A stretch of 64,000 nt of DNA from Fermentibacter sp963718745 [NCBI: Candidatus Fermentibacterota bacterium] (GTDB lineage: Bacteria > Fermentibacterota > Fermentibacteria > Fermentibacterales). Below are positions 1 to 64,000 of the stretch, in pieces. The notes beneath the pieces are model-generated. The model was given only the letters and a program-made list of their open reading frames with translations. It was not told the DNA's origin and did no database searches. Every line of letters begins with the position of its first letter. Position 1 is the first letter of the stretch. The stretch covers positions 620,001 to 684,000 of the forward strand of contig OY970370.1 in NCBI GenBank assembly GCA_963718745.1, written 5' to 3'. Made by a program: the position numbers and the translations under genes.

Positions 1-1874
1 AGTTCCGCTGGGGATGAGACTGCCAGCGCTTCACGCACGGCTCGCGCCGCTTCCGAGGGGTCCCCGGAGACGAGGGCGCTCTCGAGGGTGGCGGGCTCGG
101 AGGTGCTCCTCCCCCCGGACGGCATGGTTCCCTCCGGTACTGAATCCGACGCCAGGGCCGAGAACGCGGCGAATCCCGCACCCTCGGAGCACAGCATCCT
201 GGCGGCTCCGGGCAGGGCTCCCCCGTCCGCATCCTCCGGATCCATGATGGCGGCCGAAAGGCCTTCGGAAACAGCCTGGACGAGGAATGCACGGCTGACG
301 GCCCGCCTGAAGGGAAGGCCGAAGGAGACGTTGCTGAGACCGATCACTGTCTGGAGTCCGTAGCCCGACCGGATCTCCCGTATCACTTCAAGCGTGATGC
401 GCGAGGCTCCGGGGGAGGCGGCCTCCGAAAGCACGACGGGGTCTACGAGTATGTCGCTCCTCCTGAAACCGGCCGCGAGGGCGGCAGCGAGGATCCTGTC
501 CAGAAGAGCGAGCCGTCCGCGGGCTGTTTCCGGAACGCCATCCTCGTCCATCAGAAGGGCGATGAAGCCGGCCCCGTGGAGCCTGGCGGGCGGGAAACCC
601 CTCTCCATCCTCGATCGGATGCAGGGGATCGAATTGACGAAAGTCCTCGCGGGGTATTCGGGCAGCGCCGACTCGACCACGTCCGGCATGGGGGAGTCGA
701 TGAGGAAAGGCAGCCCGGTGACGCTGTCCAGGGCACGAACGGCCTCAGGCATGAAGCGGGCTTCCGTTCCCGGGTCGCCGATGCCGATGTTGAGGTCGAG
801 GATGGTCGCACCATGGCCGGCCTGCCCGACGGACAGCTTCCTCAGCATCCCGGTCGAGCCCTGTCGGATGGAGGAGGCCAGCCGGAGCCTCCCGGTCGGA
901 TTGATCTTCTCGCCGATCACGGCGAAACGGTCCGGGAAATCGACTCTGACTGTCCTCGACGATATCGAACAAGTGGCTTCGGGTCTCCTGCGGAGGGCGG
1001 GGAGGTCCTCCAGGGCCGAGGCGATCTCCCTGGTATGCGCGGGAGTGGAACCGCAGCAGCTCCCTGCGATGGAAGCCCCGGCACGGCAGACCTTCAGCGC
1101 GGACAGGGCGAGTTCGGCAGGGGACGCGGGCCAGACTGCCCTGCCGTCCTCCATCCTCGGGATTCCTGCGTTCGGCTGATAGCTGACCGGCAGGCTGGAA
1201 GACTCGAGCAGAGAAAGAGCAGCTTCCTCGTTGTCCCTGAGGGAGGCGCCGCAGTTGACCCCGGCCCAGCCGGGACCGAATGCTCCAGCAACGTCCGCGA
1301 GCACATCCGCGGGCGTACCAGTCACGGTGCGGCACCCGGAATCGAAGCTCATGCTGATCATCAATGGAATCGCGGGGTCCAGGGTCCGTACCGCGCAGGC
1401 CGCGAGCCTAAGTTCACGAATGTCCGTGAAGGTCTCCAGAGCTATGCAGTCGACACCCCTGCCCAGCAGGAGCCCGGCCAGCTCGCCGAAGCAGGACAGG
1501 GCCTCACCCGTGGTCACCGGTCCGAAGGGAGCGAGGAAGCTGCCCAGGGGCCCGATCGATCCTGCGATGATGCATCCACGGCTGCCCCTGCCCGCCCTGG
1601 CCGCCTCGACCGCCCTTGCGACTATCTCGCCCTGCCTGGCCTCGAGCCCGAACTCCCTCAGCTTGAGCCGGCCGGCACCGTAGGTGTTGGTCACCAGGAT
1701 GTCGGCGCCGGCGGCGGCGTATTCGGCATGCGCCCTCGCGACGAGGCCGGGATCCGAGAGCAGGATCTCCTCGGGAGGAACGGCAGTGCAGGAGTGCCCT
1801 CCGCAAACGAGCGTACCCATCGCACCATCGGCAACGAGGACCCTTCCCCCGAACCTGTCTAGCAGCTCATCCAT
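1..1874 (-). CDS. metH: Cobalamin-dependent methionine synthase, N-terminal half (runs off window)
   Basis: This transfers a methyl group from methyltetrahydrofolate to homocysteine. 624 residues are visible; the 3' part lies outside the window. Residues 1-300 are the homocysteine S-methyltransferase barrel (DGAMGT near 17-22) with the zinc ligands Cys208 (VNCG), Cys273 and Cys274 (GSCCGSTPAH). From about residue 310 a pterin-binding barrel begins (VIGEKINPTGR, later LDLNIG). Whether cap and B12 domains follow cannot be seen. The ATG at 1874 overlaps the end of the upstream reactivation-domain gene by 16 nt, so the two are probably cotranslated. Family assignment is firm; completeness is unknown. 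Confidence 0.93.
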   Translation of the reverse strand, partial: MDELLDRFGGRVLVADGAMGTLVCGGHSCTAVPPEEILLSDPGLVARAHAEYAAAGADILVTNTYGAGRLKLREFGLEARQGEIVARAVEAARAGRGSRGCIIAGSIGPLGSFLAPFGPVTTGEALSCFGELAGLLLGRGVDCIALETFTDIRELRLAACAVRTLDPAIPLMISMSFDSGCRTVTGTPADVLADVAGAFGPGWAGVNCGASLRDNEEAALSLLESSSLPVSYQPNAGIPRMEDGRAVWPASPAELALSALKVCRAGASIAGSCCGSTPAHTREIASALEDLPALRRRPEATCSISSRTVRVDFPDRFAVIGEKINPTGRLRLASSIRQGSTGMLRKLSVGQAGHGATILDLNIGIGDPGTEARFMPEAVRALDSVTGLPFLIDSPMPDVVESALPEYPARTFVNSIPCIRSRMERGFPPARLHGAGFIALLMDEDGVPETARGRLALLDRILAAALAAGFRRSDILVDPVVLSEAASPGASRITLEVIREIRSGYGLQTVIGLSNVSFGLPFRRAVSRAFLVQAVSEGLSAAIMDPEDADGGALPGAARMLCSEGAGFAAFSALASDSVPEGTMPSGGRSTSEPATLESALVSGDPSEAARAVREALAVSSPAE

Positions 1875-2467
1875 CCGATCACCCCCGAAACGGACTTGCG
1901 CGGGACCATCATGCCTGAAGGGGCGATCTCCACGCCGAGGCCGGGAAAGCTGTCGACGAACCATCTCTGTCCGTCGATGGAGAAATCGCCGTATCCCGGG
2001 CTGAATCTATGCACCGTGCGGAAGCCGGCTGCCATCGCACGGGCCGCCTCCCTGCCCTGGAGCCACCTTGCCGAGGCTTCCGCGGCCTCCGACGCGGCAG
2101 CGTCCAGGATCACCTGCCTGGAGGGCGTCTCCTTCAGGAGATCGATCTCCTCGTCGATCCGGGCGCCGAGTGTGAGCAGGAAGACCGTGCACCTGTCACA
2201 GCCCGAGAGGCGTCCGAAGAGGTCCCTGCTCTCGAACAGTGCTCCGGGCATCCCGACTCCTGCCGGCCCGGAGAGACGGAGCGGGAGTCCGATGCTTCCG
2301 GCGCGGGGATCGGAGACCCTCCGCACGAGTTCGATCGCATCCTCGATCAGGGGCATCCATGGAGCAGCATCCACCCCCTTCCGGTAACCGAGCCGGGCCA
2401 GGACCATCCCGGTAGTCAGCACGAAATCCGGCTCCCAGGTCTCAGGAGAGCAGAGCTTCGACGACAT
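1859..2467 (-). CDS. Free-standing methionine synthase reactivation-domain protein
   Basis: This 202-residue protein resembles the C-terminal activation domain of MetH, which binds SAM and reductively remethylates inactive cob(II)alamin. The signature is RFSPGYGDFSIDG near residues 153-165 followed by MMVPRKSVSGVIG near 185-197, matching the R-x-x-PGY and M-x-P-x-x-SVSG pattern of MetH. Stand-alone versions are known, for example in Thermotoga. It lies between the homocysteine methyltransferase/MTHFR fusion and metH, overlapping both, so it very likely serves this MetH in trans. The ATG at 2467 lies inside the end of the upstream gene. A GTG at 2422, preceded by GGGAG, is an alternative start. 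Confidence 0.82.
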   Translation of the reverse strand: MSSKLCSPETWEPDFVLTTGMVLARLGYRKGVDAAPWMPLIEDAIELVRRVSDPRAGSIGLPLRLSGPAGVGMPGALFESRDLFGRLSGCDRCTVFLLTLGARIDEEIDLLKETPSRQVILDAAASEAAEASARWLQGREAARAMAAGFRTVHRFSPGYGDFSIDGQRWFVDSFPGLGVEIAPSGMMVPRKSVSGVIGWMSC

Positions 2468-4262
2468 CGTATCCCTGCAGGGCGGGCATGATGCATATGC
2501 CGTCCACAGCCAGGTCCATTAGCCCCTTCTTCAACGCCCGGGAGGTCTCGAGCCCCAGTGCAGCCTCCCGCTCCTCGTCCCCGGCATTCTTCATTTCTTC
2601 GATCATCTCAGCGGGGATGGAGATGCCGGGCACCTCGTTCGCGAGATAGTCGAGGCCTCCGGCTGAAAGGACGGGCATGAGACCGGCGATGACCGGCAGC
2701 CCGAGGCCTCGCAGGCTTTCCAGGAAGGGGGCGAACCTCTCGAGATCGAAAACCGGCTGGGTCTGGATGAAGCCGAGACCGGACCTGATCTTGCGCTCGA
2801 GCGCCTTGAGCTCGGGAGACGGATCGCCCGGAGCCGAGGAGACCCCGGAACCGGAGAACAGGCCGGATGGCGCATTGAGCCTGTTGCCTAGAATGTCCCT
2901 CCCCCTGTTCAGCGAGTCGATTATCCTGATCAGTCCCTCCGAACGGACGTCGTACACGGCGGTCGCGAAGGGGTAGTCACCTATGCTGGGTGGGTCTCCG
3001 GAGAGCGCGAGGATGTTCCTCAGCCCGGAGGCCGAGAGCCCGAGAAGATCGGATTGGAGGGCGAGGATGTTCTTGTCCCGGCACGTCGAGTGGATCACGA
3101 CCTCGAGGTTGAGCTCCCGGCGCACGATCGAAGCGAATGCCGAAGGCGACATGCGGAGCCTCGCCATGGGGCCGTCGGAGATGTTGACCGCGTCGACACC
3201 CAGCCCCTTGAGCTTCCCGAGCCTGGCGAGGAGCCTGGTGCCGTCCGGTCCCCTGGGCGGATCGACCTCGACGCTGACGACGAACTTCCTGCCGAGCATC
3301 CGGCTGAGCGTCGTCTCGACGACCGGAGGCCGCGTCTCGCTGCCGTCATCGGAAGGGAACGCGACTCTCACGCGCTTCCTGGCTCCGGGCACGGAGTCCC
3401 TGACGGCGGATGCGACCGCCCTTATGTGGTCCGGAGTGGTGCCGCAGCAGCCGCCGACGAGCCCGCAGCCGGCCGCAACCAGCCTCGATGCATACAGGCC
3501 GAGGTGTTCCGGGTTGTGCGGATATGTGAACCTGCCCCTCTCGAAGCGCGCGAGTCCCGCGTTGGGCATCGCGCAGAGGGGCTTGTCCGTAGCCTGGGAC
3601 AGCTTCTGGACTACCTTCAGCATGTCTATCGGGCCGGTACCGCAGTTCACCCCCACCACCTCGGCGGAGAGTTCGTCGAGGATGTACCCGGCGTGCAGCG
3701 GGTGAAGGCCGCCCAGCGTCTGCCCTCCCTCGAGAAACGTGAGCATGGCTATCGACGGGGCTCCCCCCGCCTTCTCCAGAGCTTCGAGCGCCACCGCCAG
3801 TTCGCGGGGGTCGTTGAAAGTCTCGAACGCTATCAGGTCGACCCCTCCCGCCAGGAGCGCCCCGATCTGGATGCCGAAAGCTTCGAGCATGTCGGACGCG
3901 GTGAGTTCGTCGTAGATCTCGGCCGGCCTGGTGAGGGGTCCGACCGATCCGGCGACGAGGCGCCCCCTGCTGGCGGCTCTCGCCACTTCCGCTCCGGCGG
4001 TGTTGATGTCCACCGTCCTCGATCCGAGCCCGAAGTATCGCTCGAGGACGAGCGGGTTCGCACCGAAGGTGTTGGTGGTCAGGATGTCCGCGCCGGCATC
4101 CGCATAGTCCTCGTGGATGGAACCGACCGTCCCGGGATGGGTGAGGTTCAGCTCGTCGTAACAGCTTCCCGCCGCGACACCCCGCTGATAGAGCATGGTC
4201 CCCATCGCGCCGTCGAAGACGAGTACGCCGTTCCCGGAGAGCCTTTCCAGAAACAAACTCAA
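2442..4262 (-). CDS. Bifunctional homocysteine S-methyltransferase / methylenetetrahydrofolate reductase
   Basis: This 606-residue fusion resembles YitJ-type proteins. Residues 1-300 form a homocysteine S-methyltransferase barrel with zinc ligands Cys207 (VNCGTG) and Cys272-Cys273 (GGCCGTTPDH). Residues from about 325 to the end form a MetF-like 5,10-methylene-THF reductase barrel (SVEVDPPRGPD with the expected Glu, LSGDPPSIGDYP, FIQTQPVFD). It would make methyl-THF and may pass methyl groups to homocysteine, feeding the metH and reactivation genes just downstream. The start is a TTG at 4262 with GGGAGGG about 5 nt upstream. The presence of two homocysteine barrels in adjacent genes is notable. 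Confidence 0.9.
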   Translation of the reverse strand: MSLFLERLSGNGVLVFDGAMGTMLYQRGVAAGSCYDELNLTHPGTVGSIHEDYADAGADILTTNTFGANPLVLERYFGLGSRTVDINTAGAEVARAASRGRLVAGSVGPLTRPAEIYDELTASDMLEAFGIQIGALLAGGVDLIAFETFNDPRELAVALEALEKAGGAPSIAMLTFLEGGQTLGGLHPLHAGYILDELSAEVVGVNCGTGPIDMLKVVQKLSQATDKPLCAMPNAGLARFERGRFTYPHNPEHLGLYASRLVAAGCGLVGGCCGTTPDHIRAVASAVRDSVPGARKRVRVAFPSDDGSETRPPVVETTLSRMLGRKFVVSVEVDPPRGPDGTRLLARLGKLKGLGVDAVNISDGPMARLRMSPSAFASIVRRELNLEVVIHSTCRDKNILALQSDLLGLSASGLRNILALSGDPPSIGDYPFATAVYDVRSEGLIRIIDSLNRGRDILGNRLNAPSGLFSGSGVSSAPGDPSPELKALERKIRSGLGFIQTQPVFDLERFAPFLESLRGLGLPVIAGLMPVLSAGGLDYLANEVPGISIPAEMIEEMKNAGDEEREAALGLETSRALKKGLMDLAVDGICIMPALQGYDVVEALLS

Positions 4263-4317
4263 GACACCCTCCCGTAACTACTTGCGAAGCTATGAATTCG
4301 ACCGTGCCACGCCGATA

Positions 4318-4358
4318 CCCGGCTTTATGCACTCTGAGTGCGGCTGCCGCAAGCCGGG
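4318..4358 (-). other. Stem-loop in the leader of the methionine genes
   Basis: CCCGGCTT at 4318-4325 pairs perfectly with AAGCCGGG at 4351-4358. Inside it two small stems compete: GCACT/AGTGC (4329-4333 with 4337-4341) and GCGG/CCGC (4340-4343 with 4347-4350). It sits 56 nt upstream of the TTG start of the methyltransferase/MTHFR fusion. I do not recognise the conserved core of SAM-I, SAM-II, SAH or cobalamin riboswitches, so a regulatory role is only a possibility. Confidence 0.35.
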
Positions 4359-4426
4359 CTCTCTAGCGGGAACGAGCGGAGCACCCTCCCGGTCCGGTAA
4401 TATGGAGAAAGATCCGGTGCGAAAGG

Positions 4427-4455
4427 TTCCGGGCCGCGCCTGGCGCGGCCCGGAA
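4427..4455 (-). terminator. Strong GC hairpin downstream of aqpZ
   Basis: A 14-bp perfect inverted repeat, TTCCGGGCCGCGCC at 4427-4440 against 4442-4455, lies 38 nt after the aquaporin stop codon. The T run after it on the minus strand is short (CCTTTC), so it may be a weak intrinsic terminator or an RNA 3'-end stabiliser separating aqpZ from the methionine genes. Confidence 0.6.
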
Positions 4456-4492
4456 AGCACTCATTCCTCGGATCGAGCCCTCGATTCGGACC

Positions 4493-5185
4493 CTATTCTT
4501 CCTTCCTGCCGCCTATCGCACGATAGATGACAGCTCCCGCAACAGCTCCCGCGATCGGAGCCACCCAGAACAGCCAGAGCTGCTCGAGCGCCCAGGTTCC
4601 CTGGAAGATCGCCACGCCGGTGCTGCGCGCCGGATTGACGGAAGTGTTGGTGACCGGGATGCTGATGAGATGGATCAGGGTCAGGGCAAGACCTATGGCA
4701 AGAGGGGCGAACCCCTGCGGAGCCTTCCTGTCGGTCGCGCCCATGATCACGATGAGGAACATCATGGTCATCACGATCTCGCAGATGAGTGCGGCACCCA
4801 TCGAGTAGCCCTGCGGAGAGTGCGCCGCGAAGCCATTGGAGGCGAAACCGGCGGTCGCATCGAATCCAGCGGTCCTGCTCGCGATCAGGAAGAGCACGCC
4901 TCCCGCCGCTGCGGCACCGAGAACCTGCGAGATGATGTAGGGTACGAGGTCCTTCGCCGGGAACCTGCCGCCTGCCCAGAGCCCGATGGATACTGCGGGA
5001 TTGAGATGGCAGCCGGAGATGTGCCCGATGGCGTAGGCCATCGTGACCACGGTCAGACCGAAGGCCAGCGAGACACCCAGATAGCCGATGCCGACCCCCG
5101 GTATGCCCGCGGCCAGGACGGCGCTCCCGCAGCCGCCCAGGACCAGCCAGAAGGTGCCGAAGAACTCTGCTCCGTATTTTTTCAC
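4493..5185 (-). CDS. aqpZ: Aquaporin Z family water channel
   Basis: This 230-residue inner-membrane channel has six predicted membrane helices and two NPA half-helices: HLNPAVSIG near residue 61 and [11 protein letters not shown] near 180. The second motif and the following region ([15 protein letters not shown]) are very like Escherichia coli AqpZ, which favours a water channel over a glycerol facilitator. The start is GTG at 5185 with GGAGG 7 nt upstream. It lies 43 nt downstream of a small membrane protein gene and is followed by a hairpin. Confidence 0.94.
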
Positions 5186-5228
5186 GACTACACCTCCGAT
5201 TCCAGATCTGTGCCGGACGGGGTCCGGG

Positions 5229-5612
5229 TTATCTGAGCTGCGGCCAGCCCTTGTTCTCGCGTCCGAGATTCAGTACGCCGAAGAGGATGAGCATGGAGAC
5301 GACCACGCCCGCGAGGACCGTGAAGCCGCTTCCACCTGCCATGATCTCAAGTACAACCTTCAGGGCGCTGACGCCGAGGAGGCCCCAGAATCCCCACTTC
5401 TTCCACCCGAACAGCGCGGAGACGAATACGATGCTGAGCACCGAGAGTGCTATCATGATCGGGAAGTACCATCCGAACGGCTCCCCGACGTCGCCGAACC
5501 ACTGCACCATGTTGCATCCGGTATAGGTGAGGATGAGCGTCAGATTCCACAGGACGAGCAGCAGGAGCCAGATGGTCAGGCATCCGTGTCTTCCGTTACC
5601 CTCCGTCGCCAC
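5229..5612 (-). CDS. Small four-helix membrane protein of unknown function
   Basis: This 127-residue protein has about four hydrophobic helices, a charged N-terminus and a short C-terminal tail ([12 protein letters not shown]). I do not recognise the family. The start chosen is GTG at 5612, which has AAGGAG 5 nt upstream; a longer open frame to 5750 lacks such a site and has a non-membrane-like N-terminus. It is the likely first gene of a pair with aqpZ, which starts 43 nt downstream. Tryptophan- and glycine-rich loops ([16 protein letters not shown]) suggest a periplasmic segment between helices 1 and 2. Confidence 0.7.
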
Positions 5613-5820
5613 GATCTCTCCTTCCTGAATGGTGGGCATGCATGCGGGCAAAGCGGTCATCCATCCGGGCGAATCAGCGGACATGCAGGGGTTCGGGGTG
5701 GCATGACCATGCGGTTTCAACATCGGCCATGGCCGGGTCTTCGTCAACAAAGAAAGAGGAATGCATCCCGCCGCGGCGGATCATGATGGGCCGGCGACAT
5801 TCCCCCGGGCGCCCGACCCG

Positions 5821-7302
5821 CTACTCCCCCTCGATGGATCCGGTCCCCGGGCCCGGCAGGCCCCCGGGGGCGTCCCTGCCGGCATGCTTCAACCCGAGTG
5901 CGAGCAGCCTGTCCCCGCTGGGCTTGACCTTCCTCTCGTAGTCGACCCTGGCCGAATCGAATGCGGCATTCGCGCTGCGGAGACCCCTGCCGATGCCTTC
6001 GAAGTGCTCCGAGAGCCTCTCCACCTGTTTGAACAGCCTGCCGGCCTCCGTCAGGATGGCGCGCGTGTTCTCCGTCTGCGAGGCCGAAAGCCAGGAGACG
6101 CTGACAGCTCCCAGCAGCGCTATGAGAGAGGAGGGCGTTGCAAGGAGGATGCGGTGCTCCGCTGCGTGCAGCACCAGGTCACGATCCCCCTCGAGCGCTG
6201 CGCTGAACAGCGATTCGGCCGGGATGAAGAGTACCACGTGGTCGAGCGCGTTCGGGAACTTGGCAGGATAGTTCCTCCTGGCCAGGTCCCTGATCGTGGA
6301 TCTCAGTTTGGCCGCATGCTCGGCCAGCACCTTCGATCTCCGCCCGGGCTCGGCGGAATCCAGGGCTCCCACGAAATCGAGATCCGGGACCTTCGAGTCG
6401 ATTATGACCGACCTGCCGCCGGGCAGGTTCACGATCATGTCCGGCTGGCCGTCCCCGCTGCGGACCTGTTCGAGGAAATCGCAATGTGCGCTCATGCCGG
6501 AGGCTTCGACTACGCGCCGCAGCGTCTCCTCGCCCCAGCGCCCCCTTGCCTGGTTTGACCTGAGAACCATCCGGAAGCGCTCCGTCTCTCCGGCCAGCGC
6601 CAGGCTTTGGGTCCCGAGGGCCTCCAGCTGCCTCCGCACCTCGCCGAGCGCCTGGGACTGGTTGTTCTCGCTCTGCTGAAGACGCTGCTGATATGTCTTC
6701 AGCTGCTCTTCGAGGGGCTTCAGAAGGCCTGCCACAGCCTCCTGCCTCCTGTCCAGGTCACCCTTCGCAGACTCCTGGAGCCTGCCGAAGGCATCCCGGG
6801 CAAGCCCGATGAACTCTCCGGCGCTCTGCCTCAGCGCGTCCGCACTCAGGATCCTGAACGCATCCCGCAGCTCTGCCAAGGCCCTTTCATGAGCCGCTCT
6901 CGATTCGACGGCTTCGCGTTCGTGGATCGAACGCTGCTCCGCCAGGAGGCCGCGGGCGGCCTGGAGTTCGGCCTGCGATCCGGCGAGTGCGGCGGACTCC
7001 CCTGAAAGTCTGGCCTGAAGGTCCTCGAGCCTGCCCTCCGCCGAGCGGAGAGCCTCGAGCACCTCGATCAGCCTGTTCTCCGAAATGCGTCCGGCGGTCT
7101 CGGCGCCGGCTTTACCGGCCACCAGCTCGATCGTGCGATCACGAAGCCCGGAGGCGGTTCGCTGCTCCGCCGCAAGCCGGGTCCTCAGATCCTCCGCCGT
7201 CGCGTCAGAGGAGCCCCGGTGCCGGACCGCACAGACGAGCCATCCCAGGAGAACTCCAGCCGTTGCGGAGACCGCGGCGATTGCTGCACCGGACAGAGCC
7301 AT
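5821..7302 (-). CDS. rmuC: RmuC family DNA recombination-limiting protein
   Basis: About 493 residues with an N-terminal membrane anchor (residues 5-24) and a long Ala/Glu/Arg/Leu-rich coiled coil to about residue 230. The RmuC nuclease-like domain follows, with QARGRWGEETLRRVVE, QPDMIVNLPGG and VIIDSKVPD. RmuC is linked to limiting inversions and genome rearrangement; its fold belongs to the restriction-endonuclease-like superfamily. I chose the ATG at 7302 because GGAG ends 5 nt before it. A GTG at 7308 overlaps that site and would add two residues. The cupin gene ends 30 nt upstream and may be cotranscribed. Confidence 0.9.
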   Translation of the reverse strand: MALSGAAIAAVSATAGVLLGWLVCAVRHRGSSDATAEDLRTRLAAEQRTASGLRDRTIELVAGKAGAETAGRISENRLIEVLEALRSAEGRLEDLQARLSGESAALAGSQAELQAARGLLAEQRSIHEREAVESRAAHERALAELRDAFRILSADALRQSAGEFIGLARDAFGRLQESAKGDLDRRQEAVAGLLKPLEEQLKTYQQRLQQSENNQSQALGEVRRQLEALGTQSLALAGETERFRMVLRSNQARGRWGEETLRRVVEASGMSAHCDFLEQVRSGDGQPDMIVNLPGGRSVIIDSKVPDLDFVGALDSAEPGRRSKVLAEHAAKLRSTIRDLARRNYPAKFPNALDHVVLFIPAESLFSAALEGDRDLVLHAAEHRILLATPSSLIALLGAVSVSWLSASQTENTRAILTEAGRLFKQVERLSEHFEGIGRGLRSANAAFDSARVDYERKVKPSGDRLLALGLKHAGRDAPGGLPGPGTGSIEGE

Positions 7303-7332
7303 GGACACTCCGATCGGGTACGAGGGCCGGAA

Positions 7333-7671
7333 CTATCCTTTGATCATGATGAGCAGCATCTTGAAGCGGGTCGTCGCTTCGAGCGAGTGCGGCCTTCCGG
7401 CCGGCATCACGATCATCTCGCCCGCCCCGACCGCATGGGGTCTGCCGTCTATCCTGATCTCCGCCTCGCCTTCGAGCACATGCACCGCGGCGTCGAACGG
7501 AGCGGTGTGCTCGCTGAGCCCCTCTCCCGCGTCGAATGCGAATGCCGTCAGCGTGCCTGCGGGGTTCCGGACGATCTCGCGGCTGACGACCGAATGGTCC
7601 TGATAGTCCACGAGATCCGCCACCCTCACGGGCCCTTCCCCGCTCCGAGCCTTCACTGCATCTCCCGACAT
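7333..7671 (-). CDS. Small cupin-domain protein
   Basis: A 112-residue single-domain cupin. The two conserved cupin motifs are visible: EHTAPFDAAVHVLEGEAEIRIDG near residues 54-76 and AGEMIVMPAGRPHSLEA near 83-99. The His, Glu and His typical of a metal site are present. Substrate is not predictable: such proteins may bind small ligands, act as isomerases or be sensors. The ATG at 7671 has GGAGGAG just upstream. It sits between rmuC and a nitroreductase gene, all on the minus strand. Confidence 0.85.
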   Translation of the reverse strand: MSGDAVKARSGEGPVRVADLVDYQDHSVVSREIVRNPAGTLTAFAFDAGEGLSEHTAPFDAAVHVLEGEAEIRIDGRPHAVGAGEMIVMPAGRPHSLEATTRFKMLLIMIKG

Positions 7672-7742
7672 GGGCTCCTCCTCACCGTATCCGGGCCTGC
7701 CGCTTCCCCGCTTCCATCAGCCTGGATGCGGCCGCCTACCTA

Positions 7743-8354
7743 TCAACGCGCCCCGACGAACCCAGCCGGTTCGCCCCAGGTCGCACCGAATACGAACCGA
7801 TCCAGCCTGTTCCTCTCCCTGGGAGTCAGATCGCGCCGCCCGAGGTCTTCGGGGAGGATCCCGGGGTCTCCCTCGTAGCCGATCGCGATGCCTGTCCAGG
7901 CTTCGAAGCCCTCCGGTATCCCGAACGCCTCGCGTGCGGTGGCCGGATGGATTCCGATCATCTGGTGCACCCTCAGGCCGCGGGAAGTCGCCTCTGCAAG
8001 TAGGTTAGCGGTTGCGAGGCCCAGGTCGTGCACCGCCGCCCGGTTCTCCTTCGCGTTTCGCGCGAATTTCAGGCTGACCACTCCGAGCGCCAGGACGGGC
8101 GCATCCTTCGCCCAGACGCGGTTGCCCTCGACGAGGCAGGACAGGACGCGCCCGAACTGCTCCGGATCCTCGCGCCTGGCGACGATGTATCTCCATGGCT
8201 GCTCGTTGTAGGAGGACGGCGCCCACCGCGCCGCCTCGAACAGCGAGAGAAGATCGACCAGGGCGACAGGTCGGTCGGCGAAGGCGTACGGGCTCCAGCG
8301 TTCCGACAGGTGTTCGAGGATGGGGTGGTCGGTGGCTGCGCTTTTCAGAGCCAT
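7743..8354 (-). CDS. Nitroreductase family oxidoreductase (FMN-dependent)
   Basis: 203 residues with the nitroreductase fold pattern: an N-terminal R-W-S-P-Y segment near 19-23, the FMN phosphate-binding region FEAARWAPSSYNEQPWRYIV near 53-72, and the C-terminal LGRRDLTPRERNRLDRFVF. These enzymes use NAD(P)H and FMN to reduce nitro groups, quinones or flavins; the physiological substrate cannot be told. The ATG at 8354 is preceded by GGAAGGAG. The gene is 23 nt downstream of the SPFH pair and may share its transcript. Confidence 0.88.
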   Translation of the reverse strand: MALKSAATDHPILEHLSERWSPYAFADRPVALVDLLSLFEAARWAPSSYNEQPWRYIVARREDPEQFGRVLSCLVEGNRVWAKDAPVLALGVVSLKFARNAKENRAAVHDLGLATANLLAEATSRGLRVHQMIGIHPATAREAFGIPEGFEAWTGIAIGYEGDPGILPEDLGRRDLTPRERNRLDRFVFGATWGEPAGFVGAR

Positions 8355-8377
8355 TCATGCTCCTTCCGGTTCACCGG

Positions 8378-9316
8378 CTAGGCGGGCGGATGGGAAGGAT
8401 GGACTCCCTGGGGACCGCCTCCGCCATCCCCCGCGGATGCGAGCAGATCAGACAGCAGGCTGCGCCCGCCCAGCCGGAGCAGGGTCAGCGCACTCTGTCC
8501 CTCCACGATCCGCTGGGTCTCGAGGATCTCGAACATGGTGGCCGAGACCTCTTCATCGGAGCTGATCGCAGCCATCGCCCTTCCCACTATCTCCGGCCTG
8601 ACCGCGGCTGCCTTCCCGAATTCGACGGCAGCCAGTCGTTCGGCGGTGCTCCTGATGATGTTGACCTGGTTCGCGCCGTCCTGCCTGATGGCCGCCGTCA
8701 CCTGCCGCAGGCGGTTGACCACCTTGCTCTCGATCTGCGAGATCATCTCGGGGTCGCGGAAGTGTACCTTGCGGATGTAGATGGAACCCAGCTTGTACCC
8801 CCACTCGTTCGACTTGGGGGTGACCTCGTCGCGCACCGTGCGGCTCATCGGGTGCCTGTCGATGAGCATCTTCGCAAGCGGGAGGTTGCTCAGGCAGCGG
8901 ACCGTCGAGTTGCTGACGTTCGCGGCCAGGGAGCCTCGCGGGTTGGTGTTCTTGAACAGGTAGGCCACGGGATCGCTTATGAACATCTCGAACCATATCC
9001 CGATGCCCATGGGAGCTCCCTCCTCGGAGTTCACGGGCTGGCTCCGGAGGTACTGCTGGTCGAGCCTCATGTCGGTCACGTAGCGGCGCCCCAGCCAGTT
9101 GACCAGGAGCGCCCTCCACCCGAGCCTGCCCCACAGGAAGCAGAGCCCCGGCTTGTCGAGTATCCCTATCACGTTGCCGAACAGGACGTACACATGGCAC
9201 TGCCGCTCGCGCACCGTGGTGTACACTCCGAGCGTCCGCGCGAGTCCGAGCAGGACCGGGACACCGATCAGGAACGCCAGGAACGACAAGGCCGCTACTG
9301 CCATCTGCCCGCTCAC
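8378..9316 (-). CDS. SPFH/band-7 domain membrane protein, second of a coupled pair
   Basis: 312 residues. An N-terminal hydrophobic helix (residues 5-27) is followed by an SPFH (stomatin/prohibitin/flotillin/HflKC) domain. An Ala- and Glu-rich coiled-coil stretch comes near residues 210-290 (ERLAAVEFGKAAAVRPEIVGRAMAAI), and the tail is Gly/Pro-rich. It overlaps the preceding SPFH gene by 4 nt (ATGA), so the two products probably form a hetero-oligomeric ring at the inner membrane, as HflK/HflC do. No FtsH gene lies nearby. It is not close enough to HflC to be named so. Confidence 0.78.
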   Translation of the reverse strand: MSGQMAVAALSFLAFLIGVPVLLGLARTLGVYTTVRERQCHVYVLFGNVIGILDKPGLCFLWGRLGWRALLVNWLGRRYVTDMRLDQQYLRSQPVNSEEGAPMGIGIWFEMFISDPVAYLFKNTNPRGSLAANVSNSTVRCLSNLPLAKMLIDRHPMSRTVRDEVTPKSNEWGYKLGSIYIRKVHFRDPEMISQIESKVVNRLRQVTAAIRQDGANQVNIIRSTAERLAAVEFGKAAAVRPEIVGRAMAAISSDEEVSATMFEILETQRIVEGQSALTLLRLGGRSLLSDLLASAGDGGGGPQGVHPSHPPA

Positions 9317-10299
9317 TGCTTCACCTCCGTGATGACCCGGCCGGCGCGCGAGAGCAGCGTGAGCTTCACGGTCCTCAGATATCCCTCCACTGCACCCATT
9401 CCGCTCTGCTTCAACAAGGTGAGCTGGGCTGCAAGGCGCTCCAGCGGCTCGACGTCCGCCTGCGCCTTCAGGGTCTCGATCTCGACCGCACGCCTGGACT
9501 CGACTATGCGCTGATCCGCGGCGGCGGTAGCCAGGCTGATGTCCGATGAAACCTGGTTATGCGCCGTATTGATGGCCGCAAGAGCCGACTCGACCTCCGG
9601 AGGTGGATCGATCCCGGTGATGAGCGAGGCATCGAGGAGTATCCCGTACCTGGCCTGGGAGCACCGGCACTCCTTGTCCATGTGGTCGTTGAGGTCCCTC
9701 AGGTTCTTGCGGAGGTCGTTTATCGAAATGCCTTCGACGGAGACGGTTCCGGATGCGGCATCGATCCCTGCCTTCTCGGGGGCCTCGAAGGTTGCGATCC
9801 TCTCCCGGAGGACCGAGACGAAGTAGCCCATCACATGGGCGATGGGCTTCCTGACGCCGAAGATGTAGGCGTAGAGGTTGCGCTCGGAGACCTGGAAGCG
9901 GATCTGCCCGGTCAGCCCCGTGTTGAGCTGGTCCTTCGTGACGGCCTCGAGGACAGTGCCGTTCTGGTTCGCGGAGGGCGACTCCGGATCGTAGGCCATG
10001 TTGACCGTCTCGGTCGCGACCGAGACCTTGTGGATCTTCTCCCAGGGCCATTTGAAGTAGGGACCTCCGGGCATGATCACCCTGACCTGGGGGTAGCAGT
10101 ACCTCTCCCTCTCGGTATCTCTCAGTGATTCGGAGATGGCTTCGTCGTCGAGGGTCGTCAGGTTTCCCAGCCGCTTCGCCCTGCCGAAGACAGTCTTCAC
10201 AGCCCTCTGGTTCGGGGCGACGGTGAAGAAACCTGTAAGAAGAACACGCACCACGACCCATGCCAGGAACCCGATCAGCACTCCGTTCTGGACATCCAT
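9313..10299 (-). CDS. SPFH/band-7 domain membrane protein, first of a coupled pair
   Basis: 328 residues. The start is ATG at 10299 with GGAGG 5 nt upstream; the frame stays open far upstream but without such a site. An N-terminal membrane helix (GVLIGFLAWVVVRVLLTGFF) is followed by an SPFH core beginning TVAPNQRAVKTVFG, typical of HflK-like proteins. A C-terminal coiled coil follows (VESRRAVEIETLKAQADVEPLERLAAQL). The 4-nt overlap with the next SPFH gene implies a paired complex. It is divergent from urocanase across a 239-bp spacer that holds AGGATAC repeats. Confidence 0.8.
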   Translation of the reverse strand: MDVQNGVLIGFLAWVVVRVLLTGFFTVAPNQRAVKTVFGRAKRLGNLTTLDDEAISESLRDTERERYCYPQVRVIMPGGPYFKWPWEKIHKVSVATETVNMAYDPESPSANQNGTVLEAVTKDQLNTGLTGQIRFQVSERNLYAYIFGVRKPIAHVMGYFVSVLRERIATFEAPEKAGIDAASGTVSVEGISINDLRKNLRDLNDHMDKECRCSQARYGILLDASLITGIDPPPEVESALAAINTAHNQVSSDISLATAAADQRIVESRRAVEIETLKAQADVEPLERLAAQLTLLKQSGMGAVEGYLRTVKLTLLSRAGRVITEVKQ

Positions 10300-10371
10300 G
10301 CAGCCTCCGATCGCAGGAGAAGCCATTCCGTTCGGGAGGAGAAGTCCCGGTCGATACAGAGAGGATACTCC

Positions 10372-10524
10372 ATTTCCATGTGCCGCTGCCATGCCTGTCG
10401 CCTGGATCACGGATGCCGCCCGGGATCCCGAACGGCAATCCACCCTCCGCCAGGGTGCCGTGTCATCTGGCGGAACGGCGGGCGTCACTGTTAGGATACG
10501 CACATGGAACACAGGGAGTATCCT
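10372..10524. promoter_or_regulatory. Three AGGATAC sites between the SPFH pair and urocanase
   Basis: The spacer holds AGGATACTC at 10372-10380, AGGATAC at 10493-10499, and the reverse complement GAGTATCCT at 10516-10524. The last two form a 7-bp inverted repeat with an 18-nt spacer ending 14 nt before the urocanase ATG; the first and third match over 9 bp in opposite orientation. This arrangement could be an operator for a transcription factor or an RNA stem in the leader. No regulator gene is adjacent. Confidence 0.4.
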
Positions 10525-10538
10525 TCGAAAGGCCTGAC

Positions 10539-12558
10539 ATGACGGCATTTGCTGAAGCAATACGCCAGGGGATCCCCGCTGCGATCCCCGATATGCCACC
10601 GGAGGAGCCGGGAACGGACCACGCCCCCTCGAGGCCGCAGGTGCTGGACCGCCGGGGACGAGAGCTCGCCCTCGCGAACGCGCTGCGGTACTTCCCGGCC
10701 GAGTGGCACGGAGCGCTGGCACCCGAGTTCGCGCGGGAGCTCTCGACGGACGGACGCATCTACATGCGGCGTTTCAGGCCGCATTACGAGATGAAGGCCC
10801 GCCCGATCCGGGAGTACCCCGCCGCCTGCCCTCAGGCGGCCGCCATCATGCTGATGATCCAGAACAACCTGGATCCCGCCGTCGCCCAGCACCCCCACGA
10901 GCTCGTCACATACGGCGGCAACGGGACGGTCTTCCAGAACTGGGCGCAGTACCTGCTTGCCATGAAGTACCTCTCGGAGATGACCACGGAGCAGACCCTG
11001 GTCCTCTACTCGGGCCATCCCATGGGACTCTTCCCCTCGCATCCGGACGCCCCGCGGGTGGTCGTCACGAACGGGATGGTCGTCCCCAACTACTCCTCCA
11101 GGGCCGACTACGACAGGATGTCCGCGCTGGGAGTCACGTCCTACGGTCAGATGACCGCCGGCAGCTTCATGTACATCGGACCGCAGGGGATCGTACACGG
11201 AACAGCCATAACCCTCCTCAACGCGGGGAGGAGGTATCTGGGTCTGGAACCGGGCAGGAATCTGTCCGGAAAGGTCTTCGTGACCTCCGGGCTCGGCGGC
11301 ATGAGCGGAGCGCAGGCCAAGGCGGCCGTCATTGCCGGAGCCGTCTGCGTCGTAGCCGAGATCAACCCGTCTGCCCTGCGCAAGAGGCAGGAGCAGGGCT
11401 GGCTCATGGAGTCGGACGACGACCTCGACCGGATCCTCTCCCGGATGGAGCGGGCGCGCGAGTCCGGCGAGGCTCTCTCGCTGGGTTATCTGGGCAACGT
11501 CGTGGACCTGTGGGAGAAGCTTGCTCGAGCCGGAACACGGATCGACCTGGGCAGCGACCAGACATCCCTGCACGCCCCGTTCTCGGGCGGCTACTACCCG
11601 GCCGGGCTCTCCCTCGAGGAATCCAACCTGATGATGGTGGCGGATCCCGAAGGATTCCGCACGCGGGTGCGCGAATCGCTGCGGAGGCAGGTCGCGGCCG
11701 TCAACGCTGTCGCTGCAGGGGGAATGGCATTCTGGGACTACGGGAACGCATTCCTGCTGGAGGCCTCGCGCGCCGGGGCCGAAGGCATCACCAGGGCTGA
11801 CGGGAGCTTCTCCTACCCCTCCTACGTCGAGGACATCATGGGGCCGGTCTGTTTCGACTACGGCTTCGGACCCTTCCGCTGGGTCTGCTGCTCAGGGTCC
11901 GATGAAGACCTGGACGCAACAGACGCCATAGCTGGCGGGATCCTCGAGGATATGGCGGCTGCGGCGCCTCCGGAGACCCGCAGGCAGACGCTCGACAACC
12001 TGCTCTGGATCAGGAAGGCGAAGGAGAACAGGCTGGTGGTCGGCTCCAGAGCCAGGATACTGTATGCGGACCATCCCGGAAGGATACGGATCGCGCTCGC
12101 CTTCAACGATGCCATCGCCCGAGGCGTGATAACGGGACCCGTGGTGCTCGGACGCGACCATCACGACGTGTCCGGTACGGACTCCCCCTGGCGCGAGACC
12201 GCCAACATACGCGACGGCAGCTCCTTCACGGCGGACATGGCGGTTCAGAATGCCATCGGCGACTCGTTCAGGGGCGCCACGTGGGTTTCTCTGCACAACG
12301 GCGGAGGAGTGGGCTGGGGCGAGGTCGTCAACGGCGGTTTCGGGATGCTCCTGGACGGCTCCCCCGACGCCTCCCGCAGGGCTGCCTCGATGCTTTCGTG
12401 GGACGTGGCCAACGGCCTCGCCCGCCGGGCATGGGCCCGCAATCCGGGTGCCTTGTTCGCAATCTCGAAGGCCATGGAGCTGGAACCGGGCATGAGGGTC
12501 ACCCTGCCATGTCGAGGCCGACCCGGGCGTGGTGTCGAGAGCGCTGGACGGAGCCTGA
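10539..12558 (+). CDS. hutU: Urocanate hydratase with an apparent +1 frameshift near the C-terminus
   Basis: Urocanase adds water to urocanate in histidine breakdown, using tightly bound NAD+. The protein (about 672 residues if the shift is corrected) has family landmarks: LVTYGGNGTVFQNWAQY, LYSGHPMGLFP, the NAD-site region TSGLGGMSGAQAKA, LGSDQTSLH, and MGPVCFDYGFGPFRWVCCSG with the conserved Cys. It resembles the long branch that includes the 676-residue human enzyme. After CTG at 12504-12506, dropping one C gives HVEADPGVVSRALDGA and a stop at 12556. Frame 0 instead runs to 13007 across two minus-strand genes, which is implausible. No other hut gene is in view. Confidence 0.85.
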
Positions 12559-12611
12559 CGCATCCGGTTCCGCAGGCCTGGTTTCGACCGACGGCCGGAT
12601 CCCGGCAGGAT

Positions 12612-12866
12612 CTAGGTGCGCAGGATCTCCCTGACCCTTGCCTCGATGGCTTCGGGCGATATGGCTGGAGCACAGGAGCAGATCACCGCGAGCCCGGTGG
12701 ACAGGACGAAGGAGAACTGCTCGCAGGGCACAGGGGAGGCGCTTCCGGCCAGATGCGACATCCGCCTTCCCAGGATCCGGGCAAACCTCACGTGGACTCC
12801 CGGGTACTCCGATTCGACGGTCCCGGCGGCCCTCTCCAGATCATCGACCCCGGGTTCCGGCTCCAT
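12612..12866 (-). CDS. 84-residue protein translationally coupled to hydG
   Basis: The ATG at 12864-12866 overlaps the hydG stop codon (TGATG), so the gene is almost certainly translated with hydG. The product is small and mostly soluble, with an acidic start (MEPEPGVDDLERAAG), a middle segment PCEQFSFVLSTGLAVICSCAP holding three cysteines, and a C-terminal helix (EAIEARVREILRT). I do not recognise the family. Position suggests a role tied to HydG, such as cluster assembly or cofactor hand-over, but this is inference only. It ends 54 nt from the corrected urocanase stop, in convergent orientation. Confidence 0.65.
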   Translation of the reverse strand: MEPEPGVDDLERAAGTVESEYPGVHVRFARILGRRMSHLAGSASPVPCEQFSFVLSTGLAVICSCAPAISPEAIEARVREILRT

Positions 12867-14329
12867 CAGAGGAACAGGTCCCTCTCCCCCGCCCTGATCC
12901 TTTGCAGATACTTCTCGACGATCTCCCGGACACCCTGCTCCGGCAGACGGCCCATCTCCTCTTCGAGCAGCCTCCAGCCCTTTTCCCGGGTCTCCGGCGA
13001 GGCGTAGTCGAGGAGGTACTCGGCAAAGGTGAGGACAGCGTTGGGCATGCAGAAGCTCTGGATGTTCCCTGATTTGGAGAAGCCCATGAAGCAGCCGCCG
13101 GTTCGCCCGCACCTGTAGTCCGCAGTACAGAAGCTCGTGATCATCCCCATGTCCGCCAGCTCGGAGACCACCTCGTCGAGCGACCTGGGGTCGGAGAGCA
13201 TGAACTGCTGCTTCTCCCCCTGGACGGTCCCGGCGGAGTAGCCCCCTATGCCGATGTTGGAGCCGGCATCTATCTGGGTTACGCCCACGGGTATGACTTC
13301 GCGGCGGATCTCTGCGGACTCCCTCGCCGTGAGTATCAGGCCGGTGTACGGGACCGACAGCCGGAGGACCGTGACGAGCTTCTTGAACTGTTCGTCGCTC
13401 ACCCTGTGGGCCGGGTTCTCGGTGTAGGGGGTGTTGAGGGCCGGTTCCAGCCTGGGAAAGCTGATGGTATGAGGCCCCACGCCGCCGAAGTGCTTCTCGA
13501 GGCTCATGGTGTGGAGCAGCAGGGCCATCACCTCGAACCTGTAGTCGTACAGCCCGAAGAGGGCTCCTATGGCCACGTCGTCGATCCCCGCCTCCTGCGC
13601 CCTGTGCAGGGCGTAGAGCCTCCAGCGCATGTCCCCCTTGAGAGTGTCGGCGGGATGGAGCTTGCGATAGGTCGCGGGATGATAGGTTTCCTGGAAGACC
13701 TGATAGGTCCCTATCCCGACCTCCTTCAGCTTCCTGTAGTCATCGACGCAGAGAGGCGCGGCGTTGACGTTGACCCTGCGGATCTCCCCGCCGCCCTCCT
13801 TCACGGAATAGGCGAGGCGTATCGTGTGGGCGATGAACTCCGCGCCCGACCGGGGGTGCTCGCCGTAGACCATGACGAGGCGCTTGTGACCCCTGCGGAT
13901 CAGGGCGACGATCTCGTCCCTGAGCTGGTCGTCCGTCAGGCTGGATCTGACCGCATCCCTGTTGGAGCTCCGGAAGCCGCAGTACTCGCAGTTGTTGACG
14001 CAGTAGTTCGAGACGTAGAGAGGGGCGAAGAACACTATCCTGCGCCCGTACACGGACTGCTTCACCCGCAGGCCTGCGGCGTACATCTCCTGCCAGAGGT
14101 CCTCGTCGGTGCAGTTCAGCAGCGCGGCCGTCTCGGATGGCTCGAGCCTCTGCAGGGTCAGGGACTTCGCAAGTATGTCACGCACCCTGGACGGATCCGG
14201 GCGGGCGTTCCTCTCGAGCTCGGTCGAGATGAGACCCTCGTCGACGAAATCCCTGTCGTCATCGAGATATTTCGCGTTCTCCTCCGCGCGTATCACGCTG
14301 GAGATCCATCCGTTGTCGCTCGCGCTCAT
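12866..14329 (-). CDS. hydG: [FeFe]-hydrogenase maturase HydG-like radical SAM tyrosine lyase
   Basis: HydG cleaves tyrosine to make the CO and CN- ligands of the H-cluster. This 487-residue protein has the radical SAM motif CVNNCEYC (Cys110, 114, 117) and strong HydG features such as VFQETYHPATYRKLHP and GALFGLYDYRFEV. The second cluster motif, normally CX2CX22C, reads Cys401-Thr-Ala-Asp404, with Cys427 in place; the middle Cys is Asp. Extra cysteines occur at 407 and 413. The ATG at 14329 was chosen to match usual HydG length; the frame is open to 14473. A small gene overlaps its stop. No HydE, HydF or hydrogenase gene lies in the window. Confidence 0.88.
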   Translation of the reverse strand: MSASDNGWISSVIRAEENAKYLDDDRDFVDEGLISTELERNARPDPSRVRDILAKSLTLQRLEPSETAALLNCTDEDLWQEMYAAGLRVKQSVYGRRIVFFAPLYVSNYCVNNCEYCGFRSSNRDAVRSSLTDDQLRDEIVALIRRGHKRLVMVYGEHPRSGAEFIAHTIRLAYSVKEGGGEIRRVNVNAAPLCVDDYRKLKEVGIGTYQVFQETYHPATYRKLHPADTLKGDMRWRLYALHRAQEAGIDDVAIGALFGLYDYRFEVMALLLHTMSLEKHFGGVGPHTISFPRLEPALNTPYTENPAHRVSDEQFKKLVTVLRLSVPYTGLILTARESAEIRREVIPVGVTQIDAGSNIGIGGYSAGTVQGEKQQFMLSDPRSLDEVVSELADMGMITSFCTADYRCGRTGGCFMGFSKSGNIQSFCMPNAVLTFAEYLLDYASPETREKGWRLLEEEMGRLPEQGVREIVEKYLQRIRAGERDLFL

Positions 14330-14370
14330 CGCACCACCATCCGGGTCGGATAATGCCATTGCAGTCGGGG

Positions 14371-14382
14371 ATAGTATATAAT
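14371..14382. promoter_or_regulatory. AT-rich -10-like site between hydG and the HAD gene
   Basis: ATAGTATATAAT is a rare AT-rich spot in this GC-rich sequence. On the plus strand TATAAT (14377-14382) is a perfect -10 box 56 nt before the HAD GTG. On the minus strand TATACT (14373-14378) faces hydG. No good -35 is visible on either strand, so the assignment is tentative. Confidence 0.35.
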
Positions 14383-14438
14383 GACACCGTGCATGGACCG
14401 GTTCCCCCGCCTTGTCGGCAGAAAGGAGGAGACTGCCC

Positions 14439-15146
14439 GTGTGGAAGACCGTTCTCTTCGATCTGGACGGCACCCTCCTCGACTACCGCAGCGCGCAGGA
14501 AGGTGCCCTCTCGGACTGCTGTTCCGAGCTCGGCCTCGAACCGGCAGGCTCCGTCCGAAGGCTTCTCCGTTGCTTCATCGATTCAGAGCCTGTTCAGGCG
14601 ATCGAGGCCTGCAGACCCGGAGCGCCAGGCACCAGCGACCCCTCCGTGTGCGCCGGGTTCCCCCTTTCCGAGTCCGTTTCGTGCCCCGGGTTCCTCGATG
14701 CGTACTTCAGGGCGCTGGCCGGCCAGTGTGCTCTTGTCGACGGTGCTCTCGAAGTCCTTTCCGAGATCCGGCCACGATGCCGGACCGCCGTCGTCTCGAA
14801 CGGCCCGGGACCGGTGCAGCGCTCCCGCATGGAGGGCTCCGGGCTGATGCAGTACTTCGACGCGATAGTGATCAGCTGCGAGATCGGAATGTCCAAGCCG
14901 GACCCCGGCATCTTCCAGATCGCGCTGAAGATCCTCTCCGCCCCGCGGGAGACCGCAGTCGTCATCGGGGACGGAGCCGCGAGCGACATGCGGGGCGCAG
15001 AGGCAGCCGGCCTTGATTTCGTCTATTTCAGACCGGACGGGGTGTTCGTTCCCGAAGGGCGGAGGGTCGCTCAGATAACCGACCTGAGGGAATTTCCAGG
15101 GCTCCCGGGTTTCCGGGAGGATGAAGCCGGCATGAGCCGGCAGTAG
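14439..15146 (+). CDS. HAD superfamily hydrolase (YjjG-like phosphatase)
   Basis: 235 residues with the four HAD motifs: FDLDGTLLD near residues 6-14 (nucleophile and acid/base Asp), VVSNGPG near 114-120, KPDPGIF near 148-154 (Lys), and VIGDGAASDMRGA near 170-182. The cap insertion and overall pattern resemble YjjG/L-2-haloacid dehalogenase-type nucleotidases, but the substrate is not defined. GTG at 14439 is the start because AAAGGAGG lies 9 nt upstream; a TTG at 14412 would put that site inside the gene. The next gene begins 9 nt after its stop, so the two are cotranscribed. Confidence 0.85.
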   Translation: MWKTVLFDLDGTLLDYRSAQEGALSDCCSELGLEPAGSVRRLLRCFIDSEPVQAIEACRPGAPGTSDPSVCAGFPLSESVSCPGFLDAYFRALAGQCALVDGALEVLSEIRPRCRTAVVSNGPGPVQRSRMEGSGLMQYFDAIVISCEIGMSKPDPGIFQIALKILSAPRETAVVIGDGAASDMRGAEAAGLDFVYFRPDGVFVPEGRRVAQITDLREFPGLPGFREDEAGMSRQ

Positions 15147-15155
15147 GAGGGAAAC

Positions 15156-15650
15156 ATGAGACTTGCTCTACTCGTAGCAGTCCTGTCGACCGTAGCTGTG
15201 TTCGCGGGCTACTCGGAATTCGGACTCCACGGAGGCTTCTACATCCCGACGGGCGATGCGGGCGACGCATACAACCTGAGCCCGATGATAGGCGGACAGT
15301 TCCTGATGCACATGCCGGTGTACGCTATCGAGGCGGGCGTCAGCTACGTCTTCCTGCAGCCCGAGGCCGACATCGAGGGATACTCCGCACACCTGATCCC
15401 GATCAACGCGGGCATAAGGACCTACAGCGGAAGCGTGTTCTACGGCGGCGGCGTCGAGCTCGACATGTTCAGCGCGAGCTGGGAGACGCCCGCAGGTGAC
15501 GAGGAGGACAGCGAGAGCGACTTCGGCGCCTACGGCACCCTGGGGACCATAATCCCGCTGGGCGGCACCAAGCTCGAGCTCGCCGGCAAGCTCCACTTCG
15601 TCGACTTCGAAGACCTGTGGCTCTCCGCAGCGGCGGGCATCTACTTCTAG
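15156..15650 (+). CDS. Small outer-membrane beta-barrel-like protein
   Basis: 164 residues. A Sec signal peptide (MRLALLVAVLSTVAVFAG) is followed by alternating hydrophobic/polar strands rich in Gly and Tyr (IGGQFLMHMPVYAIEAGVSYVF, VFYGGGVELDMF), and the chain ends in Phe (AAGIYF), as outer-membrane barrels do. An acidic loop (GDEEDSESD) lies near residue 115. About eight strands would fit. The ATG follows GTAGGAGG. A strong hairpin after the stop ends the HAD operon. No specific family is recognised. Confidence 0.7.
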   Translation: MRLALLVAVLSTVAVFAGYSEFGLHGGFYIPTGDAGDAYNLSPMIGGQFLMHMPVYAIEAGVSYVFLQPEADIEGYSAHLIPINAGIRTYSGSVFYGGGVELDMFSASWETPAGDEEDSESDFGAYGTLGTIIPLGGTKLELAGKLHFVDFEDLWLSAAAGIYF

Positions 15651-15667
15651 GAATCCAGTCAGAGCGA

Positions 15668-15695
15668 GGGGCTGCCGGCTCCGGCCGGCAGCCCC
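15668..15695. terminator. Bidirectional hairpin between convergent genes
   Basis: GGGGCTGCCGG (15668-15678) pairs perfectly with CCGGCAGCCCC (15685-15695), leaving a 6-nt loop. It lies 17 nt after the outer-membrane protein stop and 12 nt before the stop of the convergent gene. On the plus strand TTCT follows, so it is a moderate intrinsic terminator. Confidence 0.7.
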
Positions 15696-15707
15696 TTCTG
15701 CGTCATG

Positions 15708-16406
15708 TCATCGAGCAGACCAGACCAGGGCGCCGGAGGCGTCGAAAAGCTGTATGGAGTTCACCGGATGCGTGATCCATCCTCCGATGCCGGGAGTGTT
15801 GATGCAGCCGGCCCGGAGCGCGGCGTCGGAAGCCGGGTACCCGCTGAGCGTGAGGGAGGGACCCCAGCACCCGGGCCCGTACCAGCCCATATCCGCCACC
15901 TGGTATCCGGCGGGATCCGCGATAGATATGCAGGCCCCAGTGCTGTCCTCCACGCCCGCGTAGAACTGCCTGACGCCTTCGCCGTCGTAGATCGAGAGGG
16001 CGGAGATCGAGTCGCTCTCGGCCAGCTGCAGCCTGTAGCGCCCGTTCCTGTCGGAGAGGTAGATCTGGGCGTAGTCCCCTTCGGCTATCTCGGCCGTCAG
16101 CCTCGGACTCCCCTGTGAATCGAGCATCTCGATCATGGGCCTCCCGTTTTCGACAGCAATGCTGATCCGGACATCGCCGGACTTGTCGAGCAGACTCAGG
16201 CCGGGCCCTTCCGCATCGGCACCAAGTATCGCCCAGGTCGTGCCGGAGGAATCTACGATGGTGAGTGAACTGAACGTCGAGATGTCGTGGGGTGCCTTGA
16301 TGTGGTTGTAGAGAAGCACCGCAAGCACCACCGCCGCCAGGCCGCCTGTCGCGGCCGCCGGGGCCACCCAGCCGGGAACGCCCTCCCTCTCGCCGTATCC
16401 ATCCAT
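15708..16406 (-). CDS. Membrane-anchored protein of unknown function
   Basis: 232 residues with one N-terminal membrane segment (about residues 19-33, TGGLAAVVLAVLLYN). An extracytoplasmic domain follows, made of short repeated beta-strand units such as SLTIVDSSGTTWAILGADAEG, RISIAVENGRPMIEMLDSQG and RYRLQLAESDSISALSIYDGEG. The repeat pattern suggests a beta-solenoid or beta-roll. I do not recognise a family. It follows the glycosyltransferase gene by 40 nt on the same strand and ends at a shared terminator. Confidence 0.65.
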   Translation of the reverse strand: MDGYGEREGVPGWVAPAAATGGLAAVVLAVLLYNHIKAPHDISTFSSLTIVDSSGTTWAILGADAEGPGLSLLDKSGDVRISIAVENGRPMIEMLDSQGSPRLTAEIAEGDYAQIYLSDRNGRYRLQLAESDSISALSIYDGEGVRQFYAGVEDSTGACISIADPAGYQVADMGWYGPGCWGPSLTLSGYPASDAALRAGCINTPGIGGWITHPVNSIQLFDASGALVWSAR

Positions 16407-16446
16407 CTGATCCTCCTTCCGGACGGCCCCCGGGGCGGTGCCCCGC

Positions 16447-17586
16447 CTATACCGGGACCGCGTCCATCAGGTCCCGGACGACTCCGTGCACGTCGAACAA
16501 TCTTGCGGCCCTCTCCCTGCCCCGCAGACCGAAGGAGGCGAGCCTCTGCGGATCCGAGCAAAGGGCTGCCACCCCGTCGCAGAACCCGGCCCGATCCGTG
16601 AGGATGCCGGAAACACCGTCCTCGACAGCGTCGGTTACTCCTCCTTCGGCCAGTCCCGCGACTGCAGTGCCGCACGCCGAGGCTTCGACGAATGTCAGGC
16701 CGAAACCCTCCACATCCCCGGAAGCGGTGTCGGACTGGCATGGAGAGACGAACAGGTCGGCCGAGCGGTAGAGGGACGCAAGCTCGTCGTCGCTCACCTC
16801 GCCCAGGAACCGCACTCTGTCCCCTAGGTCGGCCGAGGAGTGCCGGAGTTCCTCCTCCAGCGGCCCCCTGCCGGCTATCCATAGACCGGCGTCGATCCCT
16901 TTCGACAGGACGGTCCGGAGTGCGTCCAGCACGAGGTCGAACCGTTTCCTGGGAACCATTCGGCCGGCCGAGGCGAGCTGGATCCCGTGGCTCCCGGGGA
17001 GACGGGGGCCGTCGGGCGTGAAGAGCGACGTGTCGACACCGTTGATGCCGACATGGATCGTGGCGCCCGGGGCCAGCGAGGATGCCCCGCCCGCGGTGAA
17101 GCGGCTCGCAGCGGCGACAAGCCCCGATCCCTCCAGGACCGATCTCCTCCGTACGGCTGCGAGGAATCCCTTCCGCTCGAAGACCTCCCTGCCGTGGACA
17201 CAGCATACGACGGGCACCCCGATGCGGGCTGACAGCGCGCCCTCCGCGACGTTCCAGGTCGAGCACAGAAGCAGATCGGGAGGCGGCTCGCTCCTCGTCT
17301 CCCCGCGGATCGCCCTCCTGAAATGGAAGCGCCCGAATCTCGGGAAGTCGTGCCCCTGCACCCGGACAAGGCGGGGGGCGGGAGCGGACGGAGCTTCGTC
17401 TGACTTCTTGGCGAACACTGTCACATCAGCCCCCGCGAGCCGGAGGGCTTCCGCGGTGTTCGAGGCCCATCTGGCCAGACCTCCGAGCTTGGGCGGCCAG
17501 TCCTCAGTCAGGAGCCAGACCCTCCCGAACCTGCAGTTCCGGCTGCGTTCCGGGATAACTCCGGATCCATCCCCCGGCCCGGTCAT
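16447..17586 (-). CDS. Glycosyltransferase family 4-like
   Basis: 379 residues with a GT-B fold. The N-terminal Rossmann domain starts WLLTEDWPPKLGGLARWA, with the Gly-Gly acceptor loop. The C-terminal donor domain has SAGRMVPRKRFDLVLDAL near 205 and the E-x7-E motif in EGFGLTFVEASACGTAVAG near 303-321, which holds the nucleotide sugar. It is probably a retaining sugar transferase for envelope polysaccharide. Its ATG overlaps the MFS stop by 4 nt, placing it in a cysC-MFS-GT operon. Donor and acceptor cannot be predicted. Confidence 0.9.
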   Translation of the reverse strand: MTGPGDGSGVIPERSRNCRFGRVWLLTEDWPPKLGGLARWASNTAEALRLAGADVTVFAKKSDEAPSAPAPRLVRVQGHDFPRFGRFHFRRAIRGETRSEPPPDLLLCSTWNVAEGALSARIGVPVVCCVHGREVFERKGFLAAVRRRSVLEGSGLVAAASRFTAGGASSLAPGATIHVGINGVDTSLFTPDGPRLPGSHGIQLASAGRMVPRKRFDLVLDALRTVLSKGIDAGLWIAGRGPLEEELRHSSADLGDRVRFLGEVSDDELASLYRSADLFVSPCQSDTASGDVEGFGLTFVEASACGTAVAGLAEGGVTDAVEDGVSGILTDRAGFCDGVAALCSDPQRLASFGLRGRERAARLFDVHGVVRDLMDAVPV

Positions 17587-18848
17587 GGCCGGCCCTTCCC
17601 GCCGCTTCCGGCCATGCCGTCCCTCCTCAGGTACAGCAGCCCGGCCAGGGTGAAGAGCCCTGCGGAGACGAGGAAGGTGCTCGCGAGCCCGCAGCAGAGA
17701 AGGATCGTGTTGCCGAGAAGGGGTGCGAGCAGGCCCCGGACCGCCGTGAGCGTCAGGTGCAGCCCCTGGTATGTCGCGGCCTGGCCTGCCGGGGCGAAAT
17801 GAAGGCTGGACATGTTCCAGGAGATGTTCACGCCGGCCATGGCTATCGAGTACACGCAGAAGGCCGCGTAGAACAGGGGGATGCCCGCGGTCTCGAAGAC
17901 TCCCCCCATGGCGATGAGGAGCGGATAGAGCCCCAGGACGAGGCAGATCAGCCCCGTGAACCTGAAGGGGTGCAGCCGCTCGACCCTCATGCCCATGAAC
18001 GGGCTGAGGAGGAGGATGCCCATCTGCGCCAGGACCCCCTTCGCGAAGGCATACTGCTCGTATCTCAGTCCGAGGACGTCACGCGCGAAGAAAGGTATCG
18101 CCGGGAGGATCATCATGAATGCGAACCCGTAGATCATGAAGTACGCCTCGAAGCGCGCGAATTCGCGGTCGCGCCTGAAGACCTCGAAGAGCGGGCGCAG
18201 GAAGCCCCTCCCGGCCCCCGCCGGCGCCTCCCGCCGGAGACCGGTGGCCATCCTCGCGAAGATCATGGCGTGGGCGAAGCCGGCGGCGGCCATCCCTATG
18301 AACAGTATGCGGTAGATGGAGAAATCGGCGTCGAGGAGCCTTCCGACCATCAGGGAGGCCGGGAGGCTGAACAGCGTGAAGAGGCTGACCGCCCAGCCGA
18401 ACAGGACTCCCCTCCTGCCGGCTGCGTACCTCTCACGGAGGATCGTGTTCAGGACAGGGACCATGACGCTGTCCGCGGCCGAGAAGCACGCGATGAGCAG
18501 CAGGAGTACGTTCACGTCGTCCGAGAAGTACATCAGGGCAATGGGCAGACGGAACAGCCCGGCGATCAGCACCGCCCCCCGGTAGCTCCCCCGTCTCTCG
18601 ATGAGGGAGTTTATGAGGACCGAGAGGAAGTTGCTCACGGGCCACATCATCACGAGCAGGGTTATCTGCCACGCGGAGGCATGCAGGCCGTTGGCGGCTA
18701 TGTACTCGCTGTTGAGGGTGACGCCTGAGACCGCGGCGGCCGCGAGTGAGGAGAGAAGATGCAGGTGGTAGGTCCTGCGCTCGGTCCCTTCGAGCCCCGC
18801 GAGGCTCCGCCACGGGACGAGCCCCCCCAGCAGACGGCCGGCCCGCAT
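17583..18848 (-). CDS. Major facilitator superfamily transporter
   Basis: 421 residues with about twelve membrane helices and a central cytoplasmic loop near residue 205 (ATGLRREAPAGAGRGF). The motif between helices 2 and 3, SLIERRGSYRGAVLIAG, resembles the MFS loop 2-3 signature (G-x-x-x-D/E-R-x-G-R). The substrate is unknown. The gene starts 9 nt after the cysC stop and overlaps the glycosyltransferase by 4 nt, so it may move a sugar, sulfate ester or lipid-linked substrate. Confidence 0.83.
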   Translation of the reverse strand: MRAGRLLGGLVPWRSLAGLEGTERRTYHLHLLSSLAAAAVSGVTLNSEYIAANGLHASAWQITLLVMMWPVSNFLSVLINSLIERRGSYRGAVLIAGLFRLPIALMYFSDDVNVLLLLIACFSAADSVMVPVLNTILRERYAAGRRGVLFGWAVSLFTLFSLPASLMVGRLLDADFSIYRILFIGMAAAGFAHAMIFARMATGLRREAPAGAGRGFLRPLFEVFRRDREFARFEAYFMIYGFAFMMILPAIPFFARDVLGLRYEQYAFAKGVLAQMGILLLSPFMGMRVERLHPFRFTGLICLVLGLYPLLIAMGGVFETAGIPLFYAAFCVYSIAMAGVNISWNMSSLHFAPAGQAATYQGLHLTLTAVRGLLAPLLGNTILLCCGLASTFLVSAGLFTLAGLLYLRRDGMAGSGGKGRP

Positions 18849-18857
18849 GGCCTGGTG

Positions 18858-19469
18858 CTACTCTCCCCCGATTGCGCCCCTGCGCTTCAGGAAGTCGATT
18901 ATCCGGCCGGCGCAGGCGAAGGCGTCATCCGCCACGGTATCGATGCGGAGTTCCGGATTCTCCGGCGGCTCGTAGGGAGCGGAGATCCCGGTGAACTGCT
19001 TGATCTCGCCGGCCCTGGCCTTGCGGTAGAGCCCCTTCGGATCGCGCGCCTCAGCCTCCGCGAGCGGGGTGTCGACGAAGACCTCTACGAAGTCGCCCTC
19101 AGCCTGGATCGAGCGCGCGGCGGCCCTGTCCGCTGCGTAGGGGCTGATGAACGCCACGATGTTGATTATCCCCGAGGACGTGAGGAGCTTGGCTACCTCC
19201 GCGATCCTGCGGATGTTCTCTGTCCGGTCCTCGGGCGAGAAGCCCAGGTCGCTGTTCAGTCCGTGACGGATGTTGTCCCCGTCGAGGATGACGGAGTAGA
19301 GACCTTCGGAGTGCAGAATCCTCGCTGCGGCGTCCGCGATGGTGGACTTGCCCGAGGACGGGAGCCCGGTCATCCATACCGTGATTCCCCTGCTCCCCAG
19401 GAGACACTCCCTCTCGGTCCGGCCGATTGCGTGGTCATGCCAGGTTATTTCGCGGTCGGCGGCATTCAT
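18858..19469 (-). CDS. cysC: Adenylylsulfate (APS) kinase
   Basis: CysC phosphorylates APS to PAPS, the activated sulfate used in sulfation or sulfate reduction. The 203-residue protein has the P-loop GLPSSGKST near residues 35-43, LDGDNIRHGLNSDLGFSPEDR near 63-83, ISPY near 109-112, and a long-arm region GLYRKARAGEIKQFTGISAPYEPP. Length fits a stand-alone kinase. The ATG at 19469 follows AAGGA. No ATP sulfurylase (cysD/N or sat) or reductase is near; the operon partners are an MFS transporter and a glycosyltransferase, which hints at sulfated glycans rather than assimilation. Confidence 0.93.
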   Translation of the reverse strand: MNAADREITWHDHAIGRTERECLLGSRGITVWMTGLPSSGKSTIADAAARILHSEGLYSVILDGDNIRHGLNSDLGFSPEDRTENIRRIAEVAKLLTSSGIINIVAFISPYAADRAAARSIQAEGDFVEVFVDTPLAEAEARDPKGLYRKARAGEIKQFTGISAPYEPPENPELRIDTVADDAFACAGRIIDFLKRRGAIGGE

Positions 19470-19571
19470 CGGAGTTCCTTTCGCTTGTTGCTTCAGGGCT
19501 GTTCCTGCCGTGATGGATGAGGAACATACTCCTGCGGAGGGGCGACGCAAAACGGATCCGGTCCGGGCGGC

Positions 19572-19600
19572 TTGAGCATGGCTCCGCCTTTTGATAGTAT
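19572..19600 (+). promoter_or_regulatory. Candidate promoter for purC
   Basis: TTGAGC (19572-19577) and TAGTAT (19595-19600) are separated by 17 nt, each matching the sigma-70 consensus at four of six positions. They lie about 90 nt upstream of the purC ATG. The local rise in A+T (CTTTTGATAGTATTG) supports a promoter; the match is moderate. Confidence 0.4.
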
Positions 19601-19692
19601 TGCCAGCGAACAGACGAACCGCGCACGGACCAGGACCGGGTGCCTGCTCCGTGCCGCGTGGAAGGCCGCAGAGGATCGACGGGAGTTGTCGG

Positions 19693-20709
19693 ATGGACGT
19701 CAATACGATACGGGAAGCTCTGGGCAACTGCCTCACCGACACGTCGGAACTGGGGATCGGGAACCTCAGGAAAGGGAAGGTTCGCGACCTCTACGATCTC
19801 GGTGACCGCCTCCTGCTCATCACCACTGACAGGCAGAGCGCCTTCGACAGGGTGCTCGCGTCGATACCGTTCAAGGGCCAGATCCTGAACCAGATCTCGG
19901 CGTGGTGGTTCGAGAGGACGAAGGACCTCATCCCCAACCACCTCATCTCCATGCCGGACCCCTCGGCGACGATCGCGAGGAAATGCAGGGTCTTCCAGGT
20001 CGAGTTCATCGTCAGGGGCTACCTGACAGGATCGACTAACACATCGGCATGGACCCTGTACAACGGCGGGGCCCGGGATATCTGCGGCAACCGGCTCCCG
20101 GACGGGATGTACAAGAACCAGGTATTCCCCAGACCCCTCATCACTCCCACCACCAAGAGCGACAAGCACGACGAATCCATCACCCCCTCCCAGATCGTCG
20201 CAAGGGGTCTGATGACCAGGGGGCAGTGGGACGAGGCGGCGGACATCGTGCTCGAGATCTTCCGCAGGGGCCAGGAGACGGCGGCCGAACACGGCCTGAT
20301 CCTCGTGGACACCAAGTACGAGATGGGTATCGACGCGGACGGCAGGCTCCTCCTGGTGGACGAGCTCCACACCCCGGACTCCTCGAGGTACTGGCTCGCA
20401 GGCAGCTACGAGGAGCGATTCCTGAGGAACCAGGAGCCCGAGAACATAGACAAGGAGTTCCTGAGGCTGTGGTTCGTGCAGAACTGCGATCCGTACGGCG
20501 AAGGCCAGCTTCCCGCCGCTCCCGAGGAACTCGTGGTGGAACTCTCGTCGCGCTACATCCGCCTCTACGAGATGATAACGGGCACCCGCTTCACCCCTCC
20601 CCCCGACGAGCCCGTCCTGAAGAGGCTCAGGCGCAACCTGGAGGCGGCCGGCATCGAGATGGAGGAGGACCGGCTGGGCTTCCTCGACGAGATGGAGGGC
20701 AGGCTCTGA
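19693..20709 (+). CDS. purC: Phosphoribosylaminoimidazole-succinocarboxamide (SAICAR) synthase
   Basis: PurC joins CAIR and aspartate with ATP in purine synthesis. 338 residues, the longer eukaryote/FCB-like form. Landmarks are GKVRDLYDLGDRLLLITTDRQSAFD near 27-51, EFIVRGYLTGST near 105-116, the SAICAR synthase signature around ITPTTKSDKHDESIT near 153-167, and LVDTKYEMGIDADG near 205-218. ATG at 19693 with GGGAG upstream gives the expected N-terminus. It stands alone, divergent from cysC, without other pur genes in view. Confidence 0.95.
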   Translation: MDVNTIREALGNCLTDTSELGIGNLRKGKVRDLYDLGDRLLLITTDRQSAFDRVLASIPFKGQILNQISAWWFERTKDLIPNHLISMPDPSATIARKCRVFQVEFIVRGYLTGSTNTSAWTLYNGGARDICGNRLPDGMYKNQVFPRPLITPTTKSDKHDESITPSQIVARGLMTRGQWDEAADIVLEIFRRGQETAAEHGLILVDTKYEMGIDADGRLLLVDELHTPDSSRYWLAGSYEERFLRNQEPENIDKEFLRLWFVQNCDPYGEGQLPAAPEELVVELSSRYIRLYEMITGTRFTPPPDEPVLKRLRRNLEAAGIEMEEDRLGFLDEMEGRL

Positions 20710-20785
20710 CCCCCTCCCGGATTCCCGCTGTCGAGCCGGGATCCTCGACCTGTCGATTCACTTTCCCCGCATGGAGGTTTCAGCC

Positions 20786-21538
20786 ATGAAGTACGCATGC
20801 ATTTCGATCCTTGCGCTGGCGGCTATCCAGGCCTCGGCCGGCGTCCTGCCCGTCTCGGTCACCCTTGATGCGACCTGGAACAGCAAGTACGTCTGGAGAG
20901 GCCTGAACTGCGTCGACGAAAGCGTCCTCCAGCCATCAGCATTTCTTTCCCTTTCGGGGATGACGGCCGGCGTGTGGGGCAACATGGAATTGACGGACGT
21001 GAACGAGTTCACCGAGGAGGATGACAGGGCCGGAGCATTCACCGAGGTGGACTGGTATCTCGGCTACGAACTGGATCTCCTCCTGGCGGGGCTGAGTGCG
21101 GGTGTGGGCTGGTACACCTACCCCAACACCGAAGCCGAATCGACGGCCGAGCTGTACGTATCCGGATACGCCAAGGTGCTGTTCTCGCCTGAGCTCACGA
21201 TCTACCAGGGCATCAAGGAGGCCGAGGGGATGTACGTCTCGGTTTCCGGCTCCCAGGAGCTCGGCGGCATCAGCCTCGCGCCGACGGTCGCGATGACGCC
21301 GACCCTCTCGGCCAATCTCGGATGGGGCAACAAGGTCCACAACAACTACAACTTCGGCGTGGACAAGGCGGCGATGACCGATCTCACGATCGACCTCTCC
21401 GCTCCCGTGGGAATCGGGCTGGTGTTCACGGTCACGCCCGCCGTCCACTACTCGATGATGCTGGACGACGAGATCTCGGACGGCTTCGAGGATTCCTCCA
21501 ACTTCTGGGGGGGCCTGTCCCTGACTGCCTCGATCTAG
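20786..21538 (+). CDS. Outer-membrane protein of the Gcw_chp/TorF-like type
   Basis: 250 residues. A signal peptide (MKYACISILALAAIQASAG) precedes a barrel-like domain beginning VSVTLDATWNSKYVWRGLNC. The SKYVWRG segment is the hallmark of a family of uncharacterised outer-membrane proteins (Gcw_chp/TIGR02001). Alternating beta strands continue to the end (SSNFWGGLSLTASI). Function is unknown; a porin-like or structural role is possible. The ATG at 20786 has GGAGG 8 nt upstream. It lies 76 nt after purC and is closed by a hairpin. Confidence 0.75.
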   Translation: MKYACISILALAAIQASAGVLPVSVTLDATWNSKYVWRGLNCVDESVLQPSAFLSLSGMTAGVWGNMELTDVNEFTEEDDRAGAFTEVDWYLGYELDLLLAGLSAGVGWYTYPNTEAESTAELYVSGYAKVLFSPELTIYQGIKEAEGMYVSVSGSQELGGISLAPTVAMTPTLSANLGWGNKVHNNYNFGVDKAAMTDLTIDLSAPVGIGLVFTVTPAVHYSMMLDDEISDGFEDSSNFWGGLSLTASI

Positions 21539-21550
21539 TCCGGACGAGGA

Positions 21551-21574
21551 GCCGCCCGCCGGGAGGCGGGCGGC
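21551..21574. terminator. Hairpin between convergent outer-membrane protein and osmC genes
   Basis: GCCGCCCGCC (21551-21560) pairs perfectly with GGCGGGCGGC (21565-21574) around a GGGA loop. It lies 12 nt after the plus-strand stop and 22 nt before the osmC stop. There is no T run, so it may act as an RNA end-stabiliser or weak two-way terminator. Confidence 0.6.
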
Positions 21575-21596
21575 AAAGCCTTGCGGGACGGCGGGA

Positions 21597-22031
21597 TCAG
21601 GCCAGGACTACCGATACGCTGGTCCCGGTCATGAGCACATCGGAGATTGGGCAGCGCCTGTCCACCTCGTCCAGGAAGGCCTGCTTCTCCTCACGGGTCA
21701 TGTCGGCATCGATTTCGACGGATGCCGATATCGATGTGAACCCGGCACGCCCTCCGGTCGTCATCCCGAGGAGGTAGTCGGTGTCGATCGAGGCTTCCAC
21801 CGACACCTTCAGGCCCTTCAGTGCCAGCTTCTTCTGCCCGGCCACGATCCGCGCGATCGCCGAGAGGCATCCCGCCAGCGACACGAGCTGGTAGGAGAGG
21901 GGATTGGCACCATCGTCGGTCCCCATCGGCATGGGCTGGTCGATTATCAGTACATGATCCCCGTCGACGATGCACTCCGTCCTGAATCCCTCGCACATAA
22001 CGGACTGGGCGGTGTACTTCTTGAGAGGCAT
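21597..22031 (-). CDS. OsmC family protein
   Basis: 144 residues with the OsmC/Ohr two-layer fold pattern: a mixed N-terminal sheet, then GTDDGANPLSYQLVSLAGCLSAIARIVAGQK with the conserved Cys near residue 55, and a C-terminal VDRRCPISDVLMTGTSVSVVLA. OsmC/Ohr proteins reduce organic peroxides with paired cysteines; other Cys residues (13, 20, 128) are present but the pairing is unclear, so it could be a YhfA-like relative. The ATG at 22031 has GGAAGGAG upstream, overlapping the parC stop, so it ends the parE-parC operon. Confidence 0.85.
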   Translation of the reverse strand: MPLKKYTAQSVMCEGFRTECIVDGDHVLIIDQPMPMGTDDGANPLSYQLVSLAGCLSAIARIVAGQKKLALKGLKVSVEASIDTDYLLGMTTGGRAGFTSISASVEIDADMTREEKQAFLDEVDRRCPISDVLMTGTSVSVVLA

Positions 22032-22036
22032 GGCCG

Positions 22037-24184
22037 TCACTCCTTCCCCAGATCGCCGAACAGGTCCGGCTGGGACTCCTCTCCGGCTTGTTTCAGGGCT
22101 TCCTGGGACCTCAGTCTCAGGGCTTCCGCCCTCTCCATCACTTCCTCGATGGAAGGCGGAGGAAGGGGATCCGGTTCCCGGTCGGGAACTCCATCCTGTC
22201 CAGCCTGCTCTGGAGTCGGCGGGCATGGATCGACCCGGGGATCGGTAACGGGAGCGGCTCCGGGATCAGGGGCTGGTCCCGCGTCCTCCACGAATCTGAT
22301 GCTGGAGACGGGCCGGCCGGCTCCGATCCGGTTCCCGCGCGCGGCGACTCCCTTCACTAGAACATCGCCGATCCGGATATCCTCCTTGTGGGTGCGCATC
22401 CGCTTCTTGCGCTCGAACCAGACCTCGATGCCGCCGCCGTTCGCTGTCGTGAAGAGCATGAGTTCGGAGCCCTCGGGGATGAACCTGTAATCCTTCTCCA
22501 GGATGAAACCCTCCACCGCGAAGCGCTTCACGAAGGCGACCAGGGTCCTGCAGTCGCGGTAGACGGCGGTATAGACTCTCTCCTTGTCATGAATCCCGCA
22601 GAACGAGACGTTCCCGTCGATGAAGTGCTTCTCGGCAACCGGGAGGATCCGGAAGGACCCGTCGCCATCGAAGACGCATATCCTGTCGTACTCCGAAGCG
22701 TCGAAGCAGACATCACCCCTGACCGCGGAACCCACATAGCCGGCCTGGGCGTCGTAGCAGACCTTGAGATTTCTCAGGCTGACACCCTTCACGTCGATGC
22801 CGGTGAATGTCTCCAGCCTGGTAAGCCTGGGATATCTCCTGCCATACTTCTTGAGGAGCGCCTGGAGCCAGCTCACGGCAAATCGCTTCAGATCAGAGAG
22901 ATCCCCGGTTACTGCGACGATCCTGGACCTGACATCCCCCATCTCGTGCCTGTGTGCCTCGATGTCGAAACGGGAGATCCTCCTGATCCTTATCGCGAGC
23001 AGCTTCTCGATCTCGTCGTCGGTCACGCCCTCACCTTCGAGGAAGGGTTCCATCCCGTCCCGCACGGCCTGCATGACCCGCTCGAAAGTCTCCTTCTCCT
23101 CGATCCGCTTGTAGACCCGATTCTCGATGAAGACCTGCTCGAGCGTCATCCATCTGATCCTGGCTTCCAGATCGCCCAGCTCGAGTCGGAGTTCGCGCTC
23201 CAGGACATCGAGCAGGAGATCGGTGGAGTATCGGAGGAGCTCGGAGACGGTCGCCTCCATCGGGCGCCCCTCGCGGATGACCACGATGTTCGAGGTGTAG
23301 ACCATCTCGCAGTCGGAATGAGCGTATAGCTGCTTTATCGTGTCGTCGGGCTCACCGCCCCTGGACAGGGTGAGTTCTATCTCGACCTTGCCCGACGTGA
23401 AGTCGTCGATCGAGGAGACCCTCACCCTTCCCTTCCTGGCGGCATTCTCGATGGAGGCTATCAGGCTCTCCGTCGTGCAGCCCCAGGGGATCTCCCTGAT
23501 CACGAGCTTCTTCTGACCCTTCTTCTTCTCGATCGTGGCCCTGTTCCTGATCTTGCCGGCACCGTCGGCATATCCCGAGGTGTCGATGCTCCCTCCCTGG
23601 AGGAAATCCGGGAAGAGCGCAAAGGGCTTCCCGCGGATGCAGGCTATCATCGCGTGGAGGAGCTCGCAGAAGTTGTGGGGCATGACCTTCGTCGACATTC
23701 CCACGGCGATGCCCTCCGCCCCCAGCAGGAGGAGCACGGGGATCTTCGCCGGCAGCAGGAGCGGTTCCCTGTTCCGTCCGTCATAGCTCTCCGTGAACGA
23801 GGCTATCCTGTCGTTGAAGAGCGTCTCCCGCGCGAGTTCCGTCAGGCGGCACTCGATGTACCGGGGTGCCGAGGCCTGGTCGCCCGTTATGTCGTTTCCG
23901 AAGTTGCCCTGGGTGTCGATGAAGTAACCTCTGTTGGCCAGGGTCACGAGAGCGTCGCCGATGGACTGGTCGCCGTGCGGGTGATAGCGCATGCAGTGAC
24001 CTATCACGTTGGCAACCTTGTTGAAGCGGCCGTCGTCCAGCTCGTGGAGGCTCCACAGGATCCTGCGCTGAACGGGCTTCAGGCCGTCGGCGGCGTCCGG
24101 GATCGCCCTGTCCTTTATGACGTAGGAGGCGTACTCGATGAAATTCTCGTTGAAGAGTCCTCGAAGGCTGGCTTCTGCGCTCAT
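22037..24184 (-). CDS. parC: Type IIA topoisomerase subunit A (ParC-like)
   Basis: 715 residues. The breakage-reunion domain includes KDRAIPDAADGLKPVQRRILWSLHEL near 24-49, HPHGDQSIGDALVTLANRG near 69-87 and the catalytic Tyr in SAPRYIECRL near 106-115. A coiled-coil segment follows near 320-420. The C-terminal domain is short, lacks a clear GyrA box, and ends in a Pro/Glu-rich linker (DPGAAPVTDPRVDPCPP) and tail DLFGDLGKE. This fits the Bacteroidetes-style topoisomerase IV A subunit better than gyrase. It overlaps parE by 4 nt (ATGA). Confidence 0.88.
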   Translation of the reverse strand: MSAEASLRGLFNENFIEYASYVIKDRAIPDAADGLKPVQRRILWSLHELDDGRFNKVANVIGHCMRYHPHGDQSIGDALVTLANRGYFIDTQGNFGNDITGDQASAPRYIECRLTELARETLFNDRIASFTESYDGRNREPLLLPAKIPVLLLLGAEGIAVGMSTKVMPHNFCELLHAMIACIRGKPFALFPDFLQGGSIDTSGYADGAGKIRNRATIEKKKGQKKLVIREIPWGCTTESLIASIENAARKGRVRVSSIDDFTSGKVEIELTLSRGGEPDDTIKQLYAHSDCEMVYTSNIVVIREGRPMEATVSELLRYSTDLLLDVLERELRLELGDLEARIRWMTLEQVFIENRVYKRIEEKETFERVMQAVRDGMEPFLEGEGVTDDEIEKLLAIRIRRISRFDIEAHRHEMGDVRSRIVAVTGDLSDLKRFAVSWLQALLKKYGRRYPRLTRLETFTGIDVKGVSLRNLKVCYDAQAGYVGSAVRGDVCFDASEYDRICVFDGDGSFRILPVAEKHFIDGNVSFCGIHDKERVYTAVYRDCRTLVAFVKRFAVEGFILEKDYRFIPEGSELMLFTTANGGGIEVWFERKKRMRTHKEDIRIGDVLVKGVAARGNRIGAGRPVSSIRFVEDAGPAPDPGAAPVTDPRVDPCPPTPEQAGQDGVPDREPDPLPPPSIEEVMERAEALRLRSQEALKQAGEESQPDLFGDLGKE

Positions 24185-25995
24185 CTGAGGTTCTCCACGA
24201 TGAAGTCCCGCCTTGCGGGGGTGTTGCGGCCCATGAAGAACTCGAGCATCTCGGGCACTTCCTTCATCCGCGAGATGGTCACGGGAAGCAGCCTCATATC
24301 GGGGCCGATGAACCGCCCGAACTCTGACGGGGATATCTCGCCCAGCCCCTTGAACCTGGTGATCTCGCTCCCCCTGCCGAGCCTCGCGAGCGCATCCTCC
24401 TTCTCGCGGGCGGAGTAGCAGTAGGCGGTCTCCCTCCTGTTCCTCACCCTGAACAGGGGGGTTTCGAGGATGAAGAGATGGTTGTCCAGAACCAGCCCCT
24501 CGAAGAAATGCAGGAACAGGGTCAGGAGCAGGTTGCGGATGTGCATCCCGTCCACATCGGCATCTGTGGCCATGATTATCCTGTTGTAGCGCAGGGTCTC
24601 GACGCCGCCTTCGATGTTGAGGGCCTGCATCAGGTTGTACATCTCCTCGTTCCCGTAGAGCGTGTCCCTGCGGAGGCCGAAGCAGTTCAGAGGCTTGCCG
24701 CGGAGGGAGAACACCGCCTGGGTGTTGACGTCGCGGCACGCCACGATGCTCCCGGAAGCGCTCTGTCCCTCGGTGAGGAAGATGGTGCTCTGCTCGGCTC
24801 TCGGATCGTCCTCGCCCAGATGCAGCCTGCAGTCGCGCAGACTCGGGATCCTTATCGCGACCTTCTTGGCCCTCTCGCGGGCCTTCTTGCGTACGCTCTG
24901 CAGTTCGGTCCTGATGCTCATGTTGACCTGTATCTTGGAGAGCATGGCCTCGGCGGCGGCCGGGTTGCGGTGCATGAGCTGCTCGATCTCCTGCTTGATC
25001 CTTGTGACGAGCGGCCCCCTGATGTCGGTGTTCCCGAGCCTGGTCTTCGTCTGGGACTCGAACACCGGGTCTGTCAGGCGTATCGAGACGACGCCGATGA
25101 TCCCCTCGCGGATGTCCTCGGGCGAGTAGCTCTTGCCGGCGAAAGAGTTGATGCCCTTCAGGATTCCCTCCTTGAACGCGGAGAGGTGGGTGCCCCCGGC
25201 GCTCGTGTACTGGCCGTTGGCGAAGGACATGTACTTCTCGCCGAAATCGTTCGTATGCGTGAAGGCGAACTCCAGAGTCCCGTCTCTGAAGTATAGAGGC
25301 GGGTAGAGAAGGGATTCGCCGGCTTCGTCAGCGAGGAGGTCCTTGAGCCCCTCCTCGGACGAGAACGTCGTACCGTTGAGAACGACTTTCAGCCCGGTGT
25401 TCAGGTATGCGTAGTGCCTGGCTCTGTTCGTGAGGAGTTCCTCGCGGAAGGCATATCCGGGGAAGACCTGCTCGTCAGGGGTGAACTCGACGAGCGTTCC
25501 GTTCCTCTCGGTCGTCTCCCCCGTGCTGACGCCGATCTCCTCGCCGCGGCAGAAGCGGACCTCCTGGAATGCTCCGTCGCGGTAGCTCACCACCCGGAAG
25601 CTCTCCGACAGGGCGTTCACGGCCTTGGAACCCACCCCGTTGAGGCCGACGCTGAACTGGAAGACATCCGTGTTGTACTTGGCTCCGGTATTGATCACCG
25701 AAACGCATTCGACCAGCTTGCCGAAGGGGATGCCCCTGCCCCAGTCCCTGACGGAGCAGCACTTCGCATCGCACTTCGCCAGGATGCGCTTCCCGAATCC
25801 CATGATGAACTCGTCGACTGCGTTGTCGATGATCTCCTTGAAGAGGATGTAGACACCGTCGTCGGGGTGGCTGCCGTCGCCTATGCGGCCGATGTACATG
25901 CCGGTGCGCAGCCTGATGTGCTCGACGGACGAGAGCGTCTTCACCTTGCTCTCGTCGTATATCGCGGTTCCCGGTTCGATCTGTGTTTCAGCCAT
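24181..25995 (-). CDS. parE: Type IIA topoisomerase subunit B (ParE-like ATPase)
   Basis: 604 residues. GHKL ATPase motifs include EIIDNAVDEFIMG near 54-66, RDWGRGIPFG near 83-92 and VGLNGVGSKAVNALS near 114-128. The Toprim domain has FLTEGQSASG near 430 and the metal site MATDADVDGMHI near 510; MGRNTPARRDFI lies near the end. With ParC it relaxes and decatenates DNA. The start MAETQ at 25995 fits the family; the best ribosome site (GAAGGAAA) is about 15 nt away. The upstream spacer has a TATACT -10-like box (26040-26045) with no clear -35. Confidence 0.9.
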   Translation of the reverse strand: MAETQIEPGTAIYDESKVKTLSSVEHIRLRTGMYIGRIGDGSHPDDGVYILFKEIIDNAVDEFIMGFGKRILAKCDAKCCSVRDWGRGIPFGKLVECVSVINTGAKYNTDVFQFSVGLNGVGSKAVNALSESFRVVSYRDGAFQEVRFCRGEEIGVSTGETTERNGTLVEFTPDEQVFPGYAFREELLTNRARHYAYLNTGLKVVLNGTTFSSEEGLKDLLADEAGESLLYPPLYFRDGTLEFAFTHTNDFGEKYMSFANGQYTSAGGTHLSAFKEGILKGINSFAGKSYSPEDIREGIIGVVSIRLTDPVFESQTKTRLGNTDIRGPLVTRIKQEIEQLMHRNPAAAEAMLSKIQVNMSIRTELQSVRKKARERAKKVAIRIPSLRDCRLHLGEDDPRAEQSTIFLTEGQSASGSIVACRDVNTQAVFSLRGKPLNCFGLRRDTLYGNEEMYNLMQALNIEGGVETLRYNRIIMATDADVDGMHIRNLLLTLFLHFFEGLVLDNHLFILETPLFRVRNRRETAYCYSAREKEDALARLGRGSEITRFKGLGEISPSEFGRFIGPDMRLLPVTISRMKEVPEMLEFFMGRNTPARRDFIVENLR

Positions 25996-26167
25996 GATGT
26001 CTATATGTCGTTTCCTTCTGGAGAAGAGGCTCGACAGGTAGTATAAGGCCTGGAGCCTCCGGCCGCGAGGCGCGATATGTTGCGTACCGCGCAGGCAGAC
26101 ACGCCATGGGTGGGGCCCGTGCTGACGTGCGGGACGGCCGGAGCCGGACCGTGCCGCCTCGTCCTGA

Positions 26168-27520
26168 TCAGCAGACTGCCGGATCCGGAGGGGCTGCCGG
26201 GGCTCCACGACGGAGGTAGTGCGCCAGAGATCCCCCGAAGAGAACGATGAGCATCAGGTTGACGGCGATGATGACCGACGGGACTGCAACGAGCCCTATT
26301 TCGGGAATGAGGATGCGGTATCCGGCGGCGGAGAGCAGTATCGCAGCCGTGACGGGAAGGACGGCGGCCTTCTGGCGCCCGATGGCGATCAGGCTCGTAA
26401 GCATGAGGTGCATGAGGAAGAAGACCGGCACCGTGACCATGGTCAGGGAGAGGAGGGAGCCCATGGTTCCCGGCGCCATGCCCCTGAGGTAGCCCGGCCC
26501 CCAGACCAGCCGCAGGAACCGCTCTCCTCCAATCGCGACGGGAAGCGCGGTCAGCAGCGCAATTGCCAGGAACAGCGCTCCGAGCCTGTAGAGATGAACT
26601 GAGGCGCGCCTGCTCCCGCCCGCGAGAGCCCTGCACAGCCCCGGGAACAGTGCTCCGGGGAGCAGCGTCGGGGACACCAGGAATACCAGGCTGTCGGCGA
26701 TCCTGTAGCACTGCTGGAAGGCTCCCACCGCACCGGTGCCGAGCATGGCCTCGATGAACACGCTGTCGATGCGCTGGAGGGCGACGAAAAGGAGGCCCGT
26801 CAGACCCATCGAGAAACTCTCGGCGACAACCGCCCTGGAGATGGACGGCCAGCCCTTCCCGAGGCTCACCCGGGCCTTCAGCCTCCGCTGCCCCGACAGC
26901 GCCAGCAGGAGCGAGACCCCGCTCCGGAGCGGGAACGAAAGCGAAGCGATCACGACGTCAGCGCCGGATAGATAGCACGCAACGGCGAACCCGAGCCCCG
27001 CCGCCGCACCGACGGCTCTGGACGAGCCTTCCCACGCCATCCGCTCCCTCGCCCTGAAGACGGCATAGCACTGTTCCGAGAAGGAGTCCAGGCCAGCCGA
27101 GAGGAACAGCACTGCGAGGAGGGCGGGGAGCGCCCCGGAGTAGCCGGCGGCCAGACACGCCGTCATCAGGACGGACGAGCCGGCCAGCCACAGAAGCCCC
27201 CTGACGGCGAAAGCAGGGCCGAGGAGGGTCTCCGCCCCTCCGTCCGAGAGTACGAGCTTCCTGGTCAGGACGACGGAAACCCCCATGTCGGAGAGGAACA
27301 GGCCCACCTGTGATATGGCGACTGCAAGCAGAAGCGAGCCGAGGTCGCCGTCCGGGAGGAATCTCGAGAACAGCATCATCGAAGCGAGGAAGGAGATCTT
27401 GCTCGCGACCTGTCCGGAGAGGGCCGATGAGGCGTTGCGCATGCTCCTGGAGCGGATCGTCCGCCTCAGGAGGTCAGGGAGCATGCCGAACGACAGCTTC
27501 TCCCCCATCACGGATCTCAA
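26168..27520 (-). CDS. Polysaccharide/oligosaccharide flippase (Wzx-like, MATE/MOP superfamily)
   Basis: 450 residues with about twelve to fourteen membrane helices and a basic N-terminus (RRTIRSRSMRNASSALSGQVASKIS), typical of MOP-superfamily lipid-linked oligosaccharide flippases. These move undecaprenyl-linked sugar units across the inner membrane for O-antigen or capsule. The frame starts with a TTG that overlaps the upstream acyl-CoA-ligase stop by 4 nt (TTGA); ATG at 27508 is an alternative. No polymerase or ligase gene lies alongside, so the glycan is unknown. Confidence 0.78.
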   Translation of the reverse strand: MRSVMGEKLSFGMLPDLLRRTIRSRSMRNASSALSGQVASKISFLASMMLFSRFLPDGDLGSLLLAVAISQVGLFLSDMGVSVVLTRKLVLSDGGAETLLGPAFAVRGLLWLAGSSVLMTACLAAGYSGALPALLAVLFLSAGLDSFSEQCYAVFRARERMAWEGSSRAVGAAAGLGFAVACYLSGADVVIASLSFPLRSGVSLLLALSGQRRLKARVSLGKGWPSISRAVVAESFSMGLTGLLFVALQRIDSVFIEAMLGTGAVGAFQQCYRIADSLVFLVSPTLLPGALFPGLCRALAGGSRRASVHLYRLGALFLAIALLTALPVAIGGERFLRLVWGPGYLRGMAPGTMGSLLSLTMVTVPVFFLMHLMLTSLIAIGRQKAAVLPVTAAILLSAAGYRILIPEIGLVAVPSVIIAVNLMLIVLFGGSLAHYLRRGAPAAPPDPAVC

Positions 27521-29262
27521 ATGCGGAAGACCGCCTGGGGTTCCAGGCCGGCCTCCTTCAGTATGTCACGGCGTCTGATCTTCTTGGTGGTCGTCTTCGG
27601 CAGCTCGTCGCTCCTGAGTATGAAGCTCGAGACGTGCTTGTAGATGGGCTGTCCGGCGTTGAAGTGCCTTATCTCCCGCGCGATCACATCCCTGGCATAA
27701 TCCGTGGAGAGATCGTCCCCCTTCTGCTCGGCCTTCTCTATGAGCTTCTCCATGTCGGGCACGACGACGACCCAGATCTCCTCGCCCTTCGTCTTCGACT
27801 CCCGTCCGAAGACCATGCACTCCAGGATGAAATCGGAGCGGTTGAGCTTGGATTCGATCTCCTCGGGGTAGACGTTCTTCCCGTTCTTGGCCACGATCAC
27901 GTTCTTCTTCCTGCCGGTGATGTGGAGGAAGCCGGCGGGATCCACGAAGCCGAAGTCCCCGGTACGCAGCCAGCCGTCTGCAGAGAGCACCTTGGCCGTC
28001 TCCTCGGGGTTGTTGTGGTAGCCCAGCATGACGTTGGGTCCCTTCACGACGATCTCGCCCACTCCCTCCAGGTCAGGATCGTCGATCCGGACATCGATCG
28101 CGGAAAGGGGGGGGCCCACGGAATCCGGCCTGTTGGCTCCGGGCCTGTTCACCGAGACAAGGGGTGCGGCTTCGGTGAGCCCGTATCCCTGCAGGAAAGG
28201 GAAGCCGAACTTCATGAAACCTCTGGATACGTCGGGGTCGATGCCGGCGCCTCCTGAGACCATGAACCGGATCCTGCCCCCGAACCTGGCATGGATCGGG
28301 GAGAAGATCTTCTTCCTGAGCCCGGTGGAGCCGATCGCGTCCGCGGCTCCGGCGACGGCCAGACCCAGCCTGAACTTGAGGGATCCCCCCGGCCTGGCCT
28401 TGATCCCGTCCATCACCCTCCTGTAGACCGCCTCCCATAGAAGAGGGACGCCCAGGATAACGGTCGCGCCTGAGTTTGCGATGTCCTCCCCCACATACCG
28501 CAGCCCCCTCGAGATTATGTAGGTCGCGCAAGCGCTGAGCGGGGCCAGGAACCCGCAGCTGCACTCGTAGCTGTGGTGCATCGGCAGGACCGAGAGGAAG
28601 ATGTCGCTGCTCTCTATCTCCACGAACTGCCGGAGCTGCCTGACGACTGCGATGAGGTTCCTCTGGCAGAGGACCACGCCCTTGGCCTGGCCCATCGTTC
28701 CCGAAGTGTAATAGATGGCGGCGGGCGCCGAGAGGTCGTACTCGAACGGGAGCCTGTCCGCTTCGCCTTCCGCTTCGCGGAGCATCTCCTCGAACAGCGT
28801 GCAGCCCGCCGGGCCGTTGCTGTTCATGGCTATGAGCCGGAGACTGCGCCCGTGGCCGGGACCGCCCAGGAAGTCCTGCATGTACGAGAAGTCGAAGAAG
28901 GCCATGTTGGCGCCCGAATAGTGGAGGATCGCCCTCATCTCCTGGAACGGCAGCTCCCTGTCGATGGGGACTATCACCCCTCCCGCCCTTATCGCGGCCA
29001 GATAGACGATGGCCCATGAAATGCTGTTCCGCCCCACGACCCCGACGACGGGAGCGCGGTTCTCGTGGAGCATGGCCGCCGCCATCGCCTCGACATCCCT
29101 GTACAGGTCCGCATAGGTGATCGTGCGCCATGTGCCGTCCGGCAGAGGCTCCCTCAGGGCCTCCTTGCGGGGATGGGACTCGGCCGATCTCGCGAGAATG
29201 GCGGGAACGCTCTCGAATGCAGGTATGTTGTTGAGCGGTCCCCCGGGAATGATCCTGTTCAA
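27517..29262 (-). CDS. AMP-dependent acyl-CoA synthetase/ligase (long-chain type)
   Basis: 581 residues of the ANL adenylate-forming superfamily. Motifs are YYTSGTMGQAKGVVL near residue 166 (P-loop), GYGLTEAAPLVSVN near 342, the A8 hinge GWLRTGDFGFVDPAGFLHITGRKKNVIV near 427-454, and the C-terminal catalytic Lys region ELPKTTTKKIRR near 558-569. Long-chain fatty acids are the likely substrates. The start is a TTG at 29262 after GGGGGTAGG. It overlaps the flippase gene, so both may serve envelope lipid or glycan synthesis. Confidence 0.87.
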   Translation of the reverse strand: MNRIIPGGPLNNIPAFESVPAILARSAESHPRKEALREPLPDGTWRTITYADLYRDVEAMAAAMLHENRAPVVGVVGRNSISWAIVYLAAIRAGGVIVPIDRELPFQEMRAILHYSGANMAFFDFSYMQDFLGGPGHGRSLRLIAMNSNGPAGCTLFEEMLREAEGEADRLPFEYDLSAPAAIYYTSGTMGQAKGVVLCQRNLIAVVRQLRQFVEIESSDIFLSVLPMHHSYECSCGFLAPLSACATYIISRGLRYVGEDIANSGATVILGVPLLWEAVYRRVMDGIKARPGGSLKFRLGLAVAGAADAIGSTGLRKKIFSPIHARFGGRIRFMVSGGAGIDPDVSRGFMKFGFPFLQGYGLTEAAPLVSVNRPGANRPDSVGPPLSAIDVRIDDPDLEGVGEIVVKGPNVMLGYHNNPEETAKVLSADGWLRTGDFGFVDPAGFLHITGRKKNVIVAKNGKNVYPEEIESKLNRSDFILECMVFGRESKTKGEEIWVVVVPDMEKLIEKAEQKGDDLSTDYARDVIAREIRHFNAGQPIYKHVSSFILRSDELPKTTTKKIRRRDILKEAGLEPQAVFRI

Positions 29263-29352
29263 GTGCCTACCCCCCGACTCCTGTTTCGAGGTAACAACAG
29301 CTAACTGCCGACATCCGGTGTGTCGATGACCCGGACGGGTCGGCGCATCGGA

Positions 29353-30657
29353 TCAGCGCATCTCCGGCGTGGCTGCCACCCGGAACCCGGCGAACGGATA
29401 ACCCAGCGCTGCATCGAGACCGAGCCTCGTCGCGCTCCTGCAGTCGTCGGGAGAGGAGAGCCAGCTCCCGCCCCTGAGGCACCGGATCGTATCAGGACCG
29501 TCGAAGCCCGGTGCGCCTTCGCCGCCCTGCCAGTCGGAGCACCACTCCCACACGTTCCCGGCCGTGTCGAACAGGCCCCAGGGATTGCCGGGAAAGGCCC
29601 CGGAGGGGGATGTCTCCGGGAAGCCGTCGAGGATCCCGGGGGCGCGATGAGCAATCATCTCGCACGAATCGGAGCAGTTCAGGAGGGAGCCCGAGGGTTC
29701 CGAATCACCCCACGGCCACGCACGCCCGTCGCCTGTGGTGGCGGCGAACTCCCATTCCTCTTCGGAAGGTAGCCTGAAGACCCTCCGGGAGTCCTCCAGA
29801 GCCGTGAGCCAGGAGCAGTAGAGCGAACAGGCCGCCTGTGTCATACCCCTGGCGGGATGGGCCTCCATCCCGGCGATGACGAAGTAGCCTCCGCTCTCGG
29901 CCGCACTTACATCGAGAGGATAATCGCATGCGAACAGCCTTGCCAGCAGTTCCGTCCTGCCGTTTCCGAGGACGGGGTCCGGCAGTGCGCCCGGATCGAT
30001 CGAGTTCAGGAACGAACAGAACTCGCTGTTCGAGACCTCGTTCACGCCGATGAAGAAGGGCGCGACCCGGACGGATCGCGGTGGCAGGGAGGCCCCGGGA
30101 CCGCCCTGGAACTCGAACTCGCCTCCCGGGATGAACGCCAGCCCGTCACCGGCAAGCGACGGGAAGCTGAAATGCAAGTTCGAAGGAGCGTTCGCAGCAA
30201 GCACGAGCGTATCGCGGAGGACCAGCAGGTCAGGTGAAACCGCCTCGATCAGATGTCTCCCGGCCTCTCCGATCTCGAGCGTCACCGGGGTCCTGCCGGC
30301 CTCCCGTCCATCGAGGCTGACGACGGCTCCCGTCGGGTTCGAGGTGACTGAAACGCGGAACATGTAGTCCAGATAGACTACCATCGCCTGCGACCCGGGG
30401 ACGACAGTCGTGTCATGAGGCACATACCCGTCGAGCGAGACAGTTATCCGCACGCCGTCGGCGGGGACCGGCAGCATGGCCGGAGAGCGCAGATCAGGAG
30501 CCCCGGCAGGAGTTATCGTCGCTCCGGACGGGATCGTCTGAACAGCCACGAAGCTCCTCGGCCAGTCGGTCAGCAGGAGCAGCGCCAGGGCCGCCGCGAG
30601 CAGGCAGATCTCAGCGACGAGCACGAAGCTCGGATCGGGAAGCCCGGGGCGGTCCAC
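29353..30657 (-). CDS. Membrane-anchored PEGA + formylglycine-generating-enzyme-like (SUMF1) protein
   Basis: 434 residues. An N-terminal membrane helix (FVLVAEICLLAAALALLLLTD) comes first, then one or two PEGA-type beta domains (SLDGYVPHDTTVV; SNPTGAVVSLDGREAGRTPVTLEI near 120-145). The C-terminal SUMF1/FGE-type domain has FIPGGEFEF, FFIGVNEVSNSEFCSFLN, RLPSEEEWEFAATTGDGR, GNVWEWCSDW, LRGGSW and PFAGFRVA. FGE proteins make formylglycine in sulfatases, but many relatives are lectin-like or accessory proteins, and no sulfatase is nearby. GTG at 30657 starts 1 nt after the radical SAM stop codon. Confidence 0.78.
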   Translation of the reverse strand: MDRPGLPDPSFVLVAEICLLAAALALLLLTDWPRSFVAVQTIPSGATITPAGAPDLRSPAMLPVPADGVRITVSLDGYVPHDTTVVPGSQAMVVYLDYMFRVSVTSNPTGAVVSLDGREAGRTPVTLEIGEAGRHLIEAVSPDLLVLRDTLVLAANAPSNLHFSFPSLAGDGLAFIPGGEFEFQGGPGASLPPRSVRVAPFFIGVNEVSNSEFCSFLNSIDPGALPDPVLGNGRTELLARLFACDYPLDVSAAESGGYFVIAGMEAHPARGMTQAACSLYCSWLTALEDSRRVFRLPSEEEWEFAATTGDGRAWPWGDSEPSGSLLNCSDSCEMIAHRAPGILDGFPETSPSGAFPGNPWGLFDTAGNVWEWCSDWQGGEGAPGFDGPDTIRCLRGGSWLSSPDDCRSATRLGLDAALGYPFAGFRVAATPEMR

Positions 30658-30658
30658 C

Positions 30659-32059
30659 CTAGTCGAGCCAGGAGTTGGACAGCACTGCACGGACGTCGTC
30701 CATGAGCTGGCCCATCGCGATGTCCCTCCAGAACCTGTTCCAGATGAAGGAGGGTCTGAAGAAGAACCTCCTGTGGAAGAGCCCGTAGTAGCGCCTGATG
30801 GTTTCCCAGTCGAGAGTCTCGTGCTCCCAGACCTCGCTCGTGCAGTGGAAGTTGTACTTGTCCCAGTCCTCAGAGAGTATCCGGCCTTCATTCCTGAGCT
30901 TCCGGTACAGGGCCGAGGACGGGAACGGGAGGGTCATCGAAGCCTTGGCATAGGTCAGCGGGAGCGAACACGCGAACCGGATCGTCTCCTCCATCGTCTC
31001 TTCCGTGTCCCCCGGCAGGCCCATCATGAAGAAGCCCACTGTCTCGAGACCCGATCTGTGCGCCATCATCACGGCATCCCTGATCTGCGCGGAGGTCTGC
31101 TTCTTGTTCACATTGACGAGTATCTCGTCGACTCCGCTCTCTATCCCGAAGGCCACCTGGTAGCAGCCGGCCTTCCGGGCCAGCCGGAAGAACTCCTCGT
31201 TCACATCGTGGACGTTGACGCCCGTGGGAAGAGCCCAGGGCGCCGGGAAGCCTCTCTCCAGGAGCAGCCGGCACACCTCCGAAGCATGCTCGATGTCGGC
31301 GGTGAAGTTGTTGTCCTTGATATGGATGTCCGCGAAGCCCAGATCGAGCATCCTGAACATCTCGTCCACGACCCTGCGGGGTGACTTGAACCTGACCTTG
31401 TGCCCGAAGACGGTCTGGCTGCAGTAGAGGCAGTGGTGGTTGCACCCCCGGTTCGTCTCCATGTAACCGACGGGATTCCTGCGGGCGGCGATGTGGGGTG
31501 ACCTGTAGTAGCGCAGGTCGTGGAGCTGCCAGGCTGGCAGTGGGAGATCATCCAGGTCTGCGATCAGCTCCCTCGGCGGCGTCCTGACCGGCCTGCCTCC
31601 GTCCAGGAAGCAGATGCCCGCGATACCACTCGGGGCGTCACCGCGGCAGATCTCCACAATCGTGCGCTCCCCCTCGCCGATCACCACGATGTCGAACGCC
31701 CCGCTGCCCAGCGCTTCGTCGGGCAGGGTCGAGGCGTGCACACCGCCGCACAGGGTCACGACTCCCGGGACCTCCTCCCTTGCGATGGACGCCAGGTTCC
31801 TGGCCTCGCTCCAGAGGGGGGTGGTGAAGGTGATCCCCACGAAATCGGGCCTGTACTCCCTGAGCAGCTTCCTGTAGGCTTCCTCGGGTCTCCCCTCGAT
31901 CATCAGATCGGCTATCGCAGCTTCCAGCCCTGCCTCGAGCAGGGCGCCCGCCAGACTTGCCAGCGTGATGAAGGGAGCCGAGGTGATGGCCACCCGGATG
32001 TGGCTCTTCTCGTAAACGCCGATCGCGGAGGGCGGATTGACCAGGAGGGTTCTGCTCAA
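30659..32059 (-). CDS. B12-binding-domain radical SAM protein (BchE-like family)
   Basis: 466 residues. Residues 1-150 resemble a cobalamin-binding Rossmann domain (PFITLASLAGALLEAGLEA, DFVGITFTTPLWSEA, TLCGGVHASTLPDEAL) but lack the DxHxxG B12 ligand motif. The radical SAM core has CNHHCLYC near residue 206-213 and the strand pattern FADIHIKDNNFTAD, VAFGIESGVDEIL, FFMMGLPGDTEETMEE. The tail is basic and aromatic (YYGLFHRRFFFRPSF). Substrate is unknown; such enzymes methylate or cyclise lipids, hopanoids, porphyrins or natural products. The start is TTG after AAGGAG. It sits in the glycolytic operon. Confidence 0.85.
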   Translation of the reverse strand: MSRTLLVNPPSAIGVYEKSHIRVAITSAPFITLASLAGALLEAGLEAAIADLMIEGRPEEAYRKLLREYRPDFVGITFTTPLWSEARNLASIAREEVPGVVTLCGGVHASTLPDEALGSGAFDIVVIGEGERTIVEICRGDAPSGIAGICFLDGGRPVRTPPRELIADLDDLPLPAWQLHDLRYYRSPHIAARRNPVGYMETNRGCNHHCLYCSQTVFGHKVRFKSPRRVVDEMFRMLDLGFADIHIKDNNFTADIEHASEVCRLLLERGFPAPWALPTGVNVHDVNEEFFRLARKAGCYQVAFGIESGVDEILVNVNKKQTSAQIRDAVMMAHRSGLETVGFFMMGLPGDTEETMEETIRFACSLPLTYAKASMTLPFPSSALYRKLRNEGRILSEDWDKYNFHCTSEVWEHETLDWETIRRYYGLFHRRFFFRPSFIWNRFWRDIAMGQLMDDVRAVLSNSWLD

Positions 32060-32061
32060 CT

Positions 32062-32895
32062 CTACTCCTTAACGGGAAGCGCATCCGGTCCGCCCGGTGC
32101 GGTTCCTGCGAGCCTTGCCGGGCGGGTCCGGACCAGCATGATGATCGAAAGAGCGAGGGCTGCCGAGAGCAGCAGGGACGACTCCGGTCCGAATGCCCCG
32201 AAAGGATCGCGGAGAGGCTCGAAGAGCGACGGGAGCTCCAGCCCGCTCACATTCCAGCCGACCACCATCCCGGTCGCGATGTTCCAGGCGGCATGGAGGA
32301 CGGTGAGTCCGGCGAGCCCCGCGCCTCTGATCCGCAGGGCGCCCAGGACCAGGCCGAAGAGGAGGATGTTGAGGATGCCCACCGGATCAGGATCGGGATT
32401 GTTGAGGTGCACGAGCGCGAAGGCCGTCGAAGTCACGAGGACGGGAAGGATGCCGCGCCCCCGCCCATGGAGGAGATCCATGAGGAAGCACCTGAACTGC
32501 AGCTCCTCGGCTGCGGACACGAGAAGCACCGCAGCAGCCACGCCCGGCCACTCTCCACCGGGGTTCCCGTCCGAGAGACCGCCCTTGAAGGCTGCCGCCG
32601 CGAACGGGATCAGGATGACGGAGCACGCGGCGAGGAGCGGGCCGGGTCTCGCCACACGGAAGCGCGACCATGCAGAGGGCAGCAGCAGCCACAGAGGCAG
32701 AACCACCGGGATCGCACAGGCCGCGTTGCTCCAGAGCCAGCTGCCGGGGAGTTCCAGGATCCCTGCCGCTCCAAGTGCCAGTCTGGCCAGAAGCATGCCG
32801 CCGAGCGCAGCCGCCAGGAAGGCGATCCGCAGGAGAACTCCGGCGGGAGCCGGCAACCTGTCCCAGAAAGACGACATCCCCAGGGTGCGGCTCAC
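32062..32895 (-). CDS. CPBP-family intramembrane glutamic protease
   Basis: 277 residues with about eight membrane helices. The three Abi/CAAX-protease motifs are present: SAAEELQFRCF near 130-140 (EExxxR), FALVHLNN near 161-168 (FxxxH) and VLHAAWNI near 210-217 (HxxxN). These residues form the active site in the Rce1/CPBP family. The target protein is unknown; in bacteria such proteases serve signalling or bacteriocin immunity. Its first codon GTG overlaps the tpiA stop by 4 nt, and the radical SAM gene begins 2 nt after it, so it belongs to the same operon. Confidence 0.86.
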   Translation of the reverse strand: MSRTLGMSSFWDRLPAPAGVLLRIAFLAAALGGMLLARLALGAAGILELPGSWLWSNAACAIPVVLPLWLLLPSAWSRFRVARPGPLLAACSVILIPFAAAAFKGGLSDGNPGGEWPGVAAAVLLVSAAEELQFRCFLMDLLHGRGRGILPVLVTSTAFALVHLNNPDPDPVGILNILLFGLVLGALRIRGAGLAGLTVLHAAWNIATGMVVGWNVSGLELPSLFEPLRDPFGAFGPESSLLLSAALALSIIMLVRTRPARLAGTAPGGPDALPVKE

Positions 32896-33674
32896 CCTGC
32901 TGCGAACGAAATCCGCAGGAAGGCCCGCGCATCGAGGCTCGCGCCTCCGACGAGGGCTCCGTCCACATCCGGCATCGTCATGATCGAGGAGGCGTTTCCC
33001 TCGTTAACGCTGCCGCCGTAGATGATCCGGCACCTCGGGGCGAAATGCCCCGGCACGATCCTCCCGAGGAATGCCCTGATGTGCCCGTGCATGGCCGACG
33101 CCTGGTCCGGCGAGGCATTCCTCCCGGTGCCGATGGCCCACACGGGCTCGTAGGCGATCACGATCCGATCAGGATCGGGGGAATCCAGGCCGGCCAGCGC
33201 CGACTCCAGCATCCCCTCCACCACCTCGGTCTCGATCCCGGAATCCCTCTCCTCGAGCCGCTCTCCCACGCACAGCACGACGCCGAGGCCCGATTCCACC
33301 GCTGCGCGAACCTTCCGGCCGACGGTGGCCAGGTCCTCCCCGAGGATGTGCCGCCGTTCGCTGTGACCTGCCAGGACCCATGAACAACCGGCCTCGAGAA
33401 GCATCCCGGCACTGATCTCGCCCGTGAAGGCACCCTTCGGTTCGAAGAAGAGATCCTGTCCGCCGAGGGCTGTTCCTGCACTCAGGGCCGCTTCCCGGAG
33501 GAGCGGCAGTATCGTGAAGGGCGGGAAGAGAACCGTATCGACACCCCCGGGCGGCCAGCCGGGCTGGGATCCGAGCGATTCGAGCCAGGCGGCTCCCGAT
33601 GCCACGGAGCCGTTCATCTTCCAGTTGGCTCCGACGAAGGGGGTCCTGCTCCGGGACGACGCGTTCCGATCCAT
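32892..33674 (-). CDS. tpiA: Triosephosphate isomerase
   Basis: TpiA interconverts dihydroxyacetone phosphate and glyceraldehyde-3-phosphate. 260 residues with FVGANWKMNG near 13-22 (catalytic Lys), VLAGHSERRHILGED near 98-112 (catalytic His), AYEPVWAIGTGRNAS near 169-183 (catalytic Glu) and IIYGGSVNEGNAS near 212-224 (phosphate grip). The ATG directly follows the PGK stop TAG, with GAGGGAG before it. It is the last glycolytic gene of the GAPDH-PGK-TpiA block. Confidence 0.96.
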   Translation of the reverse strand: MDRNASSRSRTPFVGANWKMNGSVASGAAWLESLGSQPGWPPGGVDTVLFPPFTILPLLREAALSAGTALGGQDLFFEPKGAFTGEISAGMLLEAGCSWVLAGHSERRHILGEDLATVGRKVRAAVESGLGVVLCVGERLEERDSGIETEVVEGMLESALAGLDSPDPDRIVIAYEPVWAIGTGRNASPDQASAMHGHIRAFLGRIVPGHFAPRCRIIYGGSVNEGNASSIMTMPDVDGALVGGASLDARAFLRISFAAG

Positions 33675-35884
<2,210 letters not shown>

Positions 35885-36922
35885 TCAGCCGAAGAAGATT
35901 TCCGCCACCGAGTACCTTTCGGGGGGGACGGTCTTGAGCTTTCCCACGGCCTCTGCAAGGTCGACCGCAAGGACTTCCCCTCCGCTGAGGGAGGCCATCA
36001 TGCCGCTCGCGCCCTCCTCCGCCATCTCGACGACCTTCACGCCCAGCCTGGTCCCGAGGACCCTGTCGAACGCGCTGGGAGAGCCGCCCCTCTGCAGGTG
36101 CCCGAGGACCACGTGACGAGTCTCCAGACCGCTCCTCTGCTCTATCTCGCCTGCCAGGACCTCGGCCACCCCTGTCCCCGTACCCAGCTGGACATGACCG
36201 AACGCGTCCCTTTCGGAAGAGTGCATCACCTGCCGGGACAGGCCCGGATCGGACGCCCCCTCGGCGACTGCGACAAGGGCCCAGCGGTGGCCGGACTCGA
36301 ACCGCCTCTTGAGGATGGAGCAGACATTGTCGGTGTCGAAGGGGACTTCAGGAATCAATATGACGTGCGCACCGCCCGCTATGCCTCCGTGGAGGGCCAT
36401 CCAGCCGGCGTGCCTCCCCATGATCTCGACCACGATGACCCTCTCGTGGCTCCTGGCGGTAGTCTCCAGTTTGTCGAGGGCGTCGGTCACGGCGTTTATG
36501 GCCGTGTCGAACCCGAATGTGTAGTCCGTCGCGTTCAGGTCGTTGTCTATCGTCTTGGGCACTCCGAGAACCCGGATCCCCATGGACGAGAGCCTGCCTG
36601 CGACTCCGAGCGTGTCCTCCCCGCCAACGGCTATGAGGCAATCGATGCCGTTGCGGCGGAGAGTCTCCGAAATGCTCTCGAAGCCTCCTTCGGTCTTGAG
36701 CGGATTGGTCCTCGAGGACAGCAGGATCGTCCCGCCCTGCTTCTGGATGTCGCGGACGTCCTCTATCACGAGAGGTCTCGCGTAGTCCTCGATCACGCCC
36801 TTCCAGCCCCTCTGGAAGCCGGTGACGGTGTGTCCGCCGGCGATCGCACGATAGACGACCGCCCTGATCACCGCGTTGAGCCCCGGGGCGTCGCCCCCTC
36901 CGGTCAGGATGCCCAGATGCAC
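35885..36922 (-). CDS. pfp: 6-phosphofructokinase, probably pyrophosphate-dependent
   Basis: 345 residues of the PfkA family. GILTGGGDAPGLNAVIR opens the protein. The two positions that separate donors both point to PPi: residues 100-104 read GGEDT (Asp where ATP enzymes have Gly) and 122-128 read PKTIDND (Lys where ATP enzymes have Gly), as in actinobacterial PPi-PFK such as Amycolatopsis. IMGRHAGWMAL and the fructose-6-phosphate region HLQRGGSPSAFDR are intact. GTG at 36922 has GGGAGG 9 nt upstream, inside the end of the DAHP synthase gene. Gene symbol is by function. Confidence 0.88.
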   Translation of the reverse strand: MHLGILTGGGDAPGLNAVIRAVVYRAIAGGHTVTGFQRGWKGVIEDYARPLVIEDVRDIQKQGGTILLSSRTNPLKTEGGFESISETLRRNGIDCLIAVGGEDTLGVAGRLSSMGIRVLGVPKTIDNDLNATDYTFGFDTAINAVTDALDKLETTARSHERVIVVEIMGRHAGWMALHGGIAGGAHVILIPEVPFDTDNVCSILKRRFESGHRWALVAVAEGASDPGLSRQVMHSSERDAFGHVQLGTGTGVAEVLAGEIEQRSGLETRHVVLGHLQRGGSPSAFDRVLGTRLGVKVVEMAEEGASGMMASLSGGEVLAVDLAEAVGKLKTVPPERYSVAEIFFG

Positions 36923-36927
36923 GTCAA

Positions 36928-37749
36928 TCAACCTCCCTGTCTCTGTCTCATGAAAAAAGAGGCCGTCTCGGCCAGCCCTGCGGCAAGAATCCTGAACTCC
37001 TCGAACCCGAGGGACTGGTCTCCGTCCGAGAGCGCCCTGTCGGGGTCGGGATGGATCTCGAGCAGCAGCCCGTCGGCGCCGCAGGCAATCGCAGCGTGGC
37101 ACATCGGCCCGACGAGGTCCCTCCTGCCGGTGGCGTGGCAGGGATCGACGATCACGGGAAGACCCGATTTCATCCGGGCCAGGGGAACCGCCGAGAGATC
37201 GAGCGTATTGCGGGTCCAGGTATCGAACGTCCTTATCCCGCGCTCGCAGAGCACGACGTTTCCGTTCCCCTCCGTGAGAATGTACTCGGCCGCGAGGAGC
37301 CATTCCTCGACGGTGGCCATGAAGCCGCGTTTCAGGAGCACCGGCATGCCCGAGCGCCCCAGCTCCGTGAGAAGCGTGAAGTTGTGCATGTTCCTGGCGC
37401 CTACCTGCAGCATGTCGACCGCTTCGGAAGCCGGTCCGATCTGGTCGCACGACATGACTTCGGTGACCACCGGCAGCCCCGTCTCGATGCGGATTTCGGA
37501 CAGGATGGAAAGCCCCTCCCTGCCAAGCCCCTGGAACTTGTGAGGCGATGTCCGCGGCTTCCAGGCACCCCCCCTGAGCATCCCGGCACCGGCTCGGGCC
37601 GCCTCCACCGCACATTCCCGCATCATCCCGGGATCCTCCACCGCGCAGGGTCCCGCGATCAGGATAGGCATCGTGCTCCCGAACACGACGGCACGCACCG
37701 CGCCGTCACGGCCTGCCCTGACTGTGATCCGGCCCGCGTACGCGCTCAT
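36928..37749 (-). CDS. aroF: 3-deoxy-7-phosphoheptulonate (DAHP) synthase, AroA-beta/KDOPS-like type
   Basis: 273 residues. It condenses phosphoenolpyruvate and erythrose-4-phosphate, the first shikimate step. Seen are ILIAGPCAVEDPGMM near 36-50 (metal-ligand Cys), RGGAWKPRTSPHKFQG near 69-84 (the KPRTS motif of DAHP synthases), LQVGARNMHNFTLL and LKRGFMATVEEWL. KPRTS separates it from the Kdo-8-P synthase later in this window. The 30-residue N-terminal part looks like a trimmed ferredoxin-like domain. The ATG overlaps the upstream AMP-ligase stop by 4 nt; the PFK gene follows within 5 nt. Confidence 0.9.
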   Translation of the reverse strand: MSAYAGRITVRAGRDGAVRAVVFGSTMPILIAGPCAVEDPGMMRECAVEAARAGAGMLRGGAWKPRTSPHKFQGLGREGLSILSEIRIETGLPVVTEVMSCDQIGPASEAVDMLQVGARNMHNFTLLTELGRSGMPVLLKRGFMATVEEWLLAAEYILTEGNGNVVLCERGIRTFDTWTRNTLDLSAVPLARMKSGLPVIVDPCHATGRRDLVGPMCHAAIACGADGLLLEIHPDPDRALSDGDQSLGFEEFRILAAGLAETASFFMRQRQGG

Positions 37750-39410
37750 TGCCGCGGTATTGAATGGATGATGCACGACATTATCGACCTGACCGCATCA
37801 TCCGACATCGGACCGGGGTTGTGGCCGGCCGCGTTCTCGAGCTGCTCCTCGACCCAGCCCGGATCGAAGGCGGTTCCGGAGAGGGAGACCGTGGAAGCCC
37901 TGTGGTTCAGCAGTCTGACTATCTCGACATCGGTCCGGAGCAGTTCGCCCTTCCAGTCCGCCGTGGAGGGCGGAGATCCGAGGGCCTTCCTGTCTATCTT
38001 CCCGCCCGGAGTCCTGGGCAGGTCGGGCACGAGATGAAACTTGTGAGGAATCTTGTAGTGGTCGAGCAGGCTTCTCAGGAACTCGCGGAGCGCGGCGGGC
38101 TGGAGTTCGCTCCCGGGGCGGGGGACGACCCTCGCGACCACGGTCTCGCCCCTGCCCGGGTACTCCTCGCCCGAGACGGCAACGTCCAGGACATCCGGAT
38201 GGCGCAGCACCGCAAGCTCCACCTCGAGCGGGAAGACCTTCTGTCCGGCGGATTTGATCAGCCCGCCCCTCCTGCCGAGGAAGTGGAGCGCTCCCCCCCC
38301 GCGCCGGAAGATGTCTCCCGTGAGGAACCAGCCGTCCCGGAAATGCTCCTCGGAGGACATCCGGTCCCCCGCGTACCCTCTGACGACGGCCTCTCCGCAG
38401 ATCCTGAGCTCGCCTTCCCCGTCGCCTTCCAGAACGGTCCCGTCGAGTCCCGCAAGCAGTGTCCCGTAGCCGTCTACGACCCTGCTCAGGCCTTCGGTGT
38501 TGGCGTCTCCGCACAGGGCCACGCCGGAAGTCTCCGTGCTCCCCCAGACGGGCACGACGTCGACTCCGGTCAGGGCGTGGAACCTCGACAGGAACTCCTG
38601 TGAAGAGTGCATCCCGCCTGCCTCCGCGATCCTCAGACGGCCGATGTCCGAATCCTCGCGCCCGGTGACCCTCGCAAGGCCGTCGAGCTGTGGCGGGAGC
38701 CCCATGAGTGCGGTGACGCCGGCCTCGGAGATGAGGCGGAGGGCGGATCTTGGATACCTGCCCTCGGTCAGGATGGTGGTCCCGCCGAGGAGGAGCCCGC
38801 GCATGAACAGCTCGTGGGGATGTCCTGACGCAGAGAAGAGGGACATGTGGACGTCCTCGTGCGTCAGGCCCAGGGTCAGGCAGACTGCCAGGGTATTCGA
38901 CAGGAGGGCGCGCTGGCTCACCGGGGCGACCTTGGGGAGCCCAGTCGAAGCCGAGGTCACGTTCATGTAGAAGTCGTCATCCGGCCGGACCTGCGGAAGA
39001 TCGTCAGGCGTCCTGCGGCCCTCCAGCACGGAATCCTGCTCGAACCTCAGGGCGCGGACGCCCCTCGGACCTGCTTGAGGTTCCGAGAAACAGAGCAGGA
39101 TCGAGCGGGGGGAGGGCGGCAGCATCTTCCGGGCGGCCGTCTCCGGCCAGTCCGGCGATACGGACATGAAGCGGCATCCGATCGAGGAGATCGCAGTGAA
39201 GGATACGGGGAGCATCACGGTCTTCCCGCAGCGCACCCCGACCGTATCCCCTTCCCGGACCCCGGCCTCCCTGAGGAGGGAGGCCAGGTTCAGGCTCGCT
39301 CCGAGCCAGTCCGAGAACGAGAGACCGGTCTTGTCGTCTCTCAGCGCAGGCTTTCCGGGGCGTGAAGACGCCGAGGCTTCCAGAAGGCCGTGCACCGTAT
39401 TCGGGAGCAC
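37746..39410 (-). CDS. AMP-dependent acyl/aryl-CoA ligase-like protein
   Basis: 554 residues of the ANL superfamily. The adenylate P-loop is degenerate (NVTSASTGLPKVAPVSQ near 151-167, with Ala for Gly). VPVWGSTETSGVALCG near 286-301 is the A5 motif. DGWFLTGDIFRRGGGALHFLGRRGGLIKSAGQKVFPLEVE near 355-394 includes the A8 hinge, and LPRTPGGKIDRKALG near 495-509 holds the catalytic Lys. The substrate could be fatty or aromatic acids, or a carrier protein. The start is GTG. It lies just ahead of DAHP synthase and 8 nt after the SPFH gene. Confidence 0.83.
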   Translation of the reverse strand: MLPNTVHGLLEASASSRPGKPALRDDKTGLSFSDWLGASLNLASLLREAGVREGDTVGVRCGKTVMLPVSFTAISSIGCRFMSVSPDWPETAARKMLPPSPRSILLCFSEPQAGPRGVRALRFEQDSVLEGRRTPDDLPQVRPDDDFYMNVTSASTGLPKVAPVSQRALLSNTLAVCLTLGLTHEDVHMSLFSASGHPHELFMRGLLLGGTTILTEGRYPRSALRLISEAGVTALMGLPPQLDGLARVTGREDSDIGRLRIAEAGGMHSSQEFLSRFHALTGVDVVPVWGSTETSGVALCGDANTEGLSRVVDGYGTLLAGLDGTVLEGDGEGELRICGEAVVRGYAGDRMSSEEHFRDGWFLTGDIFRRGGGALHFLGRRGGLIKSAGQKVFPLEVELAVLRHPDVLDVAVSGEEYPGRGETVVARVVPRPGSELQPAALREFLRSLLDHYKIPHKFHLVPDLPRTPGGKIDRKALGSPPSTADWKGELLRTDVEIVRLLNHRASTVSLSGTAFDPGWVEEQLENAAGHNPGPMSDDAVRSIMSCIIHSIPRQ

Positions 39411-39418
39411 TTGCCCGG

Positions 39419-40546
39419 CTACTCCACCTTTTTGCCGCAGTCGGGGCAGAACTTGCTCCCCTGCGGGATCTCAGCACCGCAACTGCATGTCGTCCCGCCG
39501 AGTTTCTGCCCGCACTCCGGACAGAACCTGGCTCCGTTGGTGATGACGGCCTTGCAGTTGGGGCAGGTGGCCCCCATGGCTTTGCCGCACTCCGGGCAGA
39601 ACTTCCCGGCGGGCACCTGCTTCGAGCACGACGGACACACCATCAGGGCGGCGGCGGCCTGAGCAGGCTGGGACTGCATGGCCTGCCCTCCGGCCAGCGA
39701 CTGGGTCATCATCTGTGCCATCGTCGCGCCCATGCCGACTCCGGCGCCGAGCCCCACGCCCGTGGCCGCCCCGCCTCCGCCCGCTTCGTTCTGGGCGGCA
39801 TCGCTGATGGCGGTCGCGGTCTTGTATCTCATATAGGCGTTCATGTCTCCCAGGGCTCCCATCGAGGAGCGTTCGTCGATGCGCTTCTGGACTTCTTCGG
39901 GCGGGGTGATCGCATTGATGTAGAAGTCGACGAGCTGGATTCCGTACTTCTCGAAGTCATCGGCGAGCTTCGCCTTGCCGAGCGTTGCGATCTCGTCGTA
40001 GACCCTGGCGAGGTCGAAGATGCTCTCCATCGTCTCCCCGAGGAGATCGGCGAGCCTGGAGATTATGATGTTCTTGAGGAAGGACTCGATCGTGTCCGTG
40101 GTGTAGCGCCCCTCGGTCCCCACCAGCTTGTTGATGAAGATCAGGCTCTCGTTGACCTTGATCGAGAACTGACCGAAGGCCCGCAGGCGCACCATCGACA
40201 GTTCCTTGTCGCGGAAGAGTATGGGCTCCTTGGTGCCCCACTTCATCTCCACGAAGGTCTTCTTGTTCACGTAGTAGACTTCGGCCCTGAATGGCGAACC
40301 CTCGCCCTCGAAGGCCATCCCCACGAGCTCGGTGAGGAACGGGATGTTCTGGGTCGTGAGGGTGTGGCGGCCGGGTCCGAGGACGCCCATTGCCTTCCCG
40401 TCCCGGAAGAAGACCGCTTCCTGGCTCTCGCGGACTACGAGCTGGCTTCCGATCCGGAACTCCCCGGAACCGGACTGCGGTTCCCTGTGGACGATTTCCT
40501 TCCCGGTGTCATCGAGCCATTCGATGATTTCGAGTCTCTTGACCAT
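39419..40546 (-). CDS. SPFH-domain protein with C-terminal zinc-ribbon array
   Basis: 375 residues. An SPFH domain (about 40-230) has no membrane helix in front of it. A Gly/Ala/Met-rich linker follows (GVGLGAGVGMGATMAQMMTQ), then zinc-ribbon pairs: CPSC/CPEC, CPNC/CPEC and CSC/CPDC between residues 295 and 372, making three double-Cys ribbons. The domain set matches YdjI-like 'SPFH plus zinc ribbon' proteins described as virion-core-protein-like. They are thought to act in membrane stress with PspA-type partners. It lies 19 nt after a small helical protein gene, a probable partner. Confidence 0.85.
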   Translation of the reverse strand: MVKRLEIIEWLDDTGKEIVHREPQSGSGEFRIGSQLVVRESQEAVFFRDGKAMGVLGPGRHTLTTQNIPFLTELVGMAFEGEGSPFRAEVYYVNKKTFVEMKWGTKEPILFRDKELSMVRLRAFGQFSIKVNESLIFINKLVGTEGRYTTDTIESFLKNIIISRLADLLGETMESIFDLARVYDEIATLGKAKLADDFEKYGIQLVDFYINAITPPEEVQKRIDERSSMGALGDMNAYMRYKTATAISDAAQNEAGGGGAATGVGLGAGVGMGATMAQMMTQSLAGGQAMQSQPAQAAAALMVCPSCSKQVPAGKFCPECGKAMGATCPNCKAVITNGARFCPECGQKLGGTTCSCGAEIPQGSKFCPDCGKKVE

Positions 40547-40565
40547 TTCAGTCCTCTCCGGGCCG

Positions 40566-41093
40566 CTACTCGATCGGCCTGTTGCGCTCGAGATCGATCA
40601 GAAGATTGCTCCTCGACGTCATCTTTTCACTGAGCTTGAAGAGCTGGTCCAGCATGCCCCCGGCGTGAGCGGAAATGGGTTCGCCCGCCCTGGCGGCCTC
40701 CGCCAGCGACTTCAGCGCCGTCTCCAGCAGGGCGACATCCTCGGCCAGGGCGGAGTCGAACTGGTACAGGCTGTCCAGCTCCTCCTCGCGCACCTTGTGG
40801 ACGTCGAACCAGCCGCGGTATCCCCTCTCGGCGAAACGGATCTCGTCGGTGACCTGCTCGAGCCGCTTCACGAGACGGTCCATGTCGCCTGCCGCAGTCA
40901 GGGCGGACGGTCCGCGAAGGCTGTTGATGGCTTCGTTGAGGCCGATCCTGACACCCTCCAGCTTCTGCACGAGCATGGTCCGCAGCAGCTGGTCGTTGTC
41001 GCGGCGCTCTTCCTTGTTCTTGTATCCCTTGTACCCCGGAATGAGCCTGATCGCCTTTTCCAGGAAGCCTAGTTTCCTCTCGTCATCGCCCAT
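40566..41093 (-). CDS. Helical cytoplasmic protein paired with the SPFH/zinc-ribbon gene
   Basis: 175 residues, predicted mostly alpha-helical and charged, without signal or membrane segment. It begins MGDDERKLGFLEKAIRLIPGYKGYKNKEERRDNDQLLR. The IPGYxGYxxKExRRxxD segment recurs in uncharacterised bacterial proteins. The start at 41093 has AAAGG 8 nt upstream; the ATG at 41102 abuts that site and is less likely. It is followed after 19 nt by the SPFH/zinc-ribbon gene, which suggests a membrane-stress or scaffold role. This is inference. Confidence 0.68.
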   Translation of the reverse strand: MGDDERKLGFLEKAIRLIPGYKGYKNKEERRDNDQLLRTMLVQKLEGVRIGLNEAINSLRGPSALTAAGDMDRLVKRLEQVTDEIRFAERGYRGWFDVHKVREEELDSLYQFDSALAEDVALLETALKSLAEAARAGEPISAHAGGMLDQLFKLSEKMTSRSNLLIDLERNRPIE

Positions 41094-41151
41094 GTCAGCC
41101 ATCCTTTCCCTTTTGGCGTCACTCGTCAAGATACGACCGGGCAAAGGCCCG

Positions 41152-42153
41152 TCAATGCTGTCCCGCCCTCGCTTGCCTGATGTTGGCATAATGCCCGGAG
41201 AGGGTCTGTGCGAACAGGTGTGCCCCCGTACCGTCCTCCCTGCTGACGAAGTACATGAAGCCCGATCCGGTGTCGGGCCTGGCCACGGCCTCGATCGAGG
41301 AGAGGCCTGGAGAGCATATGGGTCCCGGGGGAAGCCCCGGGTGCAGATACGTGTTGTAGGAGCTCTCGATGCGGAGATCTGCGAACGAGAGCCTCTCCCT
41401 CACGCTCCCGAGGGCGTACTGGACCGTGGCGCAGCTCTCCAGCCTCATTCCGGCCGCCAGCCTGTTGAGGAATACGCCTGCCACGAGGGGGCGCTCCGAG
41501 TCGAGCCTGGCTTCACGCTCCACGATCGACGCGAGTATGACGGCCTCGCGATCCGACAGGCCCTGTTCCTCGAAACAGTCGCTCCACGAGGGATCCCACC
41601 TCGAAAACCCGGTCTCGGTCATCCTCCCGAGGACGCCTGCGGCGTCTACCGTGTCGGCGAATTCGTAGGTCTCCGGGAACAGGTATCCCTCGAAGCCGGG
41701 TATACCGAGTTCATTCCTGAGCGAATCGTCCGCCGCGGCAGCTTCGAGGCTGTCGAGGGGAATCTCCAGGTTCGCCGATATCAGAGCGAGCGTCTCCTCC
41801 ATCCGAAGGCCCTCGGGCACCGTCACCCAGTGAGTGGGCTCGGGGATGACCTCCCCTGCCGCTATCATCAGGAGGATGCTGTCCGGGTCCATCGAGCCGT
41901 CGAGGAGGTAGCTCCCCGCCTGGAAGTGCCTCGATATACCGAGGGACCTCGCCCTGAGGAGCAGATAGAAACGGGAGCGGGCCAGCCCGGAATCCTCAAG
42001 GGCACGGGCGACGGTCGAGGCTCCCCAGCCCTTCTCGACTACGAATACGATCTCCCTGCCGCCTCCGGGAGCGTTCGAGCACCAGGTCCAGTATGCGAAA
42101 GCAAGGGCGCCCGTCAGCATCAGAAGGATGAGGATCCTGATCGACCTGCTCAT
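41152..42153 (-). CDS. mltG: Endolytic peptidoglycan transglycosylase MltG
   Basis: 333 residues. An N-terminal membrane anchor (ILILLMLTGALAFAYWTWC) is followed by a LysM-like region (WVTVPEGLRMEETLALIS) and the YceG catalytic core: FEGYLFPETYEF near 158-169 and ILASIVEREARLDSERPLVAGVFLNRL near 209-235 with the catalytic Glu. YLHPGLPPGPICSPG near 273-287 is also typical. MltG cuts nascent glycan strands in the periplasm. Its ATG overlaps the ruvX stop by 4 nt, a common gene pair in bacteria. Confidence 0.94.
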   Translation of the reverse strand: MSRSIRILILLMLTGALAFAYWTWCSNAPGGGREIVFVVEKGWGASTVARALEDSGLARSRFYLLLRARSLGISRHFQAGSYLLDGSMDPDSILLMIAAGEVIPEPTHWVTVPEGLRMEETLALISANLEIPLDSLEAAAADDSLRNELGIPGFEGYLFPETYEFADTVDAAGVLGRMTETGFSRWDPSWSDCFEEQGLSDREAVILASIVEREARLDSERPLVAGVFLNRLAAGMRLESCATVQYALGSVRERLSFADLRIESSYNTYLHPGLPPGPICSPGLSSIEAVARPDTGSGFMYFVSREDGTGAHLFAQTLSGHYANIRQARAGQH

Positions 42154-42533
42154 GACATGGCCTTGTACCTTTCCAGAAGGACCATCGCGGCCAGGGAATC
42201 AGTCCTGCCGGTCCTCCTCGCGTGCCTCACCGGGAGGGCCTTCGCCTCGGCCGTACTACCGCGCTCTGGGACGAGGACCACTTCCATGCCCAGCTCCCGG
42301 ATTGCACCGGCAAGTGATTCGATCTCGACCGAGAGCTCCGTCGGCCGTCCACCCGATGCCAGGGGCAGACCGAGCACCACGAGTTCCAGGCCGCAATCGC
42401 GTTTCATCTCCTCTATCCTGGCGATGACGGCCTTCCATCCGCCGCCCATCACGGGCTCGGACGGGAGCGGCAGGCCCTCGACCAGGACGGCGACACCGGT
42501 CCTTGCCCTCCCATAGTCGAATGCCGCTATCAG
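42150..42533 (-). CDS. ruvX: RuvX/YqgF Holliday-junction-resolvase-like nuclease, CTG start likely
   Basis: 127 residues of RNase H fold. FDYGRARTGVAV near 5-16 carries the first Asp, LELVVLGLPLASGGRPTELS the G-L-P motif, and RTGRTDSLAAMVLLERY near the end the last conserved Asp. YqgF-family proteins take part in 16S rRNA end processing or resolve junctions. No ATG, GTG or TTG occurs in frame near the start. CTG at 42533 has AGGAGGAGGG just upstream and overlaps the permease stop as CTGA, like the ATGA overlaps elsewhere here. The chain starts LIAAFDYGR. Confidence 0.82.
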   Translation of the reverse strand: MIAAFDYGRARTGVAVLVEGLPLPSEPVMGGGWKAVIARIEEMKRDCGLELVVLGLPLASGGRPTELSVEIESLAGAIRELGMEVVLVPERGSTAEAKALPVRHARRTGRTDSLAAMVLLERYKAMS

Positions 42534-44200
42534 AAGTCCCTCCTCCTGAAGCTTGCGAGCGCACCGCGCATCGACCCGATCGACACAAGCGCGGTGAGCG
42601 GCAGGATGAAGAGGGCGACTCTCCCGAGGGAGGCGACCATGGCTCCCTCGTGGAATCCCTCCGAGAGATAGGCCCTCGTAGCGAAGGATATCGTCGTGAC
42701 CATCGCGAGCACATAGCCCATCGAGGCGAAGGCGGCCACGATGCCTCCCTGCCCGCTGGCGATGCTGGCGGGGCTGTTGTCGGAGAAGCTCGGATAAACA
42801 GCTCCCAGAGCCGTATTGATGCTCGACAGCGCGATCGCCATGAGGACTATCGCGGCAAGAGTCTCGAGCAGGAACACCCCGCCCGCTCCCATGCGCATCG
42901 AGGAGAGTATCCCGGCTCCCAGCATGAGCGGCAGGACGAAGAACATGGAGGTCGACCACTTGGAAGAGAGCAGGATGCTCCTCGCACGGGGGATCTGGAG
43001 GAGGAACGGGAGCCCGGGGCCCTCGATGCTCATCGACGGAAAGGAGAACCGCACCAGCAGGGTCGCCATGACGAAACCCGAGAAGGAGATGTTCATGAAG
43101 ACGGCGACTCCGAGCCAGATCCTCTGGGCGTAGTCGATCTCGAACTGGTCGAGATTGCCGGCATACATGAGGAACATTCCCGCAAGGAGCGCAAGCTGGC
43201 TCCACTGGACCGGGTCCCTGGAGAAGAGGAGGATGTCCTTCTCGAAAAGAGCTCGACCAGGTCCGCCGGACCTGAAGACGAACCCGGCCGAGAGAGCCCT
43301 GCCGGATTCGCCGCACATCGCCGCGTGCCTCGCCCTGAAGCCCCTGGCCGTGAGCAGGAGGGCGGCCGCCGCGAGCAGCACGGCCTCTCCCGTGAGGATC
43401 AGGGCGGCCCTCGAGGTGTAGGCGCCTGCGCCGGGGCTGCCGATCCCGCCGACGACCGAGCCGAAGAGCGAGTGGGGCCACGGGGAGTGGCCGGCCCCGG
43501 GGAGCCCCGCGACGAATCTGTGGACCGCCTGGAGATCTCCTGCACTGCTGTCCGGGATCACTATCGAATCGGGCTTCATGCCCTGGAAGTAGCCGATAAT
43601 GAGCAGTGCGGCTCCGATGGCCACCCCAGAGGCGCCGCGCTTGAGCCCCTTCATGCTCCCCATCCTGGAAAGGGCTGCCAGCACGATAGAGCCGGATGCA
43701 ACCGAGGCCGTGACGAGCGGAAGCAGCAGCGCGGTCCCTGCGAAGGCCGCAGAGCGGCTCCCGGTGACCGAGGCGAAGGCGAGGATCACCGGCACCCCGA
43801 TCAGCATCGTGGACCATCCCGCATAGTACCAGCTCTCCGCAGTCCTGAAGACCGCCACCGCGCTGGAGGGGACCGGCAGGCTCATCAGCAGGGATGTCTC
43901 CCTGGAGCGGTAGAGGATCGAGATGCCGCTTATGAGGGAGGAGACGGCGAGGAAGACGGAGAAGGCCATGAAGGCCGAAGTCAGCAGCCGGCTGGAGAGG
44001 GCCAGACCGAAACCGGTGTCGTCCAGCGCCACGAGCCTTCCGAACAGGAACCTGAACAGGAAGTACATCCCGGGAGCGATGAGCCCTACGGTGATGAGCC
44101 CGGCGAACAGCTTGAGCCTGTTGACTTCCCACATGGATGCGACCGACCCGCGGATGGATCTGGTCTTCGTGGCGAGCAGGAGGAGGACTACCCTGAACAC
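42530..44200 (-). CDS. ABC-2-type exporter permease-like membrane protein
   Basis: About 556 residues with roughly twelve membrane helices. The first 60 residues (LLLLATKTRSIRGSVASMWEVNRLKLFAGLI) resemble the 'putative ABC exporter' N-terminus, and RSRETSLLMSLPVPSSAVAVFRTAESW near 130 matches the linker found in that family. An ATP-binding partner is not adjacent. The start is uncertain: GTG at 44200 gives a plausible N-terminus, but no good ribosome site is seen. ruvX overlaps its end. It is divergent from the M28 peptidase gene, with about 137 bp between starts. Confidence 0.68.
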   Translation of the reverse strand: MFRVVLLLLATKTRSIRGSVASMWEVNRLKLFAGLITVGLIAPGMYFLFRFLFGRLVALDDTGFGLALSSRLLTSAFMAFSVFLAVSSLISGISILYRSRETSLLMSLPVPSSAVAVFRTAESWYYAGWSTMLIGVPVILAFASVTGSRSAAFAGTALLLPLVTASVASGSIVLAALSRMGSMKGLKRGASGVAIGAALLIIGYFQGMKPDSIVIPDSSAGDLQAVHRFVAGLPGAGHSPWPHSLFGSVVGGIGSPGAGAYTSRAALILTGEAVLLAAAALLLTARGFRARHAAMCGESGRALSAGFVFRSGGPGRALFEKDILLFSRDPVQWSQLALLAGMFLMYAGNLDQFEIDYAQRIWLGVAVFMNISFSGFVMATLLVRFSFPSMSIEGPGLPFLLQIPRARSILLSSKWSTSMFFVLPLMLGAGILSSMRMGAGGVFLLETLAAIVLMAIALSSINTALGAVYPSFSDNSPASIASGQGGIVAAFASMGYVLAMVTTISFATRAYLSEGFHEGAMVASLGRVALFILPLTALVSIGSMRGALASFRRRDF

Positions 44201-44337
44201 GTCGGGAACATAAGGAAACCGCCGATCCGGTGCATCTCTCGCCGCGGGATCGCATCTCCCGGCGCCGGGGCGTCCCCGTGCATATATTCGCAGGACAGGC
44301 AAGGCAAGCTGTCCAACGAACCCAACGGAGGTCGGAT

Positions 44338-45879
44338 TTGCTCCAGATAATGTTTCTGCTGACTGTTCCAGTCCTGCAGCCGAGCCTCCCGGCCGATCTC
44401 GTGCTGATAGAGCAGGACGTGAGGACGGTTTCCGGCGAGGGCTGGTTCGAAGCGCTCGACATCGTCTTCAGGGACAGGGACTACTTCGTGGCTCTCTCCA
44501 CGGATCCGGGGAGCATCCGGGCCGCGTCGACCACCCTCCTCGAAGGACCTTTCCGCCTCGAGGACGTCGCGCTCGTTCACCTGAGCGGCTCAGGAGGCGC
44601 GATGGAGCTCGGGCTCATCGGCGAACCCCTCCTGGTGCGAGGCGACATCGCGATAGTCAACCGGCCGGAGGATGCATCGCCTTTCGCGGGGCTGCCCGGC
44701 ATCAGACTGATATCTCCCCTCAGGGTGATCCGTACGTCGGCGTTCTCGTCCATCATGCCCACCGGCGGACAGGACGGGATGATAGACGAAATGGTGTCAG
44801 CCGTGAGCGAGGACAGCATCATGGCGGTCATCCAGCATCTGGAGGACTACGGCACCAGGCTCTGCATTGAGGACGAGTACGACCAGGCCGCTGCATGGGT
44901 GGACCAGTGGTTCGGGCTGCACTGGATACCCTGCGAGCAGCAGTGGTTCACATTCTACAGCAACCAGACGAGCAACGTTATTGCCGAGATACCGGGCGCG
45001 ATATCGCCCGACTCGATCTACATCATCTGCGGCCACCTCGATTCCATCACATGGCCGATCGAGGACACCGCCCCCGGTGCCGACGACAACGCCAGCGGTT
45101 CCGCCACCGTGATCGAGGCAGCCAGGGTCATGGCGCCCTATCAGTTCAGGTACACGGTCAGGTTCATCTGCTTCAGCGCGGAGGAGGTAGGTCTCTTCGG
45201 GAGCGAATTCTACGCCCAGTCGGCCTCCGCGGCCGGCGACGAGATCCTCGGCGTGATCAACCTGGACATGATCCTCTTCGCTCCTGCCGGATATGATTCC
45301 CTGTGGATCCCCTACGACTCCCAGTCGCAGGCGCTGGCCGAAGCCGTGGCGCAGGCGATGGACACCTACGTGCCGGCGCTCGACGTCGTCACCGAATACG
45401 ATCCCTCGGCCACCTACAGCGACCATTCCTCGTTCTGGAACTACGGCTACCCGGCCGTTCTCGGCATCGAATACGCGGTAGACGACAACCCGTACTACCA
45501 CACCACGACCGACCTGCTCGCGAACTACACCGGGTACTGGCCGTTCGGCACGGACTGCGTAAGGGCGTCGGTTGCGGCGCTTGCGACGCTTGCCCAGCCC
45601 GTCGGTCCTTCGGGCATCCCCGATGCGGCCCGGGAGTTCCTGCTGTCGATCTCCCCCAACCCCGCATCAGGGAGCGCGGTCCTGACGCTGTGCGGCACCC
45701 CTGCCGGCCCGATCCCGTGCAGGGTCTTCGGCGTCGACGGAAGGACAGCGGCGGAGTTCTCCCTCGACGGCGCCGCGCCGTTCGATCTCGACGTCTCCGG
45801 ACTGCCCTCCGGGGTCTACATGGTCAGATGGGAGAGGGCAGGGATCTCGGGAGCCTCGAGGATGGTAGTCATCGACTGA
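44338..45879 (+). CDS. Secreted M28-family aminopeptidase with C-terminal sorting-type domain
   Basis: 513 residues. TTG at 44338 has GGAGG 6 nt upstream and begins a signal peptide (LLQIMFLLTVPVLQPSLPA). The M28 zinc sites are visible: ICGHLDS, PGADDNASGSATVIEAA, FSAEEVGLFGSEFY, GVINLDMI and YYHTTTD supply His, Asp, Glu-Glu, Asp and His. The last 80 residues start FLLSISPNPASGSAVLTL and end LPSGVYMVRWERAGISGASRMVVID, typical of type 9 secretion-like sorting domains in FCB bacteria. It is likely exported and cell-attached or released, cutting N-terminal residues from peptides. Confidence 0.9.
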   Translation: MLQIMFLLTVPVLQPSLPADLVLIEQDVRTVSGEGWFEALDIVFRDRDYFVALSTDPGSIRAASTTLLEGPFRLEDVALVHLSGSGGAMELGLIGEPLLVRGDIAIVNRPEDASPFAGLPGIRLISPLRVIRTSAFSSIMPTGGQDGMIDEMVSAVSEDSIMAVIQHLEDYGTRLCIEDEYDQAAAWVDQWFGLHWIPCEQQWFTFYSNQTSNVIAEIPGAISPDSIYIICGHLDSITWPIEDTAPGADDNASGSATVIEAARVMAPYQFRYTVRFICFSAEEVGLFGSEFYAQSASAAGDEILGVINLDMILFAPAGYDSLWIPYDSQSQALAEAVAQAMDTYVPALDVVTEYDPSATYSDHSSFWNYGYPAVLGIEYAVDDNPYYHTTTDLLANYTGYWPFGTDCVRASVAALATLAQPVGPSGIPDAAREFLLSISPNPASGSAVLTLCGTPAGPIPCRVFGVDGRTAAEFSLDGAAPFDLDVSGLPSGVYMVRWERAGISGASRMVVID

Positions 45880-45982
45880 TGCGAGCCCGGATCGCAGCGT
45901 GGTGACGCCACCCGGTCCGCCCTTCCGGAGCCGCCCGGGGAACCGCGCCGGCACAGGCCCGCCAGGCTGTGGCGAGGCCGGA

Positions 45983-46723
45983 TCAGGGCTTGCCGGCCAC
46001 CAGGAAATAGCCCAGCGGGAAGACTCCCCTGGTCTTCTCCGATACCCGCACGACGGCAGGGATCCTTACGAGCAGGGCTGCGGCGGACTGGACGACCGCG
46101 GCCAGGAACGGGCCGAACGTGCGCATGGCTAGAAGGTTCTTGGCCAGGATGTCCGCCAGGATCTCGGGGGTGCCCCCCATCGGCTCCAGGAGGAGGACTT
46201 CGAAGCCGGCCACCTTCGCGAATCGCCTCAGCGCGTACTCCGAGTACCTGTAGTAGTCGTGCGGCGTCTCGTGGAGCCTGTAGAAGAAGGGTACGCTCAT
46301 GACGGCCTGACCGCCGGCGGTCAGGATCCTGTACATCTCGCCCCACAGCAGCTCGGGCTGTGCTATGTGCTCCATTACATCGGACAGGATGACCGTATCG
46401 AACTCCCCGTCGCGGAAGGGCAGCCTGCGGGAGATGTCGCACTCCAGGTCCAGGTATTCCCTGCCGTGGAGCGTCTCGGCCCAGTCCACACAGACGCATT
46501 CCTTCACGAACGGTCGGTAGGCGCCGTATAGCGGTGCCTTGCCGCACCCGAGGTCGACCAGCCTCCCGCGCGCGAACGCCGGCAGATACCTGTCGAAGAA
46601 TGATGCGATTATGTCGGTGTTGAGCCGGGACCCCGCGCTGACCTCGAGTGGATCCCCCGAGGCGTGCAGACGACCTTTCCTGAAGACGAACTTCGACGGC
46701 TTCCAGATTTCGGCGTTCCTCAT
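45983..46723 (-). CDS. Class I SAM-dependent methyltransferase
   Basis: 246 residues. The SAM site is in GRLVDLGCGKAPLYGAYRPF near 53-72 (motif I), ECVCVDWAET, FDTVILSDVMEHIAQPELLWGEMYRIL near 105-131 and GGQAVMSVPFFYRLHETPHDYYRYSEYALRR near 134-164, of the Methyltransf_11 type often found in envelope or glycan gene sets. The C-terminal part has two hydrophobic helices. The substrate is unknown. ATG at 46723 follows GGAGGGG with 5-nt spacing; the frame is open to 46966 but without such a site. A promoter candidate lies about 80 nt upstream. Confidence 0.84.
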   Translation of the reverse strand: MRNAEIWKPSKFVFRKGRLHASGDPLEVSAGSRLNTDIIASFFDRYLPAFARGRLVDLGCGKAPLYGAYRPFVKECVCVDWAETLHGREYLDLECDISRRLPFRDGEFDTVILSDVMEHIAQPELLWGEMYRILTAGGQAVMSVPFFYRLHETPHDYYRYSEYALRRFAKVAGFEVLLLEPMGGTPEILADILAKNLLAMRTFGPFLAAVVQSAAALLVRIPAVVRVSEKTRGVFPLGYFLVAGKP

Positions 46724-46795
46724 CCGTTCCCCTCCGACCGGACCGGAACAGCGAGGCGGGGCCGGATGCATGCCGTCCCCCGCATTCGCATTTTC

Positions 46796-46824
46796 ATGAT
46801 CGTCCATCCGGACTCGGAAGTCAA
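46796..46824 (-). promoter_or_regulatory. Candidate promoter for the methyltransferase
   Basis: On the minus strand TTGACT (46824-46819) and GATCAT (46801-46796) are 17 nt apart, matching the sigma-70 consensus at five and four of six positions. It lies about 75 nt before the ATG at 46723. The rest of the 320-bp spacer 46724-47043 holds only the terminator of the upstream gene. Confidence 0.42.
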
Positions 46825-46995
46825 GGCGACATCGGGGATGTGTGGACTCATGGCGATGCGGCACAGGGCTGGAGCGCAGCGTCCGGTGGAGGAAATGGTG
46901 CCGGCCTGTCGGCTGCGTATGCATTTCATGTCCGCCTGGAGACTGGATGTCCTGGATCAGGACCACCTGCGGGCGGGGAAGGAAGATCGCCGTAT

Positions 46996-47028
46996 AAAAA
47001 GAGAAGGCGGCCCGAGGGCCGCCTTCTC
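46996..47028 (-). terminator. Intrinsic terminator of the RRM protein gene
   Basis: GAGAAGGCGGCCC (47001-47013) pairs perfectly with 47016-47028. On the minus strand the hairpin is followed at once by TTTTT (47000-46996). This is the clearest rho-independent terminator in the window and begins 16 nt after the stop codon. Confidence 0.92.
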
Positions 47029-47043
47029 CCGATCAGCAGTAGG

Positions 47044-47322
47044 CTAGCGCCTGCTGCTTCCCGTGTTGCTGCGCTCCCTGTCAGTGGCAAAATCGACACG
47101 GACGTTGCGACCGTCGATGACGGCGTTGTCCATGGCGTTCTTGGCGGCAAGAGCGCTGTCGGTCGAGGCAAAGGTAACGAAACCAAAGCCGCGGGATCTG
47201 CCAGTGTCGCGATCCTGCACTACGCGGGCCTCGGTGACTTCACCATGTACCGCAAAGGCCTTCTCGAGGGACTGATCGGTTGTGGACCACGCGAGGCCTC
47301 CGACGAACAGCTTGTTGCTCAC
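47044..47322 (-). CDS. RRM-domain RNA-binding protein
   Basis: 92 residues: a single RNA recognition motif. RNP2 is KLFVGGLAW at residues 4-12, RNP1 is RSRGFGFVTF near 43-52, and a short basic tail (DRERSNTGSSRR) follows. Such small bacterial RRM proteins (Rbp family) bind single-stranded RNA and are often cold-induced. GTG at 47322 has GAAGGAG 5 nt upstream. It is monocistronic: its own promoter, a leader of about 180 nt with stem-loops, and a strong terminator. Confidence 0.92.
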   Translation of the reverse strand: MSNKLFVGGLAWSTTDQSLEKAFAVHGEVTEARVVQDRDTGRSRGFGFVTFASTDSALAAKNAMDNAVIDGRNVRVDFATDRERSNTGSSRR

Positions 47323-47356
47323 AGTAACTCCTTCTTCAGGGCTTCCGCCCTCCGTC

Positions 47357-47400
47357 GGCTTCGTTCTCGAAGCCATCTACCCGGCTGAACAGGCGCCGGG
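47357..47400 (-). other. Two stem-loops in the RRM gene leader
   Basis: GGCTTCG/CGAAGCC (47357-47363 with 47368-47374, 4-nt loop) and CCCGGC/GCCGGG (47380-47385 with 47395-47400, 9-nt loop) are perfect stems in the 5' untranslated region, between the promoter and the GTG at 47322. They could be cold-responsive or self-binding RNA elements. No known riboswitch core is seen. Confidence 0.5.
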
Positions 47401-47510
47401 ATACCCCAAGCCACAAGGGCTTCTTTGGATCAGAGCTCTTGAGATCAGGGGGCACATACTCTCGACAGAGGAGGGATGACGGAACCCCAGACCAAGAAAC
47501 TGAAACCGCC

Positions 47511-47541
47511 TATATATCGCAACCGCCCCCGGCAATGTCAA
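47511..47541 (-). promoter_or_regulatory. Promoter of the RRM protein gene
   Basis: On the minus strand a perfect -35 TTGACA (47541-47536) is followed by an AT run GATATATA (47518-47511) centred at -10 distance (GATATA at 17 nt, TATATA at 19 nt). The expected start of transcription near 47504 gives a leader of about 180 nt. The -35 lies at the very end of the upstream M42 peptidase gene. Confidence 0.65.
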
Positions 47542-48596
47542 GCACGAGCGGGATCGAACCCGTGGATGCGTTCCAGGACCAGGACGAGCAGCTCGATGGC
47601 CGTCTCGACATCGTGCCTGTGGATCACCGAACCGGGTCCGTGTCCGTACCTGTTCGGTATGGACAGGCATATGGCATGCGGTCCGGCACCCCACTTCTGC
47701 ATCGAAGACGTGTCCGTGCCCCCGGCGAGCAGTATCTCCATCTGGTGGTCGATCCCGGCCTCCTCCGCCAGTCCGCGGACGAAGTCCACCAGCTCGGGAG
47801 AGCTTATCACCGATCCGTCCATGACCTTGATGGCTGCGCCGTCGCCCAGCCTGGCAATGCGGAGCCTCGCAGGGAACTCAGGGATGTCTCCGGCCCCCGT
47901 CACGTCGATGGCGATGGCTATGTCGGGACGCACGTCCTGGGCGGCGACTGTCGAACCCCTCAGCCCGACCTCCTCCTGGGCGGTCCCAACGGCGTGCAGC
48001 TCGATCCGTGGGTTGGAGCACCGCCGGAAGGCCTCAGCCATGATGAACACCCCTACCCTGTCGTCGAAGGCCTTCCCAAGGAAGCAGTCGCCAAGCTCGG
48101 TGAAGGGGGTGGCCATGGACACCCAGTCGCCCCTGGAGATCCTCTCGACTACTGCATCCTTCTTCATCCCCGTGTCGATGTAGAGCTCGTCCAGACGGAG
48201 CTGCCGGTTGCTGTGCTCCGGAAGCCATGCGGCCCTGCGCTGGATCACCCCCGGCACCACGCCCGCCTTGCGGGTGTGGATCCTCACGGGGTGCCCGATC
48301 ATGTTCTCCGCGGTCCATCCACCGAGCGGCGCGAGCGAGATGTAGCCGTCCTCGTCGATGTTGAAGACCAGGAAGCCGATCTCGTCGGTGTGACCGGCCA
48401 GCATCACCCTGGGGCCGGAGCCGTCTCCCTTCCTCAGGAAGTGGATGTTCTTCACAGCGTCGGTCCTGACGGAGTCCGAACAGCCTTCGAGATGCCCTCG
48501 AAGAAGCGAATTGACCGCATCCTCCCTGCCGGAGACGCCGTCCGTCTCGCACAGTCTCCGCAGCAGATCGAAGCCGGATGCCGGATCCTGAGTCAT
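47538..48596 (-). CDS. M42-family metallo-aminopeptidase
   Basis: 352 residues of the M42 (glutamyl aminopeptidase/'endoglucanase M') family. The two-metal site is visible: MLAGHTDEIGF near 65-75 (His), GKAFDDRVGVF near 178-188 (bridging Asp), HAVGTAQEEVGLRGS near 206-220 (Glu-Glu), AIAIDVTG (Asp) and NRYGHGPGSVIHRHD near 316-330 (His). These cytoplasmic self-compartmentalised tetrahedral enzymes trim peptides. ATG at 48596 has GGAGGG upstream and overlaps the preceding stop by 4 nt (ATGA). Confidence 0.92.
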   Translation of the reverse strand: MTQDPASGFDLLRRLCETDGVSGREDAVNSLLRGHLEGCSDSVRTDAVKNIHFLRKGDGSGPRVMLAGHTDEIGFLVFNIDEDGYISLAPLGGWTAENMIGHPVRIHTRKAGVVPGVIQRRAAWLPEHSNRQLRLDELYIDTGMKKDAVVERISRGDWVSMATPFTELGDCFLGKAFDDRVGVFIMAEAFRRCSNPRIELHAVGTAQEEVGLRGSTVAAQDVRPDIAIAIDVTGAGDIPEFPARLRIARLGDGAAIKVMDGSVISSPELVDFVRGLAEEAGIDHQMEILLAGGTDTSSMQKWGAGPHAICLSIPNRYGHGPGSVIHRHDVETAIELLVLVLERIHGFDPARA

Positions 48597-49540
48597 TGCG
48601 ACCCTCCTGCAGGTTCGATCCAGGTGAAGCCCGCGGCGTCCATCCAGCCACCGGGCCGGGCGCCTGCGAAATCCATGGTTCCGAGGACGGACCTGGCCGC
48701 CTCGGCCGGGGCGAGCCCGTTCTCCAGAATGTTGTCGAGGTAGTAGAACTCGATGATGGCGCTGCCCGCCCAGTCGACGCTCTTCGTGTAGCCGGAGATG
48801 ATGAAGCCGTCCCGCCAGTCGCGCCGGGATGACATTATCTCCCCGGGGATGTTCCCGCCCATCACCAGGCAGCTCGAAAAATGGAGCATCGCCAGGTTGC
48901 GGCACGGTGCGAGGGCCGAAGCTATGGCACGGCCGTCCAGCATCTCGTCGGCAAGGGATATGCCTTCCTCCGTCGCGTGGCAGGAAATGAGCAGGCAGAC
49001 GCTCCCCGGGAGGGCTGCCGTCTCCAGTGCGAAGAGCTCGAGGTCCGACCTGTCATGGATGAACCTGTGCCTCACACTGACGCCCTCCACCCTGGCGAAG
49101 AAGGCATCGAGCATCTCTCCGAACGAGTATTCCGGTTCGGTCATGCCCGACTGCCATTCGGCCTCCAGGATGACCAGCCATCTCGAGTCGTCGTCTGCAG
49201 AGGCGGTCCTGCTCCCCTCCCAGGATGACCAGTTCTGAGATCCGGACGCCCTCCACTCGCCGGAGATGCCCGTCCCTCCGCCCACGAGATCGAACCAGCC
49301 TTCTCCAGTCGCTGACGGCTCGGTGTATGTGAAGACGAAGCGTCCCGAACCGTTCACCTCGCCCGCGACCGTGCATACGCCGCCGAAGAGGTAGTAGCCC
49401 GTGACCCGGGATCCGTCCTGTGTCAGGACCATCGTTCCATAGGTGGTCTCCCAGGTCCCCGAGAAATCCGGGACCGTCGATCCACAGGCGGCGGAAGGCA
49501 CCAGGACGGCAGCGAGAATCAGACCGCGCAGGCAGTTCAC
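48593..49540 (-). CDS. Lipoprotein with a caspase-like (CHAT/C11-type) domain
   Basis: 315 residues. A signal peptide ends PSAACGS, a possible lipobox with Cys19. Residues 25-110 form a Gly/Thr/Trp-rich beta domain (DFSGTWETTYGTMVLTQDG; GEWRASGSQNWSSW), like lipocalin-type repeats. From about 120 the pattern suits a caspase-haemoglobinase fold: WLVILEAEW at the first strand, VCLLISCHATEEG with a His near residue 190, and LAMLHFSSCLVMGGNIPGE with a Cys near 226, in the order His then Cys. Catalysis is inference. The start is GTG at 49540, overlapping the alaS stop. Confidence 0.6.
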   Translation of the reverse strand: MNCLRGLILAAVLVPSAACGSTVPDFSGTWETTYGTMVLTQDGSRVTGYYLFGGVCTVAGEVNGSGRFVFTYTEPSATGEGWFDLVGGGTGISGEWRASGSQNWSSWEGSRTASADDDSRWLVILEAEWQSGMTEPEYSFGEMLDAFFARVEGVSVRHRFIHDRSDLELFALETAALPGSVCLLISCHATEEGISLADEMLDGRAIASALAPCRNLAMLHFSSCLVMGGNIPGEIMSSRRDWRDGFIISGYTKSVDWAGSAIIEFYYLDNILENGLAPAEAARSVLGTMDFAGARPGGWMDAAGFTWIEPAGGSQ

Positions 49541-51324
49541 TCCAGCACCGCCCTTATCCTCCTGATGCCCTGGGACGAACTCTTCTCCGACTGTATCACG
49601 AACCTCCCCATCCCTCCCGTACGCTCCACATGAGGACCGCCGCAGATCTCCAGGGAGAAGTCCCCTATGCGGTAGACCTTCACCATCTCTCCGTACTTCG
49701 ACTTGAAGAGCCCTACCGCACCCAGCTCGGTCGCCCTCTCGACCGTCTCCTCGCTGAAGCTGACCGGCATGTCGGCCTCGATGGCCGCGTTGACGATCTT
49801 CTCGACAGCCGAGACCTGTTCTTCCGTCATGGGCGAGGGATGGCTGAAGTCGAACCTGAGCCTCTCGTGCGTGATGTTGCTGCCCTTCTGCTCCACGTGG
49901 GACCCCAGGACCTCCCTGAGCGCCCTGTGCAGGAGATGGGTCGCGGTGTGCAACCTAGTGACCATCTCGCTGTGGTCGGCGAGGCCCCCTCCGAACTTGC
50001 GGTCCAGACCGGCCCTGGACAGCTCCCTGTGCTTGTCCAGAGCCTGCCCGTAGCCCTCCAGGTCCACGTCGAGCCCGTTCTCGCGGGCGAGTTCGGAGGT
50101 GAACTCGACCGGGAAGCCGTACGTGTCGTACAACCGGAAGGCCACCCTGCCGGGGATCGTCCGCGAGGGGTTCCGGAGCAGGTTGGGAAGAAGCTTCTCG
50201 AACTCGCGCATCCCCGCCTGGAGGGTCTTCTCGAACTGCGACTCCTCCTTCTCGATCTCGCTCCTGATGAAGGCCCGGTTCCGGGACAGCCCGGGATGGG
50301 TTCCCGACTCGTTCTCGATCACGAGCCCGGCGAGGTCCGGAAGTACGGAACCCTCGATGCCGAGTTTCCGGGCGTGCCGGATGGCAAGACGGAGAAGGCG
50401 CCTGAGGACGTATCCCTGGTCGAGGTTGGAGGGCGGGACACCCATGTCGTCCCCGAGTATGTGGGTGGAGGTCCTGATGTGATCAGCCACTATGCGCATG
50501 GATCTGCGGGCTTCGTGGTCGGAGTCGGGATCGAGACCGGAAGCCTCCCGGAGGAATCCGAAGACCGGCTGGAAGAGCGGAATCTCGTAGACGCTCCCGG
50601 AGCCGTTCATCATCGCGACGGTCCTCTCGACCCCCATTCCGGTGTCGACATTCCTCTGGGCGAGAGGTTCGTATGTCCCTTCCCGGGTCTTGTTGTACTG
50701 CATGAAGACATCGTTCCAGACCTCGAAGTACTTCCCGCACCCGCACCCGGGGCGGCAACCCGGGCCGCATGGCGCTTTTCCCGTATCCATGAACATCTCC
50801 GTGTCCGGTCCGCACGGTCCTGTCAGACCAGCAGGCCCCCACCAGTTGTCGGAACGCCCCAGGAAGTGGATCCTCTCCGCGGGTATCCCCATCTCCTGCC
50901 AGATGGCGGCGGCCTCCTCGTCGGGCGGGACGAGATCGTCGCCCGCGAAGACGGTTACGCTGAGGCGGGATGGATCGAATCCGAGCCAGGAGGAGCCCGT
51001 GAGGAACTCGTGGCTCCAGGTGATGGCCTCGCGCTTGAAGTAGTCGCCGAGAGACCAGTTCCCGAGCATCTCGAAGAAGGTCAGGTGGGAGGGATCCCCG
51101 ACGCTGTCTATGTCACCCGTCCGGATGCACTTCTGGCAGTCTACGAGCCTGCGGCCCGAGGGGTGCCTGCCGCCCATGAGGTAGGGGACGAGCGGGTGCA
51201 TCCCGGCTGTAGTGAACAGCACGGTTGAGTCGTTCTCCGGTATGAGAGAAGCTCCGTCGATGCGCACATGGCTGCGCTTGACGAAGAAGTCAACGAACAG
51301 CGACCTGAGTTCGTCGGAAGTCAT
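49537..51324 (-). CDS. alaS: Alanyl-tRNA synthetase, short form lacking the C-terminal domain
   Basis: 595 residues instead of the usual 850-880. The class II catalytic core (LFTTAGMHPLVPYLMG near 36-51, HLTFFEMLGNWSLGDYFK near 80-97, NVDTGMGVER near 225-234) and the editing domain are present, with zinc ligands His459 and His463 (HTATH) and Cys561 and His565 (CGGPH, usually CGGTH). The chain stops at the end of the editing domain, so the DHHA1/C-Ala domain is absent. A Cys-rich insert CGPGCRPGCGCG lies near 186-197. It follows the ceramide acyltransferase gene by 21 nt, with GGAGG before its ATG. Confidence 0.93.
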   Translation of the reverse strand: MTSDELRSLFVDFFVKRSHVRIDGASLIPENDSTVLFTTAGMHPLVPYLMGGRHPSGRRLVDCQKCIRTGDIDSVGDPSHLTFFEMLGNWSLGDYFKREAITWSHEFLTGSSWLGFDPSRLSVTVFAGDDLVPPDEEAAAIWQEMGIPAERIHFLGRSDNWWGPAGLTGPCGPDTEMFMDTGKAPCGPGCRPGCGCGKYFEVWNDVFMQYNKTREGTYEPLAQRNVDTGMGVERTVAMMNGSGSVYEIPLFQPVFGFLREASGLDPDSDHEARRSMRIVADHIRTSTHILGDDMGVPPSNLDQGYVLRRLLRLAIRHARKLGIEGSVLPDLAGLVIENESGTHPGLSRNRAFIRSEIEKEESQFEKTLQAGMREFEKLLPNLLRNPSRTIPGRVAFRLYDTYGFPVEFTSELARENGLDVDLEGYGQALDKHRELSRAGLDRKFGGGLADHSEMVTRLHTATHLLHRALREVLGSHVEQKGSNITHERLRFDFSHPSPMTEEQVSAVEKIVNAAIEADMPVSFSEETVERATELGAVGLFKSKYGEMVKVYRIGDFSLEICGGPHVERTGGMGRFVIQSEKSSSQGIRRIRAVLE

Positions 51325-51345
51325 CGGGGGGGCCTCCGGATCGGC

Positions 51346-52473
51346 TTATAGGTTCTTGTCGTAGATTCTGTACGTCTTGTAGACGACCGTGTGCATCTCG
51401 TTCTCGAGGATGCTCCTGAGAGCATGGTTGTCCTCCAGCACCCAGGAGAGCTCGGCCCATGTCACTCCGGTCCGGAAGCCGTAATCGACCATCCTGGAGA
51501 TGATGAGGCTCTCCAGCCCGCATCCGCGCCACTTCTCGCGGACGGCGAGCAGGAGTACCCTCACTCCCTCGATCTTCATCCTGAAGGGGGGGACCTTCAG
51601 GGCGAGGACGGTCCTGAGGAGGCTGCCCCTTGCTTTCAGGAACGCCTTGTTGGCGTCGGGGAGCCCGACGGCGAAGGCCACTGCTCTGCCATCCTCGTAG
51701 ACGACCGGGGCAAGCCCCTCGACGAGCATCATGCTCAGATCCCTGGCCATCTGGCGGAACTCGGCGTCCGTCATCGGGACGAATCCCCAGTTCCTGCTCC
51801 AGCATTCGTTGTAGATGTCCATGAGTGTCAGGACATCCTCGTAGAGGTGTTTCCGCCTCACGGTCCTGACTTCGGCCCCGGTCCTGCGCTCGACGAGGCC
51901 GGCCAGCCTCCTCATCCTCTCCCAGCTGAACTTCTCCTTTTCGAGCAGATAGGCCAGGACGTCCTTCGATTTCCCGAAGCCTGATCTCTCCACATGGTCT
52001 GCATAATGGGGCGGATTGTAGGTCATCATCAGGACGGGGCTCCTGTCGAACCCGTCGATCAGGAGGCCGATCTCCTCGTTCGTCGAGAAGTTCATGGGGC
52101 CGCGCACCCTGTCCATCCCGCGCTCCCGCAGCCACCCCGAGGCGGTCTCGAAGAGAGCGTCGAAGACCTCCTGGTCGTCTACAGCCTCAAGGAAGCCGAA
52201 GAAGCCCGTGCGGTCGTGGTGGTAGTCGTTGTGCGCCCTGTTCGCGATGGCGCAGATCCGACCCAGGGTTCCGCCCGAGGAGTCCCTCGCGAGGAAGCAG
52301 GCCGTCTCTCCGTGCTGGTGGAAAGGGTGTCCGCGGGAGGGATCCAGCGTGAACTTCTGCATGCTCCTGATGGGAGCCACCCAGAGAGGATCGGATCGAT
52401 AGAGCCTGAACGGCAGCTCGATGAAGTCACGGTATCCGGCAGCATCCTCGACGGGTTCGATCCGCAGGGACAT
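51346..52473 (-). CDS. GNAT-fold acyltransferase, candidate bacterial ceramide synthase
   Basis: 375 residues. RLYRSDPLWVAPIRSMQKFTLDP and FFGFLEAVDDQEVFDALFETASGWLRERGMDRVRGPMNFSTNEEIGLLIDGFD belong to a family of two-domain GNAT-fold proteins usually labelled N-acetyltransferase. A Caulobacter GNAT-family enzyme (bCerS) N-acylates the SPT product, and this gene lies 12 nt downstream of an SPT gene on one transcript, so it is a strong candidate for that step. The name is by family plus context; the substrate is not proven. Confidence 0.68.
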   Translation of the reverse strand: MSLRIEPVEDAAGYRDFIELPFRLYRSDPLWVAPIRSMQKFTLDPSRGHPFHQHGETACFLARDSSGGTLGRICAIANRAHNDYHHDRTGFFGFLEAVDDQEVFDALFETASGWLRERGMDRVRGPMNFSTNEEIGLLIDGFDRSPVLMMTYNPPHYADHVERSGFGKSKDVLAYLLEKEKFSWERMRRLAGLVERRTGAEVRTVRRKHLYEDVLTLMDIYNECWSRNWGFVPMTDAEFRQMARDLSMMLVEGLAPVVYEDGRAVAFAVGLPDANKAFLKARGSLLRTVLALKVPPFRMKIEGVRVLLLAVREKWRGCGLESLIISRMVDYGFRTGVTWAELSWVLEDNHALRSILENEMHTVVYKTYRIYDKNL

Positions 52474-52485
52474 CTCTGCGCCCCG

Positions 52486-53673
52486 TCAGCCGATCAGACC
52501 GAAACGGCGGCCCACCCGCTCGAAGATCTCGAGTGCCCTGTCGATCATCTCGTCCGTGTGGGTGGCCATGTAGCTCGTCCTGAGCATGGCCCGGTCCGGA
52601 GGGACGGCGGGGCTGACGACCGGGTTCGTGAACACGCCTTCCTGGTCGAGAGCCTGCCAGATCCTGAAGGTCAGGAAGCTGTCGCCGATGATGATGGGAA
52701 CGATCGGGGCCTCGGAGTTGCCCACGTTGAAACCCATCGCCTTGAGCCCGTCTCTCGACCTCCTGGCCGCACTGTGCATCCGGACGAGCAGCTCCGGCTG
52801 CTCCTCGAGTATCTCCAGGGCTGCCATCACGGTCGCTACCGAGGCGGGGGGAAGGCTTGCGGAGAAGATCTCGGTGCGCGCCTCGTGCTGGATGTAGTCT
52901 ATGACCTTGTCCTCGCCGGCGGCGAAGCCGCCGATGCTGGCGAAGGACTTGCTGAAGGTCCCGACCTGGAGGTCGACTCCGGCCTCGCAGTCGAAATGTT
53001 CCCCGGTTCCGCGCCCGTGGGCACCCATCACACCGACGCCGTGGGCGTCATCCACCATCACGCGGGCTCCGTGCTTCGCCGCGAGTCTCACGATCCCGCC
53101 GAGATCGGCCAGATCGCCCTCCATGCTGAAGACGCCGTCGGTAATGATCATCGCCGGACCCGCGACGCGTTCGAGCAGCTGGCCCAGGTGATCGATGTCG
53201 TTGTGCCGGTACTTCACGACTCTCGAATAGCTCATCCTGGTTCCGTCGATTATCGAGGCATGCACGGACCGGTCGACGAAGAGCAGTTCGTCCTTCTGCC
53301 CCAGGGCGCCGATCACGCCGAGGTTGGTCTGGAACCCGGTGCTGAAGGTGACGACGCGCTCACGCCCCAGGAACCTGGCCAGCCTCTCCTCCAGTTCGAC
53401 ATGGAGGTCCAGGGTGCCGTTGAGGAACCGGCTCCCGGTGCAGCCAGTCCCGTACTTGCCGATGGCTTCGGCCGATCTGGCCATCACGAGCGGATGGTTC
53501 GTCAGGCCGAGGTAATTGTTGGAGCCCAGCATGATTACGCTGTGCCCCTCGATCTCCATGACGGGACCGACCTGCCCGCTGAGAGGCTTGAAGTATGGGT
53601 AGAGGCCCATCTTCTTGACCTCGTCGACCCGGGTGTAGTCGAAGCATTTCCTGAAAATGTCGGGACGAGTCAT
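52486..53673 (-). CDS. spt: Serine palmitoyltransferase-like alpha-oxoamine synthase
   Basis: 395 residues, PLP-dependent. It would condense serine and an acyl-CoA or acyl-ACP to 3-ketosphinganine. Features closest to bacterial SPT are GLYPYFKPLSGQ near 23-34, MLGSNNYLGLTNHP near 48-61, GTGCTGSRFLNGTLDLHVELE near 75-95, DRSVHASIIDGTRMS near 134-148, and the PLP Lys242 in TFSKSFASIGG. BioF and KBL relatives share the fold but not the GSRFLNGT-rich pattern so fully. It has a clear promoter and is divergent from an epimerase-type reductase gene. Confidence 0.87.
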   Translation of the reverse strand: MTRPDIFRKCFDYTRVDEVKKMGLYPYFKPLSGQVGPVMEIEGHSVIMLGSNNYLGLTNHPLVMARSAEAIGKYGTGCTGSRFLNGTLDLHVELEERLARFLGRERVVTFSTGFQTNLGVIGALGQKDELLFVDRSVHASIIDGTRMSYSRVVKYRHNDIDHLGQLLERVAGPAMIITDGVFSMEGDLADLGGIVRLAAKHGARVMVDDAHGVGVMGAHGRGTGEHFDCEAGVDLQVGTFSKSFASIGGFAAGEDKVIDYIQHEARTEIFSASLPPASVATVMAALEILEEQPELLVRMHSAARRSRDGLKAMGFNVGNSEAPIVPIIIGDSFLTFRIWQALDQEGVFTNPVVSPAVPPDRAMLRTSYMATHTDEMIDRALEIFERVGRRFGLIG

Positions 53674-53674
53674 A

Positions 53675-53703
53675 TTGATAGCACTCCCGCGTGACGGTAC
53701 ATG
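53675..53703 (+). promoter_or_regulatory. Candidate promoter for the epimerase/reductase gene
   Basis: TTGATA (53675-53680) and TACATG (53698-53703) are 17 nt apart on the plus strand. The -35 is good and the -10 is poor (three of six). It would give a short leader to the ATG at 53751 and would overlap the divergent spt promoter. Confidence 0.3.
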
Positions 53704-53710
53704 GCGGCAG

Positions 53711-53739
53711 ATTGTAAGCAGGCGGCGTAATCAAGTCAA
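53711..53739 (-). promoter_or_regulatory. Promoter of the spt operon
   Basis: On the minus strand TTGACT (53739-53734) and TACAAT (53716-53711) are separated by exactly 17 nt, each matching the sigma-70 consensus at five of six positions. Transcription would start near 53704, about 30 nt before the spt ATG, with GGGAG as ribosome site. Confidence 0.78.
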
Positions 53740-53750
53740 CGGAGCATGCG

Positions 53751-54680
53751 ATGCAAAAGGCTTTTGTGACCGGTGTGACAGGCTTCCTCGGAGGGCACCT
53801 CGCGCCTGTGCTGGCGCGCTGCGGCTGGGATGTGGGCTCCGTATGCAGGGGCAGCTCCGACACGAGCGGAGTCCCGGGGTGCTGCCGGATCGAGAGGATC
53901 GACATGCTCGACCCGGGATCCTACAGCGGATCCCTTGCCGGCTGTGATGCGATCTTCCATCTGGCGGGAGCCACTTCCGCGAGGAGCCGGGAGGCGTTCG
54001 ACAGGTCCAACGCGGCTGTCACGGCGGCGCTGCTCGAAGCAAGGCGCCTCTTCGCGCCGGAGGCCATGCTCGTGTACGTCTCCAGCCAGTCCGCAGGCGG
54101 ACCCTCCGGGGATCGGCCGATGACCCCGTACGGCGCGAGCAAGCTTCTTGCGGAGAGCCTGGTCCGGAAGAGCCGGGGATGGGTGATCGTGAGGCCGCCT
54201 GCGGTCTTCGGTCCCGGGGACGACGCGATGCTGCCTCTCTTCAGGCAGGCCGCCAGGGGGTTCTTCCTCTCCCCGACGGGGAGGGGCGGCTTCCCCCTGG
54301 TCTATGTAAAGGATCTTGCCGAGTTCCTGGCAGGGCTCCCGTCGGTCCCGGAGGTCGCGGGCAGGACCCTGGAGCCTTCATACGGGCGCTCCTTCGACTG
54401 GAGGGACATCCACGGCCTGCTCCAGGAGGCTGCCGGCCGGAGGGTGCTCCACCTGAGGGTACCTCCTCCCCTGGTGCTCTCGGCGGGATGGTTGTCAGGC
54501 ACCGTGGGCCGCTTCAGGGGAGCCTGCCCGGTGTTCGACCTCCACAAGAGCCGCGAGCTCCTGTCGAGGGGATGGAAAGTCACCGATCCTGCCGTCGTGG
54601 AGCTCACTGGATGGACCCCTGCGACACCCCCGGAACAGGCCTTCGCCAGCACCATGGCCTGGGCTCGTCAGCGCTTGTAG
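53751..54680 (+). CDS. NAD(P)-dependent epimerase/dehydratase-like reductase, candidate CerR
   Basis: 309 residues of the extended SDR family. KAFVTGVTGFLGGHLAPVLARCGWDVGSV at 3-31 holds the TGxxGFxG nucleotide site. FHLAGATSARS, YVSSQSAGGP and TPYGASKLLAESLVRKS near 124-140 include the YxxxK pair; VIVRPPAVFGPGDDAML follows. In Caulobacter an SDR of this kind (CerR) reduces the ceramide keto group, and this gene is divergent from spt with 77 bp between them. The role is inferred from context. GGAG lies 7 nt before the ATG. Its end overlaps the convergent gene by 13 bp. Confidence 0.7.
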   Translation: MQKAFVTGVTGFLGGHLAPVLARCGWDVGSVCRGSSDTSGVPGCCRIERIDMLDPGSYSGSLAGCDAIFHLAGATSARSREAFDRSNAAVTAALLEARRLFAPEAMLVYVSSQSAGGPSGDRPMTPYGASKLLAESLVRKSRGWVIVRPPAVFGPGDDAMLPLFRQAARGFFLSPTGRGGFPLVYVKDLAEFLAGLPSVPEVAGRTLEPSYGRSFDWRDIHGLLQEAAGRRVLHLRVPPPLVLSAGWLSGTVGRFRGACPVFDLHKSRELLSRGWKVTDPAVVELTGWTPATPPEQAFASTMAWARQRL

Positions 54681-55159
54681 CCGAAGCGCCTGAGGAGCTC
54701 CATCCGGGAGGAGACGTCCAGGGCGGTCTCGACCGCCAGGGGCGACTCCCCGTCGAGCACGCCGGCCACTCCGCCGCTCTCCCCGGATCTGGCCACGAGC
54801 ACCGTCACGGGGTTGGACGTGGCGCAGAATACCGTGCAGACCTCGGGTACCGCGCGAATGGCGGGAAGGACCTGGATCGGCCAGGCATCTCCGAGGACGA
54901 TCAGGAATACATGGCCGCAGCCGAGTCTCAGGATGTTGTCCTCGGCCACCGCCTTGAGTTCGGGATCGTTGCCTTCGCTCCTGACGAGCCTCGGACCGGA
55001 GGCTTCGGCGAAGGCCAGCCCGAACCTCGCGCCGGGGGCGGAGACGGACAAGGCTTCGTAGAGATCCTCCACGGTCTTGATGAAATGAGCCTGTCCCAGG
55101 ATGACGTTCGCCCCCCCGGGGAACGAGAGCGGAACAAGCTCCATCTTCAGTGCATCCAC
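54668..55159 (-). CDS. Adenosine-specific kinase family protein (DUF355)
   Basis: 163 residues matching the Adenosine_kin family (PF04008), described from archaea and thermophiles. The pattern is complete: KTVEDLYEALSVSAPGARFGLAFAEASGPRLVRSEGND near 28-65, RLGCGHVFLIVLGDAWPIQVLPAIRAVPEVCTVFCATSNPVTVLVA near 78-123 and GVAGVLDGESPLAVETALDVSSRMELLRRFGYKR at the end. The role is proposed as adenosine kinase, but physiology is little known. It lies 43 nt downstream of gatD on the same strand, so both may be transcribed together. Confidence 0.88.
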   Translation of the reverse strand: MDALKMELVPLSFPGGANVILGQAHFIKTVEDLYEALSVSAPGARFGLAFAEASGPRLVRSEGNDPELKAVAEDNILRLGCGHVFLIVLGDAWPIQVLPAIRAVPEVCTVFCATSNPVTVLVARSGESGGVAGVLDGESPLAVETALDVSSRMELLRRFGYKR

Positions 55160-55202
55160 AGAGGTCCTCCTGCTTCCGGGGCGCGGCAGTGCGGGAGCCG
55201 CG

Positions 55203-56591
55203 TCATCTGAGCCGTCCTGCGAGCATCTCCCTGACCTCGGGGACTCCGCCCTGCAGGATCAGATAACCGTCGGGAGGCTCCTGCGGAGTCATCTCGTTGG
55301 CAAGAGGCGTGGTCATCAGCCTGCGCACCTCGTCCGGATCGCCGCTCATGCCCAGGGCCCAGCTCAACTTCATGTACGCGACCTCGGGCAGCATGTTCGC
55401 CAGAGGAATGACGCCACGCTGCATGAGGAGCCTGCCGGTGTCGTACACGTACATCTGGGTGTATCCCCAGAGGGTCTGGACCGTCATGAAGACGTGGACG
55501 CCGGCCTCGACGGCCTGTCTGAGAGGTTCGTACAGGGGCTTGTTCACGTGCCCCAGGCCGGTCCCTGCGATCACTATCCCCTTGTAGCCGTTGTCTACGA
55601 GGCTCGTGATCATGTCGGGCTTCATGTTGGGATAGTAGTAGACGATCGCGACATGCTCGTCGAAGACGGCATTGATGTCGGGCTTCCTGGAGGGATCCCT
55701 CCTCCTGTAGCCCTCCTTGAGGTAGGTGAAGCTCTGCCTGTCCACCATGGCGAGAGGGATGTCGCCGATCGTCCTGAATGTGCTTCGGTAGCTGGAATGC
55801 ATCTTCCTGACCCTCGTCCCCCTGTGCAGGAGGGCGTATTTGTCGCTAGTCGGGCCGAACATGCAGACCAGGACCTCTGCAGCGTCGCAGTATGCCGCGG
55901 TCCTGGTTGCATGTATCAGGTTCAGGGCTGCGTCGCTGGAGGGCCTGTCGCTCGACCTCTGCGATCCTACGAGGACGACGGGGATCGGGAGATCGCGGCA
56001 CATGAACGACAGCACGGCGGCCGTATGGTGCATCGTGTCGGTCCCGTGCCCGATGACGATCCCCGCAGTGCCCTTCTCGATCTCCCTGCCGATTGCTTCG
56101 GCGAGGGTGATGTACTGGTGCGGGCCCATGTCCTCGCTGAAGATTCCGAACAGCTTCTCCGTGCTGAGGTTGCAGATGTCGGCCAGTTCAGGAACGGCGC
56201 CGTACAGCTCACCCGGGGAGAAGGCGGGGATGACCGCCCCGGTCCGGTAGTCGAGCCGGCTCGCTATGGTCCCGCCCGTGCCCAGCAGCTTGACCGGGGG
56301 CAGGTCCGGATTGAAGGGGAACTCCTTCTCGGGGATCTGGTAGTGGGCCTCCTTGGATCCCGTCTTCACGACGGAGGTCACCTTCGAGGAGGAGATCCCG
56401 ATGTTGTAGCCGCTGATGAGCTTGAGAACTATATGGCTGTCGTCCGCGGTTTCGGACCTCGGCAGGATGATCCCCTGGAAGGAGTTCCCGTCCGCCACGA
56501 GGTCGACGTCGTCCCAGACGGAGGCTCCGAACTTCTCCAGCGTCTCCCTGGCGGGCCCCCTGTAACCTTTCATCGAATCGGAAGAAGTCAT
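55203..56591 (-). CDS. gatD: Archaeal-type Glu-tRNA(Gln) amidotransferase subunit D (GatD)
   Basis: 462 residues. GatD supplies ammonia from glutamine or asparagine to GatE, which turns Glu-tRNA(Gln) into Gln-tRNA(Gln). An N-terminal beta domain near 20-75 (LKLISGYNIGISSSKVTSV) is typical of GatD and absent from plain asparaginases. The asparaginase core has LLGTGGTIASRLDYRTGAV near 102-120 (catalytic Thr), GHGTDTMHHTAAVLS near 181-195 and VGSQRSSDRPSSDAALNL. GatDE is regarded as archaeal; bacteria normally use GatCAB. No gatE is in the window. It lies 62 nt after rpoN. Confidence 0.87.
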   Translation of the reverse strand: MTSSDSMKGYRGPARETLEKFGASVWDDVDLVADGNSFQGIILPRSETADDSHIVLKLISGYNIGISSSKVTSVVKTGSKEAHYQIPEKEFPFNPDLPPVKLLGTGGTIASRLDYRTGAVIPAFSPGELYGAVPELADICNLSTEKLFGIFSEDMGPHQYITLAEAIGREIEKGTAGIVIGHGTDTMHHTAAVLSFMCRDLPIPVVLVGSQRSSDRPSSDAALNLIHATRTAAYCDAAEVLVCMFGPTSDKYALLHRGTRVRKMHSSYRSTFRTIGDIPLAMVDRQSFTYLKEGYRRRDPSRKPDINAVFDEHVAIVYYYPNMKPDMITSLVDNGYKGIVIAGTGLGHVNKPLYEPLRQAVEAGVHVFMTVQTLWGYTQMYVYDTGRLLMQRGVIPLANMLPEVAYMKLSWALGMSGDPDEVRRLMTTPLANEMTPQEPPDGYLILQGGVPEVREMLAGRLR

Positions 56592-56653
56592 CGTTCAGTC
56601 TCCTTAGCCGGGCTTTGTTCCCGGCCGTCGAGTTGAGGGGCATCCGTCCCGGT

Positions 56654-58162
56654 CTAGTATCTTTTCCTGGCGGTAGCCGGAGGGATCTCCAGCAGCCTGC
56701 GGTAGTTGGCGACAGTCCTTCGCTTCACCAGGAGCCCCCTGGCCCTGAGAAGCGCCGACAGCTCGTCGTCGGAAAGGGGATTCGACGGATCCTCCCCGTC
56801 CACGATCCTCCGCAGCTCCTCCTTGGCGGTCCTGGTGGAGACGTCCTCCGCTCCGGCGAGCCTCCTGCTGAAGAAGAAGGCGAGTTCGCTCACCCCCTGG
56901 GGCGAATCCAGATACTTGCCGTTTATTGCGCGGCTGATCGTCGACTGGTTCCTTCCCAGCGCCTCCGCGACCTGCTGCAGGGTCAGGGGTCTGAGCGAAT
57001 CGACCCCGTTGTCGAAGTAGTCCTTCTGGTAGTCGGCCAGGAACTGCGCTATGCGGAGCACGGTATCCTGGCGCTGCTGTATGGAGCGGAGGAAGTGGCT
57101 TGCCCTCGTGTACTTGTCCTTGACGTACTCCACTGCCTCCGGGTCGCTGTGGGGCGATTCGAGGACCCTGCGGTTCCGCTCCGAGATGACGAGGGTCGGG
57201 AACCTGGAGTCGTTGAGGATGGCTATGTACGCCCCCTCCACCCTGATTATGGAAATGTCCGGGATCACGATCGAGTTGGTGTCGGGAGAGAAGTCCGAAC
57301 CGGGAAAGGGGTTCAGGTCCCTGATCCTCTCGACGGCGTCCTGGATGTCCCTCGCGCTCACCCTGAGGGCACGGGCGAGGACTGGATACTGACGCTCCGG
57401 GAGTATGTCGAAGAACTCGTCTATCAGGCGGTACTCGAGGCTGTCCGCAGGCGTTCCCCTCTGGTCCAGCTGGGCGATGAGCGCCTCCCTGACTGTATAG
57501 CACCCCACTCCGGTAGGTTCCAGCGACCTGACGAGCTCGACGGCTCTTTCGAGAAGGGTCCGGTCGCCCTCCCACCCGGCCTCGAAGTTCTCCCTGCCCA
57601 TCGAGATGAGCCCGTGCCTGTCGAGCGAGTAGACGACATATCTCACGGCCTCCTCCATCTCGGGACCGGGTCTCTGGTCAGCGGCCTGGGAGAGGAGATG
57701 CTCCGAGAGAGTAGTCTTCACCACGTACTCCGGCCGCCACTGCTCCTCGAAGGAGCCTCCGCGGCCCTCGCGGGAGTATTCCTCGAACTCGGCCAGGAAT
57801 TCGAGGTGATCCTCCTTCTCGTCATCCCTCCGGGGTTCGGCGTCTTCGTCCTCGCCTGCCGCCGGGGCTTCGACCGCGGCCTCGCCATCGGAAGGCGGGG
57901 GGTCGGCCTGATCCCCGTCACCGGATTCCCCGGCAGTGTCCTCGGCGGAAACAGCTCCGTCCTCACCGGGGGTCTGTTCGGCCTGGGAGTCGTCCTGATC
58001 GATCTCGAGGAGCGGGTTCTCGTTGAGCTCCTGCTCGATGAGCTTCTCCAGCTCGACGGAGGGCATCTGGAGCAGCTCGAGCGACTGCTGCACGACAGGG
58101 TTCAGGACCAGGCGGTGAGTCAGCTGGAGGGAGGGTACCTGCCTGAGCTCGGGCCGGTTCAT
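56654..58162 (-). CDS. rpoN: RNA polymerase sigma-54 factor
   Basis: 502 residues. Region I (QLTHRLVLNPVVQQSLELLQMPSVELEKLIEQELNENPLLE) is at the N-terminus. An acidic, Pro/Ala-rich region II of about 80 residues follows. The core-binding and HTH regions include LTLQQVAEALGRNQSTISRAINGKYLDSPQG near 411-441, and the RpoN box is KRRTVANYRRLL near 480-491 (usually ARRTVAKYR). It directs transcription from -24/-12 promoters with enhancer activators. The ATG overlaps the lptB stop by 1 nt (TGATG); lptB-rpoN is a widely conserved pair. Confidence 0.95.
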   Translation of the reverse strand: MNRPELRQVPSLQLTHRLVLNPVVQQSLELLQMPSVELEKLIEQELNENPLLEIDQDDSQAEQTPGEDGAVSAEDTAGESGDGDQADPPPSDGEAAVEAPAAGEDEDAEPRRDDEKEDHLEFLAEFEEYSREGRGGSFEEQWRPEYVVKTTLSEHLLSQAADQRPGPEMEEAVRYVVYSLDRHGLISMGRENFEAGWEGDRTLLERAVELVRSLEPTGVGCYTVREALIAQLDQRGTPADSLEYRLIDEFFDILPERQYPVLARALRVSARDIQDAVERIRDLNPFPGSDFSPDTNSIVIPDISIIRVEGAYIAILNDSRFPTLVISERNRRVLESPHSDPEAVEYVKDKYTRASHFLRSIQQRQDTVLRIAQFLADYQKDYFDNGVDSLRPLTLQQVAEALGRNQSTISRAINGKYLDSPQGVSELAFFFSRRLAGAEDVSTRTAKEELRRIVDGEDPSNPLSDDELSALLRARGLLVKRRTVANYRRLLEIPPATARKRY

Positions 58163-58899
58163 CAGAGCCTGAACCTCTCTCCGAGATAGATCTTCCTCGC
58201 CTCCGGGTCGTCCGCGAGCTCCTGGGCGGAACCCGAGATGAGGACCCTCCCGTCGAACATGATGTACGCCCTGTCCGTTATGGCGAGGGTGTCCCTGACG
58301 TTGTGGTCTGTGATGAGAACGCCGAGGCCCGTCCTGCTGAGGTTCCTGACGATACCCTGTATCTCGGCCACGGCTATCGGATCTATCCCCGCGAAGGGCT
58401 CGTCCAGAAGGAGGAACGACGGTTTCGTCACGAGGGCGCGGGCGATCTCGACGCGCCTGCGCTCGCCTCCCGAGAGCGTATAGGCCTTCTGGTCGGCGAG
58501 TTTCGTGATCCCCAGCGCGTCCATGAGCATGTCGCGCCTCTCCAGCCTCTCGGATCTCTTCAGGTGCAGGGTCTCGAGAATGCTCAGGAGGTTGTCGGAA
58601 ACAGTCATCTTCCTGAACACGCTCGATTCCTGGGGCAGATAGCCGATCCCGAGACGCGCCCTGCGGTACATCGGCAGCTTCGTTATCGCAGCCCCGTCCA
58701 GGTGCACCTCTCCATCGGTAGGCCTGATGAAGCCGACTATCATGTAGAAGGTCGTAGTCTTGCCGGCTCCGTTGGGACCCAGCAGGCCGACGATCTCCCC
58801 CCTGGAAACGGTCAGGCTCACCCCGTTCACGACCCGCCTCCTGCGGTACTCCTTCACGAGGTCCACGGTGCTCAGGGTGCTCGAACCGCTGGAGGTCAT
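58162..58899 (-). CDS. lptB: LPS export ABC transporter ATP-binding protein LptB
   Basis: 245 residues. Walker A is GPNGAGKTTT at 41-50, followed by the Q-loop in YLPQESSVFRKMTV, signature LSGGERRRVEIARAL near 142-156, Walker B LLLDEPFAGIDP near 161-172, and the H-switch in LITDHNVRDTLAITDRAYIM near 194-213. It powers LPS extraction from the inner membrane with LptF/G, which are not in view. ATG at 58899 overlaps the lptA stop by 4 nt. Confidence 0.97.
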   Translation of the reverse strand: MTSSGSSTLSTVDLVKEYRRRRVVNGVSLTVSRGEIVGLLGPNGAGKTTTFYMIVGFIRPTDGEVHLDGAAITKLPMYRRARLGIGYLPQESSVFRKMTVSDNLLSILETLHLKRSERLERRDMLMDALGITKLADQKAYTLSGGERRRVEIARALVTKPSFLLLDEPFAGIDPIAVAEIQGIVRNLSRTGLGVLITDHNVRDTLAITDRAYIMFDGRVLISGSAQELADDPEARKIYLGERFRL

Positions 58900-59951
58900 C
58901 TTCCGTCTCCGCCGATATATGAGTATGTGCCCGACACGGATCCGGTGACCGTGACGGATTCGATGGAACCATCCACGTATCTGACCAGCAGGTGCTGGCC
59001 CGAGACCGTGTTGCTCTCCTCCCGGGACGCAGCCTCTCCGCCGGCTCTGTAGACGAGTGTGACGGAGTTCTCCAGATCGATGGAGTCCGGCTCGCCGCCC
59101 GAGAACGAGAAGAAGGCCTTCTCCGACGAGAACCACGTCTCGGAGGGGGGGGTCTCCTGCTGATCGAGCAGGTGTCCGTCGGCCGCACCCTCTATCCGGA
59201 TGCTCCTGATCTCACCCTCGACGAGTTCCGCGCGTATCCAGTTGCCGGAGAGCTCGCCGTCGGTGCTCGTGACGACCGGACCGCCCAGCATCTCGACCGA
59301 TTCGTCCCTCCCGGAGAAGACCAGGAATTCCGAAACGGCGACGACGTCTTCCGATGGATAACGCAGCACGGCGTTGCCCTGGGCTTCCGCCCGGTCGGAG
59401 TCCGGGAGGAACTCGAGCCGATCGGCGGTTATGATGAGGCTGTCGCCCTCCTCGAGCCTCCGGAGCATCGGCTCCGATGTTACGAAGATGCTCCCCCTGT
59501 CGCTGTCGTACATGGCATAGCGCCCCGTCACGTCGCCGAGCCACGGTCCGGTCATGTGGACATCCCCCCTGGCGACGGCCTTTCCAAGGAGTCTGTACCA
59601 GGTCACCTCGTCGGCTCGCAGGACATTCTCCCCGTCTGTGAGGGCGACCCGCCCGGTGAGGACTGCGGTGCCTGCGGCCCTGTCGTAGACGAGCATGTCG
59701 GAGGAGGCGGAGAGCGTGTCGGATTCTATGTACACTTCACCTCTGAAGAGCGCCCTTCCGGCCTGCTGCCACACCCTGCCCGAATCAGAGGTGACCGTGA
59801 TCTCTCCGTCCGTGACTTCGACGTCGCCCGAAAGATCGATCACGAGTTCGCCATCTTCCGACTCGGTGCCCGAAGCGCTGGTGGCGCTGACCGTGAAGAC
59901 CCCGGCGAGGGCGGCGGAAGCGGCCGTCAGGAGGAGGACGCTATTCCTCAA
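58896..59951 (-). CDS. lptA: LptA/OstA-domain LPS transport periplasmic protein
   Basis: 351 residues, longer than E. coli LptA (185). A signal peptide (MRNSVLLLTAASAALAGVFTVSATSASG) precedes tandem beta-jellyroll strands: ITVTSDSGRVWQQAGRALFRGEVYIESDTLSASSDMLVYDR and VLTGRVALTDGENVLRADEVTWYR, with further repeats to about 330. The repeat pattern and the position between lptC and lptB identify it as the periplasmic bridge for LPS. The extra length may add more jellyroll units. Its start overlaps the lptC end by 11 nt. Confidence 0.88.
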   Translation of the reverse strand: MRNSVLLLTAASAALAGVFTVSATSASGTESEDGELVIDLSGDVEVTDGEITVTSDSGRVWQQAGRALFRGEVYIESDTLSASSDMLVYDRAAGTAVLTGRVALTDGENVLRADEVTWYRLLGKAVARGDVHMTGPWLGDVTGRYAMYDSDRGSIFVTSEPMLRRLEEGDSLIITADRLEFLPDSDRAEAQGNAVLRYPSEDVVAVSEFLVFSGRDESVEMLGGPVVTSTDGELSGNWIRAELVEGEIRSIRIEGAADGHLLDQQETPPSETWFSSEKAFFSFSGGEPDSIDLENSVTLVYRAGGEAASREESNTVSGQHLLVRYVDGSIESVTVTGSVSGTYSYIGGDGR

Positions 59952-60494
59952 TTCTCACTTCCCCGCTGTAGACGGCCGTGAAGCTCTCCCTGACGTCGAC
60001 GCCTGCAGCCGAGCCCAGACTCCTGTCGAGCGCGACACCGCGCCCGGTCAGGTATGTGGTCCCGAGGCTCTCCGGCATTTCGAGGACGGCTACGCAGTCG
60101 GTCATGAAGACGCCGAGGCTGTCGCACCAGACCAGTTCGGGCGAGGTGAGTATCCGCCCCTCCGACGTCTCCACTCTTGCGGATCCCCATGCCCGGAGGA
60201 GGGCGCCGTTGTCGAGGACCTCTCCGGAATCCGACGTGAGCATCGAAGCGGGTGCGTCTCCCTCGTACATTATCAGTTTGACTCCCCACATGAGGAGCGT
60301 GCTGTCCTGTTCGTGGAAGATGCCTCCATCCCCCTCGAGCCTCCAGTCCCTCCCGGCTCCGGCGGCCTGAGTGAGCGAAAAGACGCCCAGTTCCTGGGTC
60401 TGTCCCGATTCGTCCGTATAGGTCCGGGACTGCTCAGCGCAGCCCAGGACAGCCAGGAGGACGGCGGCACCAGCGCTCGTGAAACCAGATCCAC
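59941..60494 (-). CDS. lptC: LptC-like lipoprotein, start region apparently frameshifted
   Basis: The protein has a lipobox (LLAVLGC) and LptC-type strands (ELGVFSLTQAAGAGRDWRLEGDGGIF; LTSDSGEVLDNGALLRAWGSARVETSEGRIL). LptC hands LPS to LptA. No ATG, GTG or TTG lies in frame near the signal; only ACG at 60480 or a far ATG at 60624 inside lpxL. If one G is added in the GTGCCGCC segment near 60463-60470, a GTG at 60494 gives MDLVSRALVAAVLLAVLGC, a perfect lipoprotein signal. I therefore give 60494 as the likely true start and mark a probable one-base deletion or assembly error. Confidence 0.65.
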
Positions 60495-61348
60495 TGCGAG
60501 GGGTCCGTCCTGATCCAGCCCTCGATGATCGAGTTGAGCCGCGCCGTGAGGCGGATGTACCCGTCCTCCCCGGGGAAGTCCCCGGTGTCGAGCGGCTCCT
60601 CGATGACCAGAAGATGAGATCCATCCTGCCTCCGGGCTATGTGGAGCGGTACCACCGGAATCCGGAACCTGGCGGCCAGCCTGGCCGGGCCGACGGGGGT
60701 GAGCGCCGGGATCCCGAAGAAATCAACGAACTCGCACTCCACGGCTGTAGTGTCCTGGTCGATGAGAATACCCACAGCCGTGTTCCCGCGCAACATCTCG
60801 ATCAGCCGCCTGACGTCGGAAGCCCTGTCCAGGGCTGCCACTCCGTGCATCGTGCGCAGCCTTGCGAGACTTCGCCCCGCCCCTGACTCCGGGAGCTTCC
60901 TGCCGATGATTGCGGTCTTGTGGCCCATGAGGATCACCGATCGCGGGATCAGCTCCCAGGCTCCGTAGTGGGCGGTTATGCAGATCGCCCCTCTGCCGGA
61001 TTCGAGTGCCTCTGCGAGGTTCTCCGCCCCGGTCACCGAGACCGATTCCAGGAAGGCGGCGTCATCAGAACCCGACAGCCGTATGAAATCGAAAAGCGAG
61101 AGGAGCATGTTCCGGTAGACGGCCGAAGGTTCGACGTCGAGGCCTGCGGGGCGGAGGATGTTCCTCCGGTGCCGGTCGATCAGAGTGTTCGCCCTGGAGG
61201 GGAGCCGGGCCGCCAGGTGCGCGGCACACAGGCAGAGGAGGCGGATCAGCCTGCGCGGGAGCACTCGGGCTGTGAAGAAGAGGAGCCACACGGCCGGGGC
61301 GGACAGAAGATGGCGCAATGCTCGGAATGGAAGCCTTCGCGAGGGCAT
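60434..61348 (-). CDS. lpxL: Lipid A biosynthesis acyltransferase (LpxL/HtrB family)
   Basis: 304 residues. An N-terminal hydrophobic helix (APAVWLLFFTARVLP) is followed by the HX4E acyltransferase motif HYGAWE at 127-132 and the GKLP-like segment IIGRKLPES. DRASDVRRLIEMLRGNTAVGILIDQD near 175-200 and the end WIWFHERWCRRPPG fit the family closely. It adds a secondary acyl chain to Kdo-lipid A at the inner membrane. It follows kdsD by 11 nt and overlaps lptC, all in one operon. Confidence 0.92.
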   Translation of the reverse strand: MPSRRLPFRALRHLLSAPAVWLLFFTARVLPRRLIRLLCLCAAHLAARLPSRANTLIDRHRRNILRPAGLDVEPSAVYRNMLLSLFDFIRLSGSDDAAFLESVSVTGAENLAEALESGRGAICITAHYGAWELIPRSVILMGHKTAIIGRKLPESGAGRSLARLRTMHGVAALDRASDVRRLIEMLRGNTAVGILIDQDTTAVECEFVDFFGIPALTPVGPARLAARFRIPVVPLHIARRQDGSHLLVIEEPLDTGDFPGEDGYIRLTARLNSIIEGWIRTDPSQWIWFHERWCRRPPGCPGLR

Positions 61349-61359
61349 CCGGGGCCGGC

Positions 61360-62316
61360 CTAGTAGATGCCGGCGCGCATCAGGTCGTGGAGGAAGACGA
61401 GGCCGACGGGTCTCGATTCCTCGTCGACCACGACGAGGCTGGTGATGCCCTTCTGCTCCATCCTGGCGAGGGCGGCGGAGGCGGATTCGCCAGGGGAGGC
61501 GGATGCGGGCGCCCTCCTGAGTACGTCGGAGAGCAGCAGCGAGTGGATGTCCGCCCGGTCCTTCATCAGCCTGCCGAGGTCGCCGTAGACGAAGATCCCG
61601 CAGAGAGCGCCGGACGGATCGACGGAGAAGCAGACTCCCCTGTGCCTCGTCATGGTTTCCACGGCGTCAGGGAGGGGGGTATCCCCGGGGATCGAAGGCA
61701 GAGGAGGCGGGACCATCAGGTCGGACACGCGGGTGAGCAGCTTCCTGCCCAGCATCCCGCCCGGATGGACATCGGCGAAATCGGACGGAGAGAAGTCCCC
61801 GGCCTTGAGGAGCGCCATCGCGAGAGCGTCACCAAGCACGAGCATGGCCGTGGTGCTCGCGGTCGGTGCGAGATTGTAGGGACAGGCCTCCGCGAGATCC
61901 GGGAGGCGCAGCACGATGTCCGACGCTCTGCCGATCGTAGAATCCGGACGGCAGATCGAAACCATCCTGATCCCGAGTCTCCTGAAGCTCGGCAGCAGTG
62001 CTGCAAGCTCCGGAGTGTTTCCGCTCCGCGAAAGAACCAGGGCCGTGTCTTCCGGGGTCACGAGACCAAGGTCACCGTGCACGGCTTCGGCTGGATGGAG
62101 GAAGAATGCCGGAGTGCCCGTGCTGGTCATGGTGGCGGCTATCTTCCTCGCGATGCAGCCGGACTTGCCCATCCCGGAGACGACTATCCTCCCGCGGGTC
62201 GCGTGCAGGATCTCCACTGCCCCGTCGAAGGACGGGCGGACGTTCTCCAGGGTTTCGTCCAGCCAGCGCCGCTCGATGGTGAAGACCCTTTCCGCTTCGG
62301 CCAGGAAACCGCTCAT
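61360..62316 (-). CDS. kdsD: Arabinose-5-phosphate isomerase
   Basis: 318 residues. The N-terminal SIS domain (RIVVSGMGKSGCIARKIAATMTSTGTPAFFLHPAEAVHGDLG near 43-84; LVLSRSGNTPEL near 93-104) is followed by two CBS domains (VSDLMVPPPLPSIPGDTPLPDAVETM and the C-terminal GITSLVVVDEESRPVGLVFLHDLMRAGIY). It makes arabinose-5-phosphate from ribulose-5-phosphate, the first Kdo step. ATG at 62316 overlaps the kdsC stop by 4 nt. Confidence 0.95.
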   Translation of the reverse strand: MSGFLAEAERVFTIERRWLDETLENVRPSFDGAVEILHATRGRIVVSGMGKSGCIARKIAATMTSTGTPAFFLHPAEAVHGDLGLVTPEDTALVLSRSGNTPELAALLPSFRRLGIRMVSICRPDSTIGRASDIVLRLPDLAEACPYNLAPTASTTAMLVLGDALAMALLKAGDFSPSDFADVHPGGMLGRKLLTRVSDLMVPPPLPSIPGDTPLPDAVETMTRHRGVCFSVDPSGALCGIFVYGDLGRLMKDRADIHSLLLSDVLRRAPASASPGESASAALARMEQKGITSLVVVDEESRPVGLVFLHDLMRAGIY

Positions 62317-62783
62317 TCGAGCCTGCCTTCGAGGTACATGTCCGCTATCTCCCTGACAGCGCCTCCGCCGCCAGGGTTTTCGGTCACGATCTGGCACTTC
62401 GATTTGACACTGTAGTGGGCATCGGCAGGGCAGGCCGGGAAACCGGCGATGTCGAGAGCGGGGATGTCCATCTGGTCGTCGCCCATGAAGAGAGCCTCCG
62501 AGGAGTCGATCCCAAGGAAGGAGCAGAGGTCCTCGAACGCCTTGCGCTTGTCCCTGCAGCCGAGGATCAGGAATGGGATGCCGAGATCCCTCGCTCTTCT
62601 CCGTGTGGACTCGAGGTCCCTGAAGGAGATCAGGGCGACCGAGACGCCCGCCTTGAGCAGAGCGATGATCCCTGCGCCGTCGCGGGCGTTGAACCTCTGA
62701 GATGCTCCGGCTGGGCCGTACTCCAGTGTGCCGTCGGTCAGGACGCCGTCGACGTCGAATGCGAAGAGCCTGATGGATCTCAT
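62313..62783 (-). CDS. kdsC: 3-deoxy-D-manno-octulosonate-8-phosphate phosphatase
   Basis: 156 residues, a compact HAD phosphatase without cap. FAFDVDGVLTDGTLEY near 7-22 holds the nucleophile; RFNARDGAGIIALLKAGVSVALIS near 30-53, the conserved Lys in GCRDKRKAFEDL near 75-86, and MGDDQMDIPAL near 99-109 complete the HAD set. It removes phosphate from Kdo-8-P. ATG at 62783 lies 1 nt after the kdsA stop. Confidence 0.94.
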   Translation of the reverse strand: MRSIRLFAFDVDGVLTDGTLEYGPAGASQRFNARDGAGIIALLKAGVSVALISFRDLESTRRRARDLGIPFLILGCRDKRKAFEDLCSFLGIDSSEALFMGDDQMDIPALDIAGFPACPADAHYSVKSKCQIVTENPGGGGAVREIADMYLEGRLE

Positions 62784-62784
62784 A

Positions 62785-63564
62785 TCACCCCGGCGCCTCC
62801 CAGTGCTCGAGAGAGCCCTCCACGAGCATCCTGGACTCCGCTTCGGAAAGGATCGTCTCGCTGTCGCTCGGAGATTCCGCAGGTCTCGGATGCGCCTCGA
62901 AGAAAAGCCCGTCCACTCCCCAGGCTGCGGCCGCCCTCGCAAGGGGCAGCGCGAAACGCTTCTCGCCTCCGCTCGCCGTCCCCGTCGAGCCGGGTTTCTG
63001 GAGCGAGTGGGTGACGTCCAGGAGCACTGCGTCGCAGAGGCCGGACATGATGGAGAGAGACCGGAAATCCACGACCAGGTCGCCATAGCCGAAGAATGCC
63101 CCTCTCTCGGTCAGCATGACCTCGGGACACCCCCTCGTCCGAAGCTTCTCTACAGCACCCTCCATGTTGAGGGGGTTCATGAACTGGCCCTTCTTGACGT
63201 TCACCGGCAGCCCTGCGCTTCCCGCGGCCTCGAGCAGGGATGTCTGCCTGCACAGGAATGCCGGTATCTGGAGGATGTCGACAATCCCCGAGACGGCCTC
63301 GACCTGGTTCGGCTCGTGGACATCCGTCGTCACTCTGATTCCGAAGCGGTTCCTGATGAGGGAGAGGATTCGGAGGCCGCTCTCCAGGCCGACGCCTCTG
63401 AACGAGCCGGCCGAAGTCCTGTTGTCCTTGAGGAAGGAGGCCTTGAAGACCCATTCGACTCCGGGTCTGTCCGACAGGATCGAGTCGAGCATCGCGGCCG
63501 TCTCCAGAGCGGTCTCCTCCGAGTCCAGAACGCACGGTCCGGCTATGAAGAGCTTCCCGATCAA
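62785..63564 (-). CDS. kdsA: 3-deoxy-8-phosphooctulonate (Kdo-8-P) synthase, metal-dependent type
   Basis: 259 residues. IAGPCVLDSEETA near 7-19 has the Cys that marks the metal-dependent class (Asn in E. coli). KASFLKDNRTSAGSFRGVGLESGLRIL near 42-68, TTDVHEPNQVEA, LPVNVKKGQFMNP and MLTERGAFFGYGDLVVDFRSL follow. It joins PEP and arabinose-5-phosphate. The TTG at 63564, with GGAGGGAG just upstream, overlaps the kdsB stop (TTGA); the frame stays open upstream but inside kdsB. The lack of a KPRTS motif separates it from the DAHP synthase at 36.9-37.7 kb. Confidence 0.93.
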   Translation of the reverse strand: MIGKLFIAGPCVLDSEETALETAAMLDSILSDRPGVEWVFKASFLKDNRTSAGSFRGVGLESGLRILSLIRNRFGIRVTTDVHEPNQVEAVSGIVDILQIPAFLCRQTSLLEAAGSAGLPVNVKKGQFMNPLNMEGAVEKLRTRGCPEVMLTERGAFFGYGDLVVDFRSLSIMSGLCDAVLLDVTHSLQKPGSTGTASGGEKRFALPLARAAAAWGVDGLFFEAHPRPAESPSDSETILSEAESRMLVEGSLEHWEAPG

Positions 63565-64000
63565 GGCAGCTCCCTCCGGACCCTGTCGAGATCCTCCGGC
63601 GTGTCGATGCCGAACCCCTCGAAGGGTCCCTCGACCACTACCATCTCGGTACCTCCGCACAGCCAGGCGAGCTGCTCGAGCCTCTCGACCGAGGAGAGCG
63701 GGCATGGACGGGCGGTCATGCAGGAGTCGAACGAACCGGGGCTGAAGCAGTAGACCCCGACGTGCTCCAGAAATGCCTTCGATCCGTGCGGGATCGGGGA
63801 GCGCGAGAAGTATAGAGCTCTCCCGTCGCACCGCACCGCGACCTTGACAGAGGATTCGAGTCGAGCCCTCTCCGCGGAGCAGGGCCTGGCGAGAGTCACG
63901 ACCCTGGAGGGCGAGGGTTCCACCGAGGTCAGTGCACGAATCCAGGACGGCCCGGCAAAGGGCTCGTCGCCCTGGAGGTTGATGATCCGGGAACCCGGCC
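63561..64000 (-). CDS. kdsB: CMP-Kdo synthetase, C-terminal part (start off window)
   Basis: About 146 residues are visible, and the 5' end is outside. IINLQGDEPFAGP near the edge is the conserved NVQGDEP motif of KdsB. SPIPHGSKAFLEHVGVYCFSPGSF and CPLSSVERLEQLAWLCGG follow, and the end FGIDTPEDLDRVRRELP is typical. It activates Kdo as CMP-Kdo. It is the most upstream visible gene of the kdsB-rpoN run. Confidence 0.92.
   Translation of the reverse strand, partial: PGSRIINLQGDEPFAGPSWIRALTSVEPSPSRVVTLARPCSAERARLESSVKVAVRCDGRALYFSRSPIPHGSKAFLEHVGVYCFSPGSFDSCMTARPCPLSSVERLEQLAWLCGGTEMVVVEGPFEGFGIDTPEDLDRVRRELP

What the first reader, a model, noticed from the sequence alone, without database searches (positions are those of the whole stretch)
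51346..54680. Compact ceramide (sphingolipid) locus in an LPS-making bacterium
An SPT-like oxoamine synthase, a GNAT-fold acyltransferase 12 nt downstream, and a divergent SDR reductase 77 bp away reproduce the three-enzyme bacterial ceramide set (Spt, bCerS, CerR) known from Caulobacter. A clear sigma-70 promoter (TTGACT-17-TACAAT) drives spt. The same window has a full Kdo/LpxL/Lpt operon, so the organism may carry both sphingolipids and LPS. Enzyme roles are from family and context.
Basis: partly seen in the sequence, partly recalled or inferred. Interest (0 to 1): 0.72.

Follow-up and report, generated by a model that had tools for sequence, protein, structure and literature searches.

The report
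Ceramide gene set in Fermentibacterota
Three neighbouring genes in an uncultured bacterium look like the known bacterial kit for making ceramide-type membrane lipids; the kit is found in most genomes of this little-studied phylum alongside genes for ordinary lipopolysaccharide, which extends a known pathway rather than revealing a new one.

Summary
The window is from Ca. Fermentibacterota. Of 42 genomes held for the phylum, 38 have the SPT orthologue, 38 the GNAT and 38 the SDR, always in this arrangement where partners occur together. A tree puts the SPT with known Spts, apart from KBL, BioF, ALAS and the same phylum's paralogues. The residue separating Spt (Ala) from the sulfonolipid enzyme SulA (Lys) is Ala272. 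The GNAT falls with SPT-linked GNATs, including E. coli YghO (listed in print as counterpart of Caulobacter CC_1154), apart from a stand-alone paralogue. The SDR is the least specific part. LpxC occurs in 37 of 42 genomes, so LPS is co-encoded phylum-wide, as in Caulobacter. No AcpR was found near spt, and no second LptF/G pair in the genomes, unlike Rhodobacteria clusters. A Black Sea survey already reports Spt-like genes in 38 phyla. New member of a known kind; roles are inferred and no lipid has been seen.

The parts
52486..53673 (-). Spt-type alpha-oxoamine synthase (serine palmitoyltransferase), 395 aa; N52, H138, D208, H211, K242 (PLP lysine), A272, R365
   Evidence: PF00155; best NCBIfam model NF047600 at 492 bits, below its 640 cut-off; best solved structure S. 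multivorum Spt at 390 bits; tree; active-site columns
51346..52473 (-). bCerS/YghO-type tandem-GNAT N-acyltransferase, 375 aa
   Evidence: PF00583 at 22 bits, cut-off 20.7; 32.4% over 383 aligned positions to BL21 YghO; tree; model pLDDT 84 with tandem-GNAT folds as best matches
53751..54680 (+). CerR-like extended SDR (NAD-dependent epimerase family), 309 aa; TGxxGFxG, S111/S112, Y127, K131
   Evidence: PF01370; conserved columns across 22 rows; model pLDDT 86.6, top fold matches an oxidoreductase (gox2253), a putative epimerase and nucleotide-sugar epimerases/reductases, with complex-I subunits also listed
53711..53739 (-). sigma-70-like promoter TTGACT-17-TACAAT facing spt-GNAT
   Evidence: pattern kept in 14 of 21 spacers
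53674..53750 (.). 77-bp divergent spacer between spt and the SDR gene
   Evidence: divergence kept in 37 of 37 genomes that hold both genes
56654..63998 (-). neighbouring kdsB(partial)-kdsA-kdsC-kdsD-lpxL-lptC?-lptA-lptB-rpoN block (LPS context, not part of the ceramide set)
   Evidence: an LpxL homologue lies within 8 of the 20 other loci compared, several of which end early
49537..51324 (-). alanyl-tRNA synthetase (595 aa form) that follows the GNAT gene; syntenic, possibly on the same transcript, unrelated in function
   Evidence: NF002436 at 911 bits, cut-off 529; conserved order

Best explanation
The locus encodes a de novo (dihydro)ceramide pathway. SPT condenses serine with a fatty acyl thioester, using PLP bound to K242, to give 3-oxo-sphinganine. 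The tandem-GNAT protein adds the second acyl chain to the amino group. The SDR reduces the 3-keto group with NAD(P)H. A promoter facing spt drives spt and the GNAT gene together. The acyl donor is inferred to be acyl-CoA or housekeeping acyl-ACP, because no AcpR/AasR pair was found near. The product is inferred to be an outer-membrane lipid made besides LPS. Shown here: family, phylogeny, active-site residues, conserved gene order, co-occurrence with LpxC. Inferred: substrates, order of the last two steps, head group, location, promoter use.
For: SPT lies with Spts, apart from KBL (KBL plus paralogues 98/92) and BioF, and apart from the same phylum's KBL-like and BioF-like paralogues. A272 matches Spt: Ala in 12 of 12 Fermentibacterota SPT rows, window included, and in 9 of 10 SPT references; Lys in the cysteate enzyme 28eh; Asn or Thr in 9 of 9 KBL, BioF and ALAS rows and in 15 of 15 Fermentibacterota paralogues (SulA Lys281 rule from PMC9304779). 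PLP Asp and His columns are invariant in 50 of 50 rows. GNAT groups with SPT-linked GNATs at 100/100. SPT, GNAT and SDR are in 38, 38 and 38 of 42 genomes. The same trio stands in one cluster in Rubrobacter, Streptomyces, Aureispira, Klebsiella and E. coli records; Aureispira has the same divergent layout. The Spt of E. coli BL21 makes 3-oxo-sphinganine by published assay (PMC9386255, passages); the E. coli row in the tree is 99.7% identical to it.
Against: The SPT is under the curated cut-off of all 12 NCBIfam models it matched, including its best one, NF047600 (492 against 640). The node joining Spts to the exclusion of CFAT is 94/96, just under the star threshold. The SDR is only 26% identical to the E. 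coli cluster SDR, its top structural matches are mostly sugar epimerases and reductases, and it belongs to a large family. No Caulobacter sequence was compared directly. No head-group gene was recognised in the neighbourhood with the queries used. No lipid data exist.
Confidence: 0.86

Rival explanations
1. The set makes sulfonolipids: the oxoamine synthase uses cysteate (SulA/CFAT type) and the GNAT protein and SDR complete a capnine-based lipid.
For: Same enzyme superfamily; [quoted passage not shown]
Against: That residue is Ala in 12 of 12 Fermentibacterota SPT rows, window included, and Lys in CFAT 28eh; CFAT branches apart at 100/98 with Spirosoma and a Planctomycete.
Confidence: 0.04
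2. The synthase uses alanine or glycine and the product is a 1-deoxysphingolipid-type or other N-acyl amino-ketone lipid.
For: PMC11334938 reports 1-deoxysphingolipids in euxinic water (abstract) and says Spt can use alanine (section 20).
Against: Active-site residues checked are those of S. multivorum Spt; no residue that sets alanine preference was tested, so this is weak evidence.
Confidence: 0.08
3. A KBL/BioF-type enzyme beside an unrelated acetyltransferase and a sugar epimerase; no lipid pathway.
For: NCBIfam scores for BioF and KBL models (373, 369 bits) are not far below the Spt ones; the SDR resembles sugar epimerases.
Against: Trees and residue 272; separate KBL-like and BioF-like genes exist in the same phylum and in several of the same genomes; constant linkage of the three genes.
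Confidence: 0.02

Closest known systems
Caulobacter crescentus ceramide genes spt (CC_1162), CerS candidate CC_1154, CerR candidate CC_1164, and the E. coli BL21 yghO cluster
   Same: Spt, YghO-type GNAT and epimerase-family SDR together; Caulobacter also makes LPS (PMC11324152 passages)
   Different: Those clusters carry a specialised ACP and acyl-ACP synthetase (PMC9386255); the E. coli and Sphingomonas records also carry an LptF/LptG pair in the cluster. AcpR and LptF/G were not found near the Fermentibacterota set, and LptF/LptG matches in the phylum fit one pair per genome.
Aureispira anguillae plasmid pAUEa SPT-GNAT with divergent SDR, and Rubrobacter radiotolerans SPT-GNAT-SDR
   Same: Three genes with no ACP or acyl-AMP ligase annotated beside them; the Aureispira layout (SDR divergent from SPT-GNAT) is the window's
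   Different: SPT identity 44% (Aureispira) and 50% (Rubrobacter), GNAT 32% and 39%; other phyla
Spt-like genes of 38 phyla in the Black Sea metagenome (PMC11334938)
   Same: Spt with bCerS and CerR homologues on one scaffold in uncultured bacteria
   Different: No word beginning 'Fermentibacter' occurs in its main text; its supplement was not read, so inclusion there is possible

Membership tests
Bacterial serine palmitoyltransferase (Spt clade of the oxoamine synthases) | Places with known Spts, not with KBL, BioF or ALAS | tested here: met
   50-row tree, Spt+CFAT side 98/90, Spt proper 94/96 (just under the star threshold), Fermentibacterota clade 100/99
Bacterial serine palmitoyltransferase (Spt clade of the oxoamine synthases) | PLP and substrate residues (N52, H138, D210, H213, K244, R367 by S. 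multivorum numbering) and Ala at the SulA Lys281 position | tested here: met
   (one search had read the neighbour of D210; one search read D210 itself, window D208); residue roles from PMC9304779
Bacterial serine palmitoyltransferase (Spt clade of the oxoamine synthases) | Serine + acyl thioester activity | not testable with these tools
   needs an assay
NF047600 (Bacteroidota-type Spt equivalog, NCBIfam) | Score over the curated cut-off of 640 bits | tested here: not met
   492 bits; so not filed in this curated equivalog
SulA / cysteate-C-fatty acyltransferase | Lys at the Lys281 position | tested here: not met
   Ala272
bCerS / YghO N-acyltransferase | Full-length similarity to an SPT-linked YghO-type GNAT and placement in that clade | tested here: met
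   32.4% over 383 aligned positions to BL21 YghO, E 1.75e-68; clade 100/100
bCerS / YghO N-acyltransferase | Tandem GNAT fold (expected from the family; recalled, not from a solved bCerS) | tested here: met
   model pLDDT 84.0; best VIA match 7q3a_A, a tandem-repeat GNAT, Z 23.2, rmsd 3.6, 305 aligned
bCerS / YghO N-acyltransferase | Direct orthology to Caulobacter CC_1154 | not tested
CerR | Epimerase-family SDR with glycine motif and catalytic Tyr/Lys, linked to spt | tested here: met
CerR | Phylogenetic distinction from other extended SDRs | tested here: inconclusive
   the SDR tree held only SPT-linked SDRs; closest outside matches are generic
CerR | Periplasmic location, reported for Caulobacter CerR (PMC11087976, passages) | not testable with these tools
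   no localisation data; the N-terminus starts directly with the Rossmann motif
Rhodobacterial sphingolipid cluster | Specialised AcpR and AasR beside spt | tested here: not met
   tblastn at E 1e-3: no AcpR hit in the window or the 20 other loci; AasR queries match only acyl-adenylate genes about 13 and 24 kb from spt in the window and one place in L012. AcpR is short and could be missed.

The most novel reading that the evidence does not exclude
Fermentibacterota make ceramide lipids as a core lipid of the phylum and move them with the one Lpt machine they have, shared with LPS: the ceramide genes sit beside the kds-lpxL-lptAB block in the window and in several relatives, and no second LptF/LptG pair, which accompanies Rhodobacteria clusters, was found.
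Probability: 0.1. Interest if true: 0.55.

Novelty: new member of a known kind. Interest (0 to 1): 0.32.

Why it matters
It adds an uncultured phylum to the likely ceramide makers, on phylogeny and residues and not just on best hits, with the gene arrangement kept over deep divergence (SPT identity down to about 64% in orthologues), which suggests the lipid matters to these cells. It also gives a compact three-gene set without a neighbouring AcpR/AasR pair for heterologous work, and a group in which ceramide genes and LPS genes coexist without a second Lpt set, useful for asking how bacterial sphingolipids reach the outer membrane (stated as not known in PMC11324152, passage).

Tried and rejected
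Rejected: KBL/BioF/ALAS identity of the SPT; SulA identity; the idea that any GNAT of this family is bCerS. A second, stand-alone copy occurs at 27-32% identity in 24 of 42 genomes (by eye); no SPT or SDR match lies in the 11 loci of it that were scanned; the neighbours sampled in three loci include transporters, a radical SAM and a DAHP synthase gene and several without a Pfam match; it branches with Phocaeicola and Prevotella proteins away from the SPT-linked group. It was kept apart in all counts.

Led nowhere: PDB sequence search with the GNAT protein (one hit at E 0.025); NCBIfam on the GNAT protein (none); tRNA scan (none); paper searches for Fermentibacter with sphingolipid (0 papers), for two of Fermentibacter/ceramide/SPT/Hyd24-12 (1,677 papers; one listed, none of which holds a Fermentibacter or Hyd24-12 term), and Fermentibacterota with lipopolysaccharide (1 paper, seen as listing only). 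The paper of Stankeviciute et al. 2022 is not held and is known here only as others cite it. Foldseek and VIA-align lists contain many generic GNATs and SDRs; they support the fold, not the function.

Limits of the trees: rows were chosen by hand (SPT tree: 11 of the phylum's orthologues besides the window, 15 paralogues; GNAT tree: 10 orthologues besides the window, 10 of 24 stand-alone copies). The programme warned of long end branches (E. coli and Acinetobacter BioF, Phocaeicola in the SPT tree; Aureispira, Sphingomonas, Rubrobacter in the GNAT tree, with a possible long-branch meeting of Aureispira and the stand-alone copies) and of rows with unusual composition; the trees were not rebuilt without them. 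Rows dropped: SPT copies split in two frames or cut by contig ends (L001, L017, L022, L043, L066, L082); the Sphingomonas SDR, cut at the locus edge.

Counting rules: phylum counts use SPT identity of 60% or more (plus G002, a 40-residue tail at a contig end), GNAT of 45% or more, SDR E of 1e-30 or less, counted by eye. Absent: all three in G018, G026, G037; SPT and GNAT in G019; SDR in G002. LpxC is absent from G014, G018, G019, G025, G026 and LptF/LptG from G010, G014, G024, G041. Completeness of these genomes is not told, so absence may be fragmentation. Corrected on checking: one search read the residue next to the PLP aspartate; one search read the right one (D208).
Full report
What is there. 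The source is Ca. Fermentibacterota: 17 of the 19 loci found with the GNAT protein in named genomes are labelled Fermentibacteria, Fermentibacter, Fermentibacteraceae, Aegiribacteria or Hyd24-12, the nearest at 81 and 79% identity; the other two are an Eisenbacteria (44%) and a Planctomycetota genome (31%).

Is it more than chance. The order SDR(divergent)-SPT-GNAT-AlaRS recurs in the Fermentibacterota loci long enough to show it. In the 42 genomes held for the phylum, 38 have an SPT orthologue, 38 the GNAT and 38 the SDR. SPT and GNAT are adjacent in 38 of 38; the SDR is divergent and adjacent in 37 of 37 genomes that hold both (by eye from the same calls). The promoter TTGACT-17-TACAAT is kept as TTGACT-17-TAnnnT in 14 of 21 spacers; the seven without it are L007 and six loci of another lineage, so the promoter is not phylum-wide. 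These sequences are related, so the 14 are not independent.

The SPT. Its best NCBIfam model is the Bacteroidota-type Spt (492 bits), but that is below the cut-off of 640, and BioF and KBL models follow at 373 and 369 bits, so family scores alone do not decide. The best solved structures are S. multivorum Spt at 390 bits, then T. thermophilus KBL/BioF at 318. A 50-row maximum-likelihood tree is clearer: the window protein lies in a Fermentibacterota clade (100/99) within the Spt side; KBL and BioF lie elsewhere; and the 15 paralogues sampled from the phylum fall with KBL (11) or beside BioF and ALAS (4). The node that holds the Spts together without CFAT has 94/96 support, just short of the star threshold, and Spt references are not one clean clade, because one Planctomycete protein falls with the cysteate enzyme. 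The residue reported to separate SulA from Spt (Lys281 against Ala, PMC9304779, abstract and passages) is Ala272 here, Ala in 12 of 12 Fermentibacterota SPT rows (window included) and in 9 of 10 Spt references, Asn or Thr in all nine KBL, BioF and ALAS rows and in all 15 paralogues, and Lys in CFAT 28eh and the Planctomycete. Ala is not exclusive to proven Spts: two unassigned plasmid proteins (Priestia, Phocaeicola) have it too. The PLP-binding Asp208 and His211 are invariant in all 50 rows, as expected for the whole superfamily.

The GNAT protein. Pfam sees only a GNAT domain just over threshold. Relatives occur in 44 plasmid records, 42 of them over at least 80% of the query. Of 11 such records examined, an SPT match lies within the fetched stretch in eight: E. 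coli, Klebsiella, Streptomyces, Rubrobacter, Aureispira, Sphingomonas, Diaphorobacter, Nonomuraea (in Nonomuraea the SPT is split over two frames); in Roseomonas it is about 10 kb away on the same plasmid (NZ_CP034925); in Prevotella and Phocaeicola none lies within 6 kb. Identity to BL21 YghO is 32.4% over 383 aligned positions; PMC9386255 lists YghO (ECD_02850) as the counterpart of Caulobacter CC_1154 (passage). In a 33-row tree the SPT-linked proteins (21 rows, window included) separate at 100/100 from the stand-alone Fermentibacterota copy and the Prevotella and Phocaeicola proteins. AlphaFold gives a tandem GNAT (pLDDT 84.0) whose best match is a tandem-repeat GNAT (Z 23.2, rmsd 3.6, 305 aligned); N-myristoyltransferases, which take long acyl chains, are among the listed matches (Z about 15-16), but so are many acetyltransferases with higher Z.

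The SDR. It is an epimerase-family SDR with TGxxGFxG, Ser111/112, Tyr127 and Lys131 conserved in 22 of 22 rows and 26.2% identity to the BL21 cluster SDR. Its top fold matches are an oxidoreductase (gox2253), a putative epimerase and nucleotide-sugar epimerases and reductases, with complex-I subunits also listed; PMC11087976 says CerR has homology to the complex-I protein NDUFA9 (passage), and a sequence search also listed NDUFA9-type chains. This is the least specific of the three assignments, and no broad SDR tree was made.

How it likely works. Spt condensation, N-acylation by the GNAT protein, and 3-keto reduction by the SDR; the order of the last two steps is disputed even in Caulobacter (PMC11087976 and PMC11324152, passages). 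PMC11324152 states that Bacteroidetes Spts use acyl-CoA while Rhodobacteria Spts prefer acyl-AcpR. Nineteen queries from the E. coli, Sphingomonas and Roseomonas clusters (AcpR, AasR, LptF/G, desaturases, head-group and sugar-transfer genes) were run against the window and 20 other loci. The only matches were AasR queries to acyl-adenylate genes about 13 and 24 kb from spt in the window and to one place in L012, and a Sphingomonas ATP-binding protein to two places in L016. The window's acyl-adenylate genes could supply acyl-CoA. So the set resembles the Aureispira and Rubrobacter layout more than Caulobacter's.

LPS. The adjacent block is kdsB-kdsA-kdsC-kdsD-lpxL-lptC?-lptA-lptB-rpoN, with an LpxL homologue within 8 of 20 other loci. 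LpxC is found in 37 of 42 genomes and in 36 of the 38 with SPT. LptF/LptG matches fit one pair per genome in the 38 of 42 genomes with any; no genome shows a second pair, though four have none and several pairs are split by contig ends or frames. Both lipids in one organism is known from Caulobacter (PMC11324152).

Novelty. The pathway is known, and PMC11334938 (abstract, passages and section 20 seen) reports Spt-like proteins in MAGs of 38 phyla. No word beginning with Fermentibacter is in its main text, and no held paper joins Fermentibacter with sphingolipid, but the supplements were not read. I therefore call it a new member of a known kind.

Noticed in passing
L019:8761-11034 (SDR at 5290-6270): Planctomycetota locus whose SPT-like protein has Lys at the SulA Lys281 position and groups with the cysteate enzyme at 100/98, next to a bCerS-type GNAT (split in two frames) and an SDR: a candidate sulfonolipid-type set outside Bacteroidota.
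   Followed up: partly
G001:C80:10296-11354 and 23 other Fermentibacterota genomes (e.g. L057-L061, L063, L071-L073, L075, L076): Second, stand-alone bCerS-like tandem GNAT that branches with Phocaeicola and Prevotella proteins; function unknown, no SPT or SDR match in the loci scanned.
   Followed up: partly
window 55203-56591 (-): GatD of the type modelled from archaea (TIGR02153, 490 bits, cut-off 324) in a bacterium.
   Followed up: no
window 54668-55159 (-): Adenosine-specific kinase PF04008, found near the ceramide genes in many of the relatives.
   Followed up: no
window 49537-51324 (-): Short alanyl-tRNA synthetase (595 aa, NF002436) directly downstream of the GNAT gene, order kept in the relatives compared.
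   Followed up: no
window 27517-29262 (-) and 37746-39410 (-): Two acyl-adenylate (acyl-CoA/ACP synthetase-like) genes that match AasR queries; possible acyl-thioester suppliers. Not scanned against family libraries.
   Followed up: no
L084:3998-5212 (Priestia megaterium plasmid NZ_CP137804.1): SPT-like protein 51% identical to the window's, Ala at the diagnostic site, with no GNAT or SDR gene annotated within 4 kb.
   Followed up: partly
L053 / L115 (E. coli): The yghO-spt cluster is present over 80% or more of its length in 4022 of 5426 complete E. coli genomes, so ceramide genes are common in E. coli.
   Followed up: partly
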